Made by a program: the position numbers and the translations under genes | Part shown: positions 1 through 64,000 of the stretch, piece by piece | Layout of the letters: every line of letters starts with the position of its first letter | Numbering within the stretch: the stretch's first letter is position 1 | Source: Georgenia muralis | Lineage (GTDB): Bacteria; Actinomycetota; Actinomycetes; Actinomycetales; Actinomycetaceae | DNA length: 64,000 bases | Direction of reading: 5' to 3' | NCBI RefSeq assembly: GCF_003814705.1 | Contig: NZ_RKRA01000001.1 | Span: 1,798,001 to 1,862,000, forward strand | The notes under the pieces: model-generated | The model's database searches: none | Seen by the model: the letters and a program-made list of their open reading frames with translations, nothing else | Told to the model about the DNA's origin: nothing

Positions 1-55
1 GTCGCGGCGGGACTAGCGTCATAGGGGCCAGCTCGCTCCGGGGAGATGATCGGCC

Positions 56-1279
56 ATGGGTCGTGCCACTGAAGTCCTCGAGGGCCTCGCCACCACGACG
101 GCGTGGCAGGAGAACCTCTACAGGTTCCTCCACGCCCGTCCTGAGCTCAGCTCGCAGGAGGTCGAGACCGGGGCGGAGATCGCCCGCCGGCTCGAGTCCT
201 TCGGCTACGTGGTCCAGCGGGTCGGCGGCGGGGTGGTCGGTGTGCTGACGACCGGCGAGGGGCCCACGGTGCTCGCGCGGGCCGACATCGACGCCCTGCC
301 GGTCACGGAGCAGACCGGCCTGCCCTACGCGTCGACGGCGACGACCGTGGACCCCTCCGGGGCCACCGTCGGCCTCATGCACGCCTGCGGTCACGACGTC
401 CACATCACCTGCCTGCTCGGGGCGGCCGAGCTCCTCGCCGCGCGCCCGGGCGCCTGGCACGGCACGTTCGTCGCCCTCTTCCAACCGGCCGAGGAGACGG
501 CGGCCGGGGCGCGCGCCATGGTCGACGACGGCCTCACCAGCAAGGTCCCGCGACCCGACGTCGCCTTCGGTCAGCACGTCCTCAACCACGCGGCCGGGGT
601 CCTCGGCACACGCGCCGGACCGGTCCTCTCAGCAGGTGACAGCATCCGGGTCACGGTGTTCGGGAAGGGCTCGCACGGGTCGATGCCGCACCTCGGCGTC
701 GACCCGGTGGTGCTCGCCGCCTCGATCGTGCTGCGGCTGCAGACGATCGTCTCGCGCGAGGTCAGGCCCGGGGAGTTCGCCGTGGTGACGGTCGGCAGCA
801 GCGTCGCAGGGTCGAAGAGCAACATCATCCCGGACCGCGCCGTCCTGCTCGTCAACCTGCGCACCTACGACATGGGCGTGCGGCAGCAGGTGGTGGACGC
901 CGTCGAGCGGATCGTCCGGGCGGAGTGCGAGGCCGCGGGCTCGCCCGAGCCGCCGACCTTCGAGTACTACGACCAGTTCCCGCTGACCGACAACGACCCC
1001 GAGGTGACCGCCGCCGTCACCGCGGCGTTCCGGGCCCACTTCGGCGACGACCGCGTCGTCGACCTCGGCCGGATCACCGCGAGCGAGGACTTCAGCCGGG
1101 TCCCGGACGCGTTCGGGACGCCCTACACGTACTGGGGGGTCGGGGGCTTCCCACCGGAACGCCCCGGGCCGCCCAACCACTCGCCGATGTTCGCGCCTGT
1201 CATCCAGCCCACGCTGAGCGCCGGCACCGAAGCCATCGTCGTCGCGACCCTGGCGTACCTCGGAAAGGACGAGCCATGA
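56..1279 (+). CDS. M20 family metal-dependent amidohydrolase
   Basis: Cytoplasmic metallo-amidohydrolase of the M20D type (IAA-amino acid/hippurate/N-acyl amino acid hydrolases), which cleaves an N-acyl amide bond. The 407 residues match the family length. The metal-binding ADIDALP motif is near residue 80, the HACGHDVH motif with Cys111 (the usual Mn/Zn-bridging Cys) near residue 109, then FQPAEE with the catalytic Glu pair, GQHV, and a late ASEDF motif. The ATG at 56 is preceded by GGGAG at 41-45 and a TAGCGT -10-like hexamer at 14-19. Its stop codon overlaps the start of the MFS transporter by 4 bases (ATGA), so hydrolysis and transport are probably coupled. The exact substrate cannot be read from the sequence. 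Confidence 0.88.
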   Translation: MGRATEVLEGLATTTAWQENLYRFLHARPELSSQEVETGAEIARRLESFGYVVQRVGGGVVGVLTTGEGPTVLARADIDALPVTEQTGLPYASTATTVDPSGATVGLMHACGHDVHITCLLGAAELLAARPGAWHGTFVALFQPAEETAAGARAMVDDGLTSKVPRPDVAFGQHVLNHAAGVLGTRAGPVLSAGDSIRVTVFGKGSHGSMPHLGVDPVVLAASIVLRLQTIVSREVRPGEFAVVTVGSSVAGSKSNIIPDRAVLLVNLRTYDMGVRQQVVDAVERIVRAECEAAGSPEPPTFEYYDQFPLTDNDPEVTAAVTAAFRAHFGDDRVVDLGRITASEDFSRVPDAFGTPYTYWGVGGFPPERPGPPNHSPMFAPVIQPTLSAGTEAIVVATLAYLGKDEP

Positions 1280-2781
1280 CCACCGCTCCAGCCGTCCCCA
1301 GGGCGGCACAGGGCTTCAAGGGGAACGACCGCCTGCTGACCGGCATCGTTCTCGGCGTCCTCACCTTCTGGATGTTCGCGGGCACCGTCGGCACCGTCGC
1401 CCGCTCCATCCTCACCGACATCAACGGCGCCCCGATCGACCAGGTCGCCAACCCCGTCGTCACCCTGGACCAGATGAACCTGGCCGTGTCGATCACGGCG
1501 CTGTTCTCGGGTTTGTTCATCGTGTTCATGGGCGGTCTCGCGGACCGGGTCGGACGTGTGCGCATCGCCGTCGTCGGCAACGTCCTCGGCATCGTCGGCT
1601 CGGTCCTCATCATCTTCGCCGACGGTGGGCTCGCGCTTCCCCTGCTGCTGACCGGTCGTGCGGTCCAGGGCCTGTCGGCCGCCTGCATCATGCCCGCGAC
1701 GATGGCGCTGGTGAAGGCCTACTGGGACGGGCCCGGCCGCCAGCGGGCCGTGTCGATGTGGTCGATCGGCTCGTGGGGCGGCTCCGGCCTCGCCGCGATC
1801 TTCGGCGGCTTCGTCGCCTCCAACTTCAGCTGGCGCATCATCTTCTACGCCTCCGTCGTCATCTCGGTCCTGGCCATCGTCCTCATCTGGGGGACACCGG
1901 AGAGCAAGGCCACGGAGCAGGAGCACAAGAGGTTCGACGTCCCCGGGCTCGCCATCTTCATGGTGTCCGTGCTGGCCCTGATGATCCTGCTCATCTTCGG
2001 CCGACAGCTCGGCTGGACCGAGCCCACCACCCTCGCGCTCGCGGCGGTCGCCGTGGTGGGAGTGACCGCCTTCGTCGTCTTCGAGCGCAGGCAGGACAAC
2101 CCGTTCATCGACTTCGCCCTGTTCAGGAACGTCACCTTCACGGGCGCCACGATCTCCAACTTCGTCCTCAACGCCACGATAGGCATGCTCATCGTGAGCC
2201 AGCAGATGCTGCAGATCGCCCGCCCCGAGCTGTTCGACCCGTGGAAGGCCGGCCTGCTCACCCTCGGCTACGCCGTCGCGATCATCGCCTTCATCCGGGT
2301 CGGTGAGCGTCTCCTGCGGGCCTTCGGGCCCCGCAAGCCGATGATCTGGGGGGCGACGATCGTCGCCATAGCGAGCGCGCTCCTCATCCCCACCAACATC
2401 CTCGTCGGGCCGTACACCGTCCTCGCGGTCATCGCGTACACCCTCTTCGGGCTCGGGCTGGCGTTCTACGCCACCCCGTCGACCGATGCGGCCCTGTCCA
2501 ACCTCCCACCGGCCCAGGCCGGTGCGGGCGCCGGCATCTACAAGATGGCCTCGTCGCTGGGCGGTGCGATCGGGGCGGCCCTGTCGCTCACGATCTTCAC
2601 CTCCTTCCTCGGCGACGGCGTCACGATCGTCGGCGAGCTCCTCCACACCCAGGGCATCCAGGAGAACGCGGCCGTCCGTCAGGCCGGCATGGTCACCTTC
2701 ATGTTCAACGTCGTCCTGGCGCTGATCGCGATCATCTCCATCACCGTCACCGTCCCGAAGGGCAAGAAGTACCACGACTGA
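1276..2781 (+). CDS. MFS drug/metabolite exporter, DHA2-like
   Basis: Integral membrane transporter of 501 residues with about 14 hydrophobic segments, the size of the DHA2 (14-TMS) proton antiporters. Visible signatures are motif A (GGLADRVGRVR, near residue 90) in the loop after TM2 and a motif-C-like glycine-rich stretch (GSWGGSGLAAIFGG, near residue 165). The reading frame stays open upstream to 925, but that part is a shadow of the amidohydrolase. The ATG at 1276 overlaps the amidohydrolase stop in an ATGA arrangement, which fixes the start by translational coupling. Co-transcription suggests export or exchange of the amidohydrolase substrate or product (inference). The C-terminus ends in basic residues (PKGKKYHD). 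Confidence 0.87.
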   Translation: MTTAPAVPRAAQGFKGNDRLLTGIVLGVLTFWMFAGTVGTVARSILTDINGAPIDQVANPVVTLDQMNLAVSITALFSGLFIVFMGGLADRVGRVRIAVVGNVLGIVGSVLIIFADGGLALPLLLTGRAVQGLSAACIMPATMALVKAYWDGPGRQRAVSMWSIGSWGGSGLAAIFGGFVASNFSWRIIFYASVVISVLAIVLIWGTPESKATEQEHKRFDVPGLAIFMVSVLALMILLIFGRQLGWTEPTTLALAAVAVVGVTAFVVFERRQDNPFIDFALFRNVTFTGATISNFVLNATIGMLIVSQQMLQIARPELFDPWKAGLLTLGYAVAIIAFIRVGERLLRAFGPRKPMIWGATIVAIASALLIPTNILVGPYTVLAVIAYTLFGLGLAFYATPSTDAALSNLPPAQAGAGAGIYKMASSLGGAIGAALSLTIFTSFLGDGVTIVGELLHTQGIQENAAVRQAGMVTFMFNVVLALIAIISITVTVPKGKKYHD

Positions 2782-2789
2782 GCGCGCGG

Positions 2790-3419
2790 TCAGTCGCCGT
2801 CCCGGTGGTGCCTGGCCGCCGGGGCGTTGAGCCGGTACCGGAGCCCCACCATGCGGATGCCGAAGCAGAGCACGGCGCCCGCCACCGCGCCGGCTGCGCC
2901 GACCCCCGTGCCGACCGTCGCCACCGCGACCGAGGCGCCCAGCAGGGCGGGGATCGCGTAGAGCCCGCTGGTCAGGACCGAGGGGATCTCGCCGATGAGC
3001 ACGTCGCGGATGGTGCCGCCGCCGACGGCGGTCACCGCGCCGAGCGCGATGGCCGGCGCTGGGGAGAGGCCGAACTCGACGGCCTTGAGGGCGCCGACGA
3101 CGCAGAAGAGGCTCAGCCCGACCGCGTCGAGGACGAGCATCGACCGGTAGAGCAGGCGGGGCGGCCGGCTGATGAAGAAGGCGACGAGGGCGCCGACCGC
3201 GGCGACGGCGAGGTAGTACCACCGGGTGAAGGCGGCGGGCGGGACGTCGCCGATGACGACGTCGCGGATCATGCCGCCGCCGACCGCGGTGATGATCCCC
3301 AGCGCGAGGATGCCGACGATGTCGAGCCGGACCTTCCGGGACGCGGTGAACGCGCCGTTGACCGCGAACGCGAACGTCCCGAGCACGTCGAGCGCGAGGA
3401 CCATGTCGGTGGGGCTCAT
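2790..3419 (-). CDS. TRIC-like (UPF0126/YicG) membrane channel
   Basis: Small polytopic membrane protein of 209 residues made of two homologous halves. Each half carries the family hallmark: TAVGGGMIRDVVIGD near residue 40 and TAVGGGTIRDVLIGE near residue 125, followed by proline. This duplicated glycine-rich kinked helix defines the UPF0126/TRIC family; prokaryotic TRIC proteins are trimeric monovalent cation channels, and some homologues move glycine. Six to seven hydrophobic segments are visible. Its ATG overlaps the stop of the upstream S9 peptidase in an ATGA arrangement, so the two are translated together. Its 3' end faces the convergent MFS gene with only 8 bp between them. The transported ion is not deducible here. 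Confidence 0.87.
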   Translation of the reverse strand: MSPTDMVLALDVLGTFAFAVNGAFTASRKVRLDIVGILALGIITAVGGGMIRDVVIGDVPPAAFTRWYYLAVAAVGALVAFFISRPPRLLYRSMLVLDAVGLSLFCVVGALKAVEFGLSPAPAIALGAVTAVGGGTIRDVLIGEIPSVLTSGLYAIPALLGASVAVATVGTGVGAAGAVAGAVLCFGIRMVGLRYRLNAPAARHHRDGD

Positions 3420-5251
3420 GGGTTGAGGTGGGCCGCGACGAACCGGAGCTGGCGGCGCAGCTGCTCGACCTCCTCGTCGTCCACGACCGAGCCGTGGCCC
3501 GAGCCGTAGGTGTACAGCTCGACCGGGCCGGCGTAGTCCTCGCGCGAGCGCACCGCTCGGACGTAGTTGTCGATCTGGCCGATCGGGCAGCGGGGGTCGT
3601 TCTCGCCGGCGGTGATGAGGATGGGCGCGCGGACCCGGCCGGCGTAGGTGATCGGGCTGGCCACCCGGTAGGCCTCGGGCACCTGCTCCGGCGAGCCGCC
3701 GAAGAGCGACCGGTCGAAGGCCTGCAGGTCGGGCATCTCCTCGTGGTAGGCGGCGACGTAGTCGGCCACCGGCACGTCCGCCAGGCCCAGGGTCCAGCGG
3801 TCCGGCTGGGTGCCCAGGCCCAGGAGCGTGAGGTAGCCGCCCCACGACGCCCCCGCCAGGACCGACCGGGCGGGGTCGACCAGCCCGCGGTCCACGAGGT
3901 GGTCGTGCACGGCCGCGACGTCCTCGAGCTCGGTGAGCCCCACGCGTCCCTCGAGGGCGTCGCGCCAGGCCGAGCCGTAACCGGTCGAGCCGCGGTAGTT
4001 GACGCTGACGACGGCGAAGCCGTGGTCGACCCACGCCGCCAGGTGCGGGGAGAACGCGTCCGAGCGGTGCCACGCCGGTCCGCCGTGGACGTCCACCACG
4101 ACCGGGAAGGGCCCCTCGCCCGCGGGGAGGCGCAGCAGGGCGTGGACCGGCCCGCCCGGGCCGGGCGCGCTGACCTCCTGGACGGGGACGGACGGCGCCG
4201 CGCGCAGCCCCGCGGGCGCCAGGACCTCGCGGCCCGTGCGGGCCGAGAGCACGGTGCGGGGGGTGGCCGCCGAGGACCAGCGCAGCCAGACGTCGCCGTC
4301 GGGCCGGGGTGCCGCCTCCGAGACGGACCCGTCCACCGGTCCGACGGGGGTGGTCGTGCGGGTGCCCAGCGGGTGGCGGTACAGCCGGGAGCGCGCGCGG
4401 TGGTCGACGGCGGCCAGGACGGTCCGCCCGTCGGGGTACCACCAGGCGGCGGTGACCTCGCCGGGGAGCGGTCGTCCGTCGTCACCGGTGAGGTGGACGT
4501 CGTGCACGTCGCCCGTGCCGAGGTCCCACACCGCGAGCTCGGCGCGGCCGCGGCGCTCGTGCCCGACGAGCAGGCGCAGGTCGCCGTCGCGGGGGGCGAA
4601 GTCGTGGGCGGTCAGGGCCATGCCGGGGCCGTCGTCGAGGTCCGCCACCACCGCGCCGGTGTCGGTGCGGACCACCCGCAGCGCGGGGTGGCGGTTGTCG
4701 CCGCGCTCGGAGTGCTCGATCGCGACGAGGTTGCCGTCGTGGGACAGGGCCGCTGCGCCGGCGTCGTTCGGGTGGGAGTAGAGCAGCACGGGCGCGGTGC
4801 CGGCCTCCCCGGCGCCGACGACGAGCTGGTGGACGTGGGTCCCGCGCTCGTCCGTGCGCCCGACGACGACCGTGCCGTCGCGGGCGAGGAGGAGTCCGGC
4901 GTCGTAGGCCTCGGGCAGGTCGACGGGGGTCTCCACCCCGTGCCCGGGCGGGGAGCCGAAGGGCTGGCGGCGCCAGCGGCCCCACTCGTCCCCGGCGGTG
5001 TCGTCGAACCACCAGACCCACGTCCCGTACGGGTCGATCGCGCACTCGGTGGTGCCCTGGTCACGGTCGGTGGCGACGACGAGCCGTCCGGTCGTGACGT
5101 CCCACGAGTGTACCTGGAGGATCCCGCGGTGGGTGGCCACGACGACGGCCCGGTCGGGTGCGTGCTCGGCCCACTCGGGCAGCTCGACCTGGGCGGCGCG
5201 CAGGCGCATCTCCCAGACGGGGCGGGGCCAGGCATCGGGGTCGGCGGTCAT
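3416..5251 (-). CDS. S9 family serine peptidase (S9C-like acyl-peptide hydrolase type)
   Basis: Cytosolic alpha/beta-hydrolase peptidase of 611 residues with an N-terminal beta-propeller half (about residues 1-360, several YWTMS/WD-like blades) and a C-terminal catalytic half. The nucleophile elbow GASWGG (Ser), ITAGENDPR with the catalytic Asp, and YGSGHGS with the catalytic His appear in the S9 order, and VDVHGGP supplies the oxyanion loop. No signal peptide is visible. The frame runs open far upstream to 6781, but family similarity begins at MTADPDAW, so the ATG at 5251 was chosen. No start-proximal Shine-Dalgarno is obvious. It is coupled by a 4-base overlap to the TRIC-like gene. Likely role: release of N-terminal peptides or amino acids from short peptides. 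Confidence 0.87.
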   Translation of the reverse strand: MTADPDAWPRPVWEMRLRAAQVELPEWAEHAPDRAVVVATHRGILQVHSWDVTTGRLVVATDRDQGTTECAIDPYGTWVWWFDDTAGDEWGRWRRQPFGSPPGHGVETPVDLPEAYDAGLLLARDGTVVVGRTDERGTHVHQLVVGAGEAGTAPVLLYSHPNDAGAAALSHDGNLVAIEHSERGDNRHPALRVVRTDTGAVVADLDDGPGMALTAHDFAPRDGDLRLLVGHERRGRAELAVWDLGTGDVHDVHLTGDDGRPLPGEVTAAWWYPDGRTVLAAVDHRARSRLYRHPLGTRTTTPVGPVDGSVSEAAPRPDGDVWLRWSSAATPRTVLSARTGREVLAPAGLRAAPSVPVQEVSAPGPGGPVHALLRLPAGEGPFPVVVDVHGGPAWHRSDAFSPHLAAWVDHGFAVVSVNYRGSTGYGSAWRDALEGRVGLTELEDVAAVHDHLVDRGLVDPARSVLAGASWGGYLTLLGLGTQPDRWTLGLADVPVADYVAAYHEEMPDLQAFDRSLFGGSPEQVPEAYRVASPITYAGRVRAPILITAGENDPRCPIGQIDNYVRAVRSREDYAGPVELYTYGSGHGSVVDDEEVEQLRRQLRFVAAHLNP

Positions 5252-5266
5252 GTGGTCAGGGTAGGT

Positions 5267-5299
5267 CCAAAGGTTTCCCCAACCTCGCTGCCCTAGCGT
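5267..5299 (+). promoter_or_regulatory. Candidate alternative-sigma promoter upstream of copD
   Basis: A 33-bp stretch here matches 24 of 33 positions of the stretch at 6777-6809 before the multicopper oxidase. The conserved blocks are AAGGTTT then CCC (-35-like) and CCTA (-10-like), about 16 bp apart, with 39 bp between its end and the copD ATG. Two-block conservation with a GC-rich spacer resembles an ECF-type promoter. The sigma factor is not in this window. The functional call is inference. Confidence 0.45.
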
Positions 5300-5338
5300 G
5301 CGCCGCAAGGGGGACGGGCCAGAAGTCGGGGGACAGCG

Positions 5339-6421
5339 ATGAGGACCAGCACCCAGGTGCCGGCGCACCGCCCCCTCCGCGCGCGCCACGAACTCAGCCC
5401 GGACCGGAGCGGCCCCGGGCCGAGCGAGGGCGGCCCCCGGCCCCGTTCGGCCCGGGGCCGTGCGGCCCGGCGCACGCTCCTGTCGGTGGTCCCGCTGGTC
5501 GTCGCTGCAGCGGCGGCCCTCCTCCTGGGGGAGCGGGACGTCCCGGTCCCGGGGATCCGGGACGCCGGCCCGCTCAACGAGTCCGTCCTGCTGCTGGCCC
5601 GGGCCGTCTCGGAGGTGGCGGCGGTGGGCACCGTCGGGGTCCTGCTCGTCATGGCGGCCCTCCTGCCGGCCGACCTGGCCCGGGACCGCCTGGGCCGGCT
5701 CGGCACCCTGGCCGGCCGGTGGGCGGCGGTGTGGGCGGCGGCCTCGTCCGTCCTGCTGCTGGTGACGTGCGCGGAGATCGTCGGGGTGGGGGTGGTCGAG
5801 CTGGTCCGCTCGGGCGGGCTGCCCGACCTCGTCGCCGTGCCCGCCGCGCGCGCCCTCGTCTCGACCACCGCGGTCGCGCTCGTCGTCGCCGTGGGCGCGC
5901 ACGGGGCGAGCCGCCTCGTCGCGCAGGCACTGCTGCTCCTCGCCCTGGTCGGCCTGGTCCCGCCGCTGCTCACGAGCCACCTCGGCCACGGGGAGGAACC
6001 GGGTCTGGCGCTGGCGGCTCTGGTCGTCCACGTCCCGGCCGTCGCTCTGTGGGTGGGCGGGCTGCTGGCCCTGGTGCTGCACGGGCGGGGCCCGGCACTG
6101 GGCCCGGCGATGAGGCGGTTCAGCCCGATGGCGGGGGTGTGTCTCGCCCTCGTGGCGCTCTCGGGGGCCGTGACCGCCGCGGGGCGCCTCACCGGGCTGG
6201 ACGACCTGTGGTCCACGCCCTACGGCAGCCTGGTCGTCGTCAAGCTCGCGGCCCTGGGCGTGCTCGGCGCCTTCGGGGCCATGCACCGGGTGCGGACCCT
6301 CCCCGCGCTCCAGGACGGGCGTCCCCGGACGCTCCTGAGGCTGGCGTCGCTGGAGGTCGTGGTCATGGCCGCGACCGTCGGCGTCGCCGTCGGGCTCTCC
6401 ACCACCGCACCACCGGTCTGA
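5339..6421 (+). CDS. copD: CopD-family copper resistance membrane protein
   Basis: Polytopic inner-membrane protein of 360 residues. It has a long basic and proline-rich cytoplasmic N-terminus (about residues 1-45), then about eight hydrophobic helices and a C-terminal CopD domain with conserved His residues (LTSHLGHGEEPG near residue 220, LVVHVPAVALWVGG near 235). CopD proteins work with periplasmic CopC to take up or hand over copper across the membrane. It leads a cluster with the multicopper oxidase and CopC and shares its upstream element with the oxidase. The ATG at 5339 has a GGGGGACAG purine stretch upstream. Assignment rests on the CopD fold and the neighbourhood. Confidence 0.8.
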   Translation: MRTSTQVPAHRPLRARHELSPDRSGPGPSEGGPRPRSARGRAARRTLLSVVPLVVAAAAALLLGERDVPVPGIRDAGPLNESVLLLARAVSEVAAVGTVGVLLVMAALLPADLARDRLGRLGTLAGRWAAVWAAASSVLLLVTCAEIVGVGVVELVRSGGLPDLVAVPAARALVSTTAVALVVAVGAHGASRLVAQALLLLALVGLVPPLLTSHLGHGEEPGLALAALVVHVPAVALWVGGLLALVLHGRGPALGPAMRRFSPMAGVCLALVALSGAVTAAGRLTGLDDLWSTPYGSLVVVKLAALGVLGAFGAMHRVRTLPALQDGRPRTLLRLASLEVVVMAATVGVAVGLSTTAPPV

Positions 6422-6485
6422 CACGCACGGTTCCCGGCCGCGCAGGGGCCGCCGGGGCAGACCGTGACTGGTGAGGGAGAGGTCG

Positions 6486-6520
6486 GGTGGCACCGACGGG
6501 CACCGCCCGTCGGTGCCACC
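6486..6520. terminator. Perfect 16-bp stem-loop after copD
   Basis: GGTGGCACCGACGGGC is followed after 3 bases (ACC) by its exact reverse complement. It sits 65 bp after the copD stop and has no T-tract, so it is a likely GC-type transcription terminator. An operator role is possible. Confidence 0.6.
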
Positions 6521-6613
6521 GTCGCGCCGCCCGGCCGGCCCGGCGCGCCCGCGGGGCGGCAGTCCCACGGGCCCCACCCACCCCGCCTGGCTTCTCCTCC
6601 GCACCCGACGGCG

Positions 6614-6706
6614 TGCAGCAGTCGCGGGGGACACCCTGCAGCAGTCGCGGGGGGACACCCTGCAGCAGTCGCGGGGGGCACCGTGCCGCAGTCTCAGGGG
6701 GCGCCG
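6614..6706 (+). repeat. Four tandem 23-24 bp repeats in the copD-oxidase gap
   Basis: Units begin TGCAGCAGTCGCGGGGG and end ACACC/CACCG, at 6614-6636, 6637-6660, 6661-6683 and a more divergent copy at 6684-6706. The first three are nearly identical. There is no ORF here. The array lies in the 460-bp gap upstream of the multicopper oxidase. It may be a minisatellite or a set of protein-binding sites; no function is proven. Confidence 0.8.
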
Positions 6707-6730
6707 TGCGCCCGTCGCCGGGGACGGTTC

Positions 6731-6760
6731 GTTGCGGGACCTTGCGGGACGTTGCGCGAC
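6731..6760 (+). repeat. Three tandem 10-bp repeats (TTGCGGGAC)
   Basis: GTTGCGGGAC, CTTGCGGGAC and GTTGCGCGAC lie head to tail, one helical turn apart, 17 bp before the candidate promoter of the multicopper oxidase. The 10-bp phasing would place three identical sites on one face of the helix, as expected for an activator-binding array (inference). Confidence 0.7.
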
Positions 6761-6776
6761 CGTTTCACCAGTGGTT

Positions 6777-6809
6777 CCCAAGGTTTTCCCAGTCTGGCCG
6801 ACCTACGGT
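6777..6809 (+). promoter_or_regulatory. Candidate alternative-sigma promoter upstream of the multicopper oxidase
   Basis: Second copy of the 33-bp element found before copD: CCCAAGGTTTTCCC, a GC-rich spacer, then ACCTACGGT. It ends 74 bp before the oxidase ATG. Twenty-four of 33 positions match, and both AAGGTTT and CCTA are invariant. Confidence 0.45.
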
Positions 6810-6883
6810 TTCCACGACCGCCGGACAGTGTGCCGGCGCGGGGGCGTCCATCTCTGTGGGGGGGAAGGACAAGGAGTCATCCG

Positions 6884-8515
6884 ATGGAAGTGACGAGGCG
6901 AGACCTCTTCAAGATCGGTGCCGTCGGCGGCCTGGGCGCGGTCGCACTCGCCGGCCCCTGGGGCGGAACCCTCCAGGGCAAGTCGGCCAGCAAGCTGCGG
7001 GACCGCAACTTCCCCGCACGCTACGCCTCGGCGTTCTACCGGCCCCCGGTGCTGACGCCGTACGAGCGGACGGTCGACGCCGAGGGGGCCCCGCTGCACA
7101 AGTACGAGGTGAGCCAGACCACCGGCCTGGCCCGCCTCGTCCGCGGCGGCCTGCTCACGCCGGTCCTGACCTACAACGGCACGGTGCCCGGACCGACGAT
7201 CAGCGTCGACCGGGGCGTGCGGGTCAACCTCCGGGTCCGGAACAAGCTCCCGCTCGTCCACCCGCAGTGGGGCCACACCCTGGACACGTCCACCCACCTG
7301 CACGGCTCGGCCTCGCTGCCGCAGTTCGACGGCTACGCCAACGACCTCACCTACCCGGCGTACAAGAAGTACTACCAGTTCCCCAACCACCAGCCCGCGC
7401 GGACGATCTGGTACCACGACCACGCCTCGCACCACACGGCGCACAACGTCTACTCGGGCCTGGCCGCGCAGTACCACATCCACGACGAGGCGGAGCGCGA
7501 GCTCCTCCCGCAGGGCGACTTCGACGTGCCGCTGACCATCGGCGACGCGATGTTCGAGGAGTCCGGGCGTCTGGCGTTCGACGACAACTCCACCTCGGGG
7601 CTGTGGGGCGACGTCATCCTCGTCAACGGTGTGGCCTGGCCGGTCATGAAGGTCCAGCCGCGCATCTACCGCTTCCGGGTGCTCAACGCCTCGATCTCGC
7701 GCTCGTACCGCTTCCGGCTCAGCACGGGGGACCCCGTGACCGTCGTCGCGACCGACGGCGGACTCGTGCCGACGGCGAGGCAGGTGACCTCCTGGCGCCA
7801 CGCACCGGCCGAGCGCTACGAGGTGCTCATCGACTTCCGGCGCCACCGCGGGCGCCGGGTCGAGCTGCGCAACTCCTCCAACGAGAACAACGTCGACTAC
7901 GACTACACCGACCGGATCATGGCCTTCGACGTCCTCAACGTCGAGCCGACCAAGACCCGCTACGACGCCCAGGGGGTGCTCGGTCCCGACCCGACGTGGG
8001 ACACCCTGCCCACCACGCTGGTGAGCAGCGAGACGATGGACCTCCAGGAGTCGTGGTCGGTGAAGAAGCGCCACTTCCGGCTCAAGAAGAACGACCTCGG
8101 CGTGTGGACGATCGGCGACCAGCGGTGGGACGACGTCATCGCGTCGGGCTTCACCCAGGTCCTGGCCAACCCGGGCCTGAACGACACCGAGGTCTGGACG
8201 CTGGAGAACTCCTCGGGCGGATGGTTCCACCCGGTGCACATCCACCTCGTGGACTTCAAGATCCTCTCCCGCAACGGGCGACCGGCCTTCGACTACGAGC
8301 AGGGCCCGAAGGACACCGTCTACCTCGGTGAGGGCGAGACCGTCCGGCTGCTCATCAAGTTCGGGCCGCACGAGGGCCGGTACATGGTCCACTGCCACAA
8401 CCTGCCGCACGAGGACCACGACATGATGGCCCAGTTCCAGGTGGGCAACCCCGGCTACCCCGACCCCAACGACCCGATCGAGGCCGCCCAGTGCGTCCCC
8501 GACGACGACGCGTGA
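6884..8515 (+). CDS. Tat-exported multicopper oxidase (bilirubin oxidase/CotA-like)
   Basis: Three-cupredoxin-domain oxidase of 543 residues that oxidises organic or metal substrates and reduces O2 to water. All four copper motifs are present: THLHG near residue 137, WYHDHASHH near 178, HPVHIH near 448, and HCHNLPHEDHDMM near 502, which holds the T1 Cys and the axial Met. The N-terminus has a twin-arginine signal (RRDLFKIG followed by a short hydrophobic stretch), so it is folded and probably metal-loaded before export. The ATG at 6884 follows AAGGAG at 6871-6876, which settles the start. It is coupled to the signal peptidase downstream and lies between copD and copC, so a role in copper tolerance (cuprous oxidase) is likely. 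Confidence 0.92.
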   Translation: MEVTRRDLFKIGAVGGLGAVALAGPWGGTLQGKSASKLRDRNFPARYASAFYRPPVLTPYERTVDAEGAPLHKYEVSQTTGLARLVRGGLLTPVLTYNGTVPGPTISVDRGVRVNLRVRNKLPLVHPQWGHTLDTSTHLHGSASLPQFDGYANDLTYPAYKKYYQFPNHQPARTIWYHDHASHHTAHNVYSGLAAQYHIHDEAERELLPQGDFDVPLTIGDAMFEESGRLAFDDNSTSGLWGDVILVNGVAWPVMKVQPRIYRFRVLNASISRSYRFRLSTGDPVTVVATDGGLVPTARQVTSWRHAPAERYEVLIDFRRHRGRRVELRNSSNENNVDYDYTDRIMAFDVLNVEPTKTRYDAQGVLGPDPTWDTLPTTLVSSETMDLQESWSVKKRHFRLKKNDLGVWTIGDQRWDDVIASGFTQVLANPGLNDTEVWTLENSSGGWFHPVHIHLVDFKILSRNGRPAFDYEQGPKDTVYLGEGETVRLLIKFGPHEGRYMVHCHNLPHEDHDMMAQFQVGNPGYPDPNDPIEAAQCVPDDDA

Positions 8516-9060
8516 CGATGCACGCCCAGCCGCTGACAGGCGCGGGGCCGGCTCCGGCCGGCCCAGCGCGACCTGCCGGGCCGGGGGCACGGCGAGGCCT
8601 GCTCGTCACCGTCGTCGTCGTCGTCGGGACCGCCCTGCTGCTCCGGGTCTTCGTGGTGGGGTGGTACCCGGTGCTGTCGGACTCGATGGCACCGACCGTC
8701 GCCTCGGGGGACCACGTGGTGGTCGACCGGGTGACCTGGCGCCTGGGGGGCCCGGACCGCGGTGACCTCGTGACCTTCGTCAGTCCTGAGGACGGGACCG
8801 CGCTGCTCAAGCGGGTCGTGGCTGTGGGTGGCGACGAGGTGCGCATCGACGACGCGCTCCTCGTGGTCAACGGCGCCGTGGTGGACGAGCCCTACGTCGA
8901 CCACGCGCGCATCGACGCGACGTACTTCGGTCCGGTGCGGGTGCCCGCCGGGCACGTGTTCGTCCTGGGGGACAACCGGTTCGGCTCGATCGACTCGCGG
9001 GTCTTCGGTCCCGTCGACCTCGAGGACGTGACCGGCCGGGTCGTCCACACCCTCGGGTAG
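8512..9060 (+). CDS. Signal peptidase I (S26) linked to the copper genes
   Basis: Membrane-anchored Ser/Lys signal peptidase of about 182 residues with one N-terminal TM segment. Box B (SDSMAPT, catalytic Ser near residue 58), Box D (LLKRVVAVGGDEV, catalytic Lys near 100) and Box E (GDNRFGSIDSR) are intact. The GTG at 8512 overlaps the oxidase stop as GTGA; an ATG at 8518 is the alternative start. It lies between the multicopper oxidase and copC, which is unusual for a housekeeping leader peptidase. It may process the copper proteins: CopC has a clean AYA-His cleavage site, and correct cleavage exposes its N-terminal histidine (inference). Confidence 0.88.
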   Translation: MTMHAQPLTGAGPAPAGPARPAGPGARRGLLVTVVVVVGTALLLRVFVVGWYPVLSDSMAPTVASGDHVVVDRVTWRLGGPDRGDLVTFVSPEDGTALLKRVVAVGGDEVRIDDALLVVNGAVVDEPYVDHARIDATYFGPVRVPAGHVFVLGDNRFGSIDSRVFGPVDLEDVTGRVVHTLG

Positions 9061-9068
9061 GGGCACCG

Positions 9069-9668
9069 GTGCGCGCACGCACGAGGCGGACGGCGTGGCC
9101 CGCGCGCGCCCTGGCCGCGGCCGCCGTCCTCGTCCTCCTCGTCCTCGGGCCGCTCACGGGGGCGTACGCCCACGAGGACCTGCGCTCCTCGGTCCCGGCG
9201 GACGGCAGCGCCGGCCCCACCCCGGCGGCCGTGGAGCTCGTCCCGGCGGCCGTGGAGCTCGTGCTCACCGCACCGCCGCTGGCCGTCGGCGCCCAGGTGG
9301 TGGTCAGCGGTCCGGCGGGACCGGTCACCTCCGCACCGCCGGTCGTCGAGGGTGCCCGGCTCTCCGCGGCCCTCCCCGAGCGGCTGCCCCCCGGGAAGTA
9401 CCGCATGGCCTGGCAGGTCACCGCAGCGGACGGGCACCCGGTGACGGGGGAGCTCGGGTTCACGGTGGCCCCGTCCCCGGCCGGTACCGCGGAGCCCGAC
9501 CCGCCGCCGCAGCCCACCCGCCCGACGGCGCCGGTCGCAGAGGACGCAGCCGTGGGCCCCGGCCCGGTCGACGGGCCGGCCGACGGCACCCCCGTCACCC
9601 CGTTCGTGGCCGGGATCGTGGCGGTGGGCGCCGTCGTCGCCGGGTGGCTGGTGGTCCGGCGCCCCTGA
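9069..9668 (+). CDS. copC: CopC-family copper-binding protein with C-terminal membrane anchor
   Basis: Secreted CopC-domain protein of 199 residues. A signal peptide ends in AYA-His35, so the mature protein would begin with His, the known Cu(II) ligand of CopC; the second part of the site, ADGHP, is also present. A Pro-rich linker (about residues 140-170) leads to a C-terminal TM helix and a short basic tail, so the domain is tethered outside the membrane. A perfect 21-bp tandem duplication (9221-9241 and 9242-9262) repeats PAAVELV inside the domain. The GTG at 9069 starts 8 bp after the signal peptidase gene. Probable partner: CopD. Confidence 0.88.
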   Translation: MRARTRRTAWPARALAAAAVLVLLVLGPLTGAYAHEDLRSSVPADGSAGPTPAAVELVPAAVELVLTAPPLAVGAQVVVSGPAGPVTSAPPVVEGARLSAALPERLPPGKYRMAWQVTAADGHPVTGELGFTVAPSPAGTAEPDPPPQPTRPTAPVAEDAAVGPGPVDGPADGTPVTPFVAGIVAVGAVVAGWLVVRRP

Positions 9669-9671
9669 GCC

Positions 9672-11396
9672 TCACAGGCCCGGGTGGACCGCCGCCAGCG
9701 TGAGCCAGCCCCCGGAGAGGGTGCGGGCGTCGAAGCCCTCACCGAGCAGCACCCGGGTGGCGAGGTACGAGCGGACACCGCTGGCGCAGTGCACGCTCAC
9801 GGGCCGCCCCGCGGCGGCCTCGCGCACCTGCTCCAGGTGGTCGCGCAGCTCGGTGTGGGGGATGTTGAGGGCTCCCTCGAGGTGACCGCTCCCGTACTCC
9901 TTGTGGGAGCGGACGTCGAGGACGAGCGTGTCGCGCCGCACGTCCTCGAGGTCCCAGGCCTGCCACTGCGGCATCGTCCCGTCGAGGACGTTCTGCGCGA
10001 CGAAGCCGAGCATGTTGACCGGGTCCTTGGCCGAGCCGAACGGCGGGGCGTACGCGAGCTCGAGCTCGGCGAGGTCGTCGGCCGTCATGCCGGCGCGGAT
10101 CGCCGTGGCGAGGACGTCGATGCGCTTGTCCACACCGGCGCGGCCGACCGCCTGGGCGCCGAGCAGGGTGCCGTCCGGGGCGAAGCTGGCCACGAGGTGG
10201 ATCTGCTCCGAGCCCGGGTAGTACCCCGCGTGGTGGCCGGGGTGGATGTGCATGACCTCGTGGTCGATCCCTGCGCGGCGCAGCGTCGCCTGGTTCAGGC
10301 CGGTGGTGGCGGCGGTCAGGCCGAAGACCCGCACGATCGAGGTGGCCAGGACGTCCTTCTGCGGGGTGGTGCGCCGCCCGAGGACGGAGTCCGCGGCTCG
10401 CCGGCCCTGCCGGTTCGCCGGACCGGCCAGCGGCACCGGGACCCCGGCGCCCGTCCCGGCCTGGACGACCTCCACTGCGTCCCCGACGGCCCAGATGTGC
10501 GGGTCGGACGTGCGCTGGTCGGCGTCGACGCGGATGGCGCCGCTAGGGCCGAGGTCCAGACCGGCCTGCTTGGCCAGCGCCGAGGCCGGCCGGACCCCGA
10601 CGTTGACGACGACGAGGTCGGCGGGCAGGGCGGTGCCGTCGGAGAGGGTGACGGTGACCTGGCCGAGGGTGCCCGCGAGCTCGTCGCCGTACTCGGTCGG
10701 CTCGTCCGTGGCGGCCACCGACTGTGCGGAGACACCCAGGTGCAGCCTCACGCCGTGACGGGTGAGCTCGTCCGCGAGCAGCGGTGCCAGCTCGGCGTCC
10801 AGCGGGGTCAGGACGTGGTCGGCCAGCTCGACGAGGTGGACCTCCAGGCCGCGGGCGGCCAGCGCCTCGACGGCCTCGAGGCCGATGAAGCCTGCCCCGA
10901 TGACGACGGCGGAGGGCGCGTCGCCCTCTGCCCGTCCGGCCAGGACGGAGTCCACGGCGGCGCGCAGCCCGTCGACGTCGGGGACGGTGCGCAGGGAGTG
11001 CACGGCCGGGTGGTCCAGGCCCGCGATCGGGGGTCGGACCGGCACGGCACCGGGGGCGAGGACGAGGGCGTCGTAGGGCAGGTCGTAGGTGCCCTCCGGC
11101 CCGACGACGCTCACGCGGTGGGCGTCGCGGTCCACCCCGGTGACGCGGTGCCCGGTGCGGACGTCGAGGTCGAGGCTGGCCGCGAGGGTCGCGGGGGTGT
11201 GCAGGAGGAGCGCGTCGCGGCGCGCGATCTCCCCCGAGAGGTGGTACGGCAGGCCGCAGTTGGCGAACGAGACGTAGTCGCTCTGCTCGAGCACGACGAT
11301 GTCGGCGTGCTCGTCGAGGCGGCGGGCGCGCGCGGCGGCGCTCATGCCGCCGGCCACGCCACCGACGACGACGAGCCGCACGGGGGGCGCGGACAT
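9672..11396 (-). CDS. CoA-disulfide reductase with C-terminal rhodanese domain
   Basis: FAD- and NAD(P)H-dependent disulfide/polysulfide reductase fused to a rhodanese (CoADR-RHD family), 574 residues. An FAD Rossmann motif lies at the N-terminus (VVVGGVAGG), the single active-site Cys is in SFANCGLPY (Cys47), a second nucleotide fold begins at VVIGAGFIG, FAD contact is at WAVGDAV, and the C-terminal rhodanese domain (about 465-574) has active Cys537 in VHCASGVRS. Such fusions reduce CoA or glutathione persulfides and disulfides. It starts at ATG 11396, overlapping the upstream rhodanese stop by one base (TGATG). It belongs to the operon controlled by the palindrome at 11808-11823. Confidence 0.9.
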   Translation of the reverse strand: MSAPPVRLVVVGGVAGGMSAAARARRLDEHADIVVLEQSDYVSFANCGLPYHLSGEIARRDALLLHTPATLAASLDLDVRTGHRVTGVDRDAHRVSVVGPEGTYDLPYDALVLAPGAVPVRPPIAGLDHPAVHSLRTVPDVDGLRAAVDSVLAGRAEGDAPSAVVIGAGFIGLEAVEALAARGLEVHLVELADHVLTPLDAELAPLLADELTRHGVRLHLGVSAQSVAATDEPTEYGDELAGTLGQVTVTLSDGTALPADLVVVNVGVRPASALAKQAGLDLGPSGAIRVDADQRTSDPHIWAVGDAVEVVQAGTGAGVPVPLAGPANRQGRRAADSVLGRRTTPQKDVLATSIVRVFGLTAATTGLNQATLRRAGIDHEVMHIHPGHHAGYYPGSEQIHLVASFAPDGTLLGAQAVGRAGVDKRIDVLATAIRAGMTADDLAELELAYAPPFGSAKDPVNMLGFVAQNVLDGTMPQWQAWDLEDVRRDTLVLDVRSHKEYGSGHLEGALNIPHTELRDHLEQVREAAAGRPVSVHCASGVRSYLATRVLLGEGFDARTLSGGWLTLAAVHPGL

Positions 11397-11782
11397 CAGC
11401 GGACCGCCCCGCCGGCACGCTGCCACGCCGCCATGCCGCCGCTGAGGCTGGTGGCGTCGAACCCGAGGCCGCGCAGCTGCTTGGCGCCCGAGCGCGAGCG
11501 TGCACCGGAGGCGCACACGACCACGACCGGCTTGTCCTTGGCCAGGCGCCGCGGGGCCTTCTCACCGACCTCGGCCAGGGGCACGTGGACCGCCTGCGGC
11601 GCGTGACCGCTGCGCCACTCCTGGCGCTCGCGGACGTCGAGGAGGGACGCGCCGTCACCGACGAGCTCCAGCGCGCGGGCGGCGTCGACGGTGGAGGGCA
11701 GCCGCCCGTCGTCAGCGCCTGCGCCGAAAAGGCTCTTGAGGCGTGCGAGGAGGCCGGGGGAGGAGGGAGGAGGAGTGGTCAT
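11396..11782 (-). CDS. Single-domain rhodanese sulfurtransferase
   Basis: Cytoplasmic rhodanese-like protein of 128 residues. A proline-rich start and amphipathic stretch (LLARLKSLFG) precede a complete rhodanese fold with LLDVRERQEW, the substrate loop VCASGARS with persulfide-carrying Cys90, and the closing LSGGMAAWQ. It transfers sulfane sulfur between thiols. It is the first gene of a two-gene operon with CoADR-rhodanese. The CsoR/CstR-type palindrome centred 33 bp upstream of its ATG indicates derepression by persulfides (inference from the regulator family). Confidence 0.9.
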   Translation of the reverse strand: MTTPPPSSPGLLARLKSLFGAGADDGRLPSTVDAARALELVGDGASLLDVRERQEWRSGHAPQAVHVPLAEVGEKAPRRLAKDKPVVVVCASGARSRSGAKQLRGLGFDATSLSGGMAAWQRAGGAVR

Positions 11783-11807
11783 GGTTGTCCTTTCGTCACC
11801 ATCGACA

Positions 11808-11823
11808 ATACCCAGGGGGGTAT
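11808..11823. promoter_or_regulatory. CstR-type operator O1 (rhodanese-CoADR operon)
   Basis: ATACCC-AGGG-GGGTAT: 6-bp perfect arms with a 4-bp G-rich spacer, 26 bp upstream of the rhodanese start on the minus strand. The A/T-flanked C/G tracts are typical of CsoR/RcnR/CstR operators. It is one of four sites in this region. Confidence 0.75.
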
Positions 11824-12034
11824 GACAAATTCCGGCTCGCGGCGGTGAGGACCCTCACGGCCCCACCGGGACCGAGGTCCCGCCGCTGGGCCGCTCCGGC
11901 CGGCGGGGGCGACCCGTGCGCCCCACCGCTGTCGACCCCTGTGTGCCACCACTATGGCACCGGCCGCCGGGGTGCGGGCAGAGGACCCGGACGGCACGAT
12001 CGGGAGGACGGAATATGGCGGGCGCCGGTGCGTT

Positions 12035-12050
12035 ATACCCCGTAGGGTAT
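12035..12050. promoter_or_regulatory. CstR-type operator O2 (thioredoxin-DUF302)
   Basis: ATACCC-CGTA-GGGTAT: perfect 6-bp arms and a 4-bp spacer, 24 bp before the thioredoxin ATG. Its architecture is identical to O1. Together they flank a 290-bp divergent promoter region with no other recognisable gene. Confidence 0.75.
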
Positions 12051-12073
12051 CGACTGATCATGAAGGAGAACAC

Positions 12074-12454
12074 ATGTCCACCGTCAACCTGACCGCCGAG
12101 AGCTTCGAGAAGACCGTCCTGGACGGGGGCATCGTCCTCGTCGACTTCTGGGCGGCGTGGTGCGGCCCGTGTCGCATGTTCGCGCCTGTCTTCGAGAAGG
12201 CGTCCGAGGACCACCCCGACATCGTCTTCGGCAAGGTCGACACGGAGGCCGAGCAGATGCTCGCCGCCCAGGCGTCGATCACCTCCATCCCCACCCTCAT
12301 GGCCTTCCGTGACGGCATCCTGGTCTTCTCCCAGGCCGGCGCGCTGCCCGCGCCCGCGCTCGAGCAGCTCATCGACGCCGTCGAGGGGCTGGACATGGAC
12401 GACGTGCGCGCGCAGATCGCGGCGCAGCAGACCGCCGAGCAGCCGGTCTCCTGA
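12074..12454 (+). CDS. Thioredoxin
   Basis: Thioredoxin of 126 residues with the canonical FWAAWCGPC active site (Cys30, Cys33) and the conserved cis-Pro region (SITSIPTL). It reduces disulfides and also persulfides in the cytoplasm. The C-terminus has about 15 extra residues beyond classic TrxA. AAGGAG at 12063-12068 fixes the ATG at 12074. It is placed directly behind operator O2 and ahead of DUF302 and the CstR-like regulator, so it probably serves to reduce protein or low-molecular-weight persulfides made by the sulfur enzymes next door, rather than as the housekeeping thioredoxin (inference). Confidence 0.92.
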   Translation: MSTVNLTAESFEKTVLDGGIVLVDFWAAWCGPCRMFAPVFEKASEDHPDIVFGKVDTEAEQMLAAQASITSIPTLMAFRDGILVFSQAGALPAPALEQLIDAVEGLDMDDVRAQIAAQQTAEQPVS

Positions 12455-12536
12455 CCGGACGGACGCCGGTCCCCGGACCGGACGAACGCCGGCCACACCG
12501 GCCGGCGCCCACGACCGAACGACGAGAGGACCCACC

Positions 12537-12923
12537 ATGAGCTACGGCATCACCGTGACCACCGCCATGCCGTTCGACGAGGCGGTCGCCGCCGTCCGGG
12601 AGGCCCTCGGGGCCCAGGGCTTCGGCATCCTCACCGAGATCGACATGGCCGCCACCCTCAAGAAGAAGATCGACGCGGACATCCCGCCGCAGGTCATCCT
12701 CGGGGCGTGCAACCCGCCGCTCGCGCACCGTGCGCTCCAGGTGGAGGAGTCCGTCGGACTGCTCCTGCCGTGCAACGTCGTCGTGCGGGAGAGGGACGGG
12801 GCGACGGTCGTCGAGGCGCTCGACCCGCAGATCATGGTCGGCGTCACCGGCAACGACGACCTCGCCGCGGTGGCGGACGACGCCGCGACCCGGCTGCGGG
12901 CCGCGCTGGGCACGCTGGGATGA
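12537..12923 (+). CDS. DUF302 domain protein
   Basis: Cytoplasmic protein of 128 residues that spans a single DUF302 domain. Recognisable family features are MPFDEAVAAVREAL near the N-terminus, the central LGACNPPLAHRAL segment (Cys near residue 60) and LLPCNVVVRE (second Cys near residue 80), followed by DPQIM. The biochemical role of DUF302 is unknown; members recur beside SQR, rhodanese, thioredoxin and CsoR-family genes. GAGAGGA at 12523-12529 supports the ATG at 12537. It probably shares a transcript with thioredoxin, with 82 bp of GC-rich, possibly hairpin-forming sequence between them. Confidence 0.83.
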   Translation: MSYGITVTTAMPFDEAVAAVREALGAQGFGILTEIDMAATLKKKIDADIPPQVILGACNPPLAHRALQVEESVGLLLPCNVVVRERDGATVVEALDPQIMVGVTGNDDLAAVADDAATRLRAALGTLG

Positions 12924-12950
12924 CGCAGCCCGTCACGGCCGGACCGGCCG

Positions 12951-12964
12951 TACCCACAGGGGTA
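12951..12964. promoter_or_regulatory. CstR-type operator O3 (autoregulation of the CsoR-family gene)
   Basis: TACCC-ACAG-GGGTA: 5-bp perfect arms and a 4-bp spacer, 33 bp before the ATG of the CsoR-family regulator, in the 74-bp gap after DUF302. The position implies autoregulation. Confidence 0.7.
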
Positions 12965-12997
12965 TCCTGGGGTCCCGGGACGCAGAAGGGGGCGGTC

Positions 12998-13261
12998 ATG
13001 GAGCTCGATCCCACCGAGATGGGCAAGGTCATCAACCGCCTCAAGCGCGCGCAGGGCCAGCTCGCGGGCGTGCTCCGCATGCTCGAGGAGGGCCGCGACT
13101 GCGAGGACGTCGTGACCCAGCTCTCCGCGGTCTCCCGAGCGCTGGACCGTGCCGGCTTCGCCATCATCGCCACGAGCATGCGGCAGTGCCTCGTGGACTC
13201 CGACGGTGAGGAGTCGGTGGACGTCCAGAAGCTCGAGAAGCTCTTTCTCTCGCTCGCCTGA
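12998..13261 (+). CDS. CsoR-family repressor, CstR (persulfide-sensing) type
   Basis: All-helical DNA-binding repressor of 87 residues. The family pattern is clear: RLKRAQGQLAGVLRMLE in helix 1 and Cys35 (GRDCEDVVTQL) and Cys64 (SMRQCLV), 29 residues apart as in CsoR and CstR. Copper-sensing CsoR also needs a His four residues before the second Cys; here that position is Ser60. Loss of the His with both Cys kept is the mark of CstR, which forms di- and trisulfide links between the two Cys on reaction with persulfide. The gene lies among sulfur-transfer genes, not the copper genes, in agreement. It follows operator O3. The CstR call is inferred from residues and context. Confidence 0.85.
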   Translation: MELDPTEMGKVINRLKRAQGQLAGVLRMLEEGRDCEDVVTQLSAVSRALDRAGFAIIATSMRQCLVDSDGEESVDVQKLEKLFLSLA

Positions 13262-13871
13262 CGCCCACCGACGGCGCCGCGGCCTGGGACGCGCGGTACG
13301 CCGCGGCCGACCTGGTCTGGTCGGCCGCGCCGAGCCGCTGGGCGGTCGAGGTCCTCGGCGACCTGCCGCCCGGCGCCGCCCTCGACCTCGGCACCGGCGA
13401 GGGCCGGCACGCCGTCTGGCTCGCGCGCCGGGGCTGGCGCGTCACCGCGGTCGACTTCTCCGGGGAGGCGATCCGCAAGGCCCGCGCGCTCCAACAGGCC
13501 CACCTGCCGGGGGCGCCCATCGACTGGCGTCAGGCGGACGTCCTCGCCGACCCGCCGCCGCGGGCCGCCTTCGACGCGGTGCTGCTGATGTACCTCCACC
13601 TGCCGCGGGCGCAGCACCGAACCCTGCTGCGCGGTGCCGCCCAGGCCCTCGCGCCGGGCGGCTCGCTCCTCCTCGCGGGGCACGACCTGGCCAACCTCAC
13701 CGCCGGGCGGGGCGGTCCGCAGGACCCCGACGTCCTCTTCACCGTCGCGGACCTCCTCGCCGATCTCGAGGCCTCGAGGGGCTCGACGTCGTCCGCGCCG
13801 AACGGGCCGAGCGGGCCGTGGGCGACGCCGTCGCCCTGGACACCGTCCTGCACGTCGTCCTGCGAACCTGA
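13258..13871 (+). pseudogene. Class I SAM-dependent methyltransferase, frameshifted
   Basis: Reading from 13258 gives a TehB-like methyltransferase of about 200 residues. DLGTGEGRHAVWLA (SAM motif I), VTAVDFS (acidic loop) and LAPGGSLLLAGHD (post-motif III) are all in one frame. Near 13770 (run CGAGGGGCTCG) the frame breaks: the expected C-terminus (GLDVVRAERAERAVGD, VLHVVLRT and stop) continues in the +2 frame to 13871, as if one base were missing. No ATG, GTG or TTG opens the first frame; only a CTG at 13258, overlapping the regulator stop as CTGA, could start it. It is either a decayed gene, a sequencing indel in a G run, or a CTG-started gene with an error. Confidence 0.75.
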
Positions 13872-14039
13872 GCCCCGCCGGCGCGCCCGCCCCGCCCTTC
13901 ACCGACCCTTCACGCGCGGGCCCCCACGGGTGACACGCGCGCGGCGCAGGCTCGTGGGCACCACGCCGCCCCCGGCCGGTTCCCGGGCTGGCACGCTAGG
14001 AGGGCCGCGGTGCGTGGTCGGCGGGTCAGGAGGGCTCAC

Positions 14040-14729
14040 ATGGGCAGGCAGGTGCTCGTCGTCGACGACGAGCCGGGCATCCGGCGGGTCCTGCGCGGCT
14101 ACCTCGAGGGCGAGGGCCTGGAGGTGGCCGAGGCGGCCACCGGTGAGGAGGCGGTCGCCCGCGTGCGCCGCACCGGACCCGACCTCGTCCTGCTCGACGT
14201 CATGCTGCCCGACGTGGACGGCATCGAGGTCCTCCGGCGGATCCGCACCTTCTCCGACGTCTACGTCGTCCTCGTCACCGCCCGCGCCGAGGAGACGGAC
14301 AAGCTCGTCGGCCTCGCAGTCGGGGCGGACGACTACGTGACCAAGCCCTTCAGCCCCCGCGAGGTCGTCGCCCGGGTCAAGGCGGTGCTCCGCCGCGGTC
14401 GTGGCGGTACCGAGGAGGGCGCCCGGCTCGTGCTCGACGGCCTGGTCGTGGACCCCGTGGCGCACGAGGTCCACGTCGACGGCCGGGCCGTGAGCCTCTC
14501 GGCCCTCGAGTTCGACCTCCTCGCCGCACTCGCCGGCTCCCCGGGCCGCGTCTTCTCACGCCGTCAGCTCCTCGAGCGCGTCTGGGGCTACGACTTCTAC
14601 GGCGACGAGCGCGTGGTCGACGTCCACGTCCGGAGCCTGCGCAAGGAGCTCGGTGACGACGCCGCCTCGCCCCGGATCATCGGCACCGTGCGCGGCGTGG
14701 GGTACAAGCTCCTCCTGGAGCCGACGTGA
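14040..14729 (+). CDS. OmpR/PhoB-family response regulator
   Basis: Two-domain transcription factor of 229 residues. The receiver domain shows VVDDEPG (acidic pocket), phospho-acceptor Asp in LVLLDVMLP (about Asp53), the Thr switch in VLVTAR and Lys in YVTKPFS. The C-terminal winged helix carries the usual LSALEFDLLAAL, GRVFSRRQLLERVWGYDF and VDVHVRSLRKEL motifs. The ATG at 14040 follows CAGGAGGG with suitable spacing; the in-frame start at 14010 lacks this. It overlaps the sensor kinase by GTGA, so the pair is one two-component system. It lies between the CstR-like gene and SQR, but no sequence tie to sulfur is seen. Confidence 0.92.
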   Translation: MGRQVLVVDDEPGIRRVLRGYLEGEGLEVAEAATGEEAVARVRRTGPDLVLLDVMLPDVDGIEVLRRIRTFSDVYVVLVTARAEETDKLVGLAVGADDYVTKPFSPREVVARVKAVLRRGRGGTEEGARLVLDGLVVDPVAHEVHVDGRAVSLSALEFDLLAALAGSPGRVFSRRQLLERVWGYDFYGDERVVDVHVRSLRKELGDDAASPRIIGTVRGVGYKLLLEPT

Positions 14730-15847
14730 ACCGGCTCTCCGTCCGGCTCCTCCTGAGCCACGCGCTCGTCGCCGCGATCGGCGGGCTCACCACGTACCTG
14801 CTGGTGCGGTTCCTCGCCCCGCAGATGTACGACCGAGACGTACGGATGATGGGCGGGCCCGGTGGGGCCGGTGGGCCCGCCGGCGGGCCGGGCGTCGGCG
14901 GAGCCGGGCTGCGGGAGGTCACCGTCTCGGCGATGAACAACGCCGTCCTCGTCGGGGTGCTCGCCGGCATCGTCACGGCCGTCCTGGCGGGCGCCTACTC
15001 CTCGAGCCGGGTCATGCGGCCGCTGCGTGCGGTGAGTGCAGCGACGCACACCCTCGCCCAGGGCCGCTACGACCGGCGGGTCACCGTCCCGCGCGAGCTC
15101 GAGCTCGCCGCCGTCGCCGAGGACGTGAACGCCCTCGGTGAGCGGCTGGCCGAGACCGAGGCCCGCCGGGTGCGGCTGCTCGGGGAGGTCGCCCACGAGA
15201 TGCGCACCCCGCTGACCGTGCTCGACGGGTACGTCGAGGGCATGGTCGACGGCGTCTTCGAGCCGGGTCCGGAGGTCCTCACCGAACTCGGCGCGGAGGT
15301 GCGTCGTCTGCGTCGTCTCGCCGACGACCTCAGCGCCCTGTCCCGGGCGGAGGAGGGGCGGCTGGAGCTGCGGGCGGCGGAGGTGGACCTGGCCGGGCTC
15401 GCCGTGCGTGCGGCCGAACGCCTGCGCGCCCAGCTCGACGACGCCGGGGTGCGCCTGGAGGTGCCCGCACCGAGCGGCCCGCTGCCGGTGACCGCCGACG
15501 CCGACCGCCTCGCCCAGGTCGTCACCAACCTCGTCGGTAACGCCCTCGCCGCGACCCCTGCGGGCGGGGTGGTCGAGGTGACCTCCCGGCGGGCGGGGGG
15601 CGAGGCCGTCGTCAGCGTGCGCGACACCGGCACCGGACTCGCGGCCGGCGACCTCGAGCGGGTCTTCGAGCGCTTCTACCGGGTGCCGGGCGGCGCGGAC
15701 GCCCGTGCGGGCCGGCACACCGGCTCGGGCATCGGTCTGACCATCGCCCGCGGCATCGCCCGCGCCCACGGGGGCAACGTCACGGCGTCGTCCGGAGGGC
15801 CCGGGCGAGGCTCCACGTTCGAGCTGCGGGTGCCGCTGGGCGGGTAG
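14726..15847 (+). CDS. Sensor histidine kinase
   Basis: Membrane sensor kinase of 373 residues. The N-terminal TM helix (about 7-30) is followed by a short extracytoplasmic loop rich in Gly/Pro (MMGGPGGAGGPAGG), a second TM (about 72-92), a HAMP-like segment, the phospho-acceptor His in EVAHEMRTPL (about residue 156), and the HATPase with N-box NLVGNALAATP, DTGTGL and GSGIGLTIARG. The sensor loop of only about 40 residues suggests that it senses within the membrane or through a partner. The GTG start overlaps the response regulator stop (GTGA). Confidence 0.92.
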   Translation: MNRLSVRLLLSHALVAAIGGLTTYLLVRFLAPQMYDRDVRMMGGPGGAGGPAGGPGVGGAGLREVTVSAMNNAVLVGVLAGIVTAVLAGAYSSSRVMRPLRAVSAATHTLAQGRYDRRVTVPRELELAAVAEDVNALGERLAETEARRVRLLGEVAHEMRTPLTVLDGYVEGMVDGVFEPGPEVLTELGAEVRRLRRLADDLSALSRAEEGRLELRAAEVDLAGLAVRAAERLRAQLDDAGVRLEVPAPSGPLPVTADADRLAQVVTNLVGNALAATPAGGVVEVTSRRAGGEAVVSVRDTGTGLAAGDLERVFERFYRVPGGADARAGRHTGSGIGLTIARGIARAHGGNVTASSGGPGRGSTFELRVPLGG

Positions 15848-15860
15848 CGGTCCGGCTCCG

Positions 15861-15946
15861 GTGAGCGAGTGGGTCTGCCGGAGCGCGCGGGTCTGCGGTG
15901 AGCGAGTGGGTCTGCGGTGAGCGAGTGGGTCTGCGGTGAGCGCGCA
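15861..15946 (+). repeat. 4.5 tandem 19-bp repeats after the histidine kinase
   Basis: Unit GTGAGCGAGTGGGTCTGCG at 15861, 15898 and 15917, with a degenerate 18-bp copy at 15880 (GGAGCGCGCGGGTCTGCG) and a partial copy from 15936. It is noncoding, within the 435-bp gap between the kinase and SQR. Slippage-type array; function unknown. Confidence 0.8.
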
Positions 15947-15988
15947 GGGTCGGAGGTGCTGAGTGACCCGGGAGCCGCTGACTCGCCG

Positions 15989-16030
15989 CGGTCGCCGTCC
16001 CTGCGGTCGCCGTCCCTGCGGTCGCCGTCG
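15989..16030 (+). repeat. Three tandem 15-bp repeats upstream of SQR
   Basis: CGGTCGCCGTCCCTG occurs at 15989-16003 and 16004-16018, followed by a truncated copy (CGGTCGCCGTCGTCC) from 16019. It lies in the same noncoding gap as the 19-bp array and about 150 bp before the SQR operator. Nothing else is recognisable in the gap apart from that operator. Confidence 0.75.
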
Positions 16031-16181
16031 TCCGACGTGATGGCCGTGGCCGATCGTCGCCCCGGAGGGGCTCACCGTCAGCGTGCGCGCGGTGACGGCG
16101 CGGGCGGCAGCGCGGCGGCAGCGCCAGCCGTCCCTGGCGTGAGCCACGTCACAGAAGGGACCTTTCGCTCGCTTCGGCCAA

Positions 16182-16197
16182 ATACCCCCGGGGGTAG
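16182..16197. promoter_or_regulatory. CstR-type operator O4 (sqr operon)
   Basis: TACCC-CCGG-GGGTA inside an A...G flanked stretch; the central 14 bp (16183-16196) are a perfect palindrome. It is 86 bp before the SQR ATG, with a long leader between. It has the same TACCC-N4-GGGTA rule as O1-O3. Confidence 0.72.
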
Positions 16198-16282
16198 GAC
16201 GTACGGCCCGGTAAACCGGCAAACCGGGCGCGCATGATCATCATGTCACCCCGAAAGGCCACACCACTCCTGGAGGACGACG

Positions 16283-17527
16283 ATGAAGCGTCTGGTCATT
16301 CTCGGCGGCGGAACCGCCGGGACGATGGTCGCGGTGAAGCTCCGCCGCAAGCTCAAGAAGGAGAAGTGGCAGATCACGGTCGTCGACCAGGACCTGCAGC
16401 ACCTCTACCAGCCGGGGCTGCTCCTGCTCCCGTTCGGCGTCTACGAGCCGCACGAGCTGGTCAGGCCGCGCGACAAGTACCTGCCGCGCGGGGTCGACCT
16501 CGTGATGGGGGAGATCGACAAGGTCGACCCCGAGGCGCAGCGCGTGGACCTCATGGACGGCCGCACCCTCGACTATGACTACCTCGTCATCGCCACGGGC
16601 ACCACCCCCCGGCCGGACCAGACCCCCGGCATGGAGGAGGGCGAGTGGCGCAAGAGCATCCACGAGTTCTTCACCCTCGAGGGCGCGATCGCCCTGCGGG
16701 AGGCGCTGGCCGACTTCACGGGCGGCCGCCTGGTGGTCCACATCACCGAGATGCCCATCAAGTGCCCGGTCGCGCCGCTGGAGTTCACCTTCCTCGCCGA
16801 CGCCTTCTTCGAGGAGAAGGGCATGCGCGACAAGGTCGAGATCGTCTACGCCACCCCGCTCGAGGGCGCGTTCACGAAGCCGGTCGCCTCCGCCCATCTC
16901 GGCACGATGTTCGAGGACCGAAACATCCACATGGAGCCCGACTTCTACATCGAGCACATCGACCCCGAGACGAAGACCATGGTCTCGATGGACGAGCGGG
17001 AGATCCCCTTCGACCTCCTCGTCACGATCCCGCTCAACATGGGCGCCGACTTCGTGGCCCGCTCCGGCCTGGGTGACGACCTCAACTACGTCCCGGTCGA
17101 CAAGGGCACCCTGCTCTCGACGAGGTACCAGAACATCTTCGCGGTCGGCGACGCCAGCAACATCCCCGCCTCGAAGGCCGGCTCGGTAGCCCACTTCGCG
17201 GTGGACGGGTTCACCGAGAACTTCGTCGACCACGTCCACGGCCGGCCCATGACCGACCTCTTCGACGGTCACGCGAACTGCTTCATCGAGTCCGGCCACG
17301 GCAAGGGCCTGCTCATCGACTTCAACTACGACACCGAGCCGCTGACCGGGGTCTACCCCTACCCCAAGGTCGGACCCCTCAGCCTGCTGAAGGAGACCCG
17401 AGCCAACCACTGGGGCAAGCTCGCGTTCCGCCACCTGTACTGGAACGTGCTCATGCGCGGTCTGCCCATGCCCGTCTCCCCCCACATGTCCATGGCCGGC
17501 AAGGAGACCGCCGGCACGAACGTCTGA
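16283..17527 (+). CDS. sqr: Sulfide:quinone oxidoreductase
   Basis: FAD-dependent, membrane-associated oxidoreductase of 414 residues that oxidises sulfide to sulfane sulfur and passes electrons to quinone. The N-terminal dinucleotide fold GGGTAGTM, VIATGTTP and FAVGDASNIPASKAGSVAHF are typical of the SQR/FCSD group. A Cys pair, Cys161 (MPIKCPVAP) and Cys333 (HANCFIE), matches the two redox Cys that carry the polysulfide chain; a third Cys near residue 128, seen in some bacterial SQRs, is absent. The C-terminal stretch has amphipathic helices suited to membrane binding. GGAGGA precedes the ATG at 16283. It leads an operon with DsrC-like and DsrE2-like carriers behind operator O4. Confidence 0.87.
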   Translation: MKRLVILGGGTAGTMVAVKLRRKLKKEKWQITVVDQDLQHLYQPGLLLLPFGVYEPHELVRPRDKYLPRGVDLVMGEIDKVDPEAQRVDLMDGRTLDYDYLVIATGTTPRPDQTPGMEEGEWRKSIHEFFTLEGAIALREALADFTGGRLVVHITEMPIKCPVAPLEFTFLADAFFEEKGMRDKVEIVYATPLEGAFTKPVASAHLGTMFEDRNIHMEPDFYIEHIDPETKTMVSMDEREIPFDLLVTIPLNMGADFVARSGLGDDLNYVPVDKGTLLSTRYQNIFAVGDASNIPASKAGSVAHFAVDGFTENFVDHVHGRPMTDLFDGHANCFIESGHGKGLLIDFNYDTEPLTGVYPYPKVGPLSLLKETRANHWGKLAFRHLYWNVLMRGLPMPVSPHMSMAGKETAGTNV

Positions 17528-17541
17528 GAGGTACGACAACC

Positions 17542-17856
17542 ATGCCCGTCATCGAGATCTCCGGTAAGCCCGTCCACGTCAACGACGAGGGCTTCCTCAC
17601 CGAGTACGACGAGTGGGACGAGGACATCGCCCGCACGCTCGCCCAGCAGATCGGCATCGACATGACCGACCAGCACTGGAAGGTCGTCCACTTCCTGCGC
17701 GACGACTTCAAGGCCCAGGGCGAGACCGCCACGACCCGCCGGATCAACACCGTCGGCGGCATCCCGGTCAAGGAGCAGTTCGCCCTGTTCCCCAAGAAGC
17801 CGGGCCGCAAGATGTCCTACATCGCCGGGCTGCCCAAGCCGCACGGCTGCGTCTGA
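17542..17856 (+). CDS. DsrC/TusE-family sulfur carrier, single-Cys form
   Basis: Small sulfur-carrier protein of 104 residues. It spans the DsrC/TusE fold (IEISGKPVHVNDEGFL at the start, then DEWDEDIA) and ends in the diagnostic flexible arm GLPKPHGCV with Cys103 as penultimate residue. Dissimilatory DsrC has a second Cys eleven positions earlier; here it is Ser92, so only a persulfide on Cys103 can form, as in TusE. It is 14 bp downstream of SQR and 16 bp before the DsrE2-like gene. It probably accepts sulfane sulfur produced by SQR through the DsrE2-like protein (inference). Confidence 0.87.
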   Translation: MPVIEISGKPVHVNDEGFLTEYDEWDEDIARTLAQQIGIDMTDQHWKVVHFLRDDFKAQGETATTRRINTVGGIPVKEQFALFPKKPGRKMSYIAGLPKPHGCV

Positions 17857-17872
17857 GAGAGGCACACCGACC

Positions 17873-18409
17873 ATGACCACCACACCTGTCACCGCACCGG
17901 CGATCGTCCCGAACTTCGACGACGAGGAGACCGACCGGAAGCTTGCGATCATCTGCTCCAAGGGCAACCTCGACATGGCCTACCCGGGGCTCATCCTCGG
18001 CAACGCCGCCCTCGGTGAGGGCATCGAGACTCACTTCTTCTTCACCTTCTGGGGCTTCGACATGATCATGAAGTCCCGGATGAACGACCTGACGTTCTCC
18101 CCGGTCGCCAACACCGCCATGCACCTGCCCATCCGGGACATGAAGCTGCCGCAGGCCCTCGCGCCGGCGCCCGGCATCAGCCGCATGACGACGAAGATGA
18201 TGAAGAAGCAGATGGACGACCTCGGCATCCCCACGGTGCCGGACTTCCTCGACCAGATCGTCGCCGCCGGGGGTCACCTCTGGGCGTGCCAGCTCTCGGC
18301 CGACATGAACAAGCTCGACGCCTCGGACTTCCGGGACGACATCGAGGGGATCATCACGGCCGCGGACTTCATCGAGATGACGGGCGGCGCCCAGCTGCTG
18401 TTCATCTGA
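17873..18409 (+). CDS. DsrE/DsrF/DrsH-like (DsrE2) sulfurtransferase
   Basis: Protein of 178 residues of the DsrE2 type. It begins with a loose N-terminus, then LAIICSKGNLD (Cys28), GLILGNAALGEG, the aromatic THFFFTFWGFDMI strand, a long basic-Met segment, and GGHLWACQLS (Cys139). The two Cys match the sulfur-binding positions of the DsrE2 family, which hands persulfide sulfur to TusA/DsrC-type carriers. The aromatic strand is hydrophobic enough to approach the membrane where SQR works. It is the last gene of the SQR operon and is followed at once by a strong hairpin. Confidence 0.87.
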   Translation: MTTTPVTAPAIVPNFDDEETDRKLAIICSKGNLDMAYPGLILGNAALGEGIETHFFFTFWGFDMIMKSRMNDLTFSPVANTAMHLPIRDMKLPQALAPAPGISRMTTKMMKKQMDDLGIPTVPDFLDQIVAAGGHLWACQLSADMNKLDASDFRDDIEGIITAADFIEMTGGAQLLFI

Positions 18410-18415
18410 GGACCC

Positions 18416-18442
18416 GGACCGGGCGGCCCAGCCGCCCGGTCC
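18416..18442 (+). terminator. Terminator of the sqr operon
   Basis: Perfect 12-bp stem (GGACCGGGCGGC, loop CCA, then its complement) starting 7 bp after the DsrE2-like stop. GC-only hairpin without a U-tract. The 220 bp from here to the Nudix gene show no other feature. Confidence 0.7.
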
Positions 18443-18664
18443 GACGCCGGCGGGCCTGCGGGCCTCACCGCCGCCGGCGCAGGGGCGGGGGTTCCCTCGT
18501 CGTCACCGGTGTGGGCCGGGGGTACGCCTTCAGGGGCGGCGACGACGACGGGGACCCCCGCTTCGTCGTGCCCGGCGGGGTGCGACGGGTCCCCGACGCC
18601 CGGGCCGGGACGCCCGGGCCGGGACGGCGGGCCGAGTGGAGCCCTGCCTGCGGCGGGATGTGGC

Positions 18665-19150
18665 TCAGCGGGCGAAGAACGGCCCGCGAGCGGGGTCCTC
18701 GCGGAACGCCAGGGTGCGCGCCAGTCGCTCGCGGGAGGTCGCGGTGACGTCGTCGGGAAGCGCCCCGAGCGGGAACCAGCCCACCTCGGTGGACTCGTCG
18801 TCGCCCACGCGGGCCTCGCCGTCGACGTAGCGGCACAGGAACGTCAGGTCCAGGTACTGCGACTCGTCCCCGTTGGGGTAGGTCACGCGGTGGGTCGAGG
18901 ACAGGTGGGCCAGCGCGACCACCTCGGCGACGACGCCGGTCTCCTCCTCCACCTCGCGCACGAGGCCCACGGCGGGCTCCTCGCCGGGCTCGAGGATGCC
19001 CGAGACGAGGGCCCACAGCCCGTTGTCGGCGCGACGGCCGAGCAGGAGCCGGTCGTCGTCGTCCAGGACGACGCCCGTCACCCCGGGCAGCCACAGGAGG
19101 TCGTGACCGATGTGGGAGCGGAGGTGGGCGACGAAGGGCGGGACGGGCAC
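18665..19150 (-). CDS. Nudix hydrolase
   Basis: Cytoplasmic Nudix pyrophosphohydrolase of about 161 residues. The Nudix box GX5EX7REUXEEXGU is complete (GILEPGEEP...REVEEETGV near residue 60). Residues before it (GHDLLWLPGVTGVVLDDDDRLLLGRR) match the ADP-ribose/NUDT-like group common in actinobacteria. The GTG at 19150 (MPVPPFVAHL) was preferred to the upstream GTG at 19174: a TAGGCT -10-like hexamer lies between them, which suggests a leaderless transcript. Substrate not deducible. It is the last chromosomal gene before the integrated element. Confidence 0.88.
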   Translation of the reverse strand: MPVPPFVAHLRSHIGHDLLWLPGVTGVVLDDDDRLLLGRRADNGLWALVSGILEPGEEPAVGLVREVEEETGVVAEVVALAHLSSTHRVTYPNGDESQYLDLTFLCRYVDGEARVGDDESTEVGWFPLGALPDDVTATSRERLARTLAFREDPARGPFFAR

Positions 19151-19228
19151 GGCACCGAGCCTAGTGGCCTGCACCCCCGGACTCCCTGCGCGCGGAGGTC
19201 CCCTGGGTCAACCCTCCGGCGGGGAAGA

Positions 19229-19272
19229 GGAAGGGCCGCAGACCCACGCGTGCGCGGATCTGCGGCCCTTCC
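19229..19272. terminator. Original tRNA-Pro terminator, left of the element
   Basis: 14-bp perfect stem GGAAGGGCCGCAGA with its complement after a 16-base loop, immediately 3' of the displaced tRNA-Pro half at 19277. A similar hairpin sits beside the intact tRNA at 31733-31764, as expected if this one served the tRNA before integration. Confidence 0.65.
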
Positions 19273-19276
19273 GTCT

Positions 19277-19321
19277 GTCGGGGTGGCGGGATTCGAACCC
19301 ACGACCTCTTCGTCCCGAACG
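19277..19321 (-). repeat. Left attachment site: tRNA-Pro 3' half fragment
   Basis: 45 bp identical to 31779-31823 except for one base (C at 19294, T at 31796). It holds the anticodon-loop part, T-arm and 3' acceptor strand of tRNA-Pro but no 5' half, so it is not a functional tRNA. It marks the left end of the integrated element. Confidence 0.92.
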
Positions 19322-19391
19322 TGCCGTGTGCGGTGTTTCCGCTGGTCCCACGGGCCCGCAGGGTGTCTGCTGGGCCGTCCGGTGCGCCCTC

Positions 19392-19400
19392 GGGGTGATT
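19392..19400 (+). other. Candidate integrase arm site near the left end
   Basis: GGGGTGATT, also present twice near the right end (31673-31681 and 31684-31692). Short repeated sites inside both ends of tyrosine-integrase elements are commonly integrase arm-binding sites. Inference from position. Confidence 0.35.
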
Positions 19401-19491
19401 CCTGGGTGAGCGGCTCGGCGTGGTTGGAAGCCTCTGCGGAGAGGTTCGACGCCGGTGGCGGCGCACGGCAACACCTTGAGCGACTGTGTGC

Positions 19492-19809
19492 CTACTTGCC
19501 GTCGGGTGACCCGGCCACCGGCGCCTCTAGCTGATCGGAGAGGCGAATTCTCCAGTCGTGGGGCCCTCGGCGCCCCAGCGGCAGGTTGAGGAAGCTGCGC
19601 ACCTCGTTGATCGACATACGAGCCTCGACCGCAATGTGGTCGGGCGAGAGACCGGCACTGTGCGCGGCCTGCACGGCGCTTCCGACCCGCTCTGTCGACC
19701 AGTCACCACCCGCCTGTGCGGACTTGGTCAGTGAGAGGAGCCCCCCCTCAAGTGCCTCCCGCTGCTCCTCCTCGAGGTCACGAGCAGGCTCGAGCCACTC
19801 GTCCGTCAT
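19492..19809 (-). CDS. Small hypothetical protein of the element, HTH-like segment
   Basis: I do not recognise a family. The 105-residue product is acidic at its N-terminus (DEWLEPARDLEEEQREALEGG) and has a segment near residue 60 (LSPDHIAVEARMSINEVRSFL) with the spacing of a helix-turn-helix. The ATG at 19809 was chosen because GGAGG lies 6 bases upstream; a GTG at 19830 has nothing. Conserved-looking codon usage and the good RBS support it as real. It is the leftmost gene of the element and could be a regulator or an accessory protein. The 170 bp between the attachment site and this gene hold no other ORF. Confidence 0.55.
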   Translation of the reverse strand: MTDEWLEPARDLEEEQREALEGGLLSLTKSAQAGGDWSTERVGSAVQAAHSAGLSPDHIAVEARMSINEVRSFLNLPLGRRGPHDWRIRLSDQLEAPVAGSPDGK

Positions 19810-20025
19810 CCCGAACCTCCAGCCCTTCACGAGTCGCTCAGGTACCCCGTCTCGGGATCAATATTGGCGAGAAAGCCACGCACTGCTTCCTCGAGTGTCT
19901 CAGCCGGCAAGGGGGCCATGGCCCGAGGTTCCCAGAGTGAAGCGAGAGACCGCGTTGGCCGGAAGCCAGGCGAAGTCGTAGACCCCGGCGCTCCCTCCGC
20001 CGCTAGCGCGGACGAACCTCCGGCG

Positions 20026-20472
20026 TCACAGGTAGACAGATCCGTCGGCGGCGATTGTGCCGGACTGGATGCTCGGGCCGTGTCCGTCCCGGCGGGTCAA
20101 GTCCGTGCGCTCGGTGGTGTCCGTGCTCTTGTCGCCGGAGCGGAGATATTCCAGCCCGTTGGTGAGGAACTCTTGGTTAATGATCCCCGCGCGACGTAGC
20201 GCCACGAGGTCGGTGGCCTTGAGTTCTGCGAGGACTGATCCGTTCAGCATTTGCCGGTGGCGCAGCATCGCTAGCTCGAAGGCCGCTTCGGGAGCTCCCT
20301 CGCCCTCGCCAGGGGGCCAGTTGAACTCGGTGTTTGTGCCGGCCTTGATCAGAGCAATGTCGGCGGTGGTGAGGTATCCACTCTTCATGTCGCCGTGCAG
20401 CGTGGGGCGCACATGTGCCAAGGGTTGGGCGTGGGTTGTGCTGTTCGACGCGACGATGGGGCCGATGTTCAT
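20026..20472 (-). CDS. Hypothetical protein of the element
   Basis: Unrecognised 148-residue soluble protein. It has a middle part with a helical, Leu/Ala-rich region (AAFELAMLRHRQMLNGSVLAELKATDLVALRRAGII) in its conceptual product spanning about residues 60-100, and a polar tail rich in Thr/Asp. No membrane segment or signal. GGGAGGGG lies 6 bases before the ATG at 20472; another ATG at 20478 is too close to it. It is on the same strand as and downstream of the relaxase, with 92 bp between, so it is probably part of the mobilization module. Confidence 0.5.
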   Translation of the reverse strand: MNIGPIVASNSTTHAQPLAHVRPTLHGDMKSGYLTTADIALIKAGTNTEFNWPPGEGEGAPEAAFELAMLRHRQMLNGSVLAELKATDLVALRRAGIINQEFLTNGLEYLRSGDKSTDTTERTDLTRRDGHGPSIQSGTIAADGSVYL

Positions 20473-20564
20473 GAGCATCCCCTCCCGAGAGTGGGTTTGG
20501 ACAGGACGTCTGCCCTAGTGGACTCATCGGTGGCGATACACCAAACGTGAGGCTCTGCCAGTGC

Positions 20565-23500
20565 CTACAGGCGCGGCCCGAGGTCACGGCGAGGACCGAG
20601 CCGACGCGCGGGAGGCGGCGATGCCTGGCCGTGGGCTTCGAGCGCTCGTGCCTTCAGCGTGGCTCCGGGCATCCGTTTGGAAGCGGCGGGTCTGGCAGTC
20701 TGGAGGAGGAGTTGCGCGGCCGCGGTGACGGGTAGGGCGTCGGTCGCGGCGAGTAGGTGGCGTGCTTCGTCCGCGCGGCGGCGCCACTCAGCGGCGCGAG
20801 CGTCGACGGTGCTCGGCGGCTGGCCGTTGCCGATGCTGCGCCACAGCGCCGCCCGTGCGTCCGCGTGGCGGGCGGTGAGTTCCTGTAGCTGCCGGTGTGC
20901 GTGGGCGGCGTCCTGCCGCGCTTCGACGACTCGGGGGTGGGCGTCGGCTCGCCGCGCGGCGACGGCCTCGGCCCAGGAGTGGGTATCGACCATCGCGGGC
21001 GGCACCGCCCCCCAACGTCGCAGCATCACGTCCTCGGCCGCCTGGTGTGCCAGGTCGGCCTCACGCGCGGTTCGGGCTGCGGCCCGCCGACCGAACCGGC
21101 CTGAGCCCTGCAAGGCGCGGCTGGCATGCCACATGCGCTCTTGGGCGGTCTGGTAGTCGGTGGCGTCTGCGCTGGCCTCGGCGAGCAGCCGCGCGGCTAC
21201 CTGGTCCCGGACCCGAGAAGCGTGTGCGTCGGCGGCGGCGAGGATCTGGGCGTGACGTGCGTACTCGGTCTGGTGGGCGGCGGTCTGCCGGGCGAGCGCG
21301 GCAACAGCGTCCTTCCAGGCGGCGGCCTGCTCATCGGCGTGCGCGATCTGCTGGGTGAGCCGGGCCCGCTCGGCGGCGACAAGCAGCACCGGCCCGTCGG
21401 CGGTCAGGCCCGTGACGGCGTCCTGCGCAGCGCGGGTCGCCTCCCACAGGCCGCGGTCAGCGCGGTCACGCTCAAGCGCGGCAACGAACTGCTCCCGGGC
21501 GTCATCCAGATCCGCAGCGACTACATGGAGCATGTTCTGAGCGCGGCCGCGGGTCATGCCGACGTAGACCCCGGCGGCGTCGAGGGCGTCGGACAGCACC
21601 GTGTGCGCCGCAGTCACAGTCACGCCCTGCACCCCGTAGGCGGTGGCGGCGTAGGCCAGGTGCGCGTGCTCGGCCAGATACTCCGCCGGTAGCCGCACGG
21701 CGGGCGGGTGCCTGCGCCCGCTCCCGTGCTCGGTCACCCAGGCCGCGCCGTCGTCCTCGACGCGGCTCACGGTCCAGGTCTGCCGGTTGGCGATCTTCAG
21801 GACGCTGTCGTTGCGACGGGTCTGGATCACGTCTCCAATGCCGATCGACAATCCGTCGGACCCGGCCGTGGTACGTGCGTCATCGACCAGGCCCCGGCGC
21901 ACCCGCTCGCCGCGGATTCGCGCGTTCAGCTCGCGCGCCTCCTCGTTCGTCGCGGTCGTGATCGCCTCGCCGTCCCGCGCGGTGGCGGCGATGGTCTCCT
22001 GCACGGCATCGGTGCTCTCGTGCACGCGGACGAGGCCGAGCGCGTCCAGGTGGTCGAACAGCTCCGCGGGGTGCTCACCGGCGCGCATGCGCACCGTGAG
22101 GTCGGCGTAGGCGGGGTCGGTGAAGCGGTGGACGCTTGCCATGTCGTAGGTCGTGCCGGCGAGCTGGGCGGCCAGGTCGAGCACGCCGCCCCGGCCGACG
22201 GCGGGCAGCTGGGCGCGGTCACCGACCAGGGCGAGGGTCGCGCCGGCCTCGCCGGCGATGGTCAGCAGGGCCAGGGCGGTGTCCTGGTCGAGCATCCCGG
22301 CCTCGTCGACCACGATCCGCTCGCCCGGATGCAGTCGCGCCGCCGGTGGTGGGCCGGGGTAGGCGGTGCCGGTGTCCGGGTCGGTGTCACTAACATCGAG
22401 GCGGGTCCAGACGCCGTCGGCGTTCCACCGCCACCCGTTGGCGTGGACGAGCTTGGCCACGCTGCCGGCCGGGACGCCGAGCTCCTGCGCGGCGACGGCT
22501 GCGGCCTTCTTCGTCGGGGTCACGATGCGGGTCGGGCGGCCCTGAACGGCGGCGGCGCGGATCGCGGCGCCGAGCATGGTGGTCTTACCCGCCCCGGCCG
22601 CGCCCTCCACGACCACGAGCGCAGCGTCGGAGGCGATAGCGGCGGCCGCGCGGACCTGTTCCGCGTCCAGGCCGCGCCCGTGCGCCACCCGGATCATGTT
22701 GGGCGGCGGGGGTGCGTCGGCGGTGGTGCGGGCGGCCAGCAGGTCGCGCAGGTGCGTCTCGACCGCGATCACGCGCAGGCTCGTCAGGTGCGCGACATGG
22801 TCCGGCGCCGCGGCGCCGGGCGGCAGCACCGACAGGCAATCCTGAACGGCGAGCCGGGTGGTGATCGTGATCAGCTCGGACACCGCCTGCGGGGTCGCGC
22901 GGACCTCGGCCTCGGTGATGAGGCGCGTGACGTGCTCCTGGACGGTGTGCCGGGTCCACGTCGACGCCGCGGCCGCGCACCGGTCCAGCGCGCGGTTCGC
23001 GACCTGCTGCACCCGCAGCTCGTCCAGCTCGCGCGGTGGGCGGCAGTGCACGCGTGGGAGGTCCGCGGTGTAACCGGCCTCGTCTAGCTCGCGCCGCCAG
23101 CCGGCCTCGCTGCCGAGCCGTGACGGCTTCTTGCTCGGGCGCTGGTGATCCCAGGCCATCGCCTGTAATCGGGCACTGACCCCCGGGCCGGGCTCCCGGC
23201 CGGGGTGGGCGGCCTCCCACTGCGCAATGAACACCGCGAGGTTGCGTGCGACCTGGCCAGCGCGCTTGCTCATCACCGCGTTGAACGGTTCCAGCTCCGC
23301 CACCTCGCCGGAGACCGGATCGAGTGTCAGGCCGTGGGCGTCGAGCACTGCGGCCAACTGCGGGTGGGCCGCCAGCACCGCGGTGCCCAGCGCCCGGATC
23401 GCCCCTAGCTGGCGGAACAGGGCCGCGGTGTCCAGGCCGCGCCACGCGCCACGGGCCCACACCCGGGTGCCGATCTGCAGGTGGATGTGCCGGTGCGGGT

Positions 23501-23999
23501 CACCGGCGCGAGACGTCCGGTGCGAGATGCCCACCGTCTGCAGCCGCTCGACCGGCACGACCTCCTGGTTCCCGCGCGGGCCGACGCGGGTGACCGAGTG
23601 CTGCCCGAGCCACGAGCGGATCGCGACCACGGCGTCGCGCTGCGCGGCATCCAGCGCCGCCGACACCTCCGGATGCAGCGCCGCGGCGATCGACAGCGAC
23701 TTGGGAGTGTTCACGACCATCTCCGCGAACCGCGGAGACCCTTGCCGGCCACCGCCAGCCTGGCGGGCCATACCCATCGCCTCCCCGCTAATCGGGTCGA
23801 CCCAATCGACCCAGCCCGCATACTCCACGGGTGTCAGCGGGCGATCATCCATCGCCATCCCGGTGCCGTCGACCACGGAGAACTCCGCTTGCGCGGCGCC
23901 GGCCTCCAGGTAGTACTCGTCCGCCCGCGAGCGGTCCGCCTCGAGGTAACGACGCGCGGCAGTCCCCGTCCCTCGGAACAGGATCACTCCGCCGCGCAC
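20565..23999 (-). CDS. MobF-family relaxase-helicase (TraA/TrwC-like)
   Basis: Large conjugative relaxase of about 1144 residues. The N-terminal TrwC domain has the catalytic tyrosine region (RYLEADRSRADEYYLEAG, near residue 20) and the metal-binding three-His motif PHRHIHLQ (near 167). A RecD-like helicase follows with Walker A EGAAGAGKTT (near 465), DEAGML (near 562) and the late VTVTAAHTVL and GMTRGR motifs. The C-terminal 300 residues are Ala/Arg/Gln-rich and look coiled-coil. It nicks oriT and unwinds the transferred strand. The frame is open to 24110, but GTG 23999 fits the family start (MRGGVILFRGTG) and has GAGGGGG upstream. No coupling protein lies next to it. Confidence 0.88.
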   Translation of the reverse strand: MRGGVILFRGTGTAARRYLEADRSRADEYYLEAGAAQAEFSVVDGTGMAMDDRPLTPVEYAGWVDWVDPISGEAMGMARQAGGGRQGSPRFAEMVVNTPKSLSIAAALHPEVSAALDAAQRDAVVAIRSWLGQHSVTRVGPRGNQEVVPVERLQTVGISHRTSRAGDPHRHIHLQIGTRVWARGAWRGLDTAALFRQLGAIRALGTAVLAAHPQLAAVLDAHGLTLDPVSGEVAELEPFNAVMSKRAGQVARNLAVFIAQWEAAHPGREPGPGVSARLQAMAWDHQRPSKKPSRLGSEAGWRRELDEAGYTADLPRVHCRPPRELDELRVQQVANRALDRCAAAASTWTRHTVQEHVTRLITEAEVRATPQAVSELITITTRLAVQDCLSVLPPGAAAPDHVAHLTSLRVIAVETHLRDLLAARTTADAPPPPNMIRVAHGRGLDAEQVRAAAAIASDAALVVVEGAAGAGKTTMLGAAIRAAAVQGRPTRIVTPTKKAAAVAAQELGVPAGSVAKLVHANGWRWNADGVWTRLDVSDTDPDTGTAYPGPPPAARLHPGERIVVDEAGMLDQDTALALLTIAGEAGATLALVGDRAQLPAVGRGGVLDLAAQLAGTTYDMASVHRFTDPAYADLTVRMRAGEHPAELFDHLDALGLVRVHESTDAVQETIAATARDGEAITTATNEEARELNARIRGERVRRGLVDDARTTAGSDGLSIGIGDVIQTRRNDSVLKIANRQTWTVSRVEDDGAAWVTEHGSGRRHPPAVRLPAEYLAEHAHLAYAATAYGVQGVTVTAAHTVLSDALDAAGVYVGMTRGRAQNMLHVVAADLDDAREQFVAALERDRADRGLWEATRAAQDAVTGLTADGPVLLVAAERARLTQQIAHADEQAAAWKDAVAALARQTAAHQTEYARHAQILAAADAHASRVRDQVAARLLAEASADATDYQTAQERMWHASRALQGSGRFGRRAAARTAREADLAHQAAEDVMLRRWGAVPPAMVDTHSWAEAVAARRADAHPRVVEARQDAAHAHRQLQELTARHADARAALWRSIGNGQPPSTVDARAAEWRRRADEARHLLAATDALPVTAAAQLLLQTARPAASKRMPGATLKARALEAHGQASPPPARRLGPRRDLGPRL

Positions 24000-24313
24000 G
24001 CCGACCCCCTCGTCGCGTGTACTTGCAACTACCGAAGGTAGCATACGTCCATTCGCGCGGGACAGCGGGCAGTAGGGAGAACTGCGAATTGGCGACGGCA
24101 CGCGCAGCAACCGCCAGTAAGCGCAGGTGCACGGAGCAAACGCCCTGCCCGGCGAGCTCGGAAACAGGTGCGCACCGCTCAGTTAGCGCCTTGAGCCGAC
24201 CAGAAGCGCTGGACACGGGTACTGCGACTCTCACCGAGGGGTTCACCTGCGGGCGCGGTTCCGTAGAAGCCGCCCCTGATATGGACCTCCGATTGGGCTA
24301 CAGGCGGGTCAAC
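24000..24313. other. Noncoding region between relaxase and metal genes; candidate oriT/operator zone
   Basis: About 310 bp without a convincing gene. It contains a 13-bp palindrome CTACC-GAA-GGTAG at 24029-24041 and, overlapping it, TGTACTTGCAACTAC (24018-24032), which recurs upstream of the excisionase at 30259-30273. MobF oriT sites usually lie next to the relaxase gene, so the nick site may be here, but no nic consensus can be named. Confidence 0.4.
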
Positions 24314-24343
24314 TTGCTCCCGAATGCCGTACGGCGCTAACAT
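24314..24343 (+). promoter_or_regulatory. Promoter of the cadmium operon
   Basis: TTGCTC (-35) and TAACAT (-10) are separated by 18 bp, with the GTG start of the sensor gene 6 bp after the -10, so the transcript is probably nearly leaderless. The spacer contains a GCCGTACGGC palindrome (24325-24334) that could be the sensor's operator. Confidence 0.5.
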
Positions 24344-24349
24344 CGTGCC

Positions 24350-24784
24350 GTGTCGATGCCAACGCAAAGGCTTGATGTAAAGCAGGAGCGGGGTGCGGTG
24401 GACCCGGCAACCTTGGCGCCGGCCGCCGCGCTGTTCCATGGCCTGTCGGATCCGACCAGGTTGGCGATCTTGCAGCACCTGACGGTGGGGGAGCACCGGG
24501 TGCGGGACCTGACCGAGCACCTGGGGCTGGCGCAGTCGACGGTGAGCGCGCACCTGGCGTGTCTGCGCGAGTGCGGCCTGGTGGACTCGCGCCCGCAGGG
24601 CCGGGCGTCGATGTTCTCGCTGACCACCGCCCCCGAGCTGCTCGAGGTGCTGGCGGCCGCGGAGCAGCTGCTGGCCGCCACGGGGTACGTCGTCGCGCTG
24701 TGCCCCAACTACGGCATCGGCACCTCCGGGAACCCGGCGCCGGAAGACCTGAAGTCCCACCGCGCGGATGAGAGTGAGCAGTGA
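24350..24784 (+). CDS. cmtR: ArsR/SmtB-family metal sensor, CmtR (Cd/Pb) type
   Basis: Winged-helix repressor of 144 residues that leaves DNA on binding metal. LFHGLSDPTRLAIL opens the fold; the recognition helix LAQSTVSAHLACLRECGLV carries the Cys-x3-Cys pair known from CmtR of M. tuberculosis (Cys57/Cys61 there), and a third Cys in VALCPNYG sits in the C-terminal part as in CmtR (Cys102). This trio binds Cd(II)/Pb(II). GTG 24350 was chosen because of the promoter just before it; ATG 24356 is an alternative. It overlaps the P-type ATPase start by GTGA, forming one operon that it presumably represses. Confidence 0.87.
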   Translation: MSMPTQRLDVKQERGAVDPATLAPAAALFHGLSDPTRLAILQHLTVGEHRVRDLTEHLGLAQSTVSAHLACLRECGLVDSRPQGRASMFSLTTAPELLEVLAAAEQLLAATGYVVALCPNYGIGTSGNPAPEDLKSHRADESEQ

Positions 24785-26784
24785 GCGATACCAAGATGAC
24801 CCGGCGGGACGCGGAGGACGAGGACCACGTCGACGACGTCAACGCCGCCCGTGACGACGACGACGATGACGACGACGACGAGGACGTCGACCACATCTGG
24901 CAGGTCCGGGAGATCCGCCTCGGTGTGCTGTCCGGGGTGCTGCTGCTCGCGGGATTCCTGCTGGGCCGGGCGGGTCAAGAGGGGTGGGAGCTCGGCCTGA
25001 GCATCGCCGCCCTGGTCGCCGGTGGGGCGACGTTCGTGCCGGAGACCTTCGAGAAGCTGTTCAAGGGCAAGATCGGCGTCGACCTGCTCATGACCATCGG
25101 CGCCGCCGGCGCCACCGTCCTGGGCCAGGTCGAGGAGGCAGCGACGCTGGCCTTCCTGTACTCCCTGAGCGAGGGCCTGGAGGAGTACTCCGTCGCCAAG
25201 ACCCGCAAGGGCCTGCGCGCCCTGCTCGACCTGGTCCCGCGCGAGGCCACCGTCCGCCGCGACGGCACCGAGCTGGTGGTCGATCCCGCCGAGCTCGTGG
25301 TCGGGGACCGGATGCTCGTCAAGCCCGGTGAGCGCCTGGCCACCGACGGCATCGTCCGGGCCGGCCGCACGGCCCTGGACACCTCAGCGATCACCGGGGA
25401 GTCGATGCCGGTCGAGGCCGGCCCCGGCGATGAGGTCTTCGCCGGCGCCATCAACGGCACCGGCGCCCTGGAGGTCGAGGTCACCACCACGGCCGAGAAC
25501 AACTCCCTGGCCCGCATCGTCCACATCGTCGAGTCCGAGCAGTCCCGCAAGGGCGCCACCCAGCGCCTGGCCGACAAGATCGCCAAGCCGCTGGTGCCCG
25601 GCATCCTCATCGCCGCGGTCCTCATCGCCGTCCTCGGCGCCATTGTCGGCGACCCCGGCCTGTGGCTGCAGCGGGCCCTGGTCGTGGTCGTCGCCGCCTC
25701 CCCGTGCGCGCTGGCCATCTCCGTGCCCGTCACGGTCGTGGCCTCCATCGGGGCCGCCAGTAAGCACGGGGTGCTGGTCAAGGGCGGCGCCGCGCTGGAG
25801 ACACTGGGCACGGTGCGCACCATCGCCCTGGACAAGACCGGCACGCTGACCCGCAACGAGCCGGTGGTCATCGACGTCGCCGCGGCGCCGGGCCACACCC
25901 GCGAGGAGGTGTTGTCCCTGGCCGCCGCCCTGGAGGCGCGCAGCGAGCACCCGCTCGCCCGCGCCATCCTGGCCGCCGCCGACACCGTCCCCGCCGCCGA
26001 GGCCGTCGAGGCCGTGACCGGCGCCGGCCTGACCGGCACGATCACCGGCCAGGTACTGCGGCTGGGCCGCCCGGGCTGGGTCGAGCCCGGGACGCTGGCC
26101 GCGGACGTCACCCGCATGCAGCAGGCCGGCGCCACCGCCGTGCTCCTCGAGGTCGACGGCGCCGTGATCGGCGCGATCGGCGTGCGCGATGAGCTACGGC
26201 CCGAGGCCGCCGACGTCGTCGCCGACCTGCGCGCGCAGGGGTACACCGTCGCGATGCTCACCGGCGACAACGCCACCACCGCCAAGGCCCTGGCGGCCGA
26301 TGCCGGCGTCACCCAGGTCCACGCCGACCTGCGCCCGGAGGACAAGTCCCGCCTGGTGGGCCAGCTCCGCGACTCGGGCAGGGCCACCGCGATGGTCGGC
26401 GACGGCGTCAACGACGCCCCGGCCCTGGCCACCGCGGACCTGGGCGTGGCAATGGGTGCGATGGGCGCCGACGTGGCCATCGAGACCGCGGACGTGGCCC
26501 TGATGGGCGACGACCTGCGGCTGCTGCCCGGGGCCTTCGCCCACGCCCGCCGCACGCGGCGGATCATCCTGCAGAACGTCGTGCTGTCCCTGGTGCTGAT
26601 CGCGATCCTGATCCCGCTCGCCTTCGCCGGCGTGCTGGGCCTGGCCGCGGTGGTCCTCGTGCACGAGATCGCCGAGGTCTTCGTCATCGCCAACGGCGTT
26701 CGGGCCGGGCGGTCCAAGGACCTGCGCACCATCGCCGCCCCGACGGCGGCGCCCGCCGCGACGCCCGTCGCCGCCCAGAGCTGA
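24781..26784 (+). CDS. P1B-type heavy-metal exporting ATPase
   Basis: Inner-membrane metal-translocating ATPase of 667 residues. DKTGTLT (phosphorylated Asp near residue 350), TGES, SPCALAI in the transport helix (near 306), HP of the ATP site (EHPLARA) and GDGVNDAP are all present. The helix-6 motif is SPC rather than CPC, and helix 8 has HEIAEV, features of the P1B-4 subgroup (Co/Zn/Cd/Fe), so strict Cd/Zn specificity is uncertain. There is no N-terminal HMA/CxxC domain; instead residues 10-38 are Asp/Glu/His-rich with nine consecutive Asp. It exports toxic cations under control of the coupled CmtR-type sensor. Confidence 0.92.
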   Translation: MSDTKMTRRDAEDEDHVDDVNAARDDDDDDDDDEDVDHIWQVREIRLGVLSGVLLLAGFLLGRAGQEGWELGLSIAALVAGGATFVPETFEKLFKGKIGVDLLMTIGAAGATVLGQVEEAATLAFLYSLSEGLEEYSVAKTRKGLRALLDLVPREATVRRDGTELVVDPAELVVGDRMLVKPGERLATDGIVRAGRTALDTSAITGESMPVEAGPGDEVFAGAINGTGALEVEVTTTAENNSLARIVHIVESEQSRKGATQRLADKIAKPLVPGILIAAVLIAVLGAIVGDPGLWLQRALVVVVAASPCALAISVPVTVVASIGAASKHGVLVKGGAALETLGTVRTIALDKTGTLTRNEPVVIDVAAAPGHTREEVLSLAAALEARSEHPLARAILAAADTVPAAEAVEAVTGAGLTGTITGQVLRLGRPGWVEPGTLAADVTRMQQAGATAVLLEVDGAVIGAIGVRDELRPEAADVVADLRAQGYTVAMLTGDNATTAKALAADAGVTQVHADLRPEDKSRLVGQLRDSGRATAMVGDGVNDAPALATADLGVAMGAMGADVAIETADVALMGDDLRLLPGAFAHARRTRRIILQNVVLSLVLIAILIPLAFAGVLGLAAVVLVHEIAEVFVIANGVRAGRSKDLRTIAAPTAAPAATPVAAQS

Positions 26785-26931
26785 CGGCAGGGGGCCGGCG
26801 GGCACCGCCCGCTAGCCCCAAGAATTCCCGGCCGGGGGAGGGCCGTGGCCGCACGAGCACGGCCCTCATCCCTGCCCGGTCATCGCACACCCGTGCCGAC
26901 ACCAGCGCCGGCGCTTCACCGAAAGGCAGTC

Positions 26932-27534
26932 ATGGATCTGCTCACCCCGGCCCTGCAGGCGATCGGCCTGTTCCTGGCCACCAACATCGACGACATCATC
27001 GTGCTGTCGTTGTTCTTCGCCCGCGGCGCCGGCATGCGCGGCACCACGGGGAAGATCCTCGCCGGTCAGTACCTCGGCTTCGGCGCCATCCTCGCAGCCT
27101 CGGTCCTCGTCTCCCTGGGCGCGGCCACCTTCCTGCCCGAGGAGGCGATCGCCTACTTCGGCCTGATCCCGCTGGCGCTCGGCCTGTACGCGGCCTGGAA
27201 GGCCTGGCGCGGGGACGACGACGATGACGACGACGAGAAGATTGCCGGCAAGGCGATCAGCGCGTGGACCGTCGCCGGTGTCACCTTCGCCAACGGCGGG
27301 GACAACATCGGCGTCTACGTCCCGGTCTTCGTCACCGTGGGCACCGGGGCGATCGTGGCCTACTCGATCGTGTTCCTCCTTCTGGTGGCCGTGCTCGTGC
27401 TGCTGGCGAAGTTCGTGGCCACCCGGAAGCCGATCGCCGAGATTCTCGAGCGTTGGGAGCACGTGCTGTTCCCGCTCGTCCTGATCGGCCTGGGCGTAGT
27501 CATCCTCGTCGAGGGCGGCGCCTTCGGCCTGTAG
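26932..27534 (+). CDS. cadD: CadD-family cadmium resistance transporter
   Basis: Membrane protein of 200 residues with about five to six TM segments. It matches CadD (PF03596): the N-terminal ATNIDDIIVLSLFF with paired Asp, and the repeat-like FANGGDNIGVYVP near residue 120. The cytoplasmic loop holds a run of seven Asp (Asp95-Asp101), like the N-terminus of the neighbouring ATPase. CadD confers Cd resistance by efflux or binding. The frame extends upstream, but GAAAGG before ATG 26932 and family alignment fix the start. It is 147 bp after the ATPase, in the same orientation. Confidence 0.87.
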   Translation: MDLLTPALQAIGLFLATNIDDIIVLSLFFARGAGMRGTTGKILAGQYLGFGAILAASVLVSLGAATFLPEEAIAYFGLIPLALGLYAAWKAWRGDDDDDDDEKIAGKAISAWTVAGVTFANGGDNIGVYVPVFVTVGTGAIVAYSIVFLLLVAVLVLLAKFVATRKPIAEILERWEHVLFPLVLIGLGVVILVEGGAFGL

Positions 27535-27594
27535 CGCCACCCCGAACGGCCTGCAGACCACCCGGCGACCTCGGCGAGATCCCAAGGAGACAAG

Positions 27595-28504
27595 GTGACT
27601 CACGACCACGCACACGAGCGCCCCACCTACCGAGGGCGGTTGGCCATCGCGTTCGCGATCACTGCCACCATCCTGGTTGCCGAGGTCGCCGGTGCCTGGT
27701 GGACCGGCAGCCTGGTCCTGCTCGTCGACGCCGGCCACATGCTCGCCGATGCCGGTGGGCTGCTCATGGCCCTGGTCGCGGCCTCCCTCGCGATGCGGCC
27801 GGCCACAGCCCGGCGCACCTGGGGTTACCGGCGCGCCGAGATCCTCGCCGCCGGCGCCCAGGCCACCGTGCTGCTCGCCGTTGGTGTTTACGCCTTCGTC
27901 GAGGGCGTCCAGCGCCTGTTCGCCCCGCCCGAGGTCACCTCGACCGGCCTGCTCGTCTTCGGCGTCATCGGCCTGCTGGGCAACATCGCCTCCATCGCCG
28001 TGCTCAGCGCCGGGCGCGGCGCGAACCTGAACATGCGGGCCGCTTTCCTCGAGGTCGTCAACGACGCCCTCGGTTCCGTCGCGGTGATCGTCAGTGCCGT
28101 CGTCATCGCCCTGACCGGATGGACCCGCGCGGACGCCGTGGCCGGCATGCTCATCGCCGTCCTCATCGTCCCGCGCGCCGTGACCATCCTGCGCGAAGCC
28201 GGCAGCGTGCTCCTCGAGTCAACCCCCAAGGGCCTAGACCTGGACCAGGTCAGCGGCCACATCCTCGCCGTGCCGCACGTCCTGGGCGTCCATGACCCTG
28301 CACGCCTCCCAGATCGCCACCGGCCTGCCGGTCCTCACCGCACACGTTGTTCTCGACGACTCCTGCTTTCAGGACGGGCATGCGCCGGAGATGCTTCACC
28401 AGCTCCAGGTCTGCGTGGCCGACCACTTCCCGGTCACCGTCGAGCACTCCACCTTCCAGCTCGAACCCGCCACGCACGTCGAGCACGAGCCCACGGCGCA
28501 CTAA
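27595..28504 (+). pseudogene. CDF cation exporter (CzcD-like), single-base frameshift
   Basis: A cation diffusion facilitator is readable across two frames. The first (GTG 27595, RBS AAGGAG) has a His-rich start (THDHAHERP), six TM helices, the metal site LVDAGHMLADAGG and VNDALGSVAV, and runs to HVLGVHD. At CATGACCCTG (28291-28300) one extra C shifts the frame; after it LHASQIATGLPVLTAHVVL and the cytoplasmic domain end normally at 28504 (THVEHEPTAH). Removing one C restores a protein of about 302 residues. It is a recent inactivation or a sequencing error in the CCC run. If shifted, the TM part still ends beyond TM6 with a long unrelated tail. Confidence 0.85.
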
Positions 28505-28534
28505 CGCACCCGACGAAAAGTAAGGAACGTCGCG

Positions 28535-29035
28535 ATGACCGCCAACGCACCGGCCCGGACCGCCAGGGTGGCCCGGGCGCGCATCGCCCTTGCCGTCACC
28601 GTCGCGCTGCTCGCCGCGGTGGACCTGAGCCTCAAGGCGTGGGCGGGCGGGGCCCTGGCCGACGGTCAGACGGTGGACCTCGGGCCCCTCCAGCTGCGCC
28701 TGGTCTTCAACTCCGGGGTGGCGTTCAGCCTCGGCGCCACGTTGCCCGCCGGTGTCGTGCTTGGTGTCACCGGCCTAATTATCGTCGCGCTGGCGGTGTT
28801 CGCCTGGTGGGCTACCCGCACCGCTACGCTGCCCGCGCGGCTGGCGCTGGCCGCGATCCTGGCCGGCGCGGTGGCCAACCTGCTCGACCGCGCCGCCGAC
28901 GGGGTGGTGACCGACTATCTGCACACCGGCTGGTTCCCCACCTTCAACCTGGCCGACGTCTTCATCACCGCCGGGGCCGCGGCGCTGGTCCTGGTTAGCC
29001 TCACCGGCAGCGACAGGGCCGAGGACCCGGTGTGA
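28535..29035 (+). CDS. lspA: Lipoprotein signal peptidase (LspA) in a metal-resistance cassette
   Basis: Signal peptidase II of 166 residues with four TM segments. The conserved FNSGVAFS loop, GAVANLLDRAADGVVTDYL with the first catalytic Asp, and FPTFNLADVFI with the second are intact. It cleaves prolipoproteins after lipid attachment. An additional lspA copy next to cadA/czcD is a recurrent arrangement on metal-resistance elements of actinobacteria and other bacteria; its benefit is unknown. Its ATG at 28535 is 30 bp after the CDF gene. No lipoprotein gene is present in the element. Confidence 0.88.
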   Translation: MTANAPARTARVARARIALAVTVALLAAVDLSLKAWAGGALADGQTVDLGPLQLRLVFNSGVAFSLGATLPAGVVLGVTGLIIVALAVFAWWATRTATLPARLALAAILAGAVANLLDRAADGVVTDYLHTGWFPTFNLADVFITAGAAALVLVSLTGSDRAEDPV

Positions 29036-29051
29036 CCCTCCACGACGACGT

Positions 29052-29210
29052 GTGGCGGTCGGGCGGGCTGGCCTGGCTTGGTTCATCGTGGCGTGGCTTA
29101 GGACGTCAGCGGGCATCGACGACGTAGCCGCCGGGGTGCTGTCGAACTCCATGGCGTTGATCGGGTTCGGCGTCCAGTCGTTAAGGTCTTCGTCGCCGTG
29201 GTGGGATCTG
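29052..29210 (+). pseudogene. Remnant of a cation-efflux protein
   Basis: The + frame here reads AWLRTSAGIDDVAAGVLSNS and MALIGFGVQSL. This resembles the TM1-TM2 metal-site region of DMF/CDF cation transporters (pattern VAxxAGxxAGSxALxGFGxDS) with the key Asp changed to Gln, and breaks off at once. There is no start or downstream domain. The rest of the gap to 29511 (about 300 bp) shows no gene. Similarity judged by eye, so modest confidence. Confidence 0.35.
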
Positions 29211-29511
29211 GCGGGCGCGTGCCGGCGCGCGCGCACCGCAGCGACCGCCGCTTTGCGCCATCATGTGCGCATTCACGGCCCACCATCCCGCCGGCCACTG
29301 CTCCACTGCCCCGGCAAGTCCAGGGCGGCGTCCGCGTGCATGTGGCGGTATGTGCTAACTCATGTGCTACCGGCCCTGTAGATCGGTGAATCACGACGTT
29401 GTCATCCAGAGACCGACCCGTCCAAACCCCAGTGGTTGCGCGCCAAAACGCCGATCCGTGATCCCGCCCGTGAGGGGCTCGCGAACAGTTCGAACCCCTA
29501 CTCCGCCAACG

Positions 29512-30222
29512 CTAGCCGGCGCGCCCCCGGCGCCCGGGCGGCAGCAGTCCGCGGGCGCGAGCCTTCGCGACCCAGCCTTGGGCGGTGCTGAGTGCGACGC
29601 CGCTGAGCTCGGCCATGGTCGCCGAGGGGTTGGCGTCGCCGTTAGCTGTGAGGCGGCCGTGCTGGAGTGCGACGAGTTCGTAGAAGTCGGGGGTCTGCTT
29701 CGGGTCACCTAGTGGCTTGAGTAGGTCCCGTTCGGCGATCTTGCGGCCACTGGGTAGCTCGATCTTGCCGCCGGTGAGGGTGGTGGCTCGCTTCATGGCG
29801 AACAGGCGCTGGTTGATCGCTGCTTCGATGCGCGCGGTCGGTAGCTCTCGCAGCAGCTGGCTGGTGATCGGGTCTCCCGGGCGCCAGGGCAGGTAGACGA
29901 CGCCGGTGATGCGGACCTCCTCGGGGACGCCGAACAGCTGGCGCTGAAGCCTGAGGTACACGCGCGTCGCCGTGGCGGTGTGTTCGATGTAGCGCCAGCG
30001 GCCGTCGACGGTCTCGTTCTGCTCGGAGCCCATGCGCGCCTGGCGCTGCTCCTCGTCGACGGTCTGGTCGTCGTAGCCGAGCAGGGCGTCAATCTCGCCG
30101 CTGGCGTCATCGGCTCGCTCTCCGGGGAACCGGTTCGGCAGGTGCCAGCCGGCCGGCAGGTCGTCCTGGACGAGCAGCCCGTCGTAGGTCTGATCGCCGG
30201 TCACGCGAGGAACTGTCGGCAT
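29512..30222 (-). CDS. Element protein with C-terminal helix-turn-helix
   Basis: Soluble protein of 236 residues; family not recognised. The N-terminal two thirds are acidic then mixed (QDDLPAGWHLPNRF; EHTATATRVYLRLQRQLFG). The last 45 residues (ANPSATMAELSGVALSTAQGWVAKARARGLL) read as an HTH with PSATMAEL / STAQGWVAKARA helices. Similar proteins are commonly placed divergently from xis-int on actinobacterial elements. Here it is divergent from the excisionase across a 102-bp gap that carries repeated TGTAC-type motifs, so it may be the excision/integration regulator (inference). ATG 30222. Confidence 0.55.
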   Translation of the reverse strand: MPTVPRVTGDQTYDGLLVQDDLPAGWHLPNRFPGERADDASGEIDALLGYDDQTVDEEQRQARMGSEQNETVDGRWRYIEHTATATRVYLRLQRQLFGVPEEVRITGVVYLPWRPGDPITSQLLRELPTARIEAAINQRLFAMKRATTLTGGKIELPSGRKIAERDLLKPLGDPKQTPDFYELVALQHGRLTANGDANPSATMAELSGVALSTAQGWVAKARARGLLPPGRRGRAG

Positions 30223-30258
30223 GCAAAGCAGCGTACCGGGCCTGCGGCCCTCAACTCA

Positions 30259-30305
30259 TGTACTTGCCGCTACGTGGCTGCTGTGCTGTAATGTCGTGTA
30301 CCTGC
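30259..30305 (+). promoter_or_regulatory. Promoter/operator region of xis-int
   Basis: TTGCCG (30264-30269) and TAATGT (30288-30293), 18 bp apart, form a candidate promoter 31 bp before the excisionase ATG. TGTACTTGCCGCTAC (30259-30273) overlaps its -35 and matches 13 of 15 bases of a motif before the relaxase (24018-24032); a weaker copy TGTACCTGC is at 30297-30305. Confidence 0.45.
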
Positions 30306-30324
30306 GAGGACGTGAGGTATTGCG

Positions 30325-30579
30325 ATGGGTGAAGCGCCCGTGGTTGATCTCGCCGATCGGCTCCTGCGCACGCAAGAGGTCGCGGCATGGCTTGCTGTCT
30401 CCAAGTCGACGCTGGTGCGCTGGCGTCAGTCGCTCGAAGGTCCACAGGTCTACTGGCTCGCCGACGGCGTGCCTCGCTACCGTGCGTCCGACGTGGAGCG
30501 GTGGCTGAGTGGGCGCTCCGCCGCTCGCCCCCGGGCGCCGCGGCGTGGAGGGAGGCGTCGTGCCGGCTCGGCGCGGTGA
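30325..30579 (+). CDS. xis: Excisionase / MerR-like HTH DNA-binding protein
   Basis: Small basic protein of 84 residues. A winged-helix excisionase core lies at residues 13-62: LLRTQEVAAWLAVSKSTLVRWRQ (helix-turn-helix), then VYWLADGVPRYRASDVERWL (wing and helix), followed by an Arg-rich tail. This is the common AlpA/MerR-like Xis of actinobacterial elements, which bends the attachment site and directs the integrase toward excision. Its 3' end overlaps the integrase start by 20 bp, so the two are co-translated. Confidence 0.85.
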   Translation: MGEAPVVDLADRLLRTQEVAAWLAVSKSTLVRWRQSLEGPQVYWLADGVPRYRASDVERWLSGRSAARPRAPRRGGRRRAGSAR

Positions 30580-31690
30580 CAAGTGGGAGGGCCGTCTCAA
30601 GATCGGCGGTCAGGTCGTCAGCACCCGACGCTTCGAGACAAAGCGGGCGGCGACCGACTGGGAGCGTCGGCAGCGTAGTGCCTTCGACGAGCACGGCTAC
30701 GACCCGAGCCGGGGCAAGGTCGCGGTCGAGGTGCTGCTGAACGCATGGCTCGAGCAGCGGGAGGGGCGCGTCAGTCGCACGACGCTGAACACCGACCGTT
30801 ACCTCCTCCCGACCCGTGGCCAGGAGTCCGGCAGGGCCGGGACTGAGCCGGTCCTGCCGATCTGGTTCCGCAAGGTCCACGTCGGCAAGGTCACCGGCGC
30901 CGCGATCAGCACCTGGCAGGACGGCCTGCTGGCGCGCGGGCTGGCACCGACCTCGGTGAAGCGACACCGTGAGTCGCTGTCGTCGTTCTTCGCCTGGTGT
31001 GTCTCCGAGGGCTACATCGCGGCCAACCCGGTCAAGGCGGCGGCGCCGCCGAAGGATCGCCGTGCCCGCGAGGACATGCGCCCCCTGCCCTCGCACGAGT
31101 TCGACGCCGTCGTCGCCCAGCTCTCCGAGATCAGCGAGGTCTACGCGGACCTTGTCCGGGTGCTCGGGCGGACCGGGATCCGGTGGGGCGAAGCCCGGGC
31201 GATCCTGGTCCGGGACTTCATCGAGATGCCGATGCCCGTGCTGCACGTCGTCCGGAACCAGCCCGAAGGCACGGCCGCAGCGAAGACCCCGAAGTCGGGC
31301 AGAGGGCGACGAGTGCCGCTGCCGGACGCACTCGTGCCCGTGCTGCGTCGCTTCGCCGACGGCAAGCGCCCGGACGACCTGCTGCTGACGCGACCTGGCG
31401 GCGGCCAGCTCCACCGCTCGATGTTCGTCCGGCAGACCGGGTGGAGCGACGTCGGTCGCGGCCGTACGCTTCACGACCTGCGGCACACCGCGGCCTGCGA
31501 GTGGATCCTGCGCGGCGTACCCCTCACGACCGTCCAGGCGTGGCTTGGGCACGGCTCAATCGAGATCACCGCCCGATACCTCCACCACCTCGGCGACTCC
31601 GCCGACCGCTCCGCGCTGCAGCTGCTCAACGGCGGCTCGGCGGGGCATGCCCGACCACCGCGTCCAGCGGCCGGGGTGATTTTGGGGTGA
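30560..31690 (+). CDS. int: Tyrosine-recombinase integrase
   Basis: Site-specific recombinase of 376 residues. The N-terminal arm-binding part (DKWEGRLKIGGQVVSTRRFETKRAA) is AP2-like, then a SAM-like core-binding domain (about 85-165) and the catalytic domain with Arg in GIRWGEAR (near 208), HDLRHTAA (His/Arg near 304), WLGHGS and nucleophile Tyr340 in TARYLHH. GTG 30560 was taken since GGAGGGAGG precedes it; an in-frame ATG at 30509 lies inside xis without an RBS. Its 3' end is 89 bp from the tRNA-Pro attachment site that it presumably recognises. Confidence 0.93.
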   Translation: MPARRGDKWEGRLKIGGQVVSTRRFETKRAATDWERRQRSAFDEHGYDPSRGKVAVEVLLNAWLEQREGRVSRTTLNTDRYLLPTRGQESGRAGTEPVLPIWFRKVHVGKVTGAAISTWQDGLLARGLAPTSVKRHRESLSSFFAWCVSEGYIAANPVKAAAPPKDRRAREDMRPLPSHEFDAVVAQLSEISEVYADLVRVLGRTGIRWGEARAILVRDFIEMPMPVLHVVRNQPEGTAAAKTPKSGRGRRVPLPDALVPVLRRFADGKRPDDLLLTRPGGGQLHRSMFVRQTGWSDVGRGRTLHDLRHTAACEWILRGVPLTTVQAWLGHGSIEITARYLHHLGDSADRSALQLLNGGSAGHARPPRPAAGVILG

Positions 31691-31692
31691 TT
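31673..31692 (+). other. Paired candidate integrase arm sites near the right end
   Basis: GGGGTGATT twice (31673-31681, 31684-31692), 11 bp apart, overlapping the integrase stop, with one more copy at the left end (19392-19400). One helical turn spacing supports protein binding. Inference. Confidence 0.35.
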
Positions 31693-31732
31693 CACCGCTG
31701 CCGGAGCGCGGGCGACGCCGGCGAACGGCAAA

Positions 31733-31764
31733 GCCCCTGGTCTGCGTTACCGCAGACCAGGGGC
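31733..31764. terminator. Terminator shared by integrase and tRNA-Pro
   Basis: 14-bp perfect stem GCCCCTGGTCTGCG, TTAC loop, and its complement. It lies between the integrase stop and the convergent tRNA-Pro gene, so it probably works in both directions. Confidence 0.75.
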
Positions 31765-31778
31765 CTCACTTCTCTCCG

Positions 31779-31853
<75 letters not shown>

Positions 31854-31930
31854 GTGGAACCGGTTCAGGATAGCCGACCGGTGCCGTCGGCGTGAAACCG
31901 GCGCGGTGAGACCCACGCCACGTCCAGGTG

Positions 31931-32755
31931 TCAGCGCGGGAGGAGGGTGAGCAGGCTCGCCTCGGGCCGGCACGCGAAGCGGAACGGCGCGTACGGGCTG
32001 GTCCCCAGGCCCGCCGAGACGTGCAGCCAGGTCGACCCGGCACCGCCGGGCGCGTCCGGGCGCAGGCCCGGCCAGCCGTGCAGGCCCGAGGCCCGGCCCC
32101 GGTCCAGGTCGGAGTTGGTCACCAGCGCCCCGTAGAACGGCACGCAAAGCTGGCCGCCGTGGGTGTGCCCGGCGAGGACGAGGTCGCAGCCGTCGCCGGC
32201 CATGGCGTCCAGCACCCGGGTGTACGGGGCGTGGGAGACGCCGAGGTGCAGGTCCGCCCGGGGGCCGGGCGCGGGGAACGCGTCGCGGTCCAGGTGCGGG
32301 TCGTCCACCCCGACGAAGGAGACCGTCCGGCCACCGAGCTCGAGCGTCACGCGGGTGTTGGTGAGGTCGCGCCACCCGGCGCGGCGGAAGGCGGCGGTCA
32401 TCTCCCGCCACGGCAGCTCCTCGGGGTCCTCGTGCGCGGTGCGCGCGTCGGGCAGGAGGTAGCGGGCGGGGTTCTTCGGCCGGGGGGCGACGTAGTCGTT
32501 CGAGCCGAGCACGAAGACCCCCGGACGGTCCATGAGCGGGGCGTAGGCCTCGAGGAGGGGACCGAGGGCGTCGTCGTGGGCGAGGTTGTCCCCGGTGGTG
32601 ACGACGAGGTCCGGCTCGAGCCGGGCGAGGTCGCGCACCCAGGCGACCTTGTCGCGCTGGACCGGGGTCAGGTGCAGGTCCGACAGGTGCAGGACCCTCA
32701 GCGGCTGCTCACCGGGGCCCAGGACGGGCACGTCGTAGCGGCGCAGCGTGAACAT
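31931..32755 (-). CDS. Membrane-anchored metallophosphoesterase
   Basis: Calcineurin-like phosphoesterase, equivalent in position to Rv3683 of M. tuberculosis. Motifs in order: HLSDLH, TTGDNLAHDD, VLGSNDY (in place of GNHD), GVSHAPYTR, LAGHTHGGQ. Residues coordinate two metals. The ATG at 32755 (MFTLRRYD) gives 274 residues, but the frame continues upstream for 31 codons encoding an Ala-rich TM helix typical of the family. That extension has only a CTG (32848), which overlaps the ponA2 stop as CTGA and follows GGAGGGAG. I therefore think that the true protein is about 305 residues and starts with CTG. Confidence 0.85.
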   Translation of the reverse strand: MFTLRRYDVPVLGPGEQPLRVLHLSDLHLTPVQRDKVAWVRDLARLEPDLVVTTGDNLAHDDALGPLLEAYAPLMDRPGVFVLGSNDYVAPRPKNPARYLLPDARTAHEDPEELPWREMTAAFRRAGWRDLTNTRVTLELGGRTVSFVGVDDPHLDRDAFPAPGPRADLHLGVSHAPYTRVLDAMAGDGCDLVLAGHTHGGQLCVPFYGALVTNSDLDRGRASGLHGWPGLRPDAPGGAGSTWLHVSAGLGTSPYAPFRFACRPEASLLTLLPR

Positions 32756-32844
32756 CGACGTCTCCGCCCACGCCCACGCGAGTGCCCCGGCCGCCGCGGC
32801 GGCGGCGCCTCCCGCGACGGCGGCGAGGCGGTGGCCGACGGCGC

Positions 32845-35286
32845 TCAGCCGTCTCCCTCCCCGCGGTTGCCGCTGTTGCCCGGGTCCTCCGGGGGCTGGG
32901 CGGGCGGTTCCTCGGCCGGCGGTGGCTCCTCGGCCGGCGGGGGCTCGGGGGCCGGCGCCGGGGCGGGAGCGGGGGCCGGCCCTGCGCTCGGGACGATGAC
33001 GACGCTCGAGCCGGGGCTCACCCGGGTGCCGGCGGCGGGGTTGGTCGCGGCGACCGCGCCCGCCTGCCAGTCGGAGAAGACCGCGCCGCCGACGACCGGC
33101 TGGAGCCCGGCCGCGGCCAGGATGGCCTGGGCGTCGGCGACGCTGCGGCCCACGACCTCCGGGACGCCCACCCGTTCGCCGAACAGGGCGGTCTCGCCCG
33201 CAGCGGGGAAGCCGACGTGCCCAGTACCGGCGAGCGCGCGGGCGGTGTAGGCCCCCCACGTCCGGGCCGGGTAGGAGCCGCCGAAGACGAACTCGTTGTA
33301 CGTCCCGGCGATCACCGCGTCGAACATGGAGATGTTGCCCTCCTGGTGGCCCATCCACACCGCGGAGGCCAGCTGGGGGGCGTACCCGACGAACCACGCG
33401 GCCGAGTCGTCGTTCGCGGTCCCGGTCTTGCCGGCCACCGGTCGGCCGTCGGGCTGGACGGCGTTGCGGCCGGTCGAGCCGCGCTCGTTCGTCACCACCC
33501 GCTGGAGGGCGTGGTTGACGCCGTTGACGATCTCCGGCTCGAGCGCCTGGCTGCAGGAGGCCTCCGGCGCGGGCATCTCGTTGCCCGCGCGGTCGGTCAC
33601 CGCGGTGATCGCCACCGGCTCGCAGGAGACGCCGCCGGCCGCCAGGGTCGCGACCGCCTCGGCCATGCTCAGCGGAGTGACGTTGTTGGACCCCAGGACC
33701 GCCGAGGGGTTGGGCTGCAGCGGCTGGCCGTCGCCGCGCTCGACGCCCATGCGGGCGGCGTTGTCCAGCACGCCGCACAGGTCCATCTGGTTGGCCATCT
33801 CGACGAACGTGAGGTTGACCGACTGCCGGGTGGCCTCGAGCACGCTCATCCGGGGTCCGCCGACGCCCTCGAGGTTGTTCGGCTCGTAGTCGTCGGCGTA
33901 GGTGGGGTTGCACGAGATGTTCCACGACTCGCGCGGGTACATCCGCTTGTTGGAGACCACCTGGTCGTTGAGCGTGTGACCCGTCCGCAGCCACTCGATG
34001 AGCGTGAAGATCTTGAACGTCGAGCCGGACTGGAAGCCCACGCCGCCGCCCATCGAGCGTCCGACGTTGAGGTTGACCCTCGTCGCGGAGGGGTCCTCCT
34101 CCGTGGCCGAGCCGAAGTTCGTGTTCTGGGCCATCGCGAGGATCTTGCCCGTGCCGGGCTCCACCGAGGACAGCGCCATCTTGATGCCCGAGGCGTCGTT
34201 GATCGGCACCGACGCCGTGACGGACTCGAAGGCCGCCTGCTGCTTGCCCGGGTCGAGGGTCGTCTTGATGACGAGGCCGCCGCGGTAGAGCAGCTGGCGG
34301 CGCTCCTCCGCGCTGGCGCCCCAGGCGTCGTTCTGGAGCAGGTCCTTGACGACGTACTCGCAGAAGTAGGCGGCGTTCCCGGCCGCCGCGCACCCGTTGG
34401 GGGTGGCGGAGACGTTGAGCATCTCCTCGATCGGCAGCGCGACGGCGGCGTCGAACTCCTCCTGGGTGATGAAGCCCTGGTCACGCATCGTCGCCAGGAC
34501 GGTGTCGCGTCGGATCTTGGCGCCCTCGGGGTTGCGTACGGGGTCGTGCCGCGCGGGGGACTGCGTGATGCCCGCGAGCATGGCCGACTCCGGGATCGTC
34601 AGCTCCGAGGCGTTCTTGGAGTAGTAGTAACGCGCGGCGGCCTGCACGCCGTACTGGGAGGGCCCGAACTGGGCGAGGTTGAGGTAGCCGGCGAGGATGT
34701 CGTCCTTGCTCACCTGCTGCTCGAGGCCGATGGCGAGGCGGGCCTCCTCGAGCTTGCGACCCAGCGTGGTCTCGGTCGCGGCGGCGATCGCCTCCGGGTC
34801 CTCGGCGACCTTGCCGGCCTCGATGAGGACGTTCTTGACGTACTGCTGGGTCAGGGTGGAGGCCCCCTCGAGCGGGCCGCCGGCGAGATTGTTCACCAGC
34901 GCGCGGAGCATTCCCTCGGGGTCGATGCCCTTGTGGTCGTAGAAACGGCGGTCCTCGATCGCGACGACGGCGTCGCGGACGTAGGGCGAGATCTCCTCGA
35001 GGGGCACCACGACACGGTTGTCGGCGTAGATGGTGGCCAGGACCGAGCCGTTGGCGTCGAGGATGACGCTCTGCTGCGACGGCTGGGGGATGGCGAGCTC
35101 GCTGGGGAGGTCGTCGAACAGGTCGGTGGTCGCCTGGCTCACCGAGCCCACCGCGCCGACGGCGGGCATGACGAGGGCCGCGGTGAGCAGGCCACCCGTG
35201 GCCGCGACGACGACGAAGGCGAGCAGCATGACCAACAGCTGCAGGGGACGGACGGCCCGGCCGGACGCGGAGGGGGTCGACGACAT
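32845..35286 (-). CDS. ponA2: Class A penicillin-binding protein with PASTA domain
   Basis: Bifunctional cell-wall synthase of 813 residues. After a TM anchor (about 17-45) comes a GT51 glycosyltransferase (EDRRFYDHKGIDPEG, ASTLTQQYVKN), then a transpeptidase with SGSTFKIF (active Ser near 420), SVN and KTGT (near 618). A single PASTA domain (about 680-750, VGVPEVVGRSVADAQ) precedes a Pro/Glu-rich tail with PPPAEE repeats. The layout and its position next to metallophosphoesterase and WhiB match ponA2 of mycobacteria. ATG 35286 follows GGAGG closely. The tail would extend into the wall. Confidence 0.92.
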   Translation of the reverse strand: MSSTPSASGRAVRPLQLLVMLLAFVVVAATGGLLTAALVMPAVGAVGSVSQATTDLFDDLPSELAIPQPSQQSVILDANGSVLATIYADNRVVVPLEEISPYVRDAVVAIEDRRFYDHKGIDPEGMLRALVNNLAGGPLEGASTLTQQYVKNVLIEAGKVAEDPEAIAAATETTLGRKLEEARLAIGLEQQVSKDDILAGYLNLAQFGPSQYGVQAAARYYYSKNASELTIPESAMLAGITQSPARHDPVRNPEGAKIRRDTVLATMRDQGFITQEEFDAAVALPIEEMLNVSATPNGCAAAGNAAYFCEYVVKDLLQNDAWGASAEERRQLLYRGGLVIKTTLDPGKQQAAFESVTASVPINDASGIKMALSSVEPGTGKILAMAQNTNFGSATEEDPSATRVNLNVGRSMGGGVGFQSGSTFKIFTLIEWLRTGHTLNDQVVSNKRMYPRESWNISCNPTYADDYEPNNLEGVGGPRMSVLEATRQSVNLTFVEMANQMDLCGVLDNAARMGVERGDGQPLQPNPSAVLGSNNVTPLSMAEAVATLAAGGVSCEPVAITAVTDRAGNEMPAPEASCSQALEPEIVNGVNHALQRVVTNERGSTGRNAVQPDGRPVAGKTGTANDDSAAWFVGYAPQLASAVWMGHQEGNISMFDAVIAGTYNEFVFGGSYPARTWGAYTARALAGTGHVGFPAAGETALFGERVGVPEVVGRSVADAQAILAAAGLQPVVGGAVFSDWQAGAVAATNPAAGTRVSPGSSVVIVPSAGPAPAPAPAPAPEPPPAEEPPPAEEPPAQPPEDPGNSGNRGEGDG

Positions 35287-35543
35287 GCCTCCAGCGTACG
35301 TGGCGCCGGGCCCGGGGCGCCCCGGCAACGCTCCCGGGACGGCGTAAACACATCGTCGGCCGAAATTCAATCCCTCATCTGGGGGAGGAATTCAGGGCCG
35401 GATCCGGATAATTTACGGGCCAGAGGTCCCGGTTCGGTCACAGCCCTTCCGTGGGACTGTATCCAGGGATAACGTCAGGTCGAGACAAAATACCTGCCGC
35501 GGGTCGGCGGAGGGGGATTCTGTCCTTCGACGTAGGAGGTGCC

Positions 35544-35885
35544 ATGAAGGTCGACGACGACCAGACCTGGGCGTCACGCGCGGCCTGCGCCGGCAGCGAG
35601 CCCGACGCGCTCTTCGTGCGCGGTGCCGCGCAGCGGGAGGTCCGAGAGCTGTGCTTCGCCTGCCCGGTGAGGATGGAGTGCCTCGCCGACGCGCTGAACT
35701 CCCAGACGACCTTCGGGGTCTGGGGCGGGCTCACCGAGCGTGAACGCCGGGCGCTGCTGCGCCGCTACCCCGAGGTCGCCGACTGGTCGAGCTGGCTCGA
35801 GCGCGAGGACGACGAGCTCATCGCCGAGCTGCGGGCGCAGCGGGCGCCTCGGATCATCGCCCGGATGCGCTCGCACACGGGCTGA
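35544..35885 (+). CDS. whiB4: WhiB-family [4Fe-4S] regulator, WhiB4-like
   Basis: Redox-responsive actinobacterial regulator of 113 residues. Four cluster-binding Cys are at 15, 37, 40 and 46 (pattern C-x21-C-x2-C-x5-C), followed by the WhiB signature GVWGGLTERERR and a basic C-terminus (RAPRIIARMR). AGGAGG precedes ATG 35544; the frame upstream is not used. It is divergent from ponA2 across 257 bp that contain AT-richer promoter-like stretches and a TATCC-AG-GGATA palindrome (35460-35471). The whiB4 name rests on conserved order with Rv3681c-Rv3682. Confidence 0.88.
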   Translation: MKVDDDQTWASRAACAGSEPDALFVRGAAQREVRELCFACPVRMECLADALNSQTTFGVWGGLTERERRALLRRYPEVADWSSWLEREDDELIAELRAQRAPRIIARMRSHTG

Positions 35886-35921
35886 GGAGGCACGTTTCGC
35901 CGTGGCTCCTAGGATGTCGGC

Positions 35922-36086
35922 ATGACGACCTGGGAGTACGCGACGATCCCCCTGCTCATCCACAACACCAAGGCGATCCTCGACCAGTGGGGTGCGGACG
36001 GGTGGGAGCTCGTCCAGGTGGTGCCCGGCCCCGCCGGCTCCAACAACCTCGTGGCCTACCTCAAGCGCCCGGCGGGGGAGCGGTGA
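35922..36086 (+). CDS. DUF4177 small protein
   Basis: Short conserved protein of 54 residues beginning MTTWEYATIPLL and with the DUF4177 core DQWGADGWELVQV, ending in a basic tail. Similar tiny genes precede RidA in actinobacteria (Rv3678A in M. tuberculosis). Function unknown. A TAGGAT -10-like hexamer (35909-35914) 7 bp before its ATG points to a leaderless mRNA. Its stop overlaps the RidA start as GTGA. Confidence 0.83.
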   Translation: MTTWEYATIPLLIHNTKAILDQWGADGWELVQVVPGPAGSNNLVAYLKRPAGER

Positions 36087-36541
36087 GCACCGGTGAGCGC
36101 CTCGCCGCCCTCGGCCTGACCCTGCCTCCCGTGGCCGCGCCCGTGGCGGCCTACGTCCCGGCCGTGCGCTACGGCGACCTCGTCCAGACCTCCGGCCAGC
36201 TCCCGCTCGTCGGCGGTGCGGTCACCGTCACCGGGAAGGTGGGCGCCGGCGTCTCCCCGGAGGAGGCGACGGCCGCGGCGCGCACGTGCGCGCTCAACGC
36301 CCTGGCCGCGGTCGCGGACCTCGTGGGCGACCTCGACGAGGTCGTGCGCGTCGTCAAGGTCACCGGCTTCGTCGCGTCCGACCCCTCGTTCACCGGTCAG
36401 CCGGGCGTCGTCAACGGCGCGTCGGAGCTCCTCGGCGAGGTCTTCGGGGACGCCGGGCGGCACGCCCGCTCCGCCGTCGGCGTGCCCGTGCTGCCCCTGG
36501 ACGCCGCCGTCGAGGTCGAGCTGCTCGTCCAGGTCCGCTGA
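36083..36541 (+). CDS. RidA/YjgF/Rv3678c-type protein
   Basis: RidA-superfamily protein of 152 residues, longer than canonical RidA (about 130) and in the YjgH/Rv3678c-like branch. Family features are LVQTSGQLPLVGG near residue 35, ALNALAAVADLVGDLDEVVRVVKVTGFVASDPSF and a final VGVPVLPLDAAVEVELLVQV. Canonical RidA hydrolyses reactive enamines with an Arg in CRVQVA...; here that segment is SAVGVPVLPL, so deaminase activity is uncertain. The GTG start is coupled to DUF4177. Soluble, trimeric in known members. Confidence 0.87.
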   Translation: MSTGERLAALGLTLPPVAAPVAAYVPAVRYGDLVQTSGQLPLVGGAVTVTGKVGAGVSPEEATAAARTCALNALAAVADLVGDLDEVVRVVKVTGFVASDPSFTGQPGVVNGASELLGEVFGDAGRHARSAVGVPVLPLDAAVEVELLVQVR

Positions 36542-36571
36542 CCCCTCGTGAGGTCCGCTGAGCCCTGGCGC

Positions 36572-37249
36572 TCAGCGGGCCCGGCGGCGCAGCCGGTCGA
36601 CGTCGAGGAGCAGGACCGCGCGACCGTCCAGGCGGATCCACCCGCGCGAGACGAACTCCGCGAGCGACTTGTTGACCGTCTCGCGGGAAGCCCCGACGAG
36701 CTGGGCGAGCTCCTCCTGCGTGAGTTCGTGCGGCACGTAGAGGCCCTCGTCGGTGCGCTCGCCGAACCGGTCGGCCAGGTCCAGCAGCGCCTTGGCCACG
36801 CGTCCGGGCACGTCGGAGAAGACGAGGTCCGCGAGTGCGGTGTTGGTCCGGCGCAGCCGCTGGGCGAGGGCGCGGAGCATGTGCTTGGCCAGCTCGGGAC
36901 GGGTGTCCAGGAAGGCCATGAGGTCCTTGTGCTGGAGCTCGAGCAGGTGCGTGGGGGCCACGGCCGTGGCCGTCGTCGAGCGCGGGCCCGGGTCGAAGAG
37001 GGTCAGCTCGCCCAGGATCTCGCCCGGGCCGAGGACGGCGAGCAGGTTCTCCCGGCCGTCGGGCGCGGTGTGGCCGAGCTTGACCTTGCCGTCGATGAGC
37101 ACGTAGAGCCGGTCGCCCGGGTCGCCCTCGTTGAAGAGGATCTCGCCACGGCGCAGGGAGGTCTCGGTCATGACGGAGCGCAGCTCGGACTGGTCCTGCT
37201 CGGCGAGCGCCTCGAACAGGGGTACTGAGCCGATCACGTTCTCTTCCAC
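36572..37249 (-). CDS. crp: CRP/FNR-family cAMP-type regulator
   Basis: Global regulator of 225 residues, the same length as Crp of M. tuberculosis (Rv3676) and in the same genomic place beside nth and RidA. The N-terminal cyclic-nucleotide fold has GEILGELTLFDPGPRSTTA, which contains the Glu and Arg that bind cAMP. The C-terminal HTH is TQEELAQLVGASRETVNKSLAEF. GTG 37249 follows AAGGGA; an upstream in-frame start lacks an RBS. A CRP-like palindrome upstream of acs in this window (42399-42414) is a candidate target. Confidence 0.92.
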   Translation of the reverse strand: MEENVIGSVPLFEALAEQDQSELRSVMTETSLRRGEILFNEGDPGDRLYVLIDGKVKLGHTAPDGRENLLAVLGPGEILGELTLFDPGPRSTTATAVAPTHLLELQHKDLMAFLDTRPELAKHMLRALAQRLRRTNTALADLVFSDVPGRVAKALLDLADRFGERTDEGLYVPHELTQEELAQLVGASRETVNKSLAEFVSRGWIRLDGRAVLLLDVDRLRRRAR

Positions 37250-37361
37250 GGTGGTCCCTTCCGGCGAGTCCGTGCGGCGTCGGCCGCGACGTGACCATCC
37301 TGCCACCGCAGGTCACGGCAGGCACGGACACCGGCCGACGGGCGCGCCGTAGGCTGCCCGC

Positions 37362-38090
37362 ATGGATGCAGCGCCTGCCGTCCCGGCCCGCCGGGCCCGC
37401 CGTCCGCGCTCGCTGCGGGCGGCCCGCGCCCAGGCGCTCGAGGTCGACCGGCGGCTCACCCTCGCCTGGCCCGACGCGCACTGCGAGCTCGACTTCCGCA
37501 CCCCGCTCGAGCTGCTCGTGGCCACGGTCCTCTCGGCGCAGACGACCGACAAGCGGGTCAACGCCGTCACGCCGGAGCTGTTCGCCCGCTACCCGGACGC
37601 CGGCTCGTACGCTGGCGCCGACCGCGCCGAGCTCGAGGACCTCCTGCGCCCGCTCGGCTTCTTCCGGGCAAAGGCGCAGTCGCTCATGGGCCTGGGTGCG
37701 GCGCTGGTGGCCGACCACGACGGCGTCGTCCCCGGCACGCTCGCCGAGCTCGTGCGGCTGCCGGGGGTGGGTCGCAAGACCGCGAACGTGGTCCTCGGCA
37801 ACGCGTTCGGCGTGCCGGGCATCACGGTCGACACCCACGTCGGCCGGCTCGCGCGACGGCTGGGCTGGACGGAGGAGAAGGACCCCGTCAAGGTGGAGAG
37901 CCGCATGGCCGAGCTGCTTCCCGCGGAGGTCTGGACGATGGCCTGCCACCGGCTGATCTTCCACGGACGGCGCGTGTGCCACTCGCGGCGGCCGGCGTGC
38001 GGGGCGTGCGTGCTGGCCGACCTGTGCCCGTCCTACGGCGAGGGGGAGACCGACCCCGAACGGGCGCAGGCGCTGGTGAGCCGGGGCTGA
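37362..38090 (+). CDS. nth: Endonuclease III
   Basis: DNA glycosylase/AP lyase of 242 residues for oxidised pyrimidines. The helix-hairpin-helix [18 protein letters not shown] contains the catalytic Lys (in [10 protein letters not shown]) partner region, VDTHVGRL holds the catalytic Asp, and the [4Fe-4S] loop C-x6-C-x2-C-x5-C is intact ([17 protein letters not shown]). The N-terminus has a 25-residue basic extension compared with E. coli Nth. It is divergent from crp and convergent with the hydrolase gene downstream. Confidence 0.94.
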
Positions 38091-38098
38091 CGGGGCGC

Positions 38099-39022
38099 TC
38101 AGCGCCCCACGGGCGCGTGCTCCGTGAGGAAGGCCAGCAGCAGGTCGCTGACGGCGTCCGAGGCCTCCTCGGGCAGGAAGTGCCCGGCGTCGTCGAGGAC
38201 CTCCTGGCGCAGGGGCGCGCGGACGAGGTCCGCGTCCCGACCGAACGCGCGAGCGCCCATGAGGGGGTCCTGGCGGCCGCGGACGGTGAGGACCGGCACC
38301 CGGACCGGCGCGGCGAGCGCCGCGAGGTAGCGCCGGCCGTCGGCACGCGGCGTGGAGCGCGCCAGCCAGCGGAAGTGCTCCATCGCGCTGTGCGCGGCGA
38401 ACGGCAGGCCCATCGCCTCGGTGTACAGCGCAGCCTGCGAGGTGGCGCCGTCGTTGCCCGGCGCGGACCACCGGCGCAGGAGCCGGGCCACGAGGTCCCC
38501 CTCGCGCAGGGCCCGCTCGGGGAACCACGGCACCTGGAACGCGGCCATCGTGCCGAGCGCACCCCACGGCAGGGCGGTGCCCGGGCGGTGGAGGGGCACC
38601 GGGTGGGGGTTGGCGAGGGTGACGACGGCGCGGGTCAGGTCCGGGGCCAGGGTGGGCATCGACCAGGCGACGGTGCCCCCGAACCCGTGACCGACGACGA
38701 CCGCGCCCGCCGCGCCCAGGGAGCGGATGACCCCGGCGACGTCGCGGGCCAGGACGGCGGTCTCGTGCCGGCGCGGGGGTTTGTCGGAGCCGGCGAAGCC
38801 GCGCAGGTCCATGGCCGCGACCCGGTACCCGGCGTCGGCGAGCACGGGGATCTGGTGGCGCCACGCCCACCAGAACTGTGGGAACGCGTGCAGGAGGACC
38901 ACGACGGGGTGTCCCTCGCCGGTGGGCCCGGCGAGCGCGACGTGGAACTGGGCGCCGTTCGCGGCGACGTTGCGGTGCTCCCACGGCCCGGGGACGAGGA
39001 CGCAGCTCGAGTCGGCAACCAC
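38099..39022 (-). CDS. EphE-like alpha/beta hydrolase lacking the canonical nucleophile
   Basis: Alpha/beta-hydrolase fold of 307 residues, positional counterpart of EphE (Rv3670). The oxyanion motif HAFPQFWW (HGFP-like, residue 45), AMDLRGFAGSDKP, GRQDPLMG (acid Asp) and DDAGHFLPEEA (His) are clear. At the nucleophile elbow the sequence is VVGHGFGG, so the position normally held by Asp or Ser is Gly113. The protein may be non-hydrolytic or use another residue. GTG 39022 follows a TAGCGT hexamer by 9 bp, suggesting leaderless expression. Confidence 0.83.
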   Translation of the reverse strand: MVADSSCVLVPGPWEHRNVAANGAQFHVALAGPTGEGHPVVVLLHAFPQFWWAWRHQIPVLADAGYRVAAMDLRGFAGSDKPPRRHETAVLARDVAGVIRSLGAAGAVVVGHGFGGTVAWSMPTLAPDLTRAVVTLANPHPVPLHRPGTALPWGALGTMAAFQVPWFPERALREGDLVARLLRRWSAPGNDGATSQAALYTEAMGLPFAAHSAMEHFRWLARSTPRADGRRYLAALAAPVRVPVLTVRGRQDPLMGARAFGRDADLVRAPLRQEVLDDAGHFLPEEASDAVSDLLLAFLTEHAPVGR

Positions 39023-39097
39023 GTCCGGTCACGCTACCTGGTGCCCGGCCCCGCCCGTGCCTGTCACGGGGGCGCGGCGGGCGCCGTGTGCCCTCCC

Positions 39098-39418
39098 TCA
39101 CACGAGGGCGACGAGCCCGACGTAGACACCTGTCCCGGCGACGATGCTCAGCAGGGCGTTGCGGCGCCACAGGTGAAGGCCGGCCGTCACGGCCACGGCC
39201 ACGAGCTCGGGCAGCCCGTGCGGGGCGGCGGTGAGGTCCACCTCGGACAGCGTGTAGACGACGAGGACCGCCATCACCCCCAGCGGCATGGTGCGACCGA
39301 GGTAGCCGACGGCGCGCGAGCCGCCCATGCGCCGCAGGAGCAGGAACGGTGCCAGCCGGAGGGCGTAGGTGACCGCGAAGATCACCAGGAGGGTCAGGAG
39401 GATTCGCTCAGGTGTCAT
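39098..39418 (-). CDS. azlD: AzlD-family branched-chain amino acid export subunit
   Basis: Small membrane protein of 106 residues with three to four TM helices. The AzlD pattern is visible: YALRLAPFLLL, then MPLGVMAVLVVYTL and ELVAVAVTAGLHLWRRN. It works with AzlC as a two-subunit exporter for branched-chain or related amino acids. Its start overlaps the azlC end by 11 bp. Confidence 0.87.
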   Translation of the reverse strand: MTPERILLTLLVIFAVTYALRLAPFLLLRRMGGSRAVGYLGRTMPLGVMAVLVVYTLSEVDLTAAPHGLPELVAVAVTAGLHLWRRNALLSIVAGTGVYVGLVALV

Positions 39419-40118
39419 GGCCGCCGCCCAGGGCGAACCGTGCGAGCAGGACCAGGACGAAGGCGGTGAGGGCGATGACGAGCATGCTCCCCGGCGCCAC
39501 CACGAGCGCGAGAGCGGCGCAGGCGAGCGCGACCACCAGCGTGGGGACGTCGGGGGAGGCGCGGAAGGCGTCGATCGTCAGGACGACGAAGAGCGCGGTG
39601 AGCGCGAAGCCCATGCCCTCCACCTGGAGCCCGAGCCGCGACCCGAGCAGCGCCCCGGTCGTCGAGCCGGCGACCCAGTAGGCGTGGCAGAGGATCTCGG
39701 TGGCCAGCACGCGCGTGCCGGTCAGCTGGGCGTGCGGGCGGGTGGCGAGGAGGGCGTAGGCCTCGTCGGTCAGCGCGTGGACGCCGTAGAGGCGGCCGGC
39801 GGTGGAGCGGATCTCGAGCAGCGGGAAGCTCAGGCCGTAGAAGACGTGCCGGAAGTTGACGAAGAACGTCGTCAGCGCCACCTGGGCCAGGCCGACCCCG
39901 CCGGTGACGAGGGAGATGGCGAGGAACTCCATGGAGCCGGCGTAGATGAGCACGGAGAAGACCGGCGCCCACCACCAGGCCAGGCCGCTGCCGACCAGGA
40001 GGATCCCGAACGCCGCGCCGAGCGGGAGGTACCCCATCCCGACGGCGGCCGTGTCCCGGACCGCGGCGGCGACCTCGCGCCGCTGCGCGGACGCGGCGGG
40101 GACGTCGGGCTCGGGCAC
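39408..40118 (-). CDS. azlC: AzlC-family amino acid exporter
   Basis: Membrane protein of 236 residues with about six TM segments, large subunit of the AzlCD (LIV-E) exporter. Diagnostic parts are GMGYLPLGAAFGILLV, YAGSMEFLAISLV and FFVNFRHVFYGLSF, followed by ALTDEAYALLA. The start ATG at 40118 is at the edge of a noncoding 264-bp gap. That gap holds the acs terminator and three GGCCGTGGTGG repeats (40175, 40211, 40240). Confidence 0.88.
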   Translation of the reverse strand: MPEPDVPAASAQRREVAAAVRDTAAVGMGYLPLGAAFGILLVGSGLAWWWAPVFSVLIYAGSMEFLAISLVTGGVGLAQVALTTFFVNFRHVFYGLSFPLLEIRSTAGRLYGVHALTDEAYALLATRPHAQLTGTRVLATEILCHAYWVAGSTTGALLGSRLGLQVEGMGFALTALFVVLTIDAFRASPDVPTLVVALACAALALVVAPGSMLVIALTAFVLVLLARFALGGGHDT

Positions 40119-40316
40119 GGGCCCAGGGTACGAGCGTGCGCCGGACGGCCGGGCCGGCGTCCGGGAGCAGGGCCGGCCGTGGTGGTCCAGGGTGGCGTCG
40201 GAGGAGGGTCGGCCGTGGTGGCGCCGTCGGGGGAGGCCGGGCCGTGGTGGTGCAGCGCCGTGGCCTGAGGTCCGGCCGGCGGCACGCTCTCCGCGCCCGG
40301 TGCCCCGGCACAGATG

Positions 40317-40355
40317 CCGAAGGTTCCGTCGGGACTGGCCTGACGGAACCTTCGG
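40317..40355 (-). terminator. Terminator after acs
   Basis: 14-bp stem CCGAAGGTTCCGTC with exact complement and an 11-base loop, 28 bp past the acs stop on the minus strand. Confidence 0.75.
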
Positions 40356-40382
40356 CGTGCTGCGACCCGACCGGTCAGCGGC

Positions 40383-42368
<1,986 letters not shown>

Positions 42369-42398
42369 CGGCGTCCTCTCGTTGGCGACGGCCACGGC

Positions 42399-42414
42399 TG
42401 TGCCGTGGCTCACA
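42399..42414 (-). promoter_or_regulatory. CRP-like binding site upstream of acs
   Basis: TGTGC-CGTGGC-TCACA, one mismatch to the CRP consensus TGTGA-N6-TCACA. It is 31 bp before the acs start. The window encodes a CRP homologue. Whether it activates or represses depends on the unseen transcription start. Confidence 0.55.
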
Positions 42415-42473
42415 TTCCTGTCGACATCAAGATATCCGACTCTGGCAGATTGACCAGCCCCTGCCCGGGGCGG

Positions 42474-43292
42474 TCACCGGGGCGGGCGCAGCCGCTCCTC
42501 GCGCCGGCCCAGCCGGCGGGCCCCGTGGGAGACGACGCCGACCAGGAGCAGCCCCAGCCCGTACAGCGCGAGCCGGCCGGTCGAGACGTCGTTGTCGAGG
42601 TGGAACGTGGCGTTGTCCCCGAGGCTGCCCAGGGCGCCCAGGGTCCCCGAGAGCGTGTCGAGGAAGCTCGTGGCCTGGGCCGGCAGGGCGACGGCGGCCA
42701 GGGCCAGGACCAGCACGACGGCGCCGACGGCGGTCGCCCCGAGCGAGGACCAGCGTGCGGCGAGCAGCAGCGCCGCGGTGACCACGAGGCCGGCCGCGAG
42801 CTCGACGAGCGCCGCGGGGTTGGTGATCTCGCCGGCCTGCCACTGGTTGTCGGCGCCGAGGGTGAGCCGGGCGCCGGCGTCGGTGACGAGGTACCAGGCC
42901 ACCGGCGCGAGCACGAGCGTCAGCAGCAGGGCCCACCCGTGCGCCGCGGCACGCGAGCGCGGCCGTGTCTCGGTGGCCCCGTCCAGGAGCGGGTCACGCC
43001 CGACGGCGCGCTCGCGCGGCTCGGGTGGTCGCGCCGCCGGTGCCGCGTCGCGTCGCCCGGTGGGCGCGGCGGGCGAGGCAGCGCCGTCACCGTGCAGGCC
43101 GAGGAAGCCCTGACGGCGCGTCGCGGTCGTCTCGGTGTCCTCCCGGCGGGTCCCCGGCTCGGCCGGGGTGCGGACGCCGTCACCGTCGGCCGGCGGGTGG
43201 ACGCGGGTGCTGTCGTCGGCCGGCGGGTGGACGCGGGTGGTGTCGTCGGCGGGCCGGCCGTCGGGCTCCGGGTGCTGGTCGGTGCTGCTCAC
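42474..43292 (-). CDS. Hypothetical membrane protein with repeated polar N-terminus
   Basis: Unrecognised 272-residue protein. Residues 1-112 are polar and disordered-looking, with a tandem repeat (TRVHPPAD twice, starting about residues 19 and 29). Residues 115-255 hold about four TM helices, separated by a loop with TLGADNQWQAGEITNP. It ends in an Arg-rich tail. GTG 43292 is preceded by GGAGG. A gene of this kind between acs and the Fic-like gene is probably actinobacterial lineage-specific. No function proposed. Confidence 0.6.
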   Translation of the reverse strand: MSSTDQHPEPDGRPADDTTRVHPPADDSTRVHPPADGDGVRTPAEPGTRREDTETTATRRQGFLGLHGDGAASPAAPTGRRDAAPAARPPEPRERAVGRDPLLDGATETRPRSRAAAHGWALLLTLVLAPVAWYLVTDAGARLTLGADNQWQAGEITNPAALVELAAGLVVTAALLLAARWSSLGATAVGAVVLVLALAAVALPAQATSFLDTLSGTLGALGSLGDNATFHLDNDVSTGRLALYGLGLLLVGVVSHGARRLGRREERLRPPR

Positions 43293-43384
43293 TGCGCCTC
43301 CTGGGTCTCTGGTGCCAACCTAGCCACCGGGCACCGGGGGGCACGTCGAGCCGCGCCGGGTGGGCCGCGCACTAGCCTGGCGGG

Positions 43385-44248
43385 GTGAGCAGCGACGTCG
43401 TCCCCGCCCTCGAGCGGCTCGCGCTGCTCGACGGTGTGCCCGAGGCCGCGGCTGGAGCCCGGGAGGCCGCCGCGGACCTGCGCTGGCACGAGGGGCTGCG
43501 GCGCCGCTGGCGCGAGGCGAGGGCGGAGGCGGCGGTGCGCTCCGCCGTCGCCGGGGCCTCCCTCGACGGTGCCCGGGCACCGGCGTCCTGGCTCCGCGGC
43601 CGGGTGGCGGCCGGCGACGTCGACCCCGCCGCCGCACGGGCCGAGGAGGCCGCCGTGCTCGCCGCCTGGCGCGCCCAGGTCCACGCCGGCGCGCTCTTCG
43701 GCGACCTGGGCGGACGCGCCCCGCGCGCCCCCGGTGCCGAGGTGATGGCCGGGCTGCACCGGGACCTCACCGCGCACCTGGTCGCGGCCGGTGCCCTGCA
43801 AGCCGGTGACGTCGGCCGCCCGCGGACCACCGGCCGGGCCCGCGACGCCGCGGGCGCGGACGAGCCGGTCGGTGCCGAGCTCGAGGCGCGCACCGCCCTC
43901 GTCGTCGCCGTGCTCGACGCCGAGAGGGCACCCGGTCTGGTGCGCGCCGCCGTCGTCCACGCCGAGGTCGCCACGGCCCGTCCCTTCGTGACGGCCAACG
44001 GCCAGCTCGCACGGGTCCTCGCCCGCCTCGTCCTCGTGCGCAGCGGCGTCGACCCCACCGGCGTCGCCCTGCCCGACGAGATGCACGCGGGCGACCCGCT
44101 CGCCTACCGGCGGGCGCTCGCCGCCTACGCGACGGGCACCCCCGACGGGGTGGCCACCTGGCTGGTGCACCAGGCCGAGGCGGTGACCGCCGGTGCCCGG
44201 GCCGGCGCCGGGCTGGCGACGGGTGTCCTCGCCGGCCGACCGGCCTAG
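43385..44248 (+). CDS. Fic-like protein with degenerate active site
   Basis: Helical protein of 287 residues that follows the Fic fold. A segment near residue 57 (GASLDGAR) resembles the inhibitory S-x-x-E-G motif, and the active loop position reads ARPFVTANGQLAR (residues 198-210) in place of HPFxxGNGRxxR. The catalytic His is Arg199, the first Gly is Ala and the phosphate-binding Arg is Gln, so AMP transfer is unlikely. It may be a binding or regulatory relic conserved with the acs/HAD neighbourhood. GTG 43385 lies 6 bp after TAGCCT, a leaderless-type -10. Confidence 0.7.
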   Translation: MSSDVVPALERLALLDGVPEAAAGAREAAADLRWHEGLRRRWREARAEAAVRSAVAGASLDGARAPASWLRGRVAAGDVDPAAARAEEAAVLAAWRAQVHAGALFGDLGGRAPRAPGAEVMAGLHRDLTAHLVAAGALQAGDVGRPRTTGRARDAAGADEPVGAELEARTALVVAVLDAERAPGLVRAAVVHAEVATARPFVTANGQLARVLARLVLVRSGVDPTGVALPDEMHAGDPLAYRRALAAYATGTPDGVATWLVHQAEAVTAGARAGAGLATGVLAGRPA

Positions 44249-44310
44249 CACGGCCGCCACGCCGAGGCCCGCCGGTCACCCGTCGGCACGTGGCCCGAGG
44301 GCGAGTCATC

Positions 44311-45087
44311 TCAGGCGGACCGTGGCCGCGTCGCCCAGAGCCAGCCGCCCACGGCCGTCGCCACGCCGGCCAGGGCGAGGAGCACGCGGACCGGCGGCGG
44401 GCGCAGCGGCACCGGCCGCCGGAAGCGCCGCACCTCCCAGCCCCGCTCGCGGGCGACGCGCAGCAGTGCGCGGTCCGGGTTGACCGCCACCGGGTGGCCC
44501 ACGACCTCGAGCATGGGCAGGTCGGTGATCGAGTCGCTGTACGCCCACGACCGTGCGAGGTCGTACCCGTGGCGCTGCGCGAGGGCGGCCATCTCGGCGG
44601 CCTTGGCAGGGCCGTAGACGTAGTGCTCCGTCCGCCCCGTGAAGCGGCCGTCGGCCACCGCCATCGTCGTGGCGATGACGTGGTCGGCACCGATCATCGC
44701 CGCGATCGGCTCGACGATCTCCCGGGCCGACGCCGAGACGACGACCACGTCCTCGCCCGCGTCCTGGTGCGCACCGACCAGCTCGAGGGCCTCGAGGTAG
44801 ACCAGGGGCCGGACCGCCGTGCCCACCGCGTCGGCGACGGCGTCCCGGAACCGCGCGACCTCCCACCCGTTGACCGTGCGGGAGAGCTCCTGACGGATCC
44901 GGTCGCTGCGGCGGTGGTCCGCGGCCACGAAGGCGTAGCCCAGCTGCGCCCCGGCCGAGCGCAGGACGTCCCCGCGGCGCAGGAGGCCCGCGGCGAGGAG
45001 GGGCCGGGCGAGCGCGAGGGAGGACGAGGTCGCGAGGATGGTCTTGTCGAGGTCGAAGAACGCCGCAGCGCGCCGGTCGGTGCCCAT
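44311..45087 (-). CDS. HAD-IB family phosphatase (SerB-like)
   Basis: HAD-superfamily hydrolase of 258 residues, counterpart of Rv3661 beside the ssd/tad genes. Motif I FFDLDKTIL has Asp nucleophile at about 12, motif II VVSAS, Lys in GPAKAAEM and motif III YSDSITDLPML. A C-terminal TM helix (VLLALAGVATAVGGWLWAT) anchors it to the membrane. Substrates of this subfamily may include lysophospholipids or phosphoserine; not deducible here. GGAGGAGG precedes the ATG. Confidence 0.87.
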   Translation of the reverse strand: MGTDRRAAAFFDLDKTILATSSSLALARPLLAAGLLRRGDVLRSAGAQLGYAFVAADHRRSDRIRQELSRTVNGWEVARFRDAVADAVGTAVRPLVYLEALELVGAHQDAGEDVVVVSASAREIVEPIAAMIGADHVIATTMAVADGRFTGRTEHYVYGPAKAAEMAALAQRHGYDLARSWAYSDSITDLPMLEVVGHPVAVNPDRALLRVARERGWEVRRFRRPVPLRPPPVRVLLALAGVATAVGGWLWATRPRSA

Positions 45088-45266
45088 GCCACCTCCTCCC
45101 TGACCAGGCTAACCGTGCGGGCACCCCCCGTGGAGCGCCCCGGCGAGGTCGCCGGGCCGCGGGGCGCGACCGCGTCCCCAGGCGGCCCGGACCGCCGCCG
45201 TCCACAGGGTCGGGGCGGACGACGGCGCACCCGGGCCACGGTGGCGGCCTGGACAGGAGGTGGCCG

Positions 45267-46280
45267 ATGGGGTCGTCGGGGAAGCTGCAGGTGGTCCTGC
45301 GCACGGGGGACGAGGCGGTCGCCGCCCAGGTCGGCCGGCTCACCGACCTCGCGGGGGTGGGCCTGCTCGTCGTCCCACCGGACCGGGTGCTGCCGGCGGC
45401 GGCGGTGGTGCTGGACCACGAGCGCGCCGACCTGCCGGTGCTGAGGGTGCACGTCGACCCCGGTCGGGTGGGGCGCGTGCCCGGGGCGCCCGAGGAGCTC
45501 CCCGCCGTCGTCGAGCTGCCCGGCGACACCCCCGTCCTGCTCGACGTCGTCGTCGCGGCCGGCACGCCGCACCGCGCCCGGACGGTGGGGGTGGTGGCCG
45601 CCCACGGCGGGGCAGGGGCCTCGGTGCTCGCCGCCGCCCTCGCCAGGGCGGCCGTCGACGACGGTGCGGCGACCGCACTGGTCGATCTCGACCCGGCCGG
45701 TGGCGGCCTGGACGTCCTCCTCGGGCTCGAGCACGACCCCGGCCGGCGGTGGACCGACCTGCGGGCCGAGCGGGGCGCGCTGCTGCCCGAGCGGCTGGCC
45801 CTCGCCCTGCCGTCCTGGCACCTCGTCCGGGTGCTCTCGGGGGACCAGCGCGGTGGCATCGACCCGGCCGACCTCGTGGCCCGCTCCGCCGTGCGTGCGC
45901 TGGGCCAGGGGCACGACCTCGTCGTCCTCGACCTGCCGCGCCAGGTGCTCGCCGGCGGTGAGGCGGCCCGGACGTGGCTCGGCTGGTGCGGCGACGTCGT
46001 CCTCGTCGCCGGCGGTGGTGTCCGCGGCGCTGCCGCTGCCCGGGCGGGCGCCGCCGCGCTCGGTGCGAGCGGCTCCCGTGGACACCTCGTGGTCCGCGCC
46101 GACGCGGTCGAGAGCGAGGAGGTGGCCGACCACGCCGGGCTCGGCCGGGCCGTGCGGCTGCGCGAGCAGCGCGGCCTGGCGGCGGGTGTCGAGCGCGGCC
46201 TCGCCCCCGGCGACCAGCGCCGCGGGCCGCTGCGCGCCGCGGCGTCGGCGGTGCTGCGCGACCTCGGGCCGTGGCCGTGA
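45267..46280 (+). CDS. Ssd/CpaE-like septum-site or Tad ATPase-fold protein
   Basis: Homologue of Rv3660c (Ssd) and TadZ/CpaE, 337 residues. It has an N-terminal receiver-like half (about 1-100) and a MinD/ParA-type half. The deviant Walker A reads AAHGGAGASVLA: both lysines expected in KGGxGKT are absent. LVDLDPAGGGLDVLLGLEH is the Walker A' region. So ATP hydrolysis is doubtful. It leads the Tad operon and probably localises the pilus machinery or the septum. ATG 45267 follows AGGAGG. The next gene overlaps by GTGA. Confidence 0.83.
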   Translation: MGSSGKLQVVLRTGDEAVAAQVGRLTDLAGVGLLVVPPDRVLPAAAVVLDHERADLPVLRVHVDPGRVGRVPGAPEELPAVVELPGDTPVLLDVVVAAGTPHRARTVGVVAAHGGAGASVLAAALARAAVDDGAATALVDLDPAGGGLDVLLGLEHDPGRRWTDLRAERGALLPERLALALPSWHLVRVLSGDQRGGIDPADLVARSAVRALGQGHDLVVLDLPRQVLAGGEAARTWLGWCGDVVLVAGGGVRGAAAARAGAAALGASGSRGHLVVRADAVESEEVADHAGLGRAVRLREQRGLAAGVERGLAPGDQRRGPLRAAASAVLRDLGPWP

Positions 46281-47467
46281 GCCAGCCCGGCGGGGCGGCC
46301 GTCGTCGCGCGGGTGCGGGCCGCGGTGGCCGGAGGAACCCCGCTGGCCGGTGCGCTCGCGGAGGGGGCCGCCCGCACCGTGGGGGTCCGCGGGCTGCTCG
46401 ACCTCGACGCGGACGTCCGCGCCCACCTGCGCGGCGCAGGACCGCTCCAGCACCTCCTCGACGACCCGCACGTGACCGACGTCCTCGTCAACGGTGCCGG
46501 CGGGGTCTGGCTCGACCGCGGCGCGGGGCTCGAGCGGGTGGACGTGGGGGACCCCGCCCTCGCCGACCCGGCCGCCGTCCGGGCGCTGGCCGCCCGGCTC
46601 GCCGCGGCCAGCGGCCAGCGGCTCGACGACGCGAGCCCGGTCGTCGACGGCACCCTGCCCGACGGCACCCGCCTGCACGCGGTGCTACCCCCGCTCTCGG
46701 CCGACGGCACGCTCATCTCGCTGCGGACCCACCGCGCGCGCGTCTTCAGCCTGACCGAGCTCACCGCGTCGGGGACCGTGCCGGCGGACGTCGAGCCCGT
46801 GCTGCGGGCCCTCGTGGACCGGCGGGCCAACGTCCTGGTCTCGGGCGCCACCGGCTCGGGCAAGACCACCCTGCTCGCCGCGCTGCTCGGGCTCGTGCCC
46901 GGCCGCGAGCGCATCGTGTGCATCGAGGAGTCCGCCGAGCTGCGGCCCGACCACCCGCACGTCGTCCACCTGCAGGTCCGCCGGGCCAACGTCCAGCGCG
47001 TCGGCGAGGTGCCCCTCAGCGAGCTCGTCCGGGCGGCGATGCGGATGCGCCCGGACCGTCTCGTGCTGGGCGAGTGCCGCGGGGCGGAGGTGCGGGACGT
47101 CCTGGGCGCCCTCAACACCGGCCACGACGGCGGCTTCGCCACGGTCCACGCGAACGCCTCGGCGGACGTCCCGGCCCGGCTCGTGGCGCTCGGCGCCCTC
47201 GCCGGGATGGCCGAGCCCACCGTGGCGGCCCAGGCCGCCAGCGCTCTCGACGCCGTCGTCCACCTGCGGCGCGACGCCGCCGGCCGACGCCGGGTCGCCG
47301 AGGTGGCGGTCCTGGGCCGCGTGGGCGCCGAGCTGCGCTGCGAGGTCGCCCTCGCCGCCACGCCCGGCGGGGCACGGCCCGGGCCGGGCTGGGAACGTCT
47401 GCAGGAGCGGCTGGGAGCCGGGCGCCCGCCGTCGCCCGGTCGCCACGCCGCGGGAGGCGCCCCGTGA
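46277..47467 (+). CDS. tadA: TadA/CpaF-family secretion ATPase
   Basis: Hexameric type II/IV secretion ATPase of 396 residues that powers Flp/Tad pilus assembly. Walker A SGATGSGKTTLLAALL is near residue 190, the acidic Asp box IVCIEESAEL follows, then the Walker B region RMRPDRLVLGECRG and the His box GHDGGFATVHANA. The GTG at 46277 overlaps the previous gene as GTGA. No zinc-binding Cys are visible. All of the following tad genes overlap, so this is one operon. Confidence 0.92.
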   Translation: MSQPGGAAVVARVRAAVAGGTPLAGALAEGAARTVGVRGLLDLDADVRAHLRGAGPLQHLLDDPHVTDVLVNGAGGVWLDRGAGLERVDVGDPALADPAAVRALAARLAAASGQRLDDASPVVDGTLPDGTRLHAVLPPLSADGTLISLRTHRARVFSLTELTASGTVPADVEPVLRALVDRRANVLVSGATGSGKTTLLAALLGLVPGRERIVCIEESAELRPDHPHVVHLQVRRANVQRVGEVPLSELVRAAMRMRPDRLVLGECRGAEVRDVLGALNTGHDGGFATVHANASADVPARLVALGALAGMAEPTVAAQAASALDAVVHLRRDAAGRRRVAEVAVLGRVGAELRCEVALAATPGGARPGPGWERLQERLGAGRPPSPGRHAAGGAP

Positions 47468-48135
47468 CGGCGGCGCTCGCGGCCGGCGCGCTGGCCGCCC
47501 TCGCCCTGGTGCTCGTCAGCCCTCCGCGCAGGCGGGCGCGCCGCTCCGCCCGCCCACGCACCCCGCCCGCGTGGCCGCGGCGGCGGCGCCGGACCGACCT
47601 CGACCTGGGCGTGGTGGCGACCGAGGTCGCCACCCGGCTGCACGCGGGGGCCGGTGTTGAGGAGGCCTGGTCCCGCACCCTGGCCCGGGCGGGCCTCACC
47701 ACGGCCGACGGCGGTGGACCCGCGATCAGCGGCGTGCCGCTCGCCCTCACCCGGCTCGGAAGCTCCGGGCGCCGGCTGGGCCCGGGCGCCGAGGCCGCCC
47801 TGCCGGCGACCGTGGCCGCCTGCCGGCTCACCCACGAGATCGGGGCCCCGCTGGCGCAGGTGCTCGAGCGGACCGCGCACGGCCTCACCGAGGCCGGCCA
47901 GGCCCGTGCAGCGCGTGCCGTCGCGCTCGCCGGGCCCCGCGCCAGCGCACGGCTCCTCGGTGTGCTGCCCGCCGCCGGTGTGCTCATGGGGGCCGCCGTC
48001 GGGGCCGACCCCGTCGCCTTCCTCCTCGACGGTGGCGCGGGGTCGGCCTGCCTGCTCGCCGGCGCCGGGCTCATGGTGGCCGGGCACCGCTGGGTCGCGG
48101 CCCTCGAACGCTCCGCCCGCCACGCCGGTGACTGA
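47464..48135 (+). CDS. tadB: TadB-like type II secretion F protein
   Basis: Membrane platform protein of 223 residues. It has an N-terminal TM helix, an Arg/Pro-rich cytoplasmic stretch, and the T2SSF domain (TEVATRLHAGAGVEEAW, then LERTAHGLTEAGQARAARAVALAGPRASARLLGVLP), followed by two TM helices. It is shorter than proteobacterial TadB. GTG overlaps the tadA stop. It partners with TadC in the inner membrane. Confidence 0.8.
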   Translation: MTAALAAGALAALALVLVSPPRRRARRSARPRTPPAWPRRRRRTDLDLGVVATEVATRLHAGAGVEEAWSRTLARAGLTTADGGGPAISGVPLALTRLGSSGRRLGPGAEAALPATVAACRLTHEIGAPLAQVLERTAHGLTEAGQARAARAVALAGPRASARLLGVLPAAGVLMGAAVGADPVAFLLDGGAGSACLLAGAGLMVAGHRWVAALERSARHAGD

Positions 48136-48685
48136 CGTGGTCGTCATCGTCCTCGCCCTCGTCGCCGCCGCGCCCTGGGTCCTCCGCCGCCGGCGGCCCG
48201 GGCACCGGCGCCCGGCCCGGGCCGGGCGGGGCGGCGGCGCCGTCGACGTCGCCGTCCTGCTGGACCTGGCCGGCGCGGCCCTCGAGGCCGGTGCGTCGGT
48301 CCCGGGCACGCTCGAGGCGCTGGGCCGGGCCCTCGGCGCCGCGGGGGAGGTGGCCGGGTCGCACGGCACCGTCCTGCGGCGAGCGGGCGGCGCGCTGCGG
48401 CTCGGCGCACCGTGGGACGAGGCATGGGCCGGCGTCCCGCCCGCGCTCGTGCCGCTGGCGGACGCCCTCGAGCCCGCCTGGGTCGAGGGGTCCGCACCGG
48501 GCCCGCTCCTGCGGCACGCCGCCGCGTCCGTCCGCGCGGGACGGCACCGCCGCGCCCAGGTGGCGGCCGCCCGCATGGCGGTGCGGCTCGTCCTGCCGCT
48601 GGGGCTGTGCTTCCTGCCGGCGTTCGTCCTCCTCGGCGTGGTCCCGGTGGTGGCCGCCGCCGGCGGCGGCCTCCTCGGTGGCTGA
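48128..48685 (+). CDS. tadC: TadC-like type II secretion F protein
   Basis: Second platform protein, 185 residues. TM helix at start, Arg-rich stretch, a T2SSF domain (LLDLAGAALEAGASVPGTLEALG) and a C-terminal hydrophobic pair (LVLPLGLCFLPAFVLLGVVPVV). Compact as in other actinobacterial Tad loci. GTG 48128 overlaps tadB by 8 bp. The 153 bp that follow are noncoding and precede the pilin gene. Confidence 0.8.
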   Translation: MTDVVVIVLALVAAAPWVLRRRRPGHRRPARAGRGGGAVDVAVLLDLAGAALEAGASVPGTLEALGRALGAAGEVAGSHGTVLRRAGGALRLGAPWDEAWAGVPPALVPLADALEPAWVEGSAPGPLLRHAAASVRAGRHRRAQVAAARMAVRLVLPLGLCFLPAFVLLGVVPVVAAAGGGLLGG

Positions 48686-48838
48686 CCCGTCCGCTCCACA
48701 GCCCGGCCGGGGGCACCTGCCTCCACAGCGCCGCTGCGTGCGCCCGGTCCGCCGGGGCGGGTGGCACGACGCTCGTCGTGTCGGCCGGCACCAGCCGGCC
48801 GTCCGGGCCCCCACGGGGCGGAGGGAAGGAGTTCGACC

Positions 48839-49054
48839 ATGCGAGCAGTGCGACAGCGCTGGGGAGGGGTGCGGGCATCGATGGTGCGTCGTGCCCGGAC
48901 GCTGCGGCGCGAGGCGGGGATGGCGACGGCGGAGTACGCCATCGGCACGGTGGCGGCGGCGTCCATCGCCAGCGTCCTGCTGTGGATCCTCAAGAGCGAC
49001 TGGGTCCGCGAGCTCGTCGCGGACCTCATCCGCAAGGCGCTCGGCCTGGGATGA
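48839..49054 (+). CDS. DUF4244 / Flp-type pilin
   Basis: Small secreted pilin-like protein of 71 residues. The basic leader ends in EAGM-ATAEYAIGTVAAASIASVL, the prepilin pattern with Glu five residues into the mature hydrophobic helix, as in Flp pilins and DUF4244. AAGGAG precedes the ATG. It is probably the major pilin subunit. No prepilin peptidase is encoded in the window. Confidence 0.83.
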   Translation: MRAVRQRWGGVRASMVRRARTLRREAGMATAEYAIGTVAAASIASVLLWILKSDWVRELVADLIRKALGLG

Positions 49055-49446
49055 GACGGCCATGTCGACCGGTGCCGGACGGGAGCCCCCGTCCGGCACC
49101 GGGCGCCGGCGCCCAGGCCGGCATGGTCACCGCCGAGCTGGCCCTGGTGCTGCCGGCGGTGGTGATGGTGCTCCTCCTGCTGCTCACGGCCGGGTCCGCG
49201 GCCCTGACCCAGGTGCGCGTGGCCGACGCCGCCCGGGCCGGTGCCCGCGCCGCCGCTCTCGGCGAGCCCGCCGCGGTGGTCGCGCGGGTCGCCGAGGACC
49301 TCGCGGGCGAACGCGCCCGGGTGCTCGTCGCCCAGGACGGCGCCTACGTCCTCGTCGAGGTCACCAGCGACCTTCCCGGCGTGCTGGGCCTGACCGACCT
49401 GCGGGCCCGGTCGCAGGCGCGGGCGCTGCCGGAGCCGGGCACGTGA
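49051..49446 (+). CDS. tadE: TadE-like pseudopilin
   Basis: Minor pilin-like protein of 131 residues. A polar, Pro/Arg-rich leader precedes GMVTAELALVLPAVVMVL, the TadE prepilin site and hydrophobic helix with Glu at +5. The remainder (ADAARAGARAAALGEP) is the usual TadE globular part. ATGA overlap with the DUF4244 stop. Extracytoplasmic after processing. Confidence 0.87.
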   Translation: MRRPCRPVPDGSPRPAPGAGAQAGMVTAELALVLPAVVMVLLLLLTAGSAALTQVRVADAARAGARAAALGEPAAVVARVAEDLAGERARVLVAQDGAYVLVEVTSDLPGVLGLTDLRARSQARALPEPGT

Positions 49447-49820
49447 GGCCCGGTGCCGGCCCGCCCGGCACCCGCTCGCACCGCCGTCCGGGCGACCGGG
49501 GCGCGGGCTCAGTGCTGGGACTGTCGCTCGTCGCGGTCGTCCTCGTCCTGGCCGTGGGCGTCACCGCCCTGGCCGGGGCGGTGCACGCCCGGGGCGTCGC
49601 CCAGACGGCGGCGGACCTCGGGGCGCTCGCCGCCGCCGAGGTCCTCCACGGCCGGGGTGGGCAGAGCGACCCGTGCAGGGCGGCGGCGCGCGTGGTGCGC
49701 GCCAACGGCGCCGACCCGGGTGGGTGCGTGGTGCACGGGGACGTGGTCGAGGTCGTCGCACGGGTCACCGTGCCGGTGGGTCCGGCCGCGCGGGCGACCG
49801 CCCGGGCCGGGCCGGCGTGA
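49443..49820 (+). CDS. TadE-like secretion-neighbourhood protein (Rv3654c-type)
   Basis: Protein of 125 residues with a basic leader, GAGSVLGLSLVAVVLVLAVGV hydrophobic helix and AAADLGALAAAEVL-like ordering (QTAADLGALAAAE), then two Cys (about residues 80 and 97) that may form a disulfide outside. It corresponds to the helicase/secretion-neighbourhood TadE-like proteins. GTG overlaps tadE by GTGA; it is the last gene of the pilus operon and convergent with the helicase. Confidence 0.8.
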   Translation: MRPGAGPPGTRSHRRPGDRGAGSVLGLSLVAVVLVLAVGVTALAGAVHARGVAQTAADLGALAAAEVLHGRGGQSDPCRAAARVVRANGADPGGCVVHGDVVEVVARVTVPVGPAARATARAGPA

Positions 49821-49835
49821 TCGTGGCGCGATCCG

Positions 49836-52277
49836 TCAGCCGGGCCCGGGCGGGGCGCTGCGCAGCAGCAGCCGGAGCAGCCGGGTCGCCCCGCGCTTGT
49901 CGAGAGGCGCGTTGCCGTTCCCGCACTTGGGCGACTGCACGCAGCTCGGGCACCCGTCCAGGCACCCGCACGCCATGATCGCGCCGAGCGTCGCCTCGAC
50001 CCACTCCCGGGCGGCGCGGTAGCCGCGCTCGGCGAACCCGGCCCCGCCGGGGTAACCGTCGTGGACGAACACCGTCGGCTGCCCGGTCTGGGCGTGCACG
50101 GCGGTCGACAGGCCGCCGATGTCCCACCGGTCGCACGTCGCCAGCAGCGGGAGCAGGCCGATCGAGGCGTGCTCCGCGGCGTGGAGGGCGCCGGGCAGGC
50201 TCTCCTTGCCGACCCCGGCCGCCTCGCAGGCCTCGGCGCTGAGCGTCCACCACACCGCGGTCGTGGGCAGGACCCGTTCGGGCATGTCGAGGGCGTAGGA
50301 GCCGATGATGTCCATCCCCGGCAGCCGGCGCCGGTCGTACCCCGTGACCTGGCCCGTCACCTCCACGTCCCCGAACGACCACCGCACCGGCGCGCCCGCC
50401 GGGTCGTCCCAGGTGACGTGGTCGCGCTCGGCGACGATCCGGACGGTGGAGCTCGACCGCGCCCGCGTGCGGTAGGCCAGCTCCTGGTCGGCGTGGACGA
50501 GGGCGACGTCGTCCTCGAGCTGGTCGACGACGAACGTGCGGCCCTGGTGCACGTACACCGCACCGGGGTGGACCGTGCTGTCGGCGCGTGCGCCGTCGAC
50601 CGTGCCCAGCACCGCGCCCGTGCCCGTCTCGACCACCTGGACCGGCTGGGACGACCCGCCGCGCAGGTCGGTGAGGTCCTGCGCCCGCTCCGGTCGTGCG
50701 AAGTTCCAGAACCAGCCCGTGGGGCGACGACGGAGCAGGTCGCGCCGGACGAGCTCGTCGAGCAGCGCGGTGCCGGCGAGACCGAAGGTCGGCAGGTCCG
50801 CGGTGGTCAGCGGCAGCTCCGACGCCGCGGCGCACAGGTGCGGGGCGAGCACGTACGGGTTGGCGGGGTCGAACGTCGTGGCCTCGACCCCCGTGCCGAA
50901 GATGGCCTCGGGGTGGTGGACGAGGAAGGTGTCCAGCGGGTCCTCGCTGGCGACGAGCACGGCCACGCCGTCGGCGCCCGCCCGTCCCGCCCGCCCGGCC
51001 TGCTGCCACATCGAGACCCGGGTCCCCGGCCAGCCGGCCATGAGGACCGCGTCGAGACCCGCGACGTCGACGCCCAGCTCGAGGGCGTTGGTGGTGGCCA
51101 GGGCGAGCAGCTCGCCGCTGCGCAGGGCCCGCTCGAGCTCGCGGCGCTCCTCCGGCAGGTACCCCCCGCGGTAGGCCGCCACCCGCGCGGCCAGGGCGGG
51201 GTCGACCTCGCGCAGGTGCCGCCGGGTCTGCTCGGCGATCACCTCCGCGCCGTACCGGGAGCGGACGAAGACCAGGGTGCGTGCGCCGGCGGACACGAGG
51301 TCGGCCAGCAGGGAGGCCGCCTCGGCCCCGGCGGAGCGGCGCGGGCCGTCCAGGCTGGGGTCGTCCAGGCTCGGGTCGCCCGCGCCGTCCCCGGCGGGGT
51401 CCGGGGCCGTCGCCGCCCAGGCCTCGGCCAGGGCCGGCTGCCACAGGGCCACCGACCGGCGGCCGGTCGGCGCGGTGTCCTCGGTGACCGCGACGATGTC
51501 GGCCGGGTCAGCGCCGACCAGCCGGGCCGCGGTCAGGGCCGGCTCGGCGGTCGTGGCCGAGGCCATGAGGACCGTGGGGACCGAGCCGTAGTGCGCGGCC
51601 AGGCGGAGCAGCCGACGCAGGACCAGGGCGACGTGCGCGCCGAGGACCCCGCGGTAGGCGTGCGCCTCGTCCACGACGACGTAGCGCAGCCCGCGCAGCA
51701 GCCGCTGCCACCGCCGGTGCCCCGGCAGCATCGAGAAGTGGAGGAAGTCGGGGTTGGTCAGGACGACGTCGGCGTGGTCGCGCGCCCAGTCCCGCTCCGT
51801 CAGCGGGGTGTCGCCGTCGCACGTCGCCACCCGCACCCCGCGCAGCGCGGCCGCGTCGAGGAGCCGCTGGAGGCCGGCCAGCTGGTCGGCGGCGAGCGCC
51901 TTGGTCGGGGAGAGGTACAGGATCGACGGGCGCCGGGTGTAGGAGCCGATGCTCCCGGCGGCGGGGCCGGCGAGCTCGGCGGCCCCGGCCCGCACCGCCG
52001 ACAGCGCGGGGAGCCAGGCCGCCAGGGACTTGCCCGAGCCGGTGCCGGTGGCGATGACGGTGTGCCGGCCCGCCCACGCGGCCTCGGCGGCCCGGACCTG
52101 GTGGACCCACGGCCGGTCGACCCCGAGCCGGCGGTAGCCGGCGACCACGTCCGGGTCGGCCCAGCCCGGCCAGTCCGCCGTCCGGCCCGGTCGGCCCGGC
52201 AGCTCCTCGAGGTGGACGAGCCGGCCGTCGCGCCGGCCCGCCGAGCGCAGGAGCGCGAGGACGTCGGGGCGGGGCAC
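49836..52277 (-). CDS. MrfA-like DEAD/DEAH-box helicase with DUF1998
   Basis: Superfamily 2 helicase of 813 residues. ATGTGSGKS (Walker A near 76), VVDEAHAYRG (motif II near 205), SATTAEP, and in domain 2 VFVRSRYGAEV, TNALELGVDV and QQAGRAGR. The C-terminal DUF1998 domain has a Cys cluster CGCLDGCPSCVQSPKC (near residue 755-770) for Zn. This combination is that of MrfA (YprA), a 3'-5' helicase in mitomycin-type interstrand repair. The acidic linker DPAGDGAGDPSLDDPSLDG is a local insert. Rv3649 is in the equivalent place. Confidence 0.88.
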   Translation of the reverse strand: MPRPDVLALLRSAGRRDGRLVHLEELPGRPGRTADWPGWADPDVVAGYRRLGVDRPWVHQVRAAEAAWAGRHTVIATGTGSGKSLAAWLPALSAVRAGAAELAGPAAGSIGSYTRRPSILYLSPTKALAADQLAGLQRLLDAAALRGVRVATCDGDTPLTERDWARDHADVVLTNPDFLHFSMLPGHRRWQRLLRGLRYVVVDEAHAYRGVLGAHVALVLRRLLRLAAHYGSVPTVLMASATTAEPALTAARLVGADPADIVAVTEDTAPTGRRSVALWQPALAEAWAATAPDPAGDGAGDPSLDDPSLDGPRRSAGAEAASLLADLVSAGARTLVFVRSRYGAEVIAEQTRRHLREVDPALAARVAAYRGGYLPEERRELERALRSGELLALATTNALELGVDVAGLDAVLMAGWPGTRVSMWQQAGRAGRAGADGVAVLVASEDPLDTFLVHHPEAIFGTGVEATTFDPANPYVLAPHLCAAASELPLTTADLPTFGLAGTALLDELVRRDLLRRRPTGWFWNFARPERAQDLTDLRGGSSQPVQVVETGTGAVLGTVDGARADSTVHPGAVYVHQGRTFVVDQLEDDVALVHADQELAYRTRARSSSTVRIVAERDHVTWDDPAGAPVRWSFGDVEVTGQVTGYDRRRLPGMDIIGSYALDMPERVLPTTAVWWTLSAEACEAAGVGKESLPGALHAAEHASIGLLPLLATCDRWDIGGLSTAVHAQTGQPTVFVHDGYPGGAGFAERGYRAAREWVEATLGAIMACGCLDGCPSCVQSPKCGNGNAPLDKRGATRLLRLLLRSAPPGPG

Positions 52278-52420
52278 CGGTCCAGTGTGCCTCCCCGGCG
52301 GGATTCACGACGCGTCGGTCCCTGATCTGTTCGTCGCCCCCGCGGGGCACCGGTAGGCTCCGCGTCATCCATCCGCCCGGTGACACCGACGTCCCGGATG
52401 TGTGCTGCCAAGGAGGCCCG

Positions 52421-54730
52421 ATGATCGAGCTCGGCCAGGGAAGCCTGACCATCGTCGCGGTGATCGGGGCGATCGCCGTCGCCGCGCTCGCCTTCGCGGT
52501 GGTGCTGCGCCGACAGGTGCTCGCCACCGACGAGGGGACGCCGGCGATGAAGGAGATCGCGGGAGCCATCCAGGAAGGTGCCAAGGCCTACCTCACCCGG
52601 CAGTTCCGCACCCTCGCGATCTTCGCCGTCATCGTCTTCGGGCTGCTGTTCCTCCTGCCGGCGGAGCCGGAGATCAAGCTCGGCCGGGCCATCGCGTTCC
52701 TCTTCGGGGCCGGCTTCTCCGCCGCCATCGGCTACCTCGGCATGTCGCTCGCGGTCAAGGCGAACGTCCGGGTCGCGGCCGCCGCGACCCGGCCCGGCGG
52801 ACGCTCGGAGGGGGCGCGCATCGCCTTCCGCACCGGTGGCGTCGTCGGCATGGCGGTGGTCGGGCTGGGGCTGCTCGGGGCCGCCGGCGTGGTGCTGGTC
52901 TACCGGGGCGAGGCCCCGGCGGTCCTCGAGGGCTTCGGCTTCGGCGCCGCCCTGCTGGCGATGTTCATGCGCGTCGGCGGCGGCATCTTCACCAAGGCCG
53001 CCGACGTCGGCGCCGACCTCGTCGGCAAGGTCGAGCAGGGCATCCCCGAGGACGACCCCCGCAACGCCGCCACCATCGCCGACAACGTCGGCGACAACGT
53101 CGGCGACTGCGCCGGCATGGCCGCCGACCTCTTCGAGTCCTACGCCGTGATGCTCGTGGCCTCGCTGATCCTCGGCAAGGCCGCGATGGGCGAGCAGGGC
53201 CTCGTCCTGCCGCTGATCATCACCGCCATCGGTGCCCTCGTCGCCGTCCTGGGGGTCCTCACCACCCGGGTGCGCGGGGAGGAGTCGGGCCTGCGGGCCA
53301 TCTACCGCGGCTTCTACGTCGCCGCGGTCGTCGGGGTGCTCCTCGCCGCGCTCGCCACGTTCGTCTACCTCCCGGGCACCTTCGCCGACGTCCCGGGGAT
53401 CAGCGAGGCCCTCGCCGGCCAGCCCGGCGACCCGCGGCTGATCGTCAGCGCCGCGGTCCTGCTGGGCATCGTCCTGGCCGGGGTGATCCTGTGGCTCACC
53501 GGCTACTACACCGGCACCACCTCGCGGCCGACCCTCCACGTCGCGCGGACCTCGCGCACCGGCGCCGCCACGGTCGTCCTCTCCGGCATCGGCGTAGGCC
53601 TGGAGTCGGCGGTCTTCACCGCCGGCATCATCGCCGCCGCCATCTGCGGGGCGTTCCTCCTCGCCGGCGGGTCGCTCTCGCTGGCCCTGTTCCTCGTCGC
53701 GCTCGCGGGCTGCGGCCTGCTCACCACCGTGGGCGTCATCGTCGCCATGGACACCTTCGGCCCGGTCTCGGACAACGCCCAGGGCATCGCCGAGATGTCC
53801 GGCGACGTCGACGCCGCCGGCGCGCAGGTCCTCACCGACCTCGACGCGGTCGGCAACACGACCAAGGCCATCACCAAGGGCATCGCCATCGCCACGGCGG
53901 TCCTCGCCGCGACCGCCCTCTTCGGCTCCTACCGCGAGGCGGTCGACGTCGCGATGGGCGAGATCGCCGAGGCCGGCACGCAGGTGGCCGGCGGGATCGT
54001 CGGGGCGATGGTCGCCTACGACATCACCTCGCCCATCACCCTCGTCGGGGTCATCCTCGGCGGCGCGACCGTCTTCCTGTTTTCCGGCCTGGCGATCGAC
54101 GCCGTCACCCGCGCCGCGGGGGCCATCGTCTTCGAGGTGCGGCGCCAGTTCCGGGAGATGCCCGGCATCATGACCGGCGAGACCCGCCCCGAGTACGGCA
54201 AGGTCGTCGACATCTGCACCAGGGACTCCCTGCGTGAGCTCGCCACCCCCGGGCTCCTGGCGGCCTCGGCGCCCATCGCCGTCGGCTTCGGCCTCGGCGT
54301 CGGCCCGCTCGCCGGGTTCCTCGCCGGCGCGATCGGCACCGGCGTGCTCATGGCGGTCTTCCTCGCCAACTCCGGCGGTGCGTGGGACAACGCCAAGAAG
54401 CTCGTCGAGGACGGCCTGCACGGCGGCAAGGGCTCCGAGGCCCACGCCGCGACCGTCATCGGCGACACCGTGGGCGACCCGTTCAAGGACACCGCGGGCC
54501 CGGCGATCAACCCGCTCATCAAGGTCATGAACCTCGTGTCGGTGCTCATCGCCCCGGCGGTGGTGCAGATGTCCGTCCCGGCGGACACCAACCACGCCCT
54601 GCGGATCGGCCTGGCGCTCGTCGCGGCGGCCGTGGCCCTGGGGGCGGTGCTCGCCTCCCGGCTGCGGGCCGTGCGCGCCGAGCGCGACGACGAGCGGGAC
54701 GACTCCCGGACCGCCGCCGGCGTCCTCTGA
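52421..54730 (+). CDS. hppA: K+-independent H+-translocating pyrophosphatase
   Basis: Membrane-bound proton pump of 769 residues with about 16 TM helices that couples PPi hydrolysis to proton export. The substrate loop GGGIFTKAADVGADLVGK, DDPRN and DNVGDNVGDCAGMAADLFESY lie near residues 187-245. GNTTKAITKG near 477 has Lys at the position that makes the pump potassium-independent (K+-dependent types have Ala). DTVGDPFKDTAGPAIN closes the active site. ATG 52421 follows AAGGAGG. Its C-terminus is an Arg/Asp-rich tail. Confidence 0.94.
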   Translation: MIELGQGSLTIVAVIGAIAVAALAFAVVLRRQVLATDEGTPAMKEIAGAIQEGAKAYLTRQFRTLAIFAVIVFGLLFLLPAEPEIKLGRAIAFLFGAGFSAAIGYLGMSLAVKANVRVAAAATRPGGRSEGARIAFRTGGVVGMAVVGLGLLGAAGVVLVYRGEAPAVLEGFGFGAALLAMFMRVGGGIFTKAADVGADLVGKVEQGIPEDDPRNAATIADNVGDNVGDCAGMAADLFESYAVMLVASLILGKAAMGEQGLVLPLIITAIGALVAVLGVLTTRVRGEESGLRAIYRGFYVAAVVGVLLAALATFVYLPGTFADVPGISEALAGQPGDPRLIVSAAVLLGIVLAGVILWLTGYYTGTTSRPTLHVARTSRTGAATVVLSGIGVGLESAVFTAGIIAAAICGAFLLAGGSLSLALFLVALAGCGLLTTVGVIVAMDTFGPVSDNAQGIAEMSGDVDAAGAQVLTDLDAVGNTTKAITKGIAIATAVLAATALFGSYREAVDVAMGEIAEAGTQVAGGIVGAMVAYDITSPITLVGVILGGATVFLFSGLAIDAVTRAAGAIVFEVRRQFREMPGIMTGETRPEYGKVVDICTRDSLRELATPGLLAASAPIAVGFGLGVGPLAGFLAGAIGTGVLMAVFLANSGGAWDNAKKLVEDGLHGGKGSEAHAATVIGDTVGDPFKDTAGPAINPLIKVMNLVSVLIAPAVVQMSVPADTNHALRIGLALVAAAVALGAVLASRLRAVRAERDDERDDSRTAAGVL

Positions 54731-54775
54731 CGGGACCCACCGGTCCCCGCGGCAGCCGCCGCGGGGACCGTCTGC

Positions 54776-56869
54776 TCAGCCGGCCAGGCGCTGCCAGAGG
54801 AACTCGAAGGCCAGCGCCTGCATGAACGCCGCCTGCGCGTTCGTCGCGGCGCCGCCGTGCCCGCCCTCGACGTTCTCGTAGTAGGTGACGTCCTTCCCGG
54901 CCTCGAGCATCTTCGCCGCCATCTTCCGGGCGTGGCCGGGGTGGACCCGGTCGTCCCGGGTGGAGGTCGTGAACAGCACCGGCGGGCAGGGGGCCGCGGG
55001 GTCGAAGAGGTGGTACGCGGAGAAGGTGCGGATGAACTCCCACTGCTCCGGGTCGTCGGGGTCGCCGTACTCGGCCATCCACGAGGCGCCGGCGAGGAGG
55101 TGGGAGTACCGCTTCATGTCCAGCAGCGGGACCTGGCACACGACGGCGCCGAAGAGCTCGGGGTAGGTGGTGATCATGTTGCCCATGAGCAGGCCGCCGT
55201 TCGACCCGCCCTGGGCGCCCAGGTGCGCGCTGTCGGTCACGCCGCGCGCGAGGAGGTCGCGCGCGACCGCGGCGAAGTCCTCGTAGGCCCGGTGCCGGTT
55301 CTCCCGCAGGGCCGCCTGGTGCCACGCCGGCCCGTACTCCCCGCCGCCGCGGATGTTCGCGACGACGTAGACGCCGCCGCGCTCGAGCCACGCGCGGCCC
55401 ACCCCGCCGGAGTAGCCCGGCAGCCGGGAGATCTCGAAGCCGCCGTAGCCGGTGAGGAGGGTCGGCCGGGGGGCGTCCCCGACCGGCTCCCGCGAGACCT
55501 GGAAGTACGGCACCCGGGTGCCGTCGTCGGAGGTGGCGAAGTGCTGCTCGACGTCCAGGCCCGTGGCGTCGAAGAAGGCGGGCATGGACTTGAGCGGCTC
55601 GACGGCGAGGGTCGCGCCGTCGGCGTCGAGGTCCAGCCGGGACAGGGTGGTGGGGGTGACGAAGCCGGTGGTGGTCAGCCACAGCGCGTCCTCGGTGTCG
55701 GCGTCGACGGCGCCCACGGCCACGGTGGCCAGCGCGGGTGCGGCGCTGCCGGCGAGGTCCAGCGGCCGGCGGCGCCAGGGGCCCGTGCCCGAGTCGGGCG
55801 GGGTGAGGACCTCCAGACGGTTGGTGACGTCGTCGAGGATGTTGAGCACGAGGTGGTGACGCGTCCAGGTGTCCCCGGCGAGGGACGTCGTCGGGGTCGG
55901 GGTGTGGAGCACCTCGAGGTCACGGCTGCCGGCGAGGAAGTCGCTCAGCCGCGCGGCGAGGAGCGAGCCCGCCGGGTAGCGGTGCCCGCCGACCTCCCAG
56001 TCCTCGCGGAGCTCGACGGTGAGCCAGTCGCGCTGGACGCCCGGCTCGCTCGAGCGGGGGACGTCGAGGAGCTCCAGGGCGCCGTCCGGGCCGAGCAGGT
56101 AGGTCTCGGACTCGTAGAAGGCGATCGAGCGCACGACCACGTCGCGCTCGAACCCGGGCGTGAAGTCGTGGCCGGCCCCCACGGAGAGGTCGGTGTCCCG
56201 GCCGGCGAAGATCTCCGGCGCGTCCGCGAGCGGGGTGCCGCGGCGCCAGCGACGCACGGTGCGCGGGTAGCCCGAGGCCGTCATCGAGCCCTCGCCGACG
56301 TCGGTGTAGACGAACACGACGTCACCGGTGGTGTCCGCCCATGCCATGCCGCCCTTGGACTCCTCGCGCGAGAACCCGTCCTCGACCCAGGTCCGGGTGG
56401 TGAGGTCGAGCTCGCGGGTGACGTCGGCGTCGGCGCCGCCGCGGGAGAGGTGGACCAGGGCCCGGTCGAAGGAGGGCCGCAGGACGCGGGACCCGTGCCA
56501 GACCCAGCTCACCCCCTCCTCGGCGCCGAGGGCGTCGACGTCGAGGAGCACCTCCCACTCGGGCTCGGCGGTCCGGTAGGACTCCCAGGTGGTGCGCCGC
56601 CACAGGCCGCGGGGGTGCTCGGCGTCGGTCCAGAAGTTGTACAGGTGGTCCCCGCGCTGGACGACGGCGGGGATCTTCTCCGTCGAGTCGAGCACCTCGA
56701 GGGTCCCGGCGCGAAGGTCCTCGAACCGGGGCGTCGTCAGCGCCGCCACGGCCTCGGCGTTCCGGTCGCGCACCCAGTCCAGCGGTGCCGCCCCCTCGAC
56801 GTCCTCGAGCCAGGCGTGGCGGTCGTCGAGGTCGGCGGGCGCGGGCGCGGCGGGGGTGGTCGGCGTCAT
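54776..56869 (-). CDS. Prolyl oligopeptidase family serine peptidase (S9A)
   Basis: Cytosolic peptidase of 697 residues, typical S9A length. N-terminal propeller begins HAWLEDVEGAAPLDWVRDRN. The catalytic domain shows the triad: Ser in GAQGGSNGGLLMG (near residue 560), Asp in STRDDRVHPGHARKMAAK and His in VEGGHGG. TGYGGFEISRLPGYSG supplies the oxyanion region. It cleaves peptides after Pro. Single gene between hppA and the SDR on the opposite strand; the frame starts at a convincing ATG. Confidence 0.92.
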   Translation of the reverse strand: MTPTTPAAPAPADLDDRHAWLEDVEGAAPLDWVRDRNAEAVAALTTPRFEDLRAGTLEVLDSTEKIPAVVQRGDHLYNFWTDAEHPRGLWRRTTWESYRTAEPEWEVLLDVDALGAEEGVSWVWHGSRVLRPSFDRALVHLSRGGADADVTRELDLTTRTWVEDGFSREESKGGMAWADTTGDVVFVYTDVGEGSMTASGYPRTVRRWRRGTPLADAPEIFAGRDTDLSVGAGHDFTPGFERDVVVRSIAFYESETYLLGPDGALELLDVPRSSEPGVQRDWLTVELREDWEVGGHRYPAGSLLAARLSDFLAGSRDLEVLHTPTPTTSLAGDTWTRHHLVLNILDDVTNRLEVLTPPDSGTGPWRRRPLDLAGSAAPALATVAVGAVDADTEDALWLTTTGFVTPTTLSRLDLDADGATLAVEPLKSMPAFFDATGLDVEQHFATSDDGTRVPYFQVSREPVGDAPRPTLLTGYGGFEISRLPGYSGGVGRAWLERGGVYVVANIRGGGEYGPAWHQAALRENRHRAYEDFAAVARDLLARGVTDSAHLGAQGGSNGGLLMGNMITTYPELFGAVVCQVPLLDMKRYSHLLAGASWMAEYGDPDDPEQWEFIRTFSAYHLFDPAAPCPPVLFTTSTRDDRVHPGHARKMAAKMLEAGKDVTYYENVEGGHGGAATNAQAAFMQALAFEFLWQRLAG

Positions 56870-56921
56870 GGCGTCATCCCATCACACGGGACGCCGGCCG
56901 CGGAGCCGCTCGCACATCAGG

Positions 56922-57653
56922 TCAGCTGCCCTGACCCATGCTCCACAGGGTCCACACGGCGGTCCGCACGCGGCGCGGCTGCCGGAGGGTGGTGACGACG
57001 GCGTCGGCGACGTCGCCGGGCTCGAGCCAGTCCCGCGCCCGCGGGTCGTGCGCCTCGCGCCCGGCCCCGACGGCGAACTCGGTGGTCGTCGCGGCGGGAC
57101 AGACCAGGGTCACCCGGATCCCGTGCTCACGCAGCTCGCGGTCGAGGGCGCCGGCGAGGCCCACCTGGGCGTGCTTCGTCCCGGCGTACACGGCCTCGTC
57201 CGCACCGCCGCGGAAGCCGGCCACGGAGGAGACGACGACGACGTCGCCGCCGCCGGCCGCCAGGAGCGCCGGGACCGCGGCGCGGACGGTCCAGACCGTG
57301 CCGGCGTAGTTGGTGTCCATCATCTCGGCGAGCTCGTCGTCCGAGCCGTCGAGGATCGAGCCGTACCTGCCGATGCCCGCGTTGGGGACCACCGAGTCGA
57401 GCCGGCCCCACCGCCCGGTGGCCGCCTCGACGAGACGGGCGTTGTCCTGCGGCGAGCGCACGTCCATGACGACACCGACGGCGTTGTCCTCGCCCAGCTC
57501 GGCGACGAGCTCGCGGAGCCGGGCCCCCCGGCGCCCGCCGACGGCCACCCGCGCCCCCTCCGCGACGAGCCGTCGGGCGGTCTCGCGCCCGATGCCGGCG
57601 GTGGCACCGGTGATGACGACGACGGTGCCGGCCAGGTCACGGACGTCGGGCAC
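56922..57653 (-). CDS. Short-chain dehydrogenase/reductase
   Basis: NAD(P)-dependent SDR of 243 residues. Cofactor motif TGATAGIG, NAG in VVPNAGIG, catalytic Ser in VVSSVAGF and Tyr-x3-Lys in VYAGTKHA. The Arg after the second strand (VGGRRGARL) favours NADP. GTG 57653 (MPDVRDLAG) follows GGAG; the upstream in-frame part is an artefact. It is 35 bp after the GH127 gene on the same strand, so it may belong to the sugar operon. Substrate unknown. Confidence 0.88.
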   Translation of the reverse strand: MPDVRDLAGTVVVITGATAGIGRETARRLVAEGARVAVGGRRGARLRELVAELGEDNAVGVVMDVRSPQDNARLVEAATGRWGRLDSVVPNAGIGRYGSILDGSDDELAEMMDTNYAGTVWTVRAAVPALLAAGGGDVVVVSSVAGFRGGADEAVYAGTKHAQVGLAGALDRELREHGIRVTLVCPAATTTEFAVGAGREAHDPRARDWLEPGDVADAVVTTLRQPRRVRTAVWTLWSMGQGS

Positions 57654-57688
57654 GGGGCAGCTCCGGGGTGAGAGGGGAGGGACGGGTC

Positions 57689-59593
57689 TCAGCGCGCGAC
57701 GGGCATCCACACGCGCATGGTCGACGGGCCGCGGTTGGCCCACCGGTGGTACGGCACGAGCGCCACGTCGCGCACGTCGTCGGCGGCCTGGTCGGCAGGC
57801 TCCGCACGGTAGGGCCACGCAGCCCCGACGCGCTCGCGCACCCGCACGGGGACGCGGACGGTGGTCCCGTCGTCGTGGGGGGCCTCACGCACGACGACCT
57901 CGGCGGCCGCGACGTCCGCCCCGAGGTCGACCGACTCGAGGCAGTACACGACCGGACCGCGCTCGACGGCCACCTGGCCGCGCAGGGCGTCGATCTCGGG
58001 GTGCGGCCAGGTCCACCGCGCGGCGAGCGGGATCTCCAGCTCGACCACGTCCCCGACCGCCCACTCCCGGTGCACGCTCGCGTAGCCGGGCGCCACGTCG
58101 CGCTCCTCGCCCCCGGACCGCAGCACGGCACCCGGGGCCCAGCCCGGCACGCGCAGCGAGAGCGTCCACGGCCCGGGCGGCGTCGCGGCGACGCGCACCC
58201 GGACCAGGCCGTCGTCGGGGTACCGGGTCTCGACGTCGACCTCGACCTCGCCGCCGGCGACGCCCGCCCGGACGTGCCCCGCCGCGTACTGGTGCAGCTG
58301 CAGGCCGTCGTCGTCCGTCGTCGCGACGTACGCGCCGAGGGAGGACAGGGTGCGCGCGACGTTCGTCGGGCAGCAGGAGACGGCGAACCACGGGGCACGG
58401 AGGCTGGAGGCCGCGCGCGGGCTCGGCTCGTCCTGCGCGGGCTCGGTGCCGGGCTCGCGCTGGTGCAGCGTGTTCGTGTAGTAGAACGCCTTGCCGTCCT
58501 CGGCGGGGGAGGCGCTGACGACGTTGTAGAGCACCCGCTCGACGAGGTCGGCGTGCTCGGCGGCGCCGTCGGCGAGCAGGAGGCGGTGCGCGGTCTGGAC
58601 CGCGGCGACCCCGGCGCACGTCTCGGAGTAGGCCCGGTCCGAGGGGAGCTCGTAGTCCTGGCCGAAGGACTCGCCCTCGTGGTGGGCGCCCATGCCGCCG
58701 GTGAGGTAGGTCCGGCTCGCGACCGTGCGCGAGACCTGGGCGCGCACGGCCTCCAGGAGGTCGGGGTCGCCGGTCTCGGTGGCGACGTCGATCGCGCCCG
58801 AGGCCAGGTAGAGCGCGCGCACGGCGTGGCCGCGGAGCACCTCCGCCTCGCGCACCGGGACGTCGTCCTGGAAGTACTCCGGGCCGAAGTCGATCTCTGC
58901 GAGAAGACCCTGACCGCGCCGCTCGAGGAAGAGGCGCGCCTGGTCGAGGTAGCGCCGCTCGCCGGTGTGGCGGCCGAGCTCGGCGAGCGCGGTCTCGATC
59001 TCGGGGTGCCCGCACACCATCTCCTTGCCGCCGGGCCCGAAGACGTCGCAGACGTGGTCGGCCGCCCGCAGGGCGATGTCGACGAACGTGTCGTGCCCGT
59101 GGGTCCGGGCGCGGGCCACGCCCGCCTGGATGAGGTGGCCGAAGCAGTACAGCTCGTGACCCCACTCGAAGTCGGAGTAGCGCGGCTGCTGCCCGGGCCG
59201 GCCGAACATCGTGTTGAGGTACCCGTCCGGCTCCTGCACGGGCTGGATCCGGGCGACGAGGTCGTTGAAGCGGTGCTCGAGGTCCGCGTCCCCGGTCCGC
59301 CCGATCTCCCAGGCCATCGCCTCCATGAGCTTGTAGACGTCGGAGTCGGAGAACTCCCGGCCGCGGCGGTCCTGCGGCAGACGACCCTCGACGGCGGCGT
59401 CGAAGTTGCCGATCCAGCCCACCTTCTCCATCCAGTGCTCGGCGTGGTCGATGATCGCGGTGGCGTTCAGCTCCTGCATCCGCGCCCAGAAACCACCGGT
59501 GATCGTGACGTCGGTCAGGCCCACCGGCGTGAGCGCGCCGGTCGAGGGGGCGACGGGGCGGCCGCGCAGGGCCTCGGACGGGACGGTGGTCAT
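57689..59593 (-). CDS. GH127 beta-L-arabinofuranosidase
   Basis: Cytoplasmic glycoside hydrolase of 634 residues in an (alpha/alpha)6 barrel, family GH127 (HypBA1 type). GGFWARMQELN, the Glu region YSETCAGVAAVQ (Glu near 323) and the Cys cluster VSCCPTNVAR (nucleophile Cys near 406) match the Zn-coordinated Cys/Glu chemistry of the family. No signal peptide, consistent with uptake of oligosaccharides by the adjacent ABC importer. Follows the permease genes with 26 bp between, and so is probably in their operon. Likely releases beta-L-arabinose. Confidence 0.9.
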   Translation of the reverse strand: MTTVPSEALRGRPVAPSTGALTPVGLTDVTITGGFWARMQELNATAIIDHAEHWMEKVGWIGNFDAAVEGRLPQDRRGREFSDSDVYKLMEAMAWEIGRTGDADLEHRFNDLVARIQPVQEPDGYLNTMFGRPGQQPRYSDFEWGHELYCFGHLIQAGVARARTHGHDTFVDIALRAADHVCDVFGPGGKEMVCGHPEIETALAELGRHTGERRYLDQARLFLERRGQGLLAEIDFGPEYFQDDVPVREAEVLRGHAVRALYLASGAIDVATETGDPDLLEAVRAQVSRTVASRTYLTGGMGAHHEGESFGQDYELPSDRAYSETCAGVAAVQTAHRLLLADGAAEHADLVERVLYNVVSASPAEDGKAFYYTNTLHQREPGTEPAQDEPSPRAASSLRAPWFAVSCCPTNVARTLSSLGAYVATTDDDGLQLHQYAAGHVRAGVAGGEVEVDVETRYPDDGLVRVRVAATPPGPWTLSLRVPGWAPGAVLRSGGEERDVAPGYASVHREWAVGDVVELEIPLAARWTWPHPEIDALRGQVAVERGPVVYCLESVDLGADVAAAEVVVREAPHDDGTTVRVPVRVRERVGAAWPYRAEPADQAADDVRDVALVPYHRWANRGPSTMRVWMPVAR

Positions 59594-59619
59594 GACGTGG
59601 CTCGCTTTCGGTCGGACGC

Positions 59620-60435
59620 TCACTTGACGGCGCCCACGGTGAGGCCGTCGCGCAGCAGGCGGTAGGTCAGGGAGTAGACGAGAAGCACGGGGACCGAGCT
59701 CAGCACGGCGAGGGCCATGAGCCCCGGCCAGTTGATGCCGAAGGCGGAGACCTGCTGGGCCAGCAGGGCGCTCAGCGGGTAGGTCCCGGGGGAGAGGAAG
59801 AAGTTCACCGCGTAGAGGAACTCGCCCCACGCGAGGAGGAAGACCAGGGTTCCCGTGGTCGCGACGCCGTTGCGGGCGACGGGCAGCACGACCGAGAAGA
59901 AGCTCCGCAGCACGGACGCACCGTCGATCGCGGCGGCCTCCTCGAGCTGGGGCGGCACCGCCCGGAAGAAGGGCCGCATGAGGATCACCGCGAAGGGCAC
60001 CAGCAGCGCCGAGTCGGCGACGACGACGCCGAGGGTGCTGTCGAGCAGACCCCAGTCGCCGAAAATCTGGAACAGGGGGATGACGTTGGCGGTCTGCGGG
60101 AGCATCTGCAGCACGATGAGCAGGCCGAGGCCGACCGAGACGGCCCAGCCGCGGGTGCGGGCGAGGCCGTACCCGGCCGGGATCGCGATGGCGAGGGTGA
60201 GCGCGGTCGTCCCGACCGCGATGACGACGGACTGCTGCAGGGCGTCGAGGAGGGCGCCGTCGAGCGCCTCGACGTAGGCGGTGACGACGGGGCGGAAGAC
60301 GAACGTCGAGTCCGTGGCGAACACGTCCGCGGAGCTCTTGAACGACGTCAGGAGGATCCACAGCAGGGGCAGGCCGTACATGAGGGAGAGCAGGACCTTG
60401 ACGATCGTGTTCACCGGGCCGGCGGAACGGCTCAT
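59620..60435 (-). CDS. Sugar ABC transporter permease (MalG-type)
   Basis: Inner-membrane permease of 271 residues with six TM helices. The EAA loop EEAAAIDGASVLRSFFSVVLP contacts the ATPase. CUT1-family MalG/UgpE type. ATG 60435 overlaps the upstream permease stop (ATGA) and has GGAGAAGGA before it. No ATPase gene is in the operon; a shared MsiK-type ATPase elsewhere is usual for actinobacterial CUT1 systems. Confidence 0.91.
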   Translation of the reverse strand: MSRSAGPVNTIVKVLLSLMYGLPLLWILLTSFKSSADVFATDSTFVFRPVVTAYVEALDGALLDALQQSVVIAVGTTALTLAIAIPAGYGLARTRGWAVSVGLGLLIVLQMLPQTANVIPLFQIFGDWGLLDSTLGVVVADSALLVPFAVILMRPFFRAVPPQLEEAAAIDGASVLRSFFSVVLPVARNGVATTGTLVFLLAWGEFLYAVNFFLSPGTYPLSALLAQQVSAFGINWPGLMALAVLSSVPVLLVYSLTYRLLRDGLTVGAVK

Positions 60436-61358
60436 TCCTTCTCCTCCTTGCTGATGCTGCGTGCGTAGAGCACGGCCAGGACGAGCACGACGAGCACGGC
60501 CACGACCGACGTGGAGGCGCCGAGGCCGAAGTCGAACCGGCTGAAGGCCTGGAGGTAGCCGAGGAACGGCAGGGTGTTCGTCGCGGTGCCGGGACCGCCG
60601 TAGGTCATGACGTAGATGAAGTCGAAGCTGCGGAAGCCGTAGACGATGGTGAGCACGAGCAGGACGAGCATCGTCGGGCGGACCGAGGGCACCATGATGT
60701 GGCGCACCTCCTGCCAGCGGCTGGCCCCGTCGAGCGCAGCTGCCTCGAACACCTCCGGCTCGATGTTGAGCAGGGCGGCGCGGAAGACGAGCGCGTTGAA
60801 GGGGATGACGGCCCACGAGTTGACGAACGCGACCGCGCCCAGCGCCCAGTACTGGTCGTAGAGGAACGGCAGCGCCGTGTCCGTCAGCCCGACCGCCCGG
60901 GCGGCCACGTTGAGCAGCCCCGCGTCGGCGAAGAGGAACTTCCACACCGAGCCGTTGACGACCGGGGGCAGCGCCCAGGCGAACACCATGACGGCGAGCA
61001 GGACGTTCGACCAGCGTCCGCGGGTGCGCAGGGCGATGGCACCGGCCAGCCCGAGGACCATGCCGACGACCGTCACGACGAGCACGAAGACGGCCGTGCG
61101 GGTGAGCGCGTCGCCGGTCTGGCCCGAGGCGAGGCCCTGCTGGAAGTTCTCCAGGCCGATGAAGGGCCAGGCCGTGTTGAGCGTCGACGCCGTGACGTCG
61201 CTCAGGCTCATCCGGACGAGCTGGACGAGCGGGTAGACCGAGAAGAGGGCGAGGAAGACGAGCGCCGGCAGGAGGAAGAGGTAGCGGCTCTGCCGTCGGG
61301 GGCGGCGCTGCGGTGCCGCGGCGCTCGCCCGGGCGGCTGCCGGTGCGGGTGTGGACAT
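60432..61358 (-). CDS. Sugar ABC transporter permease (MalF-type)
   Basis: Permease of 308 residues with a polar Ala/Arg-rich N-terminus (about 1-25) and six TM helices; EAA loop FEAAALDGASRWQEVRHIMVP near residue 210. It pairs with the next gene to form the channel. ATG 61358 (MSTPAPA) follows GGAG. Located between the hairpin after the binding protein gene and the second permease. Confidence 0.91.
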   Translation of the reverse strand: MSTPAPAAARASAAAPQRRPRRQSRYLFLLPALVFLALFSVYPLVQLVRMSLSDVTASTLNTAWPFIGLENFQQGLASGQTGDALTRTAVFVLVVTVVGMVLGLAGAIALRTRGRWSNVLLAVMVFAWALPPVVNGSVWKFLFADAGLLNVAARAVGLTDTALPFLYDQYWALGAVAFVNSWAVIPFNALVFRAALLNIEPEVFEAAALDGASRWQEVRHIMVPSVRPTMLVLLVLTIVYGFRSFDFIYVMTYGGPGTATNTLPFLGYLQAFSRFDFGLGASTSVVAVLVVLVLAVLYARSISKEEKE

Positions 61359-61431
61359 GAGGGCTCCGTCGCGTCGTGACCGCGGGCACCTGGTGGCGCC
61401 CGGTGACCCGGGCACGCGGTGGCGCCCGGGT

Positions 61432-61461
61432 GACCGCGGGCACCCGGCGGTGCCCGCGGTC
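61432..61461 (-). terminator. Attenuating hairpin between binding protein and permeases
   Basis: 12-bp stem GACCGCGGGCAC with its complement, 6-base loop, 11 bp after the binding-protein stop. Partial termination here would give more binding protein than permease mRNA. Imperfect repeats of GCGGGCACC/GGCGCCCGG fill the rest of the 113-bp gap. Confidence 0.65.
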
Positions 61462-61471
61462 GGGCCGGTTG

Positions 61472-62767
61472 TCAGCCGATGAGGCCCTGGATCTGGGCGA
61501 TGACGTCGGCGGCGGCGTCCTCGGGGCTGCGCTGACCGCCCAGGGCCGCGCTCCAGGCCTGGCCCATGGCCGTCTGCAGGTCGGCCACGTTCTCGGGCGG
61601 GACCACCGGGTCGGGGTAGTTCGCGCCGTTCTCCGCCAGCGTGGTGGCGAAGGGCTCCAGGAGGGCGTTGTCGGTCACGGCCGGCTCCTGCGAGGCGTCG
61701 AGCCGCGAGGGGATCGAGCCGACGTTCTCGACGGCGAGCAGCTGGCCGTCGGTGTCGAAGTACGTCTCGGTGAGGTACTCCCAGGCGAGGTCGGGGTCGT
61801 CGCTGAAGGCACCGATGCTCTGGCCCTCGCCGCCGAGGTAGACCTTGCCGGTCTCGCCCACGGGGAGCGGGACGACGCCGTACTCGAAGCCGGCGTCCGC
61901 CTCGGCGGTGCCCATCTGCCAGTTGCCGTTGGCGGCGAAGGCGACGTCACCGGCGGTGAACTCCTGGAAGGGGACGGTCTGGTCCCAGGTGGTGGCCTCC
62001 TGGGAGAGGTAGCCGTCCTCCACCCAGCCGCGGACCATGGCGAAGCCGTCGGTGAGCGCCTGCTCGTCGAGGTCGGAGTAGTCGAAGCCCTGGCTGGTCA
62101 GCCACGGGTAGGCCTGCCACTCGCCCTGGGACTGGGGCAGGCCCGAGAGGGTGATGCCCTGGTAGCCGGCCTCGGTGGCGGCCGCCATCGCGGCCTCGAG
62201 CTCCTCGATGCTCGTCGGCGGCTCGACGCCGATCTCCTCGAGGATCTCGGCGTTGTACCACAGGCCCAGCAGGTTGACGTAGCCCTGGACGGCGTAGACG
62301 TGGTCGTCCATGCCGTGGATGACCGAGTCGGGGAACTGGTCCGCGTCGGCGAACCCGTCCCACTGCTCCTCCATCGGGGCAAGGGCACCGGCGAGGGCGA
62401 GGGTGCTCCACTCGGCGCCGTTGAAGACCACGATGTCCGGCCCGGTCTCCTGCCCGGCGGCGGAGATGACCTTGGAGTTCATCTGGTCGTAGGGGACGTA
62501 GACGTTCTCGACGGTGACCCCCTCGTGGGTCTCCTCGAACTTCGCCGCGTAGTCGTCCATGAGCTTGACCTGGTTGTCGGCGCTGAAGTAGTGCCACACC
62601 GTGACGGTGCCGTCGCCGCCCGCGCCGTCGGCGGTGGCGCCGCCGTCCGCCGTGGCGCCGGGCTCGGTGTCGCCGCCGCCGCAGGCGGCGAGGACGAGGG
62701 CTGTGGCCGCGGCCGCGCCGATGACGGCGACGTGCCGGGTGCTGCGGTTCTGAGCGGAGTTCCTCAC
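61472..62767 (-). CDS. Sugar ABC transporter substrate-binding lipoprotein
   Basis: Extracytoplasmic binding protein of 431 residues (CUT1, family 1 SBP). The signal peptide ends in lipobox LVLAAC (Cys29), so it is lipid-anchored, followed by a Gly/Thr/Asp linker. VTVWHYFSADNQ opens the mature fold; GAFSDDPDLAWEYLTE and YPDPVVPPENVADLQTAMGQAW are typical late segments. GTG 62767 has AAGGAG close upstream; the upstream frame extension was rejected. Ligand is probably an arabinofuranosyl oligosaccharide, from the GH127 neighbour (inference). Confidence 0.92.
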   Translation of the reverse strand: MRNSAQNRSTRHVAVIGAAAATALVLAACGGGDTEPGATADGGATADGAGGDGTVTVWHYFSADNQVKLMDDYAAKFEETHEGVTVENVYVPYDQMNSKVISAAGQETGPDIVVFNGAEWSTLALAGALAPMEEQWDGFADADQFPDSVIHGMDDHVYAVQGYVNLLGLWYNAEILEEIGVEPPTSIEELEAAMAAATEAGYQGITLSGLPQSQGEWQAYPWLTSQGFDYSDLDEQALTDGFAMVRGWVEDGYLSQEATTWDQTVPFQEFTAGDVAFAANGNWQMGTAEADAGFEYGVVPLPVGETGKVYLGGEGQSIGAFSDDPDLAWEYLTETYFDTDGQLLAVENVGSIPSRLDASQEPAVTDNALLEPFATTLAENGANYPDPVVPPENVADLQTAMGQAWSAALGGQRSPEDAAADVIAQIQGLIG

Positions 62768-62837
62768 GACATCTCCTTCTGACCCGCTTCCTCGCGGGTG
62801 TCGTCCCGGACGATCTGGCACGGTTCCGAAACTGATC

Positions 62838-62849
62838 GAAACCGCTTTC
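62838..62849. promoter_or_regulatory. LacI-type operator
   Basis: GAAA-CCGC-TTTC, the inverted GAAA/TTTC pattern of LacI/CcpA-like operators. It lies between the binding-protein gene and the divergent lacI gene. Adjacent GTGTG-N6-CACAC (62862-62877) is a weak CRP-like palindrome. Confidence 0.6.
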
Positions 62850-62936
62850 TGTACCGTAGGTGTGTGAGGTGGCACACGTCAACCACGTTGTCGATCTGTT
62901 ATGTTTCGGCCAGGATCCGGTCTGGGGAGGCGCACG

Positions 62937-63968
62937 GTGAGCACCGTTGAGAACGCGCGGGCGAAAGCGGTGACGCTGCGCGACGTCGCGCGGGCCGCGG
63001 GCGTCTCGCTCTCCACCGCGTCCAAGGCCCTCAACGGCCGGGCGGACGTCCGCCCCGAGACCCGCCGGCGGGTGGCCGAGACCGCCGAGCGCCTCGCCTT
63101 CCGGCCCAACGCCGCCGCGCAGCTCCTCCCCACCGGCCGTACCGGGACGGTCGGACTCATCACGAGCGACCTCGAGGGCCGCTTCTCCATCCCGATCCTC
63201 ATGGGGGCCGAGGACGCCGCGGGCGCGGGGAAGATGTCGGTCTTCCTGTGCGACGCGCGGGACGACACGATCCGTGAGCGCTACCACCTCGAGGCCCTGC
63301 TCAGCCGCCGGGTGGACGGCATCATCGTCGTCGGCAGCCGCACCGACCCGAGACCGTCGCTGGGGCACGACCTCCCCGTCCCCGTGGTCTACGTCTACGC
63401 GCCGTCGGACTCCCCCGAGGACCTCTCCCTCGTCCCGGACAACGTCGGGGCGGGCCGGCTGGCCGTCGAGCACCTGCTGGCGACGGGACGGCGCCGGATC
63501 GTCCACATCGCCGGCGACCCCACGTACGCCGCCGCCCGCGACCGCGTGGAGGGCGTGACCGCGGCTCTTGCCGAGCACGGCCTCGACCTCGTCGGTGGTC
63601 GTCCGCCCGCCTACGGGGCCTGGTCCGAGGCGTGGGGACGGACCGCGGCACGGGCCCTGCTCGAGGCGGAGCCGGACGTCGACGGCGTCGTCTGCGGCAG
63701 CGACCAGATCGCCCGCGGGGTGCTGGACGCGCTCAAGGACCTCGGCCGGCGCGTCCCGCAGGACGTGGCGGTCGTCAGCTTCGACAACTGGGAGATCCTC
63801 GCGACGGGGTCGGTCCCGCAGCTGACGAGCGTCGACATGAACTTCGAGTCGCTCGGCCGGATGGCCGCCCGGCGGCTGTTCGCCGCGGTCGACGGCACCC
63901 GTGAGCGCGGCACCCTGACCCAGCCGTGCCGCCTGGTCGTCCGGGGCTCGACCGTCGTGGGTGCCTGA
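62937..63968 (+). CDS. LacI-family transcriptional regulator
   Basis: Repressor of 343 residues. The HTH VTLRDVARAAGVSLSTASKALNG lies at about residues 12-34 with hinge RPNAAAQ, then a periplasmic-binding-like sensor domain (GTVGLITSDLEGRF to VVRGSTVV). Standard LacI is SxxTVS; SLSTASKALNG is a common actinobacterial variant. GTG 62937 follows GGGGAGG. It probably represses the arabinofuranoside operon through the operator at 62838-62849. Confidence 0.92.
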   Translation: MSTVENARAKAVTLRDVARAAGVSLSTASKALNGRADVRPETRRRVAETAERLAFRPNAAAQLLPTGRTGTVGLITSDLEGRFSIPILMGAEDAAGAGKMSVFLCDARDDTIRERYHLEALLSRRVDGIIVVGSRTDPRPSLGHDLPVPVVYVYAPSDSPEDLSLVPDNVGAGRLAVEHLLATGRRRIVHIAGDPTYAAARDRVEGVTAALAEHGLDLVGGRPPAYGAWSEAWGRTAARALLEAEPDVDGVVCGSDQIARGVLDALKDLGRRVPQDVAVVSFDNWEILATGSVPQLTSVDMNFESLGRMAARRLFAAVDGTRERGTLTQPCRLVVRGSTVVGA

Positions 63969-63974
63969 GCCGGC

Positions 63975-64000
63975 TCAGGCGAGGGCGCGCGCGAGGATCT
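63975..64000 (-). CDS. Partial CDS at the window edge (C-terminus only)
   Basis: Minus-strand codons here read ILARALA followed by TGA. The stop lies in a 16-bp palindrome (63964-63979) shared with the convergent lacI stop, as for neighbouring convergent genes. Too short to identify. Confidence 0.35.

Follow-up and report, generated by a model that had tools for sequence, protein, structure and literature searches.

Pairs of a DsrE-family protein and a DsrC/TusE-family carrier are known from A. vinosum (DsrEFH-DsrC) and E. coli (TusBCD-TusE). In Methylacidiphilum fumariolicum, sulfur carriers stand next to a type III sulfide:quinone reductase (SQR): the operon MFUM_v2_0219-0221 encodes SQR, TusA and DsrE2 and is up about 1.7-fold in sulfide-adapted cells (PMC10205796). 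The YrkD cluster of B. licheniformis combines a CstR-type repressor with DsrE-, rhodanese-, Trx- and TauE-like genes, SQR and persulfide dioxygenase (PDO), and has a two-component system ahead of sqr (PMC9918477). An actinobacterial example is ScCsoR of S. coelicolor, a CsoR-like sulfane-sulfur sensor with two Cys residues and the operator ATACCn6GGTAT (PMC7533328).

The locus analysed here resembles each of these systems in part. As in M. fumariolicum, type III SQR is followed by a small carrier and then by DsrE2; however, the carrier is TusA there and a one-cysteine DsrC/TusE protein here, and what the paper says about this operon does not refer to a CstR circuit (PMC10205796). The gene types of the B. 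licheniformis cluster, including the two-component system ahead of sqr, recur in our genome, whereas that cluster has TusA and not TusE among its carriers, NreBC as its two-component system and PDO within the cluster, and its gene list as given lacks DUF302 and CoADR (PMC9918477). The S. coelicolor circuit likewise has PDO, rhodanese and a sulfite transporter under a similar operator, but its paper sets it against H2S-oxidising circuits holding SQR and PDO, and the relevant sections leave a triad of SQR and two carriers unmentioned (PMC7533328).

In the window, i.e. the whole stretch of 64,000 nucleotides of the Georgenia muralis genome, all seven sulfur or thiol genes and the CsoR-family gene reported in the first-pass annotation are present, and each matches its family. 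It is confirmed that they form a sulfur-gene island with a shared palindrome. Two genes are on the minus strand: a CoA-disulfide-reductase-like flavoprotein of 574 aa with a C-terminal rhodanese domain (CoADR-rhodanese, 9672..11396; TIGR03385 389.7 bits, below the cut-off of 578.8, with Pyr_redox_2 and Rhodanese matches) and a single-domain rhodanese of 128 aa (11396..11782; PF00581, 65.5 bits). The former was rightly assigned to the island, but nearly all of it lies outside the span 11394..18409 originally proposed. On the plus strand follow a thioredoxin with the WCGPC motif (12074..12454; TIGR01068 106.6 bits, above the cut-off of 96.8), a DUF302 protein (12537..12923; PF03625, 89.3 bits) whose Cys58 and Cys79 are both kept in 9/9 rows, the window copy counted, the CsoR-family repressor (12998..13261; PF02583 88 bits, above the cut-off) and, after an interval, the SQR-DsrC-DsrE2 triad. 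The interval holds a two-component system and, ahead of it, a methyltransferase-like gene, neighbours that the first-pass annotation does not mention; all are on the plus strand. The class I SAM methyltransferase-like gene (13258..13870; PF13649 68.4 bits for the part before the break) has no visible ordinary start codon, and the ORF frames show a break near 13775. Sulfide methylase was considered as its function and is not claimed: the window copy is apparently broken, and homologues occur at only 2/80 SQR loci, adjoining CstR in one (L101) and DsrE2 in the other (L105). The two-component system consists of an OmpR-type response regulator (14040..14729; PF00072 and PF00486) and a sensor histidine kinase (14726..15847; NF012163 215 bits, below the cut-off of 500). 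The example of NreBC in B. licheniformis would suggest that it belongs to the circuit, but this is not claimed either: within the set compared, the response regulator is most similar to that of a further two-component system in its own genome (53%), ahead of the Terrabacter ones that adjoin SQR triads (48-49%). A CopC-like gene, named by sequence reading, lies at 9069-9668.

The triad is encoded on the plus strand. SQR (16283..17527) scores 633 bits with NF049943, above the cut-off of 525, and has the canonical Cys pair of type III SQR (PMC13047784), Cys161 and Cys333 both being present in 81/81 rows with the window copy counted. A published table gives HxxU as the Sec motif of the selenoprotein subtype for NF049943 (PMC13188914). 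The window SQR has no Sec at HxxU, Cys333 lying in an open frame; three SQR loci that belong to a different family of the phylum have TGA in frame at the Sec position. The second protein (17542..17856) is a DsrC/TusE-family sulfur carrier according to PF04358 (105.8 bits) and TIGR03342 (77.5 bits, above the cut-off of 53.5). Its single, penultimate cysteine, Cys103, is the CysA residue, found in 79/79 rows. CysB is present in none of them: Ala occupies the position in 65 rows and Ser in 14, and the window protein has Ser92. DsrC sensu stricto, which has both CysA and CysB, is thereby excluded, and a single penultimate Cys is the mark of TusE, even if the TusE equivalog model NF008562 gives 57 bits, under its cut-off of 191. 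The initial description of the carrier as DsrC-like thus stands for the family, and the protein is better described as TusE-type with one Cys. The third protein (17873..18409) is a probable DsrE2 sulfur carrier, which matches PF13686 above the cut-off (105.7 bits) and NF047629 below it (109.5 bits, cut-off 210); it has Cys28 and Cys139, the latter in 78/78 rows.

Neighbourhoods were read at 80 SQR loci and, for the class and the phylum, at 30 loci each. DsrC accompanies SQR at 79 of the 80 SQR loci and DsrE2 at 78, and the gene order, SQR and then the two carriers, is the same in many relatives. Only 34 of the 394 class genomes sampled have DsrC, among them all 31 with type III SQR. In the phylum sample 19 families contributed Cys-type SQR loci, and DsrC and DsrE2 are found at 27/27 of these, which shows that the adjacency is not peculiar to this genome. 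Two Chloroflexota contigs also bear the type III SQR triad. TusA adjoins the triad at 0/80 loci, as judged with one same-genome TusA query that a divergent TusA may escape.

The palindrome TACCCN4GGGTA has exactly four exact copies in the window, all inside the island: TACCCAGGGGGGTA (11809..11822) is 26 nt upstream of the rhodanese start, TACCCCGTAGGGTA (12036..12049) 24 nt upstream of the thioredoxin start, TACCCACAGGGGTA (12951..12964) 33 nt upstream of the regulator start and TACCCCCGGGGGTA (16183..16196) 86 nt upstream of the SQR start. All four units, rhodanese-CoADR, Trx-DUF302, the regulator and SQR-DsrC-DsrE2, thus have a copy 24-86 nt upstream. That the units share a palindrome had been seen correctly; the number of copies is four, since the regulator carries its own. 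If one mismatch is allowed, 6 matches are found in the window, two of them outside the island, against 0.40 on average and 3 at most in shuffled sequence; the tighter pattern TACCCNNNRGGGKA averages 0.04 in shuffles. The whole genome of 4.14 Mb has 12 sites, 4 of them within 4.4 kb, and 2 for the reversed control pattern. At two of the 12, L007 and L011, reading of the ORFs showed no sulfur gene nearby, and these two may be chance matches. At the 80 SQR loci the palindrome is located up to 250 nt upstream of SQR in 21 (on average 0.03 in shuffles, and 1 for each of two control palindromes) and is not found there in 59; upstream of DsrC and DsrE2 it occurs in 0/79 and 0/78. Only 4/27 triad loci of the phylum sample have it upstream of SQR. 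CstR is in the flanks of 9/80 SQR loci, several of which also have Trx, DUF302, rhodanese or PDO, and is not found within the flanks examined at the other 71. CstR control of the triad is therefore not universal.

Elsewhere in the genome the same palindrome precedes a rhodanese/PDO-type/TauE unit, in which the PDO-type protein passes the cut-off of no NCBIfam PDO model. There is also a TusA gene elsewhere in the genome. The first-pass annotation had seen neither PDO nor TusA, and this holds for the window, where tblastn with same-genome copies of PDO, TusA and TauE matched only rhodanese domains. Its view that the final sulfur acceptor is open has to be modified: given the remote PDO-type/TauE unit and the TusA gene, the acceptor is less open than was stated.

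It is rather likely that the island belongs to a CstR-type regulon for detoxification of sulfide and sulfane sulfur, with an SQR-carrier-PDO route. A CstR-type repressor would keep the four local units and the remote operons off. Sulfide would be oxidised by type III SQR with electrons passing to quinone, and accumulating sulfane sulfur would modify the CstR cysteines and release the repressor from the palindromes. Sulfur from Cys161/Cys333 of SQR may then move to Cys103 of the one-cysteine TusE-like carrier and Cys139 of DsrE2, and onward, directly or via rhodanese, to the remote palindrome-linked PDO. Sulfite would be exported by TauE, and surplus persulfides would be reduced by thioredoxin and CoADR-rhodanese. 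We infer each transfer step, the order of the steps, the induction and what DUF302 does; the sequence would be compatible with sulfur flowing towards oxidation, towards biosynthesis or back to sulfide.

SQR passes electrons to quinone, and the triad could serve energy-conserving sulfide oxidation instead of detoxification, the regulon feeding lithotrophy and a SoxB-like enzyme finishing the oxidation. A SoxB-related metallophosphatase gene does start 19 nt behind another exact palindrome. We nevertheless regard this as improbable: the protein reaches 204 bits where the cut-off is 550, and a SoxB-like gene was found near 0/80 triad loci, so that its linkage to the islands was rejected. Furthermore, a profile search of the genome gave no DsrA match, a result that depends on the model, no control genome having passed the cut-off, and repressor-controlled rhodanese/PDO/TauE sets have been described for sulfane-sulfur removal (PMC7533328).

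Palindromes of this class are also copper-type, as stated for CsoR and RicR sites (PMC7533328). If the regulator were a copper sensor of this kind, the island would be a copper-stress response in which sulfur genes shield thiols from copper, and the CopC-like gene as well as a multicopper-oxidase-like gene adjoining one of the 12 genomic sites (names by sequence reading) would fit. We find this very unlikely, as the regulator has S60 where both same-genome paralogues, which adjoin copper-type genes (again named by sequence reading), have H60, which we take to be the copper-ligand His. His occurs at position 60 in 0/10 CstR-like rows examined, and SQR, PDO-type and TauE genes are sulfide genes. 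With two Cys kept, C35 and C64, and Ser in place of the paralogues' His, the regulator is by its residues CstR-like and not copper-type; together with the operator-linked sulfur genes this bears out its naming as CstR-type at first sight. Among its 10 PDB sequence matches, 7MQ2, which a review names CstR, is second by E-value.

The DsrE-family protein and the DsrC/TusE-family carrier of the triad recall DsrEFH-DsrC and TusBCD-TusE. Unlike in those systems, no match to DsrA, DsrH/TusB (PF04077) or DsrE/TusCD (PF02635) was found in the genome, the latter two models both matching the E. coli control; a TusBCD partner for the TusE-like protein was thus not found, and a single DsrE2 was all that could be identified as a DsrE-type partner. 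TusE works in tRNA thiolation in E. coli, yet a biosynthetic route, with SQR as donor and both carriers supplying its sulfane sulfur for tRNA thiolation and Fe-S, is the least probable explanation, given these missing partners and the restriction of DsrC to few class genomes, where it is tied to SQR and does not answer a universal tRNA need. The best reading, by analogy, is that the TusE-like protein would take the place of TusA within the SQR-III/TusA/DsrE2 arrangement.

Where TusBCD and DsrAB are not involved, DsrC/TusE proteins with one cysteine have had no obvious job. The strict partner set (31/31 class genomes and 27/27 phylum loci) gives these carriers a role that can be tested with three proteins in vitro. 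Actinobacteria in general have mycothiol instead of glutathione, and the TusE-like/DsrE2 pair is a candidate acceptor of SQR sulfur in such bacteria. As a tentative proposal, about which we are more doubtful than hopeful, Actinomycetota and the two Chloroflexota contigs may pass type III SQR sulfur to a dedicated one-cysteine TusE-like/DsrE2 pair and not to a low-molecular-weight thiol, TusE replacing TusA between SQR and DsrE2, with a GCxxC membrane protein in the same regulon. The predicted regulon, defined by sequence, includes this unnamed small membrane protein, which was found via the palindromes and has a third conserved Cys besides the GCxxC motif. It has no Pfam or NCBIfam match, and a search of the 394 class genomes gave 4 matches including its own genome, of which two, at 2.8e-4 and 7.5e-4, are weak; the protein is therefore rare or fast-evolving.

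Family scans named the genes of the island, which lies in the Georgenia muralis genome, a single contig of 4,143,265 bases. A CoADR-like flavoprotein with a C-terminal rhodanese (9672-11396) and a rhodanese (11396-11782) lie on the minus strand, followed by thioredoxin (12074-12454), a DUF302 protein (12537-12923), the CsoR-family repressor (12998-13261), an OmpR-type response regulator with its histidine kinase (14040-15847), type III SQR (16283-17527), a DsrC/TusE-family protein (17542-17856) and DsrE2 (17873-18409). The methyltransferase-like gene at 13258-13870, for which no ordinary start codon was seen, loses its reading frame near 13775; the Pengzhenrongella locus L101 has an open homologue of 204 aa next to CstR. 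The closest named SQR is that of Georgenia thermotolerans (75%) among the matches listed, from which near-identical records may be absent. A second, more distant SQR-like flavoprotein (C1:1575324-1576487) scores 150 bits to NF049943, under the cut-off. A probable integrated element (19500-31853) adjoins the island and borders tRNA-Pro (31778-31853); its ORFs, named from sequence, are relaxase-like (20565-24110), ArsR-/metal-ATPase-like (24350-26784) and integrase-like (30509-31690).

SQR, DsrC and DsrE2 recur together in related genomes. With an alignment of 16 SQRs as query, the best 80 of 579 loci were fetched: DsrC follows SQR in 79 and DsrE2 in 78, with order and strand kept, and in the two incomplete cases (L057, L110) the locus reaches the contig end. 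A DUF1641-type gene, which has no match in the window, separates SQR and DsrC in 23 of these 79 loci (e.g. L052:4629-5333). Among 394 genomes of the class, SQR exceeds the family cut-off in 31 and DsrC in 34, and all 31 genomes with SQR have DsrC. Three genomes have DsrC only: G015 carries CoADR, CstR, the palindrome, DsrC and DsrE2 without an SQR of this kind in the locus read, and in G027 and G042 SQR fragments adjoin DsrC. DsrE2 was found in 30/30 and SQR in 27/30 of the class DsrC loci read (30 of 34). Of 396 genomes sampled across the phylum, some of them shared with the class set, 49 had a match at 1e-60. The 30 best loci were read: 27, from 19 families, have Cys at both SQR positions, and all 27 have DsrC and DsrE2. 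One of them, L165, has a TAA within the SQR frame. Exactly where the other SQR genes encode Cys333, those of L166, L167 and L168 have an in-frame TGA (HxxU), and their flanks, as read, contain no DsrC or DsrE2.

Cysteines were counted in the same best 80 of 579 loci plus the window protein, after a completeness and length filter had removed L110 from DsrC and L090 from DsrE2. Conserved are C161 and C333 of SQR (81/81), C103 of DsrC (79/79) and C139 of DsrE2 (78/78), with C28 of the latter in 72/78. The CysB position of DsrC is Ala in 65 rows and Ser in 14, so the protein cannot make the disulfide that CysA and CysB form in true DsrC; rows L100 and L102 have an additional Cys among the last 15 residues. 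Judged by its sequence, the DsrC-like protein is a one-Cys protein of TusE type, though it scores below the cut-off of the TusE equivalog model (57 vs 191 bits). Neither PF02635, PF04077 nor dsrA finds a match in the genome, which has one DsrE2, and one TusA adjoining a YeeE-like transporter (named from sequence).

The regulator alignment has 12 rows: the window protein, nine island relatives and two paralogues from the same genome, which has three CsoR-family genes altogether. The first ten have C35, Ser/Gly at 60 and C64, and both paralogues, which adjoin CopZ-like and copper-ATPase-like genes (named from sequence), have His60. Structure 7MQ2, termed CstR in a review (PMC9774590), ranks second by E-value among 10 PDB sequence matches to the regulator.

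All four exact TACCCN4GGGTA occurrences in the 64-kb window lie within the island, at 26, 24, 33 and 86 nt from the start codons of rhodanese, Trx, CstR and SQR; shuffled windows gave means of 0.40 with one mismatch permitted and 0.04 for the tighter exact pattern. The genome has 12 sites, against 2 for the reversed control pattern. One remote site lies 42 nt upstream of a rhodanese gene, which precedes a metallo-beta-lactamase/rhodanese gene and a TauE exporter gene. We read the middle product as PDO type from its domain order, as described for SCO0618 (PMC7533328); no NCBIfam PDO model scores it over cut-off. A remote palindrome abuts the start of a secreted-looking rhodanese, another lies 19 nt upstream of a SoxB-related metallophosphatase (L005:1354-3060; TIGR04486 204 bits vs cut-off 550), and a further one has a multicopper-oxidase-like gene on one side and a two-component system on the other (both named from sequence). 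Of the 12 sites, two (L007, L011) have no sulfur gene in view. In other genomes, predicted remote targets sit at the island itself: PDO and TauE adjoin the triad in G. thermotolerans L045, Lapillicoccus L086 and Pseudosporangium L109 and L116. The SoxB-like gene had no match across the 80 SQR loci (best 80 of 579).

TACCN6GGTA precedes SQR in 21 of the best 80 of 579 loci (shuffle mean 0.03; two control palindromes, 1 each), and DsrC or DsrE2 in none (0/79 and 0/78). In the phylum sample, the palindrome precedes SQR in 4 of the 27 triad loci, own genome counted (from the best 30 of 49), and CstR occurs in the often short flanks of 9 of the best 80 of 579 SQR loci. The triad is thus a stable core, and its control by CstR is recurrent but not universal.

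The protein families suggest the following mechanism as a whole. SQR would oxidise sulfide and retain sulfane sulfur on its Cys pair, from which the TusE-like protein and DsrE2, encoded here with SQR and not with DsrAB or TusBCD, would take it over. PDO may convert persulfide to sulfite for export by TauE, Trx and CoADR-rhodanese would reduce the surplus, and CstR would close the loop. DUF302 occurs in 8 of the best 80 of 579 SQR loci and adjoins CstR or DsrE2 in seven (L045, L060, L082, L086, L093, L112, L118; the exception is L107); with its two invariant cysteines (C58 and C79, 9/9 rows) it is a candidate for an additional protein that handles sulfur or thiols. CstR circuits (PMC7533328, PMC9918477) and an SQR-III/TusA/DsrE2 operon (PMC10205796) have already been published; among the papers listed by searches of openly licensed PMC literature, no title or abstract opening describes an actinomycetotal SQR combined with DsrE2 and a TusE/DsrC carrier.

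Two exact remote palindromes, the nearer 10 nt from the ATG, precede the gene of a small membrane protein that contains a CSTC motif (L010:2752-3276; genome C1:3209751-3210215), which has no Pfam or NCBIfam match. Relatives, some of them from other genera, occur at sulfur islands in three of the best 80 of 579 SQR loci: L045, L101 and L071, the last at a distance of about 250 nt to a palindrome. In L136, which has another relative, a palindrome with one mismatch lies 10 nt upstream of a possible ATG. The three members that were aligned have GC[TS]PCA and a third Cys in common. In L101 an exact palindrome also lies 10 nt ahead of the gene for a second membrane protein, which contains GCPVC and may be a homologue of the first.
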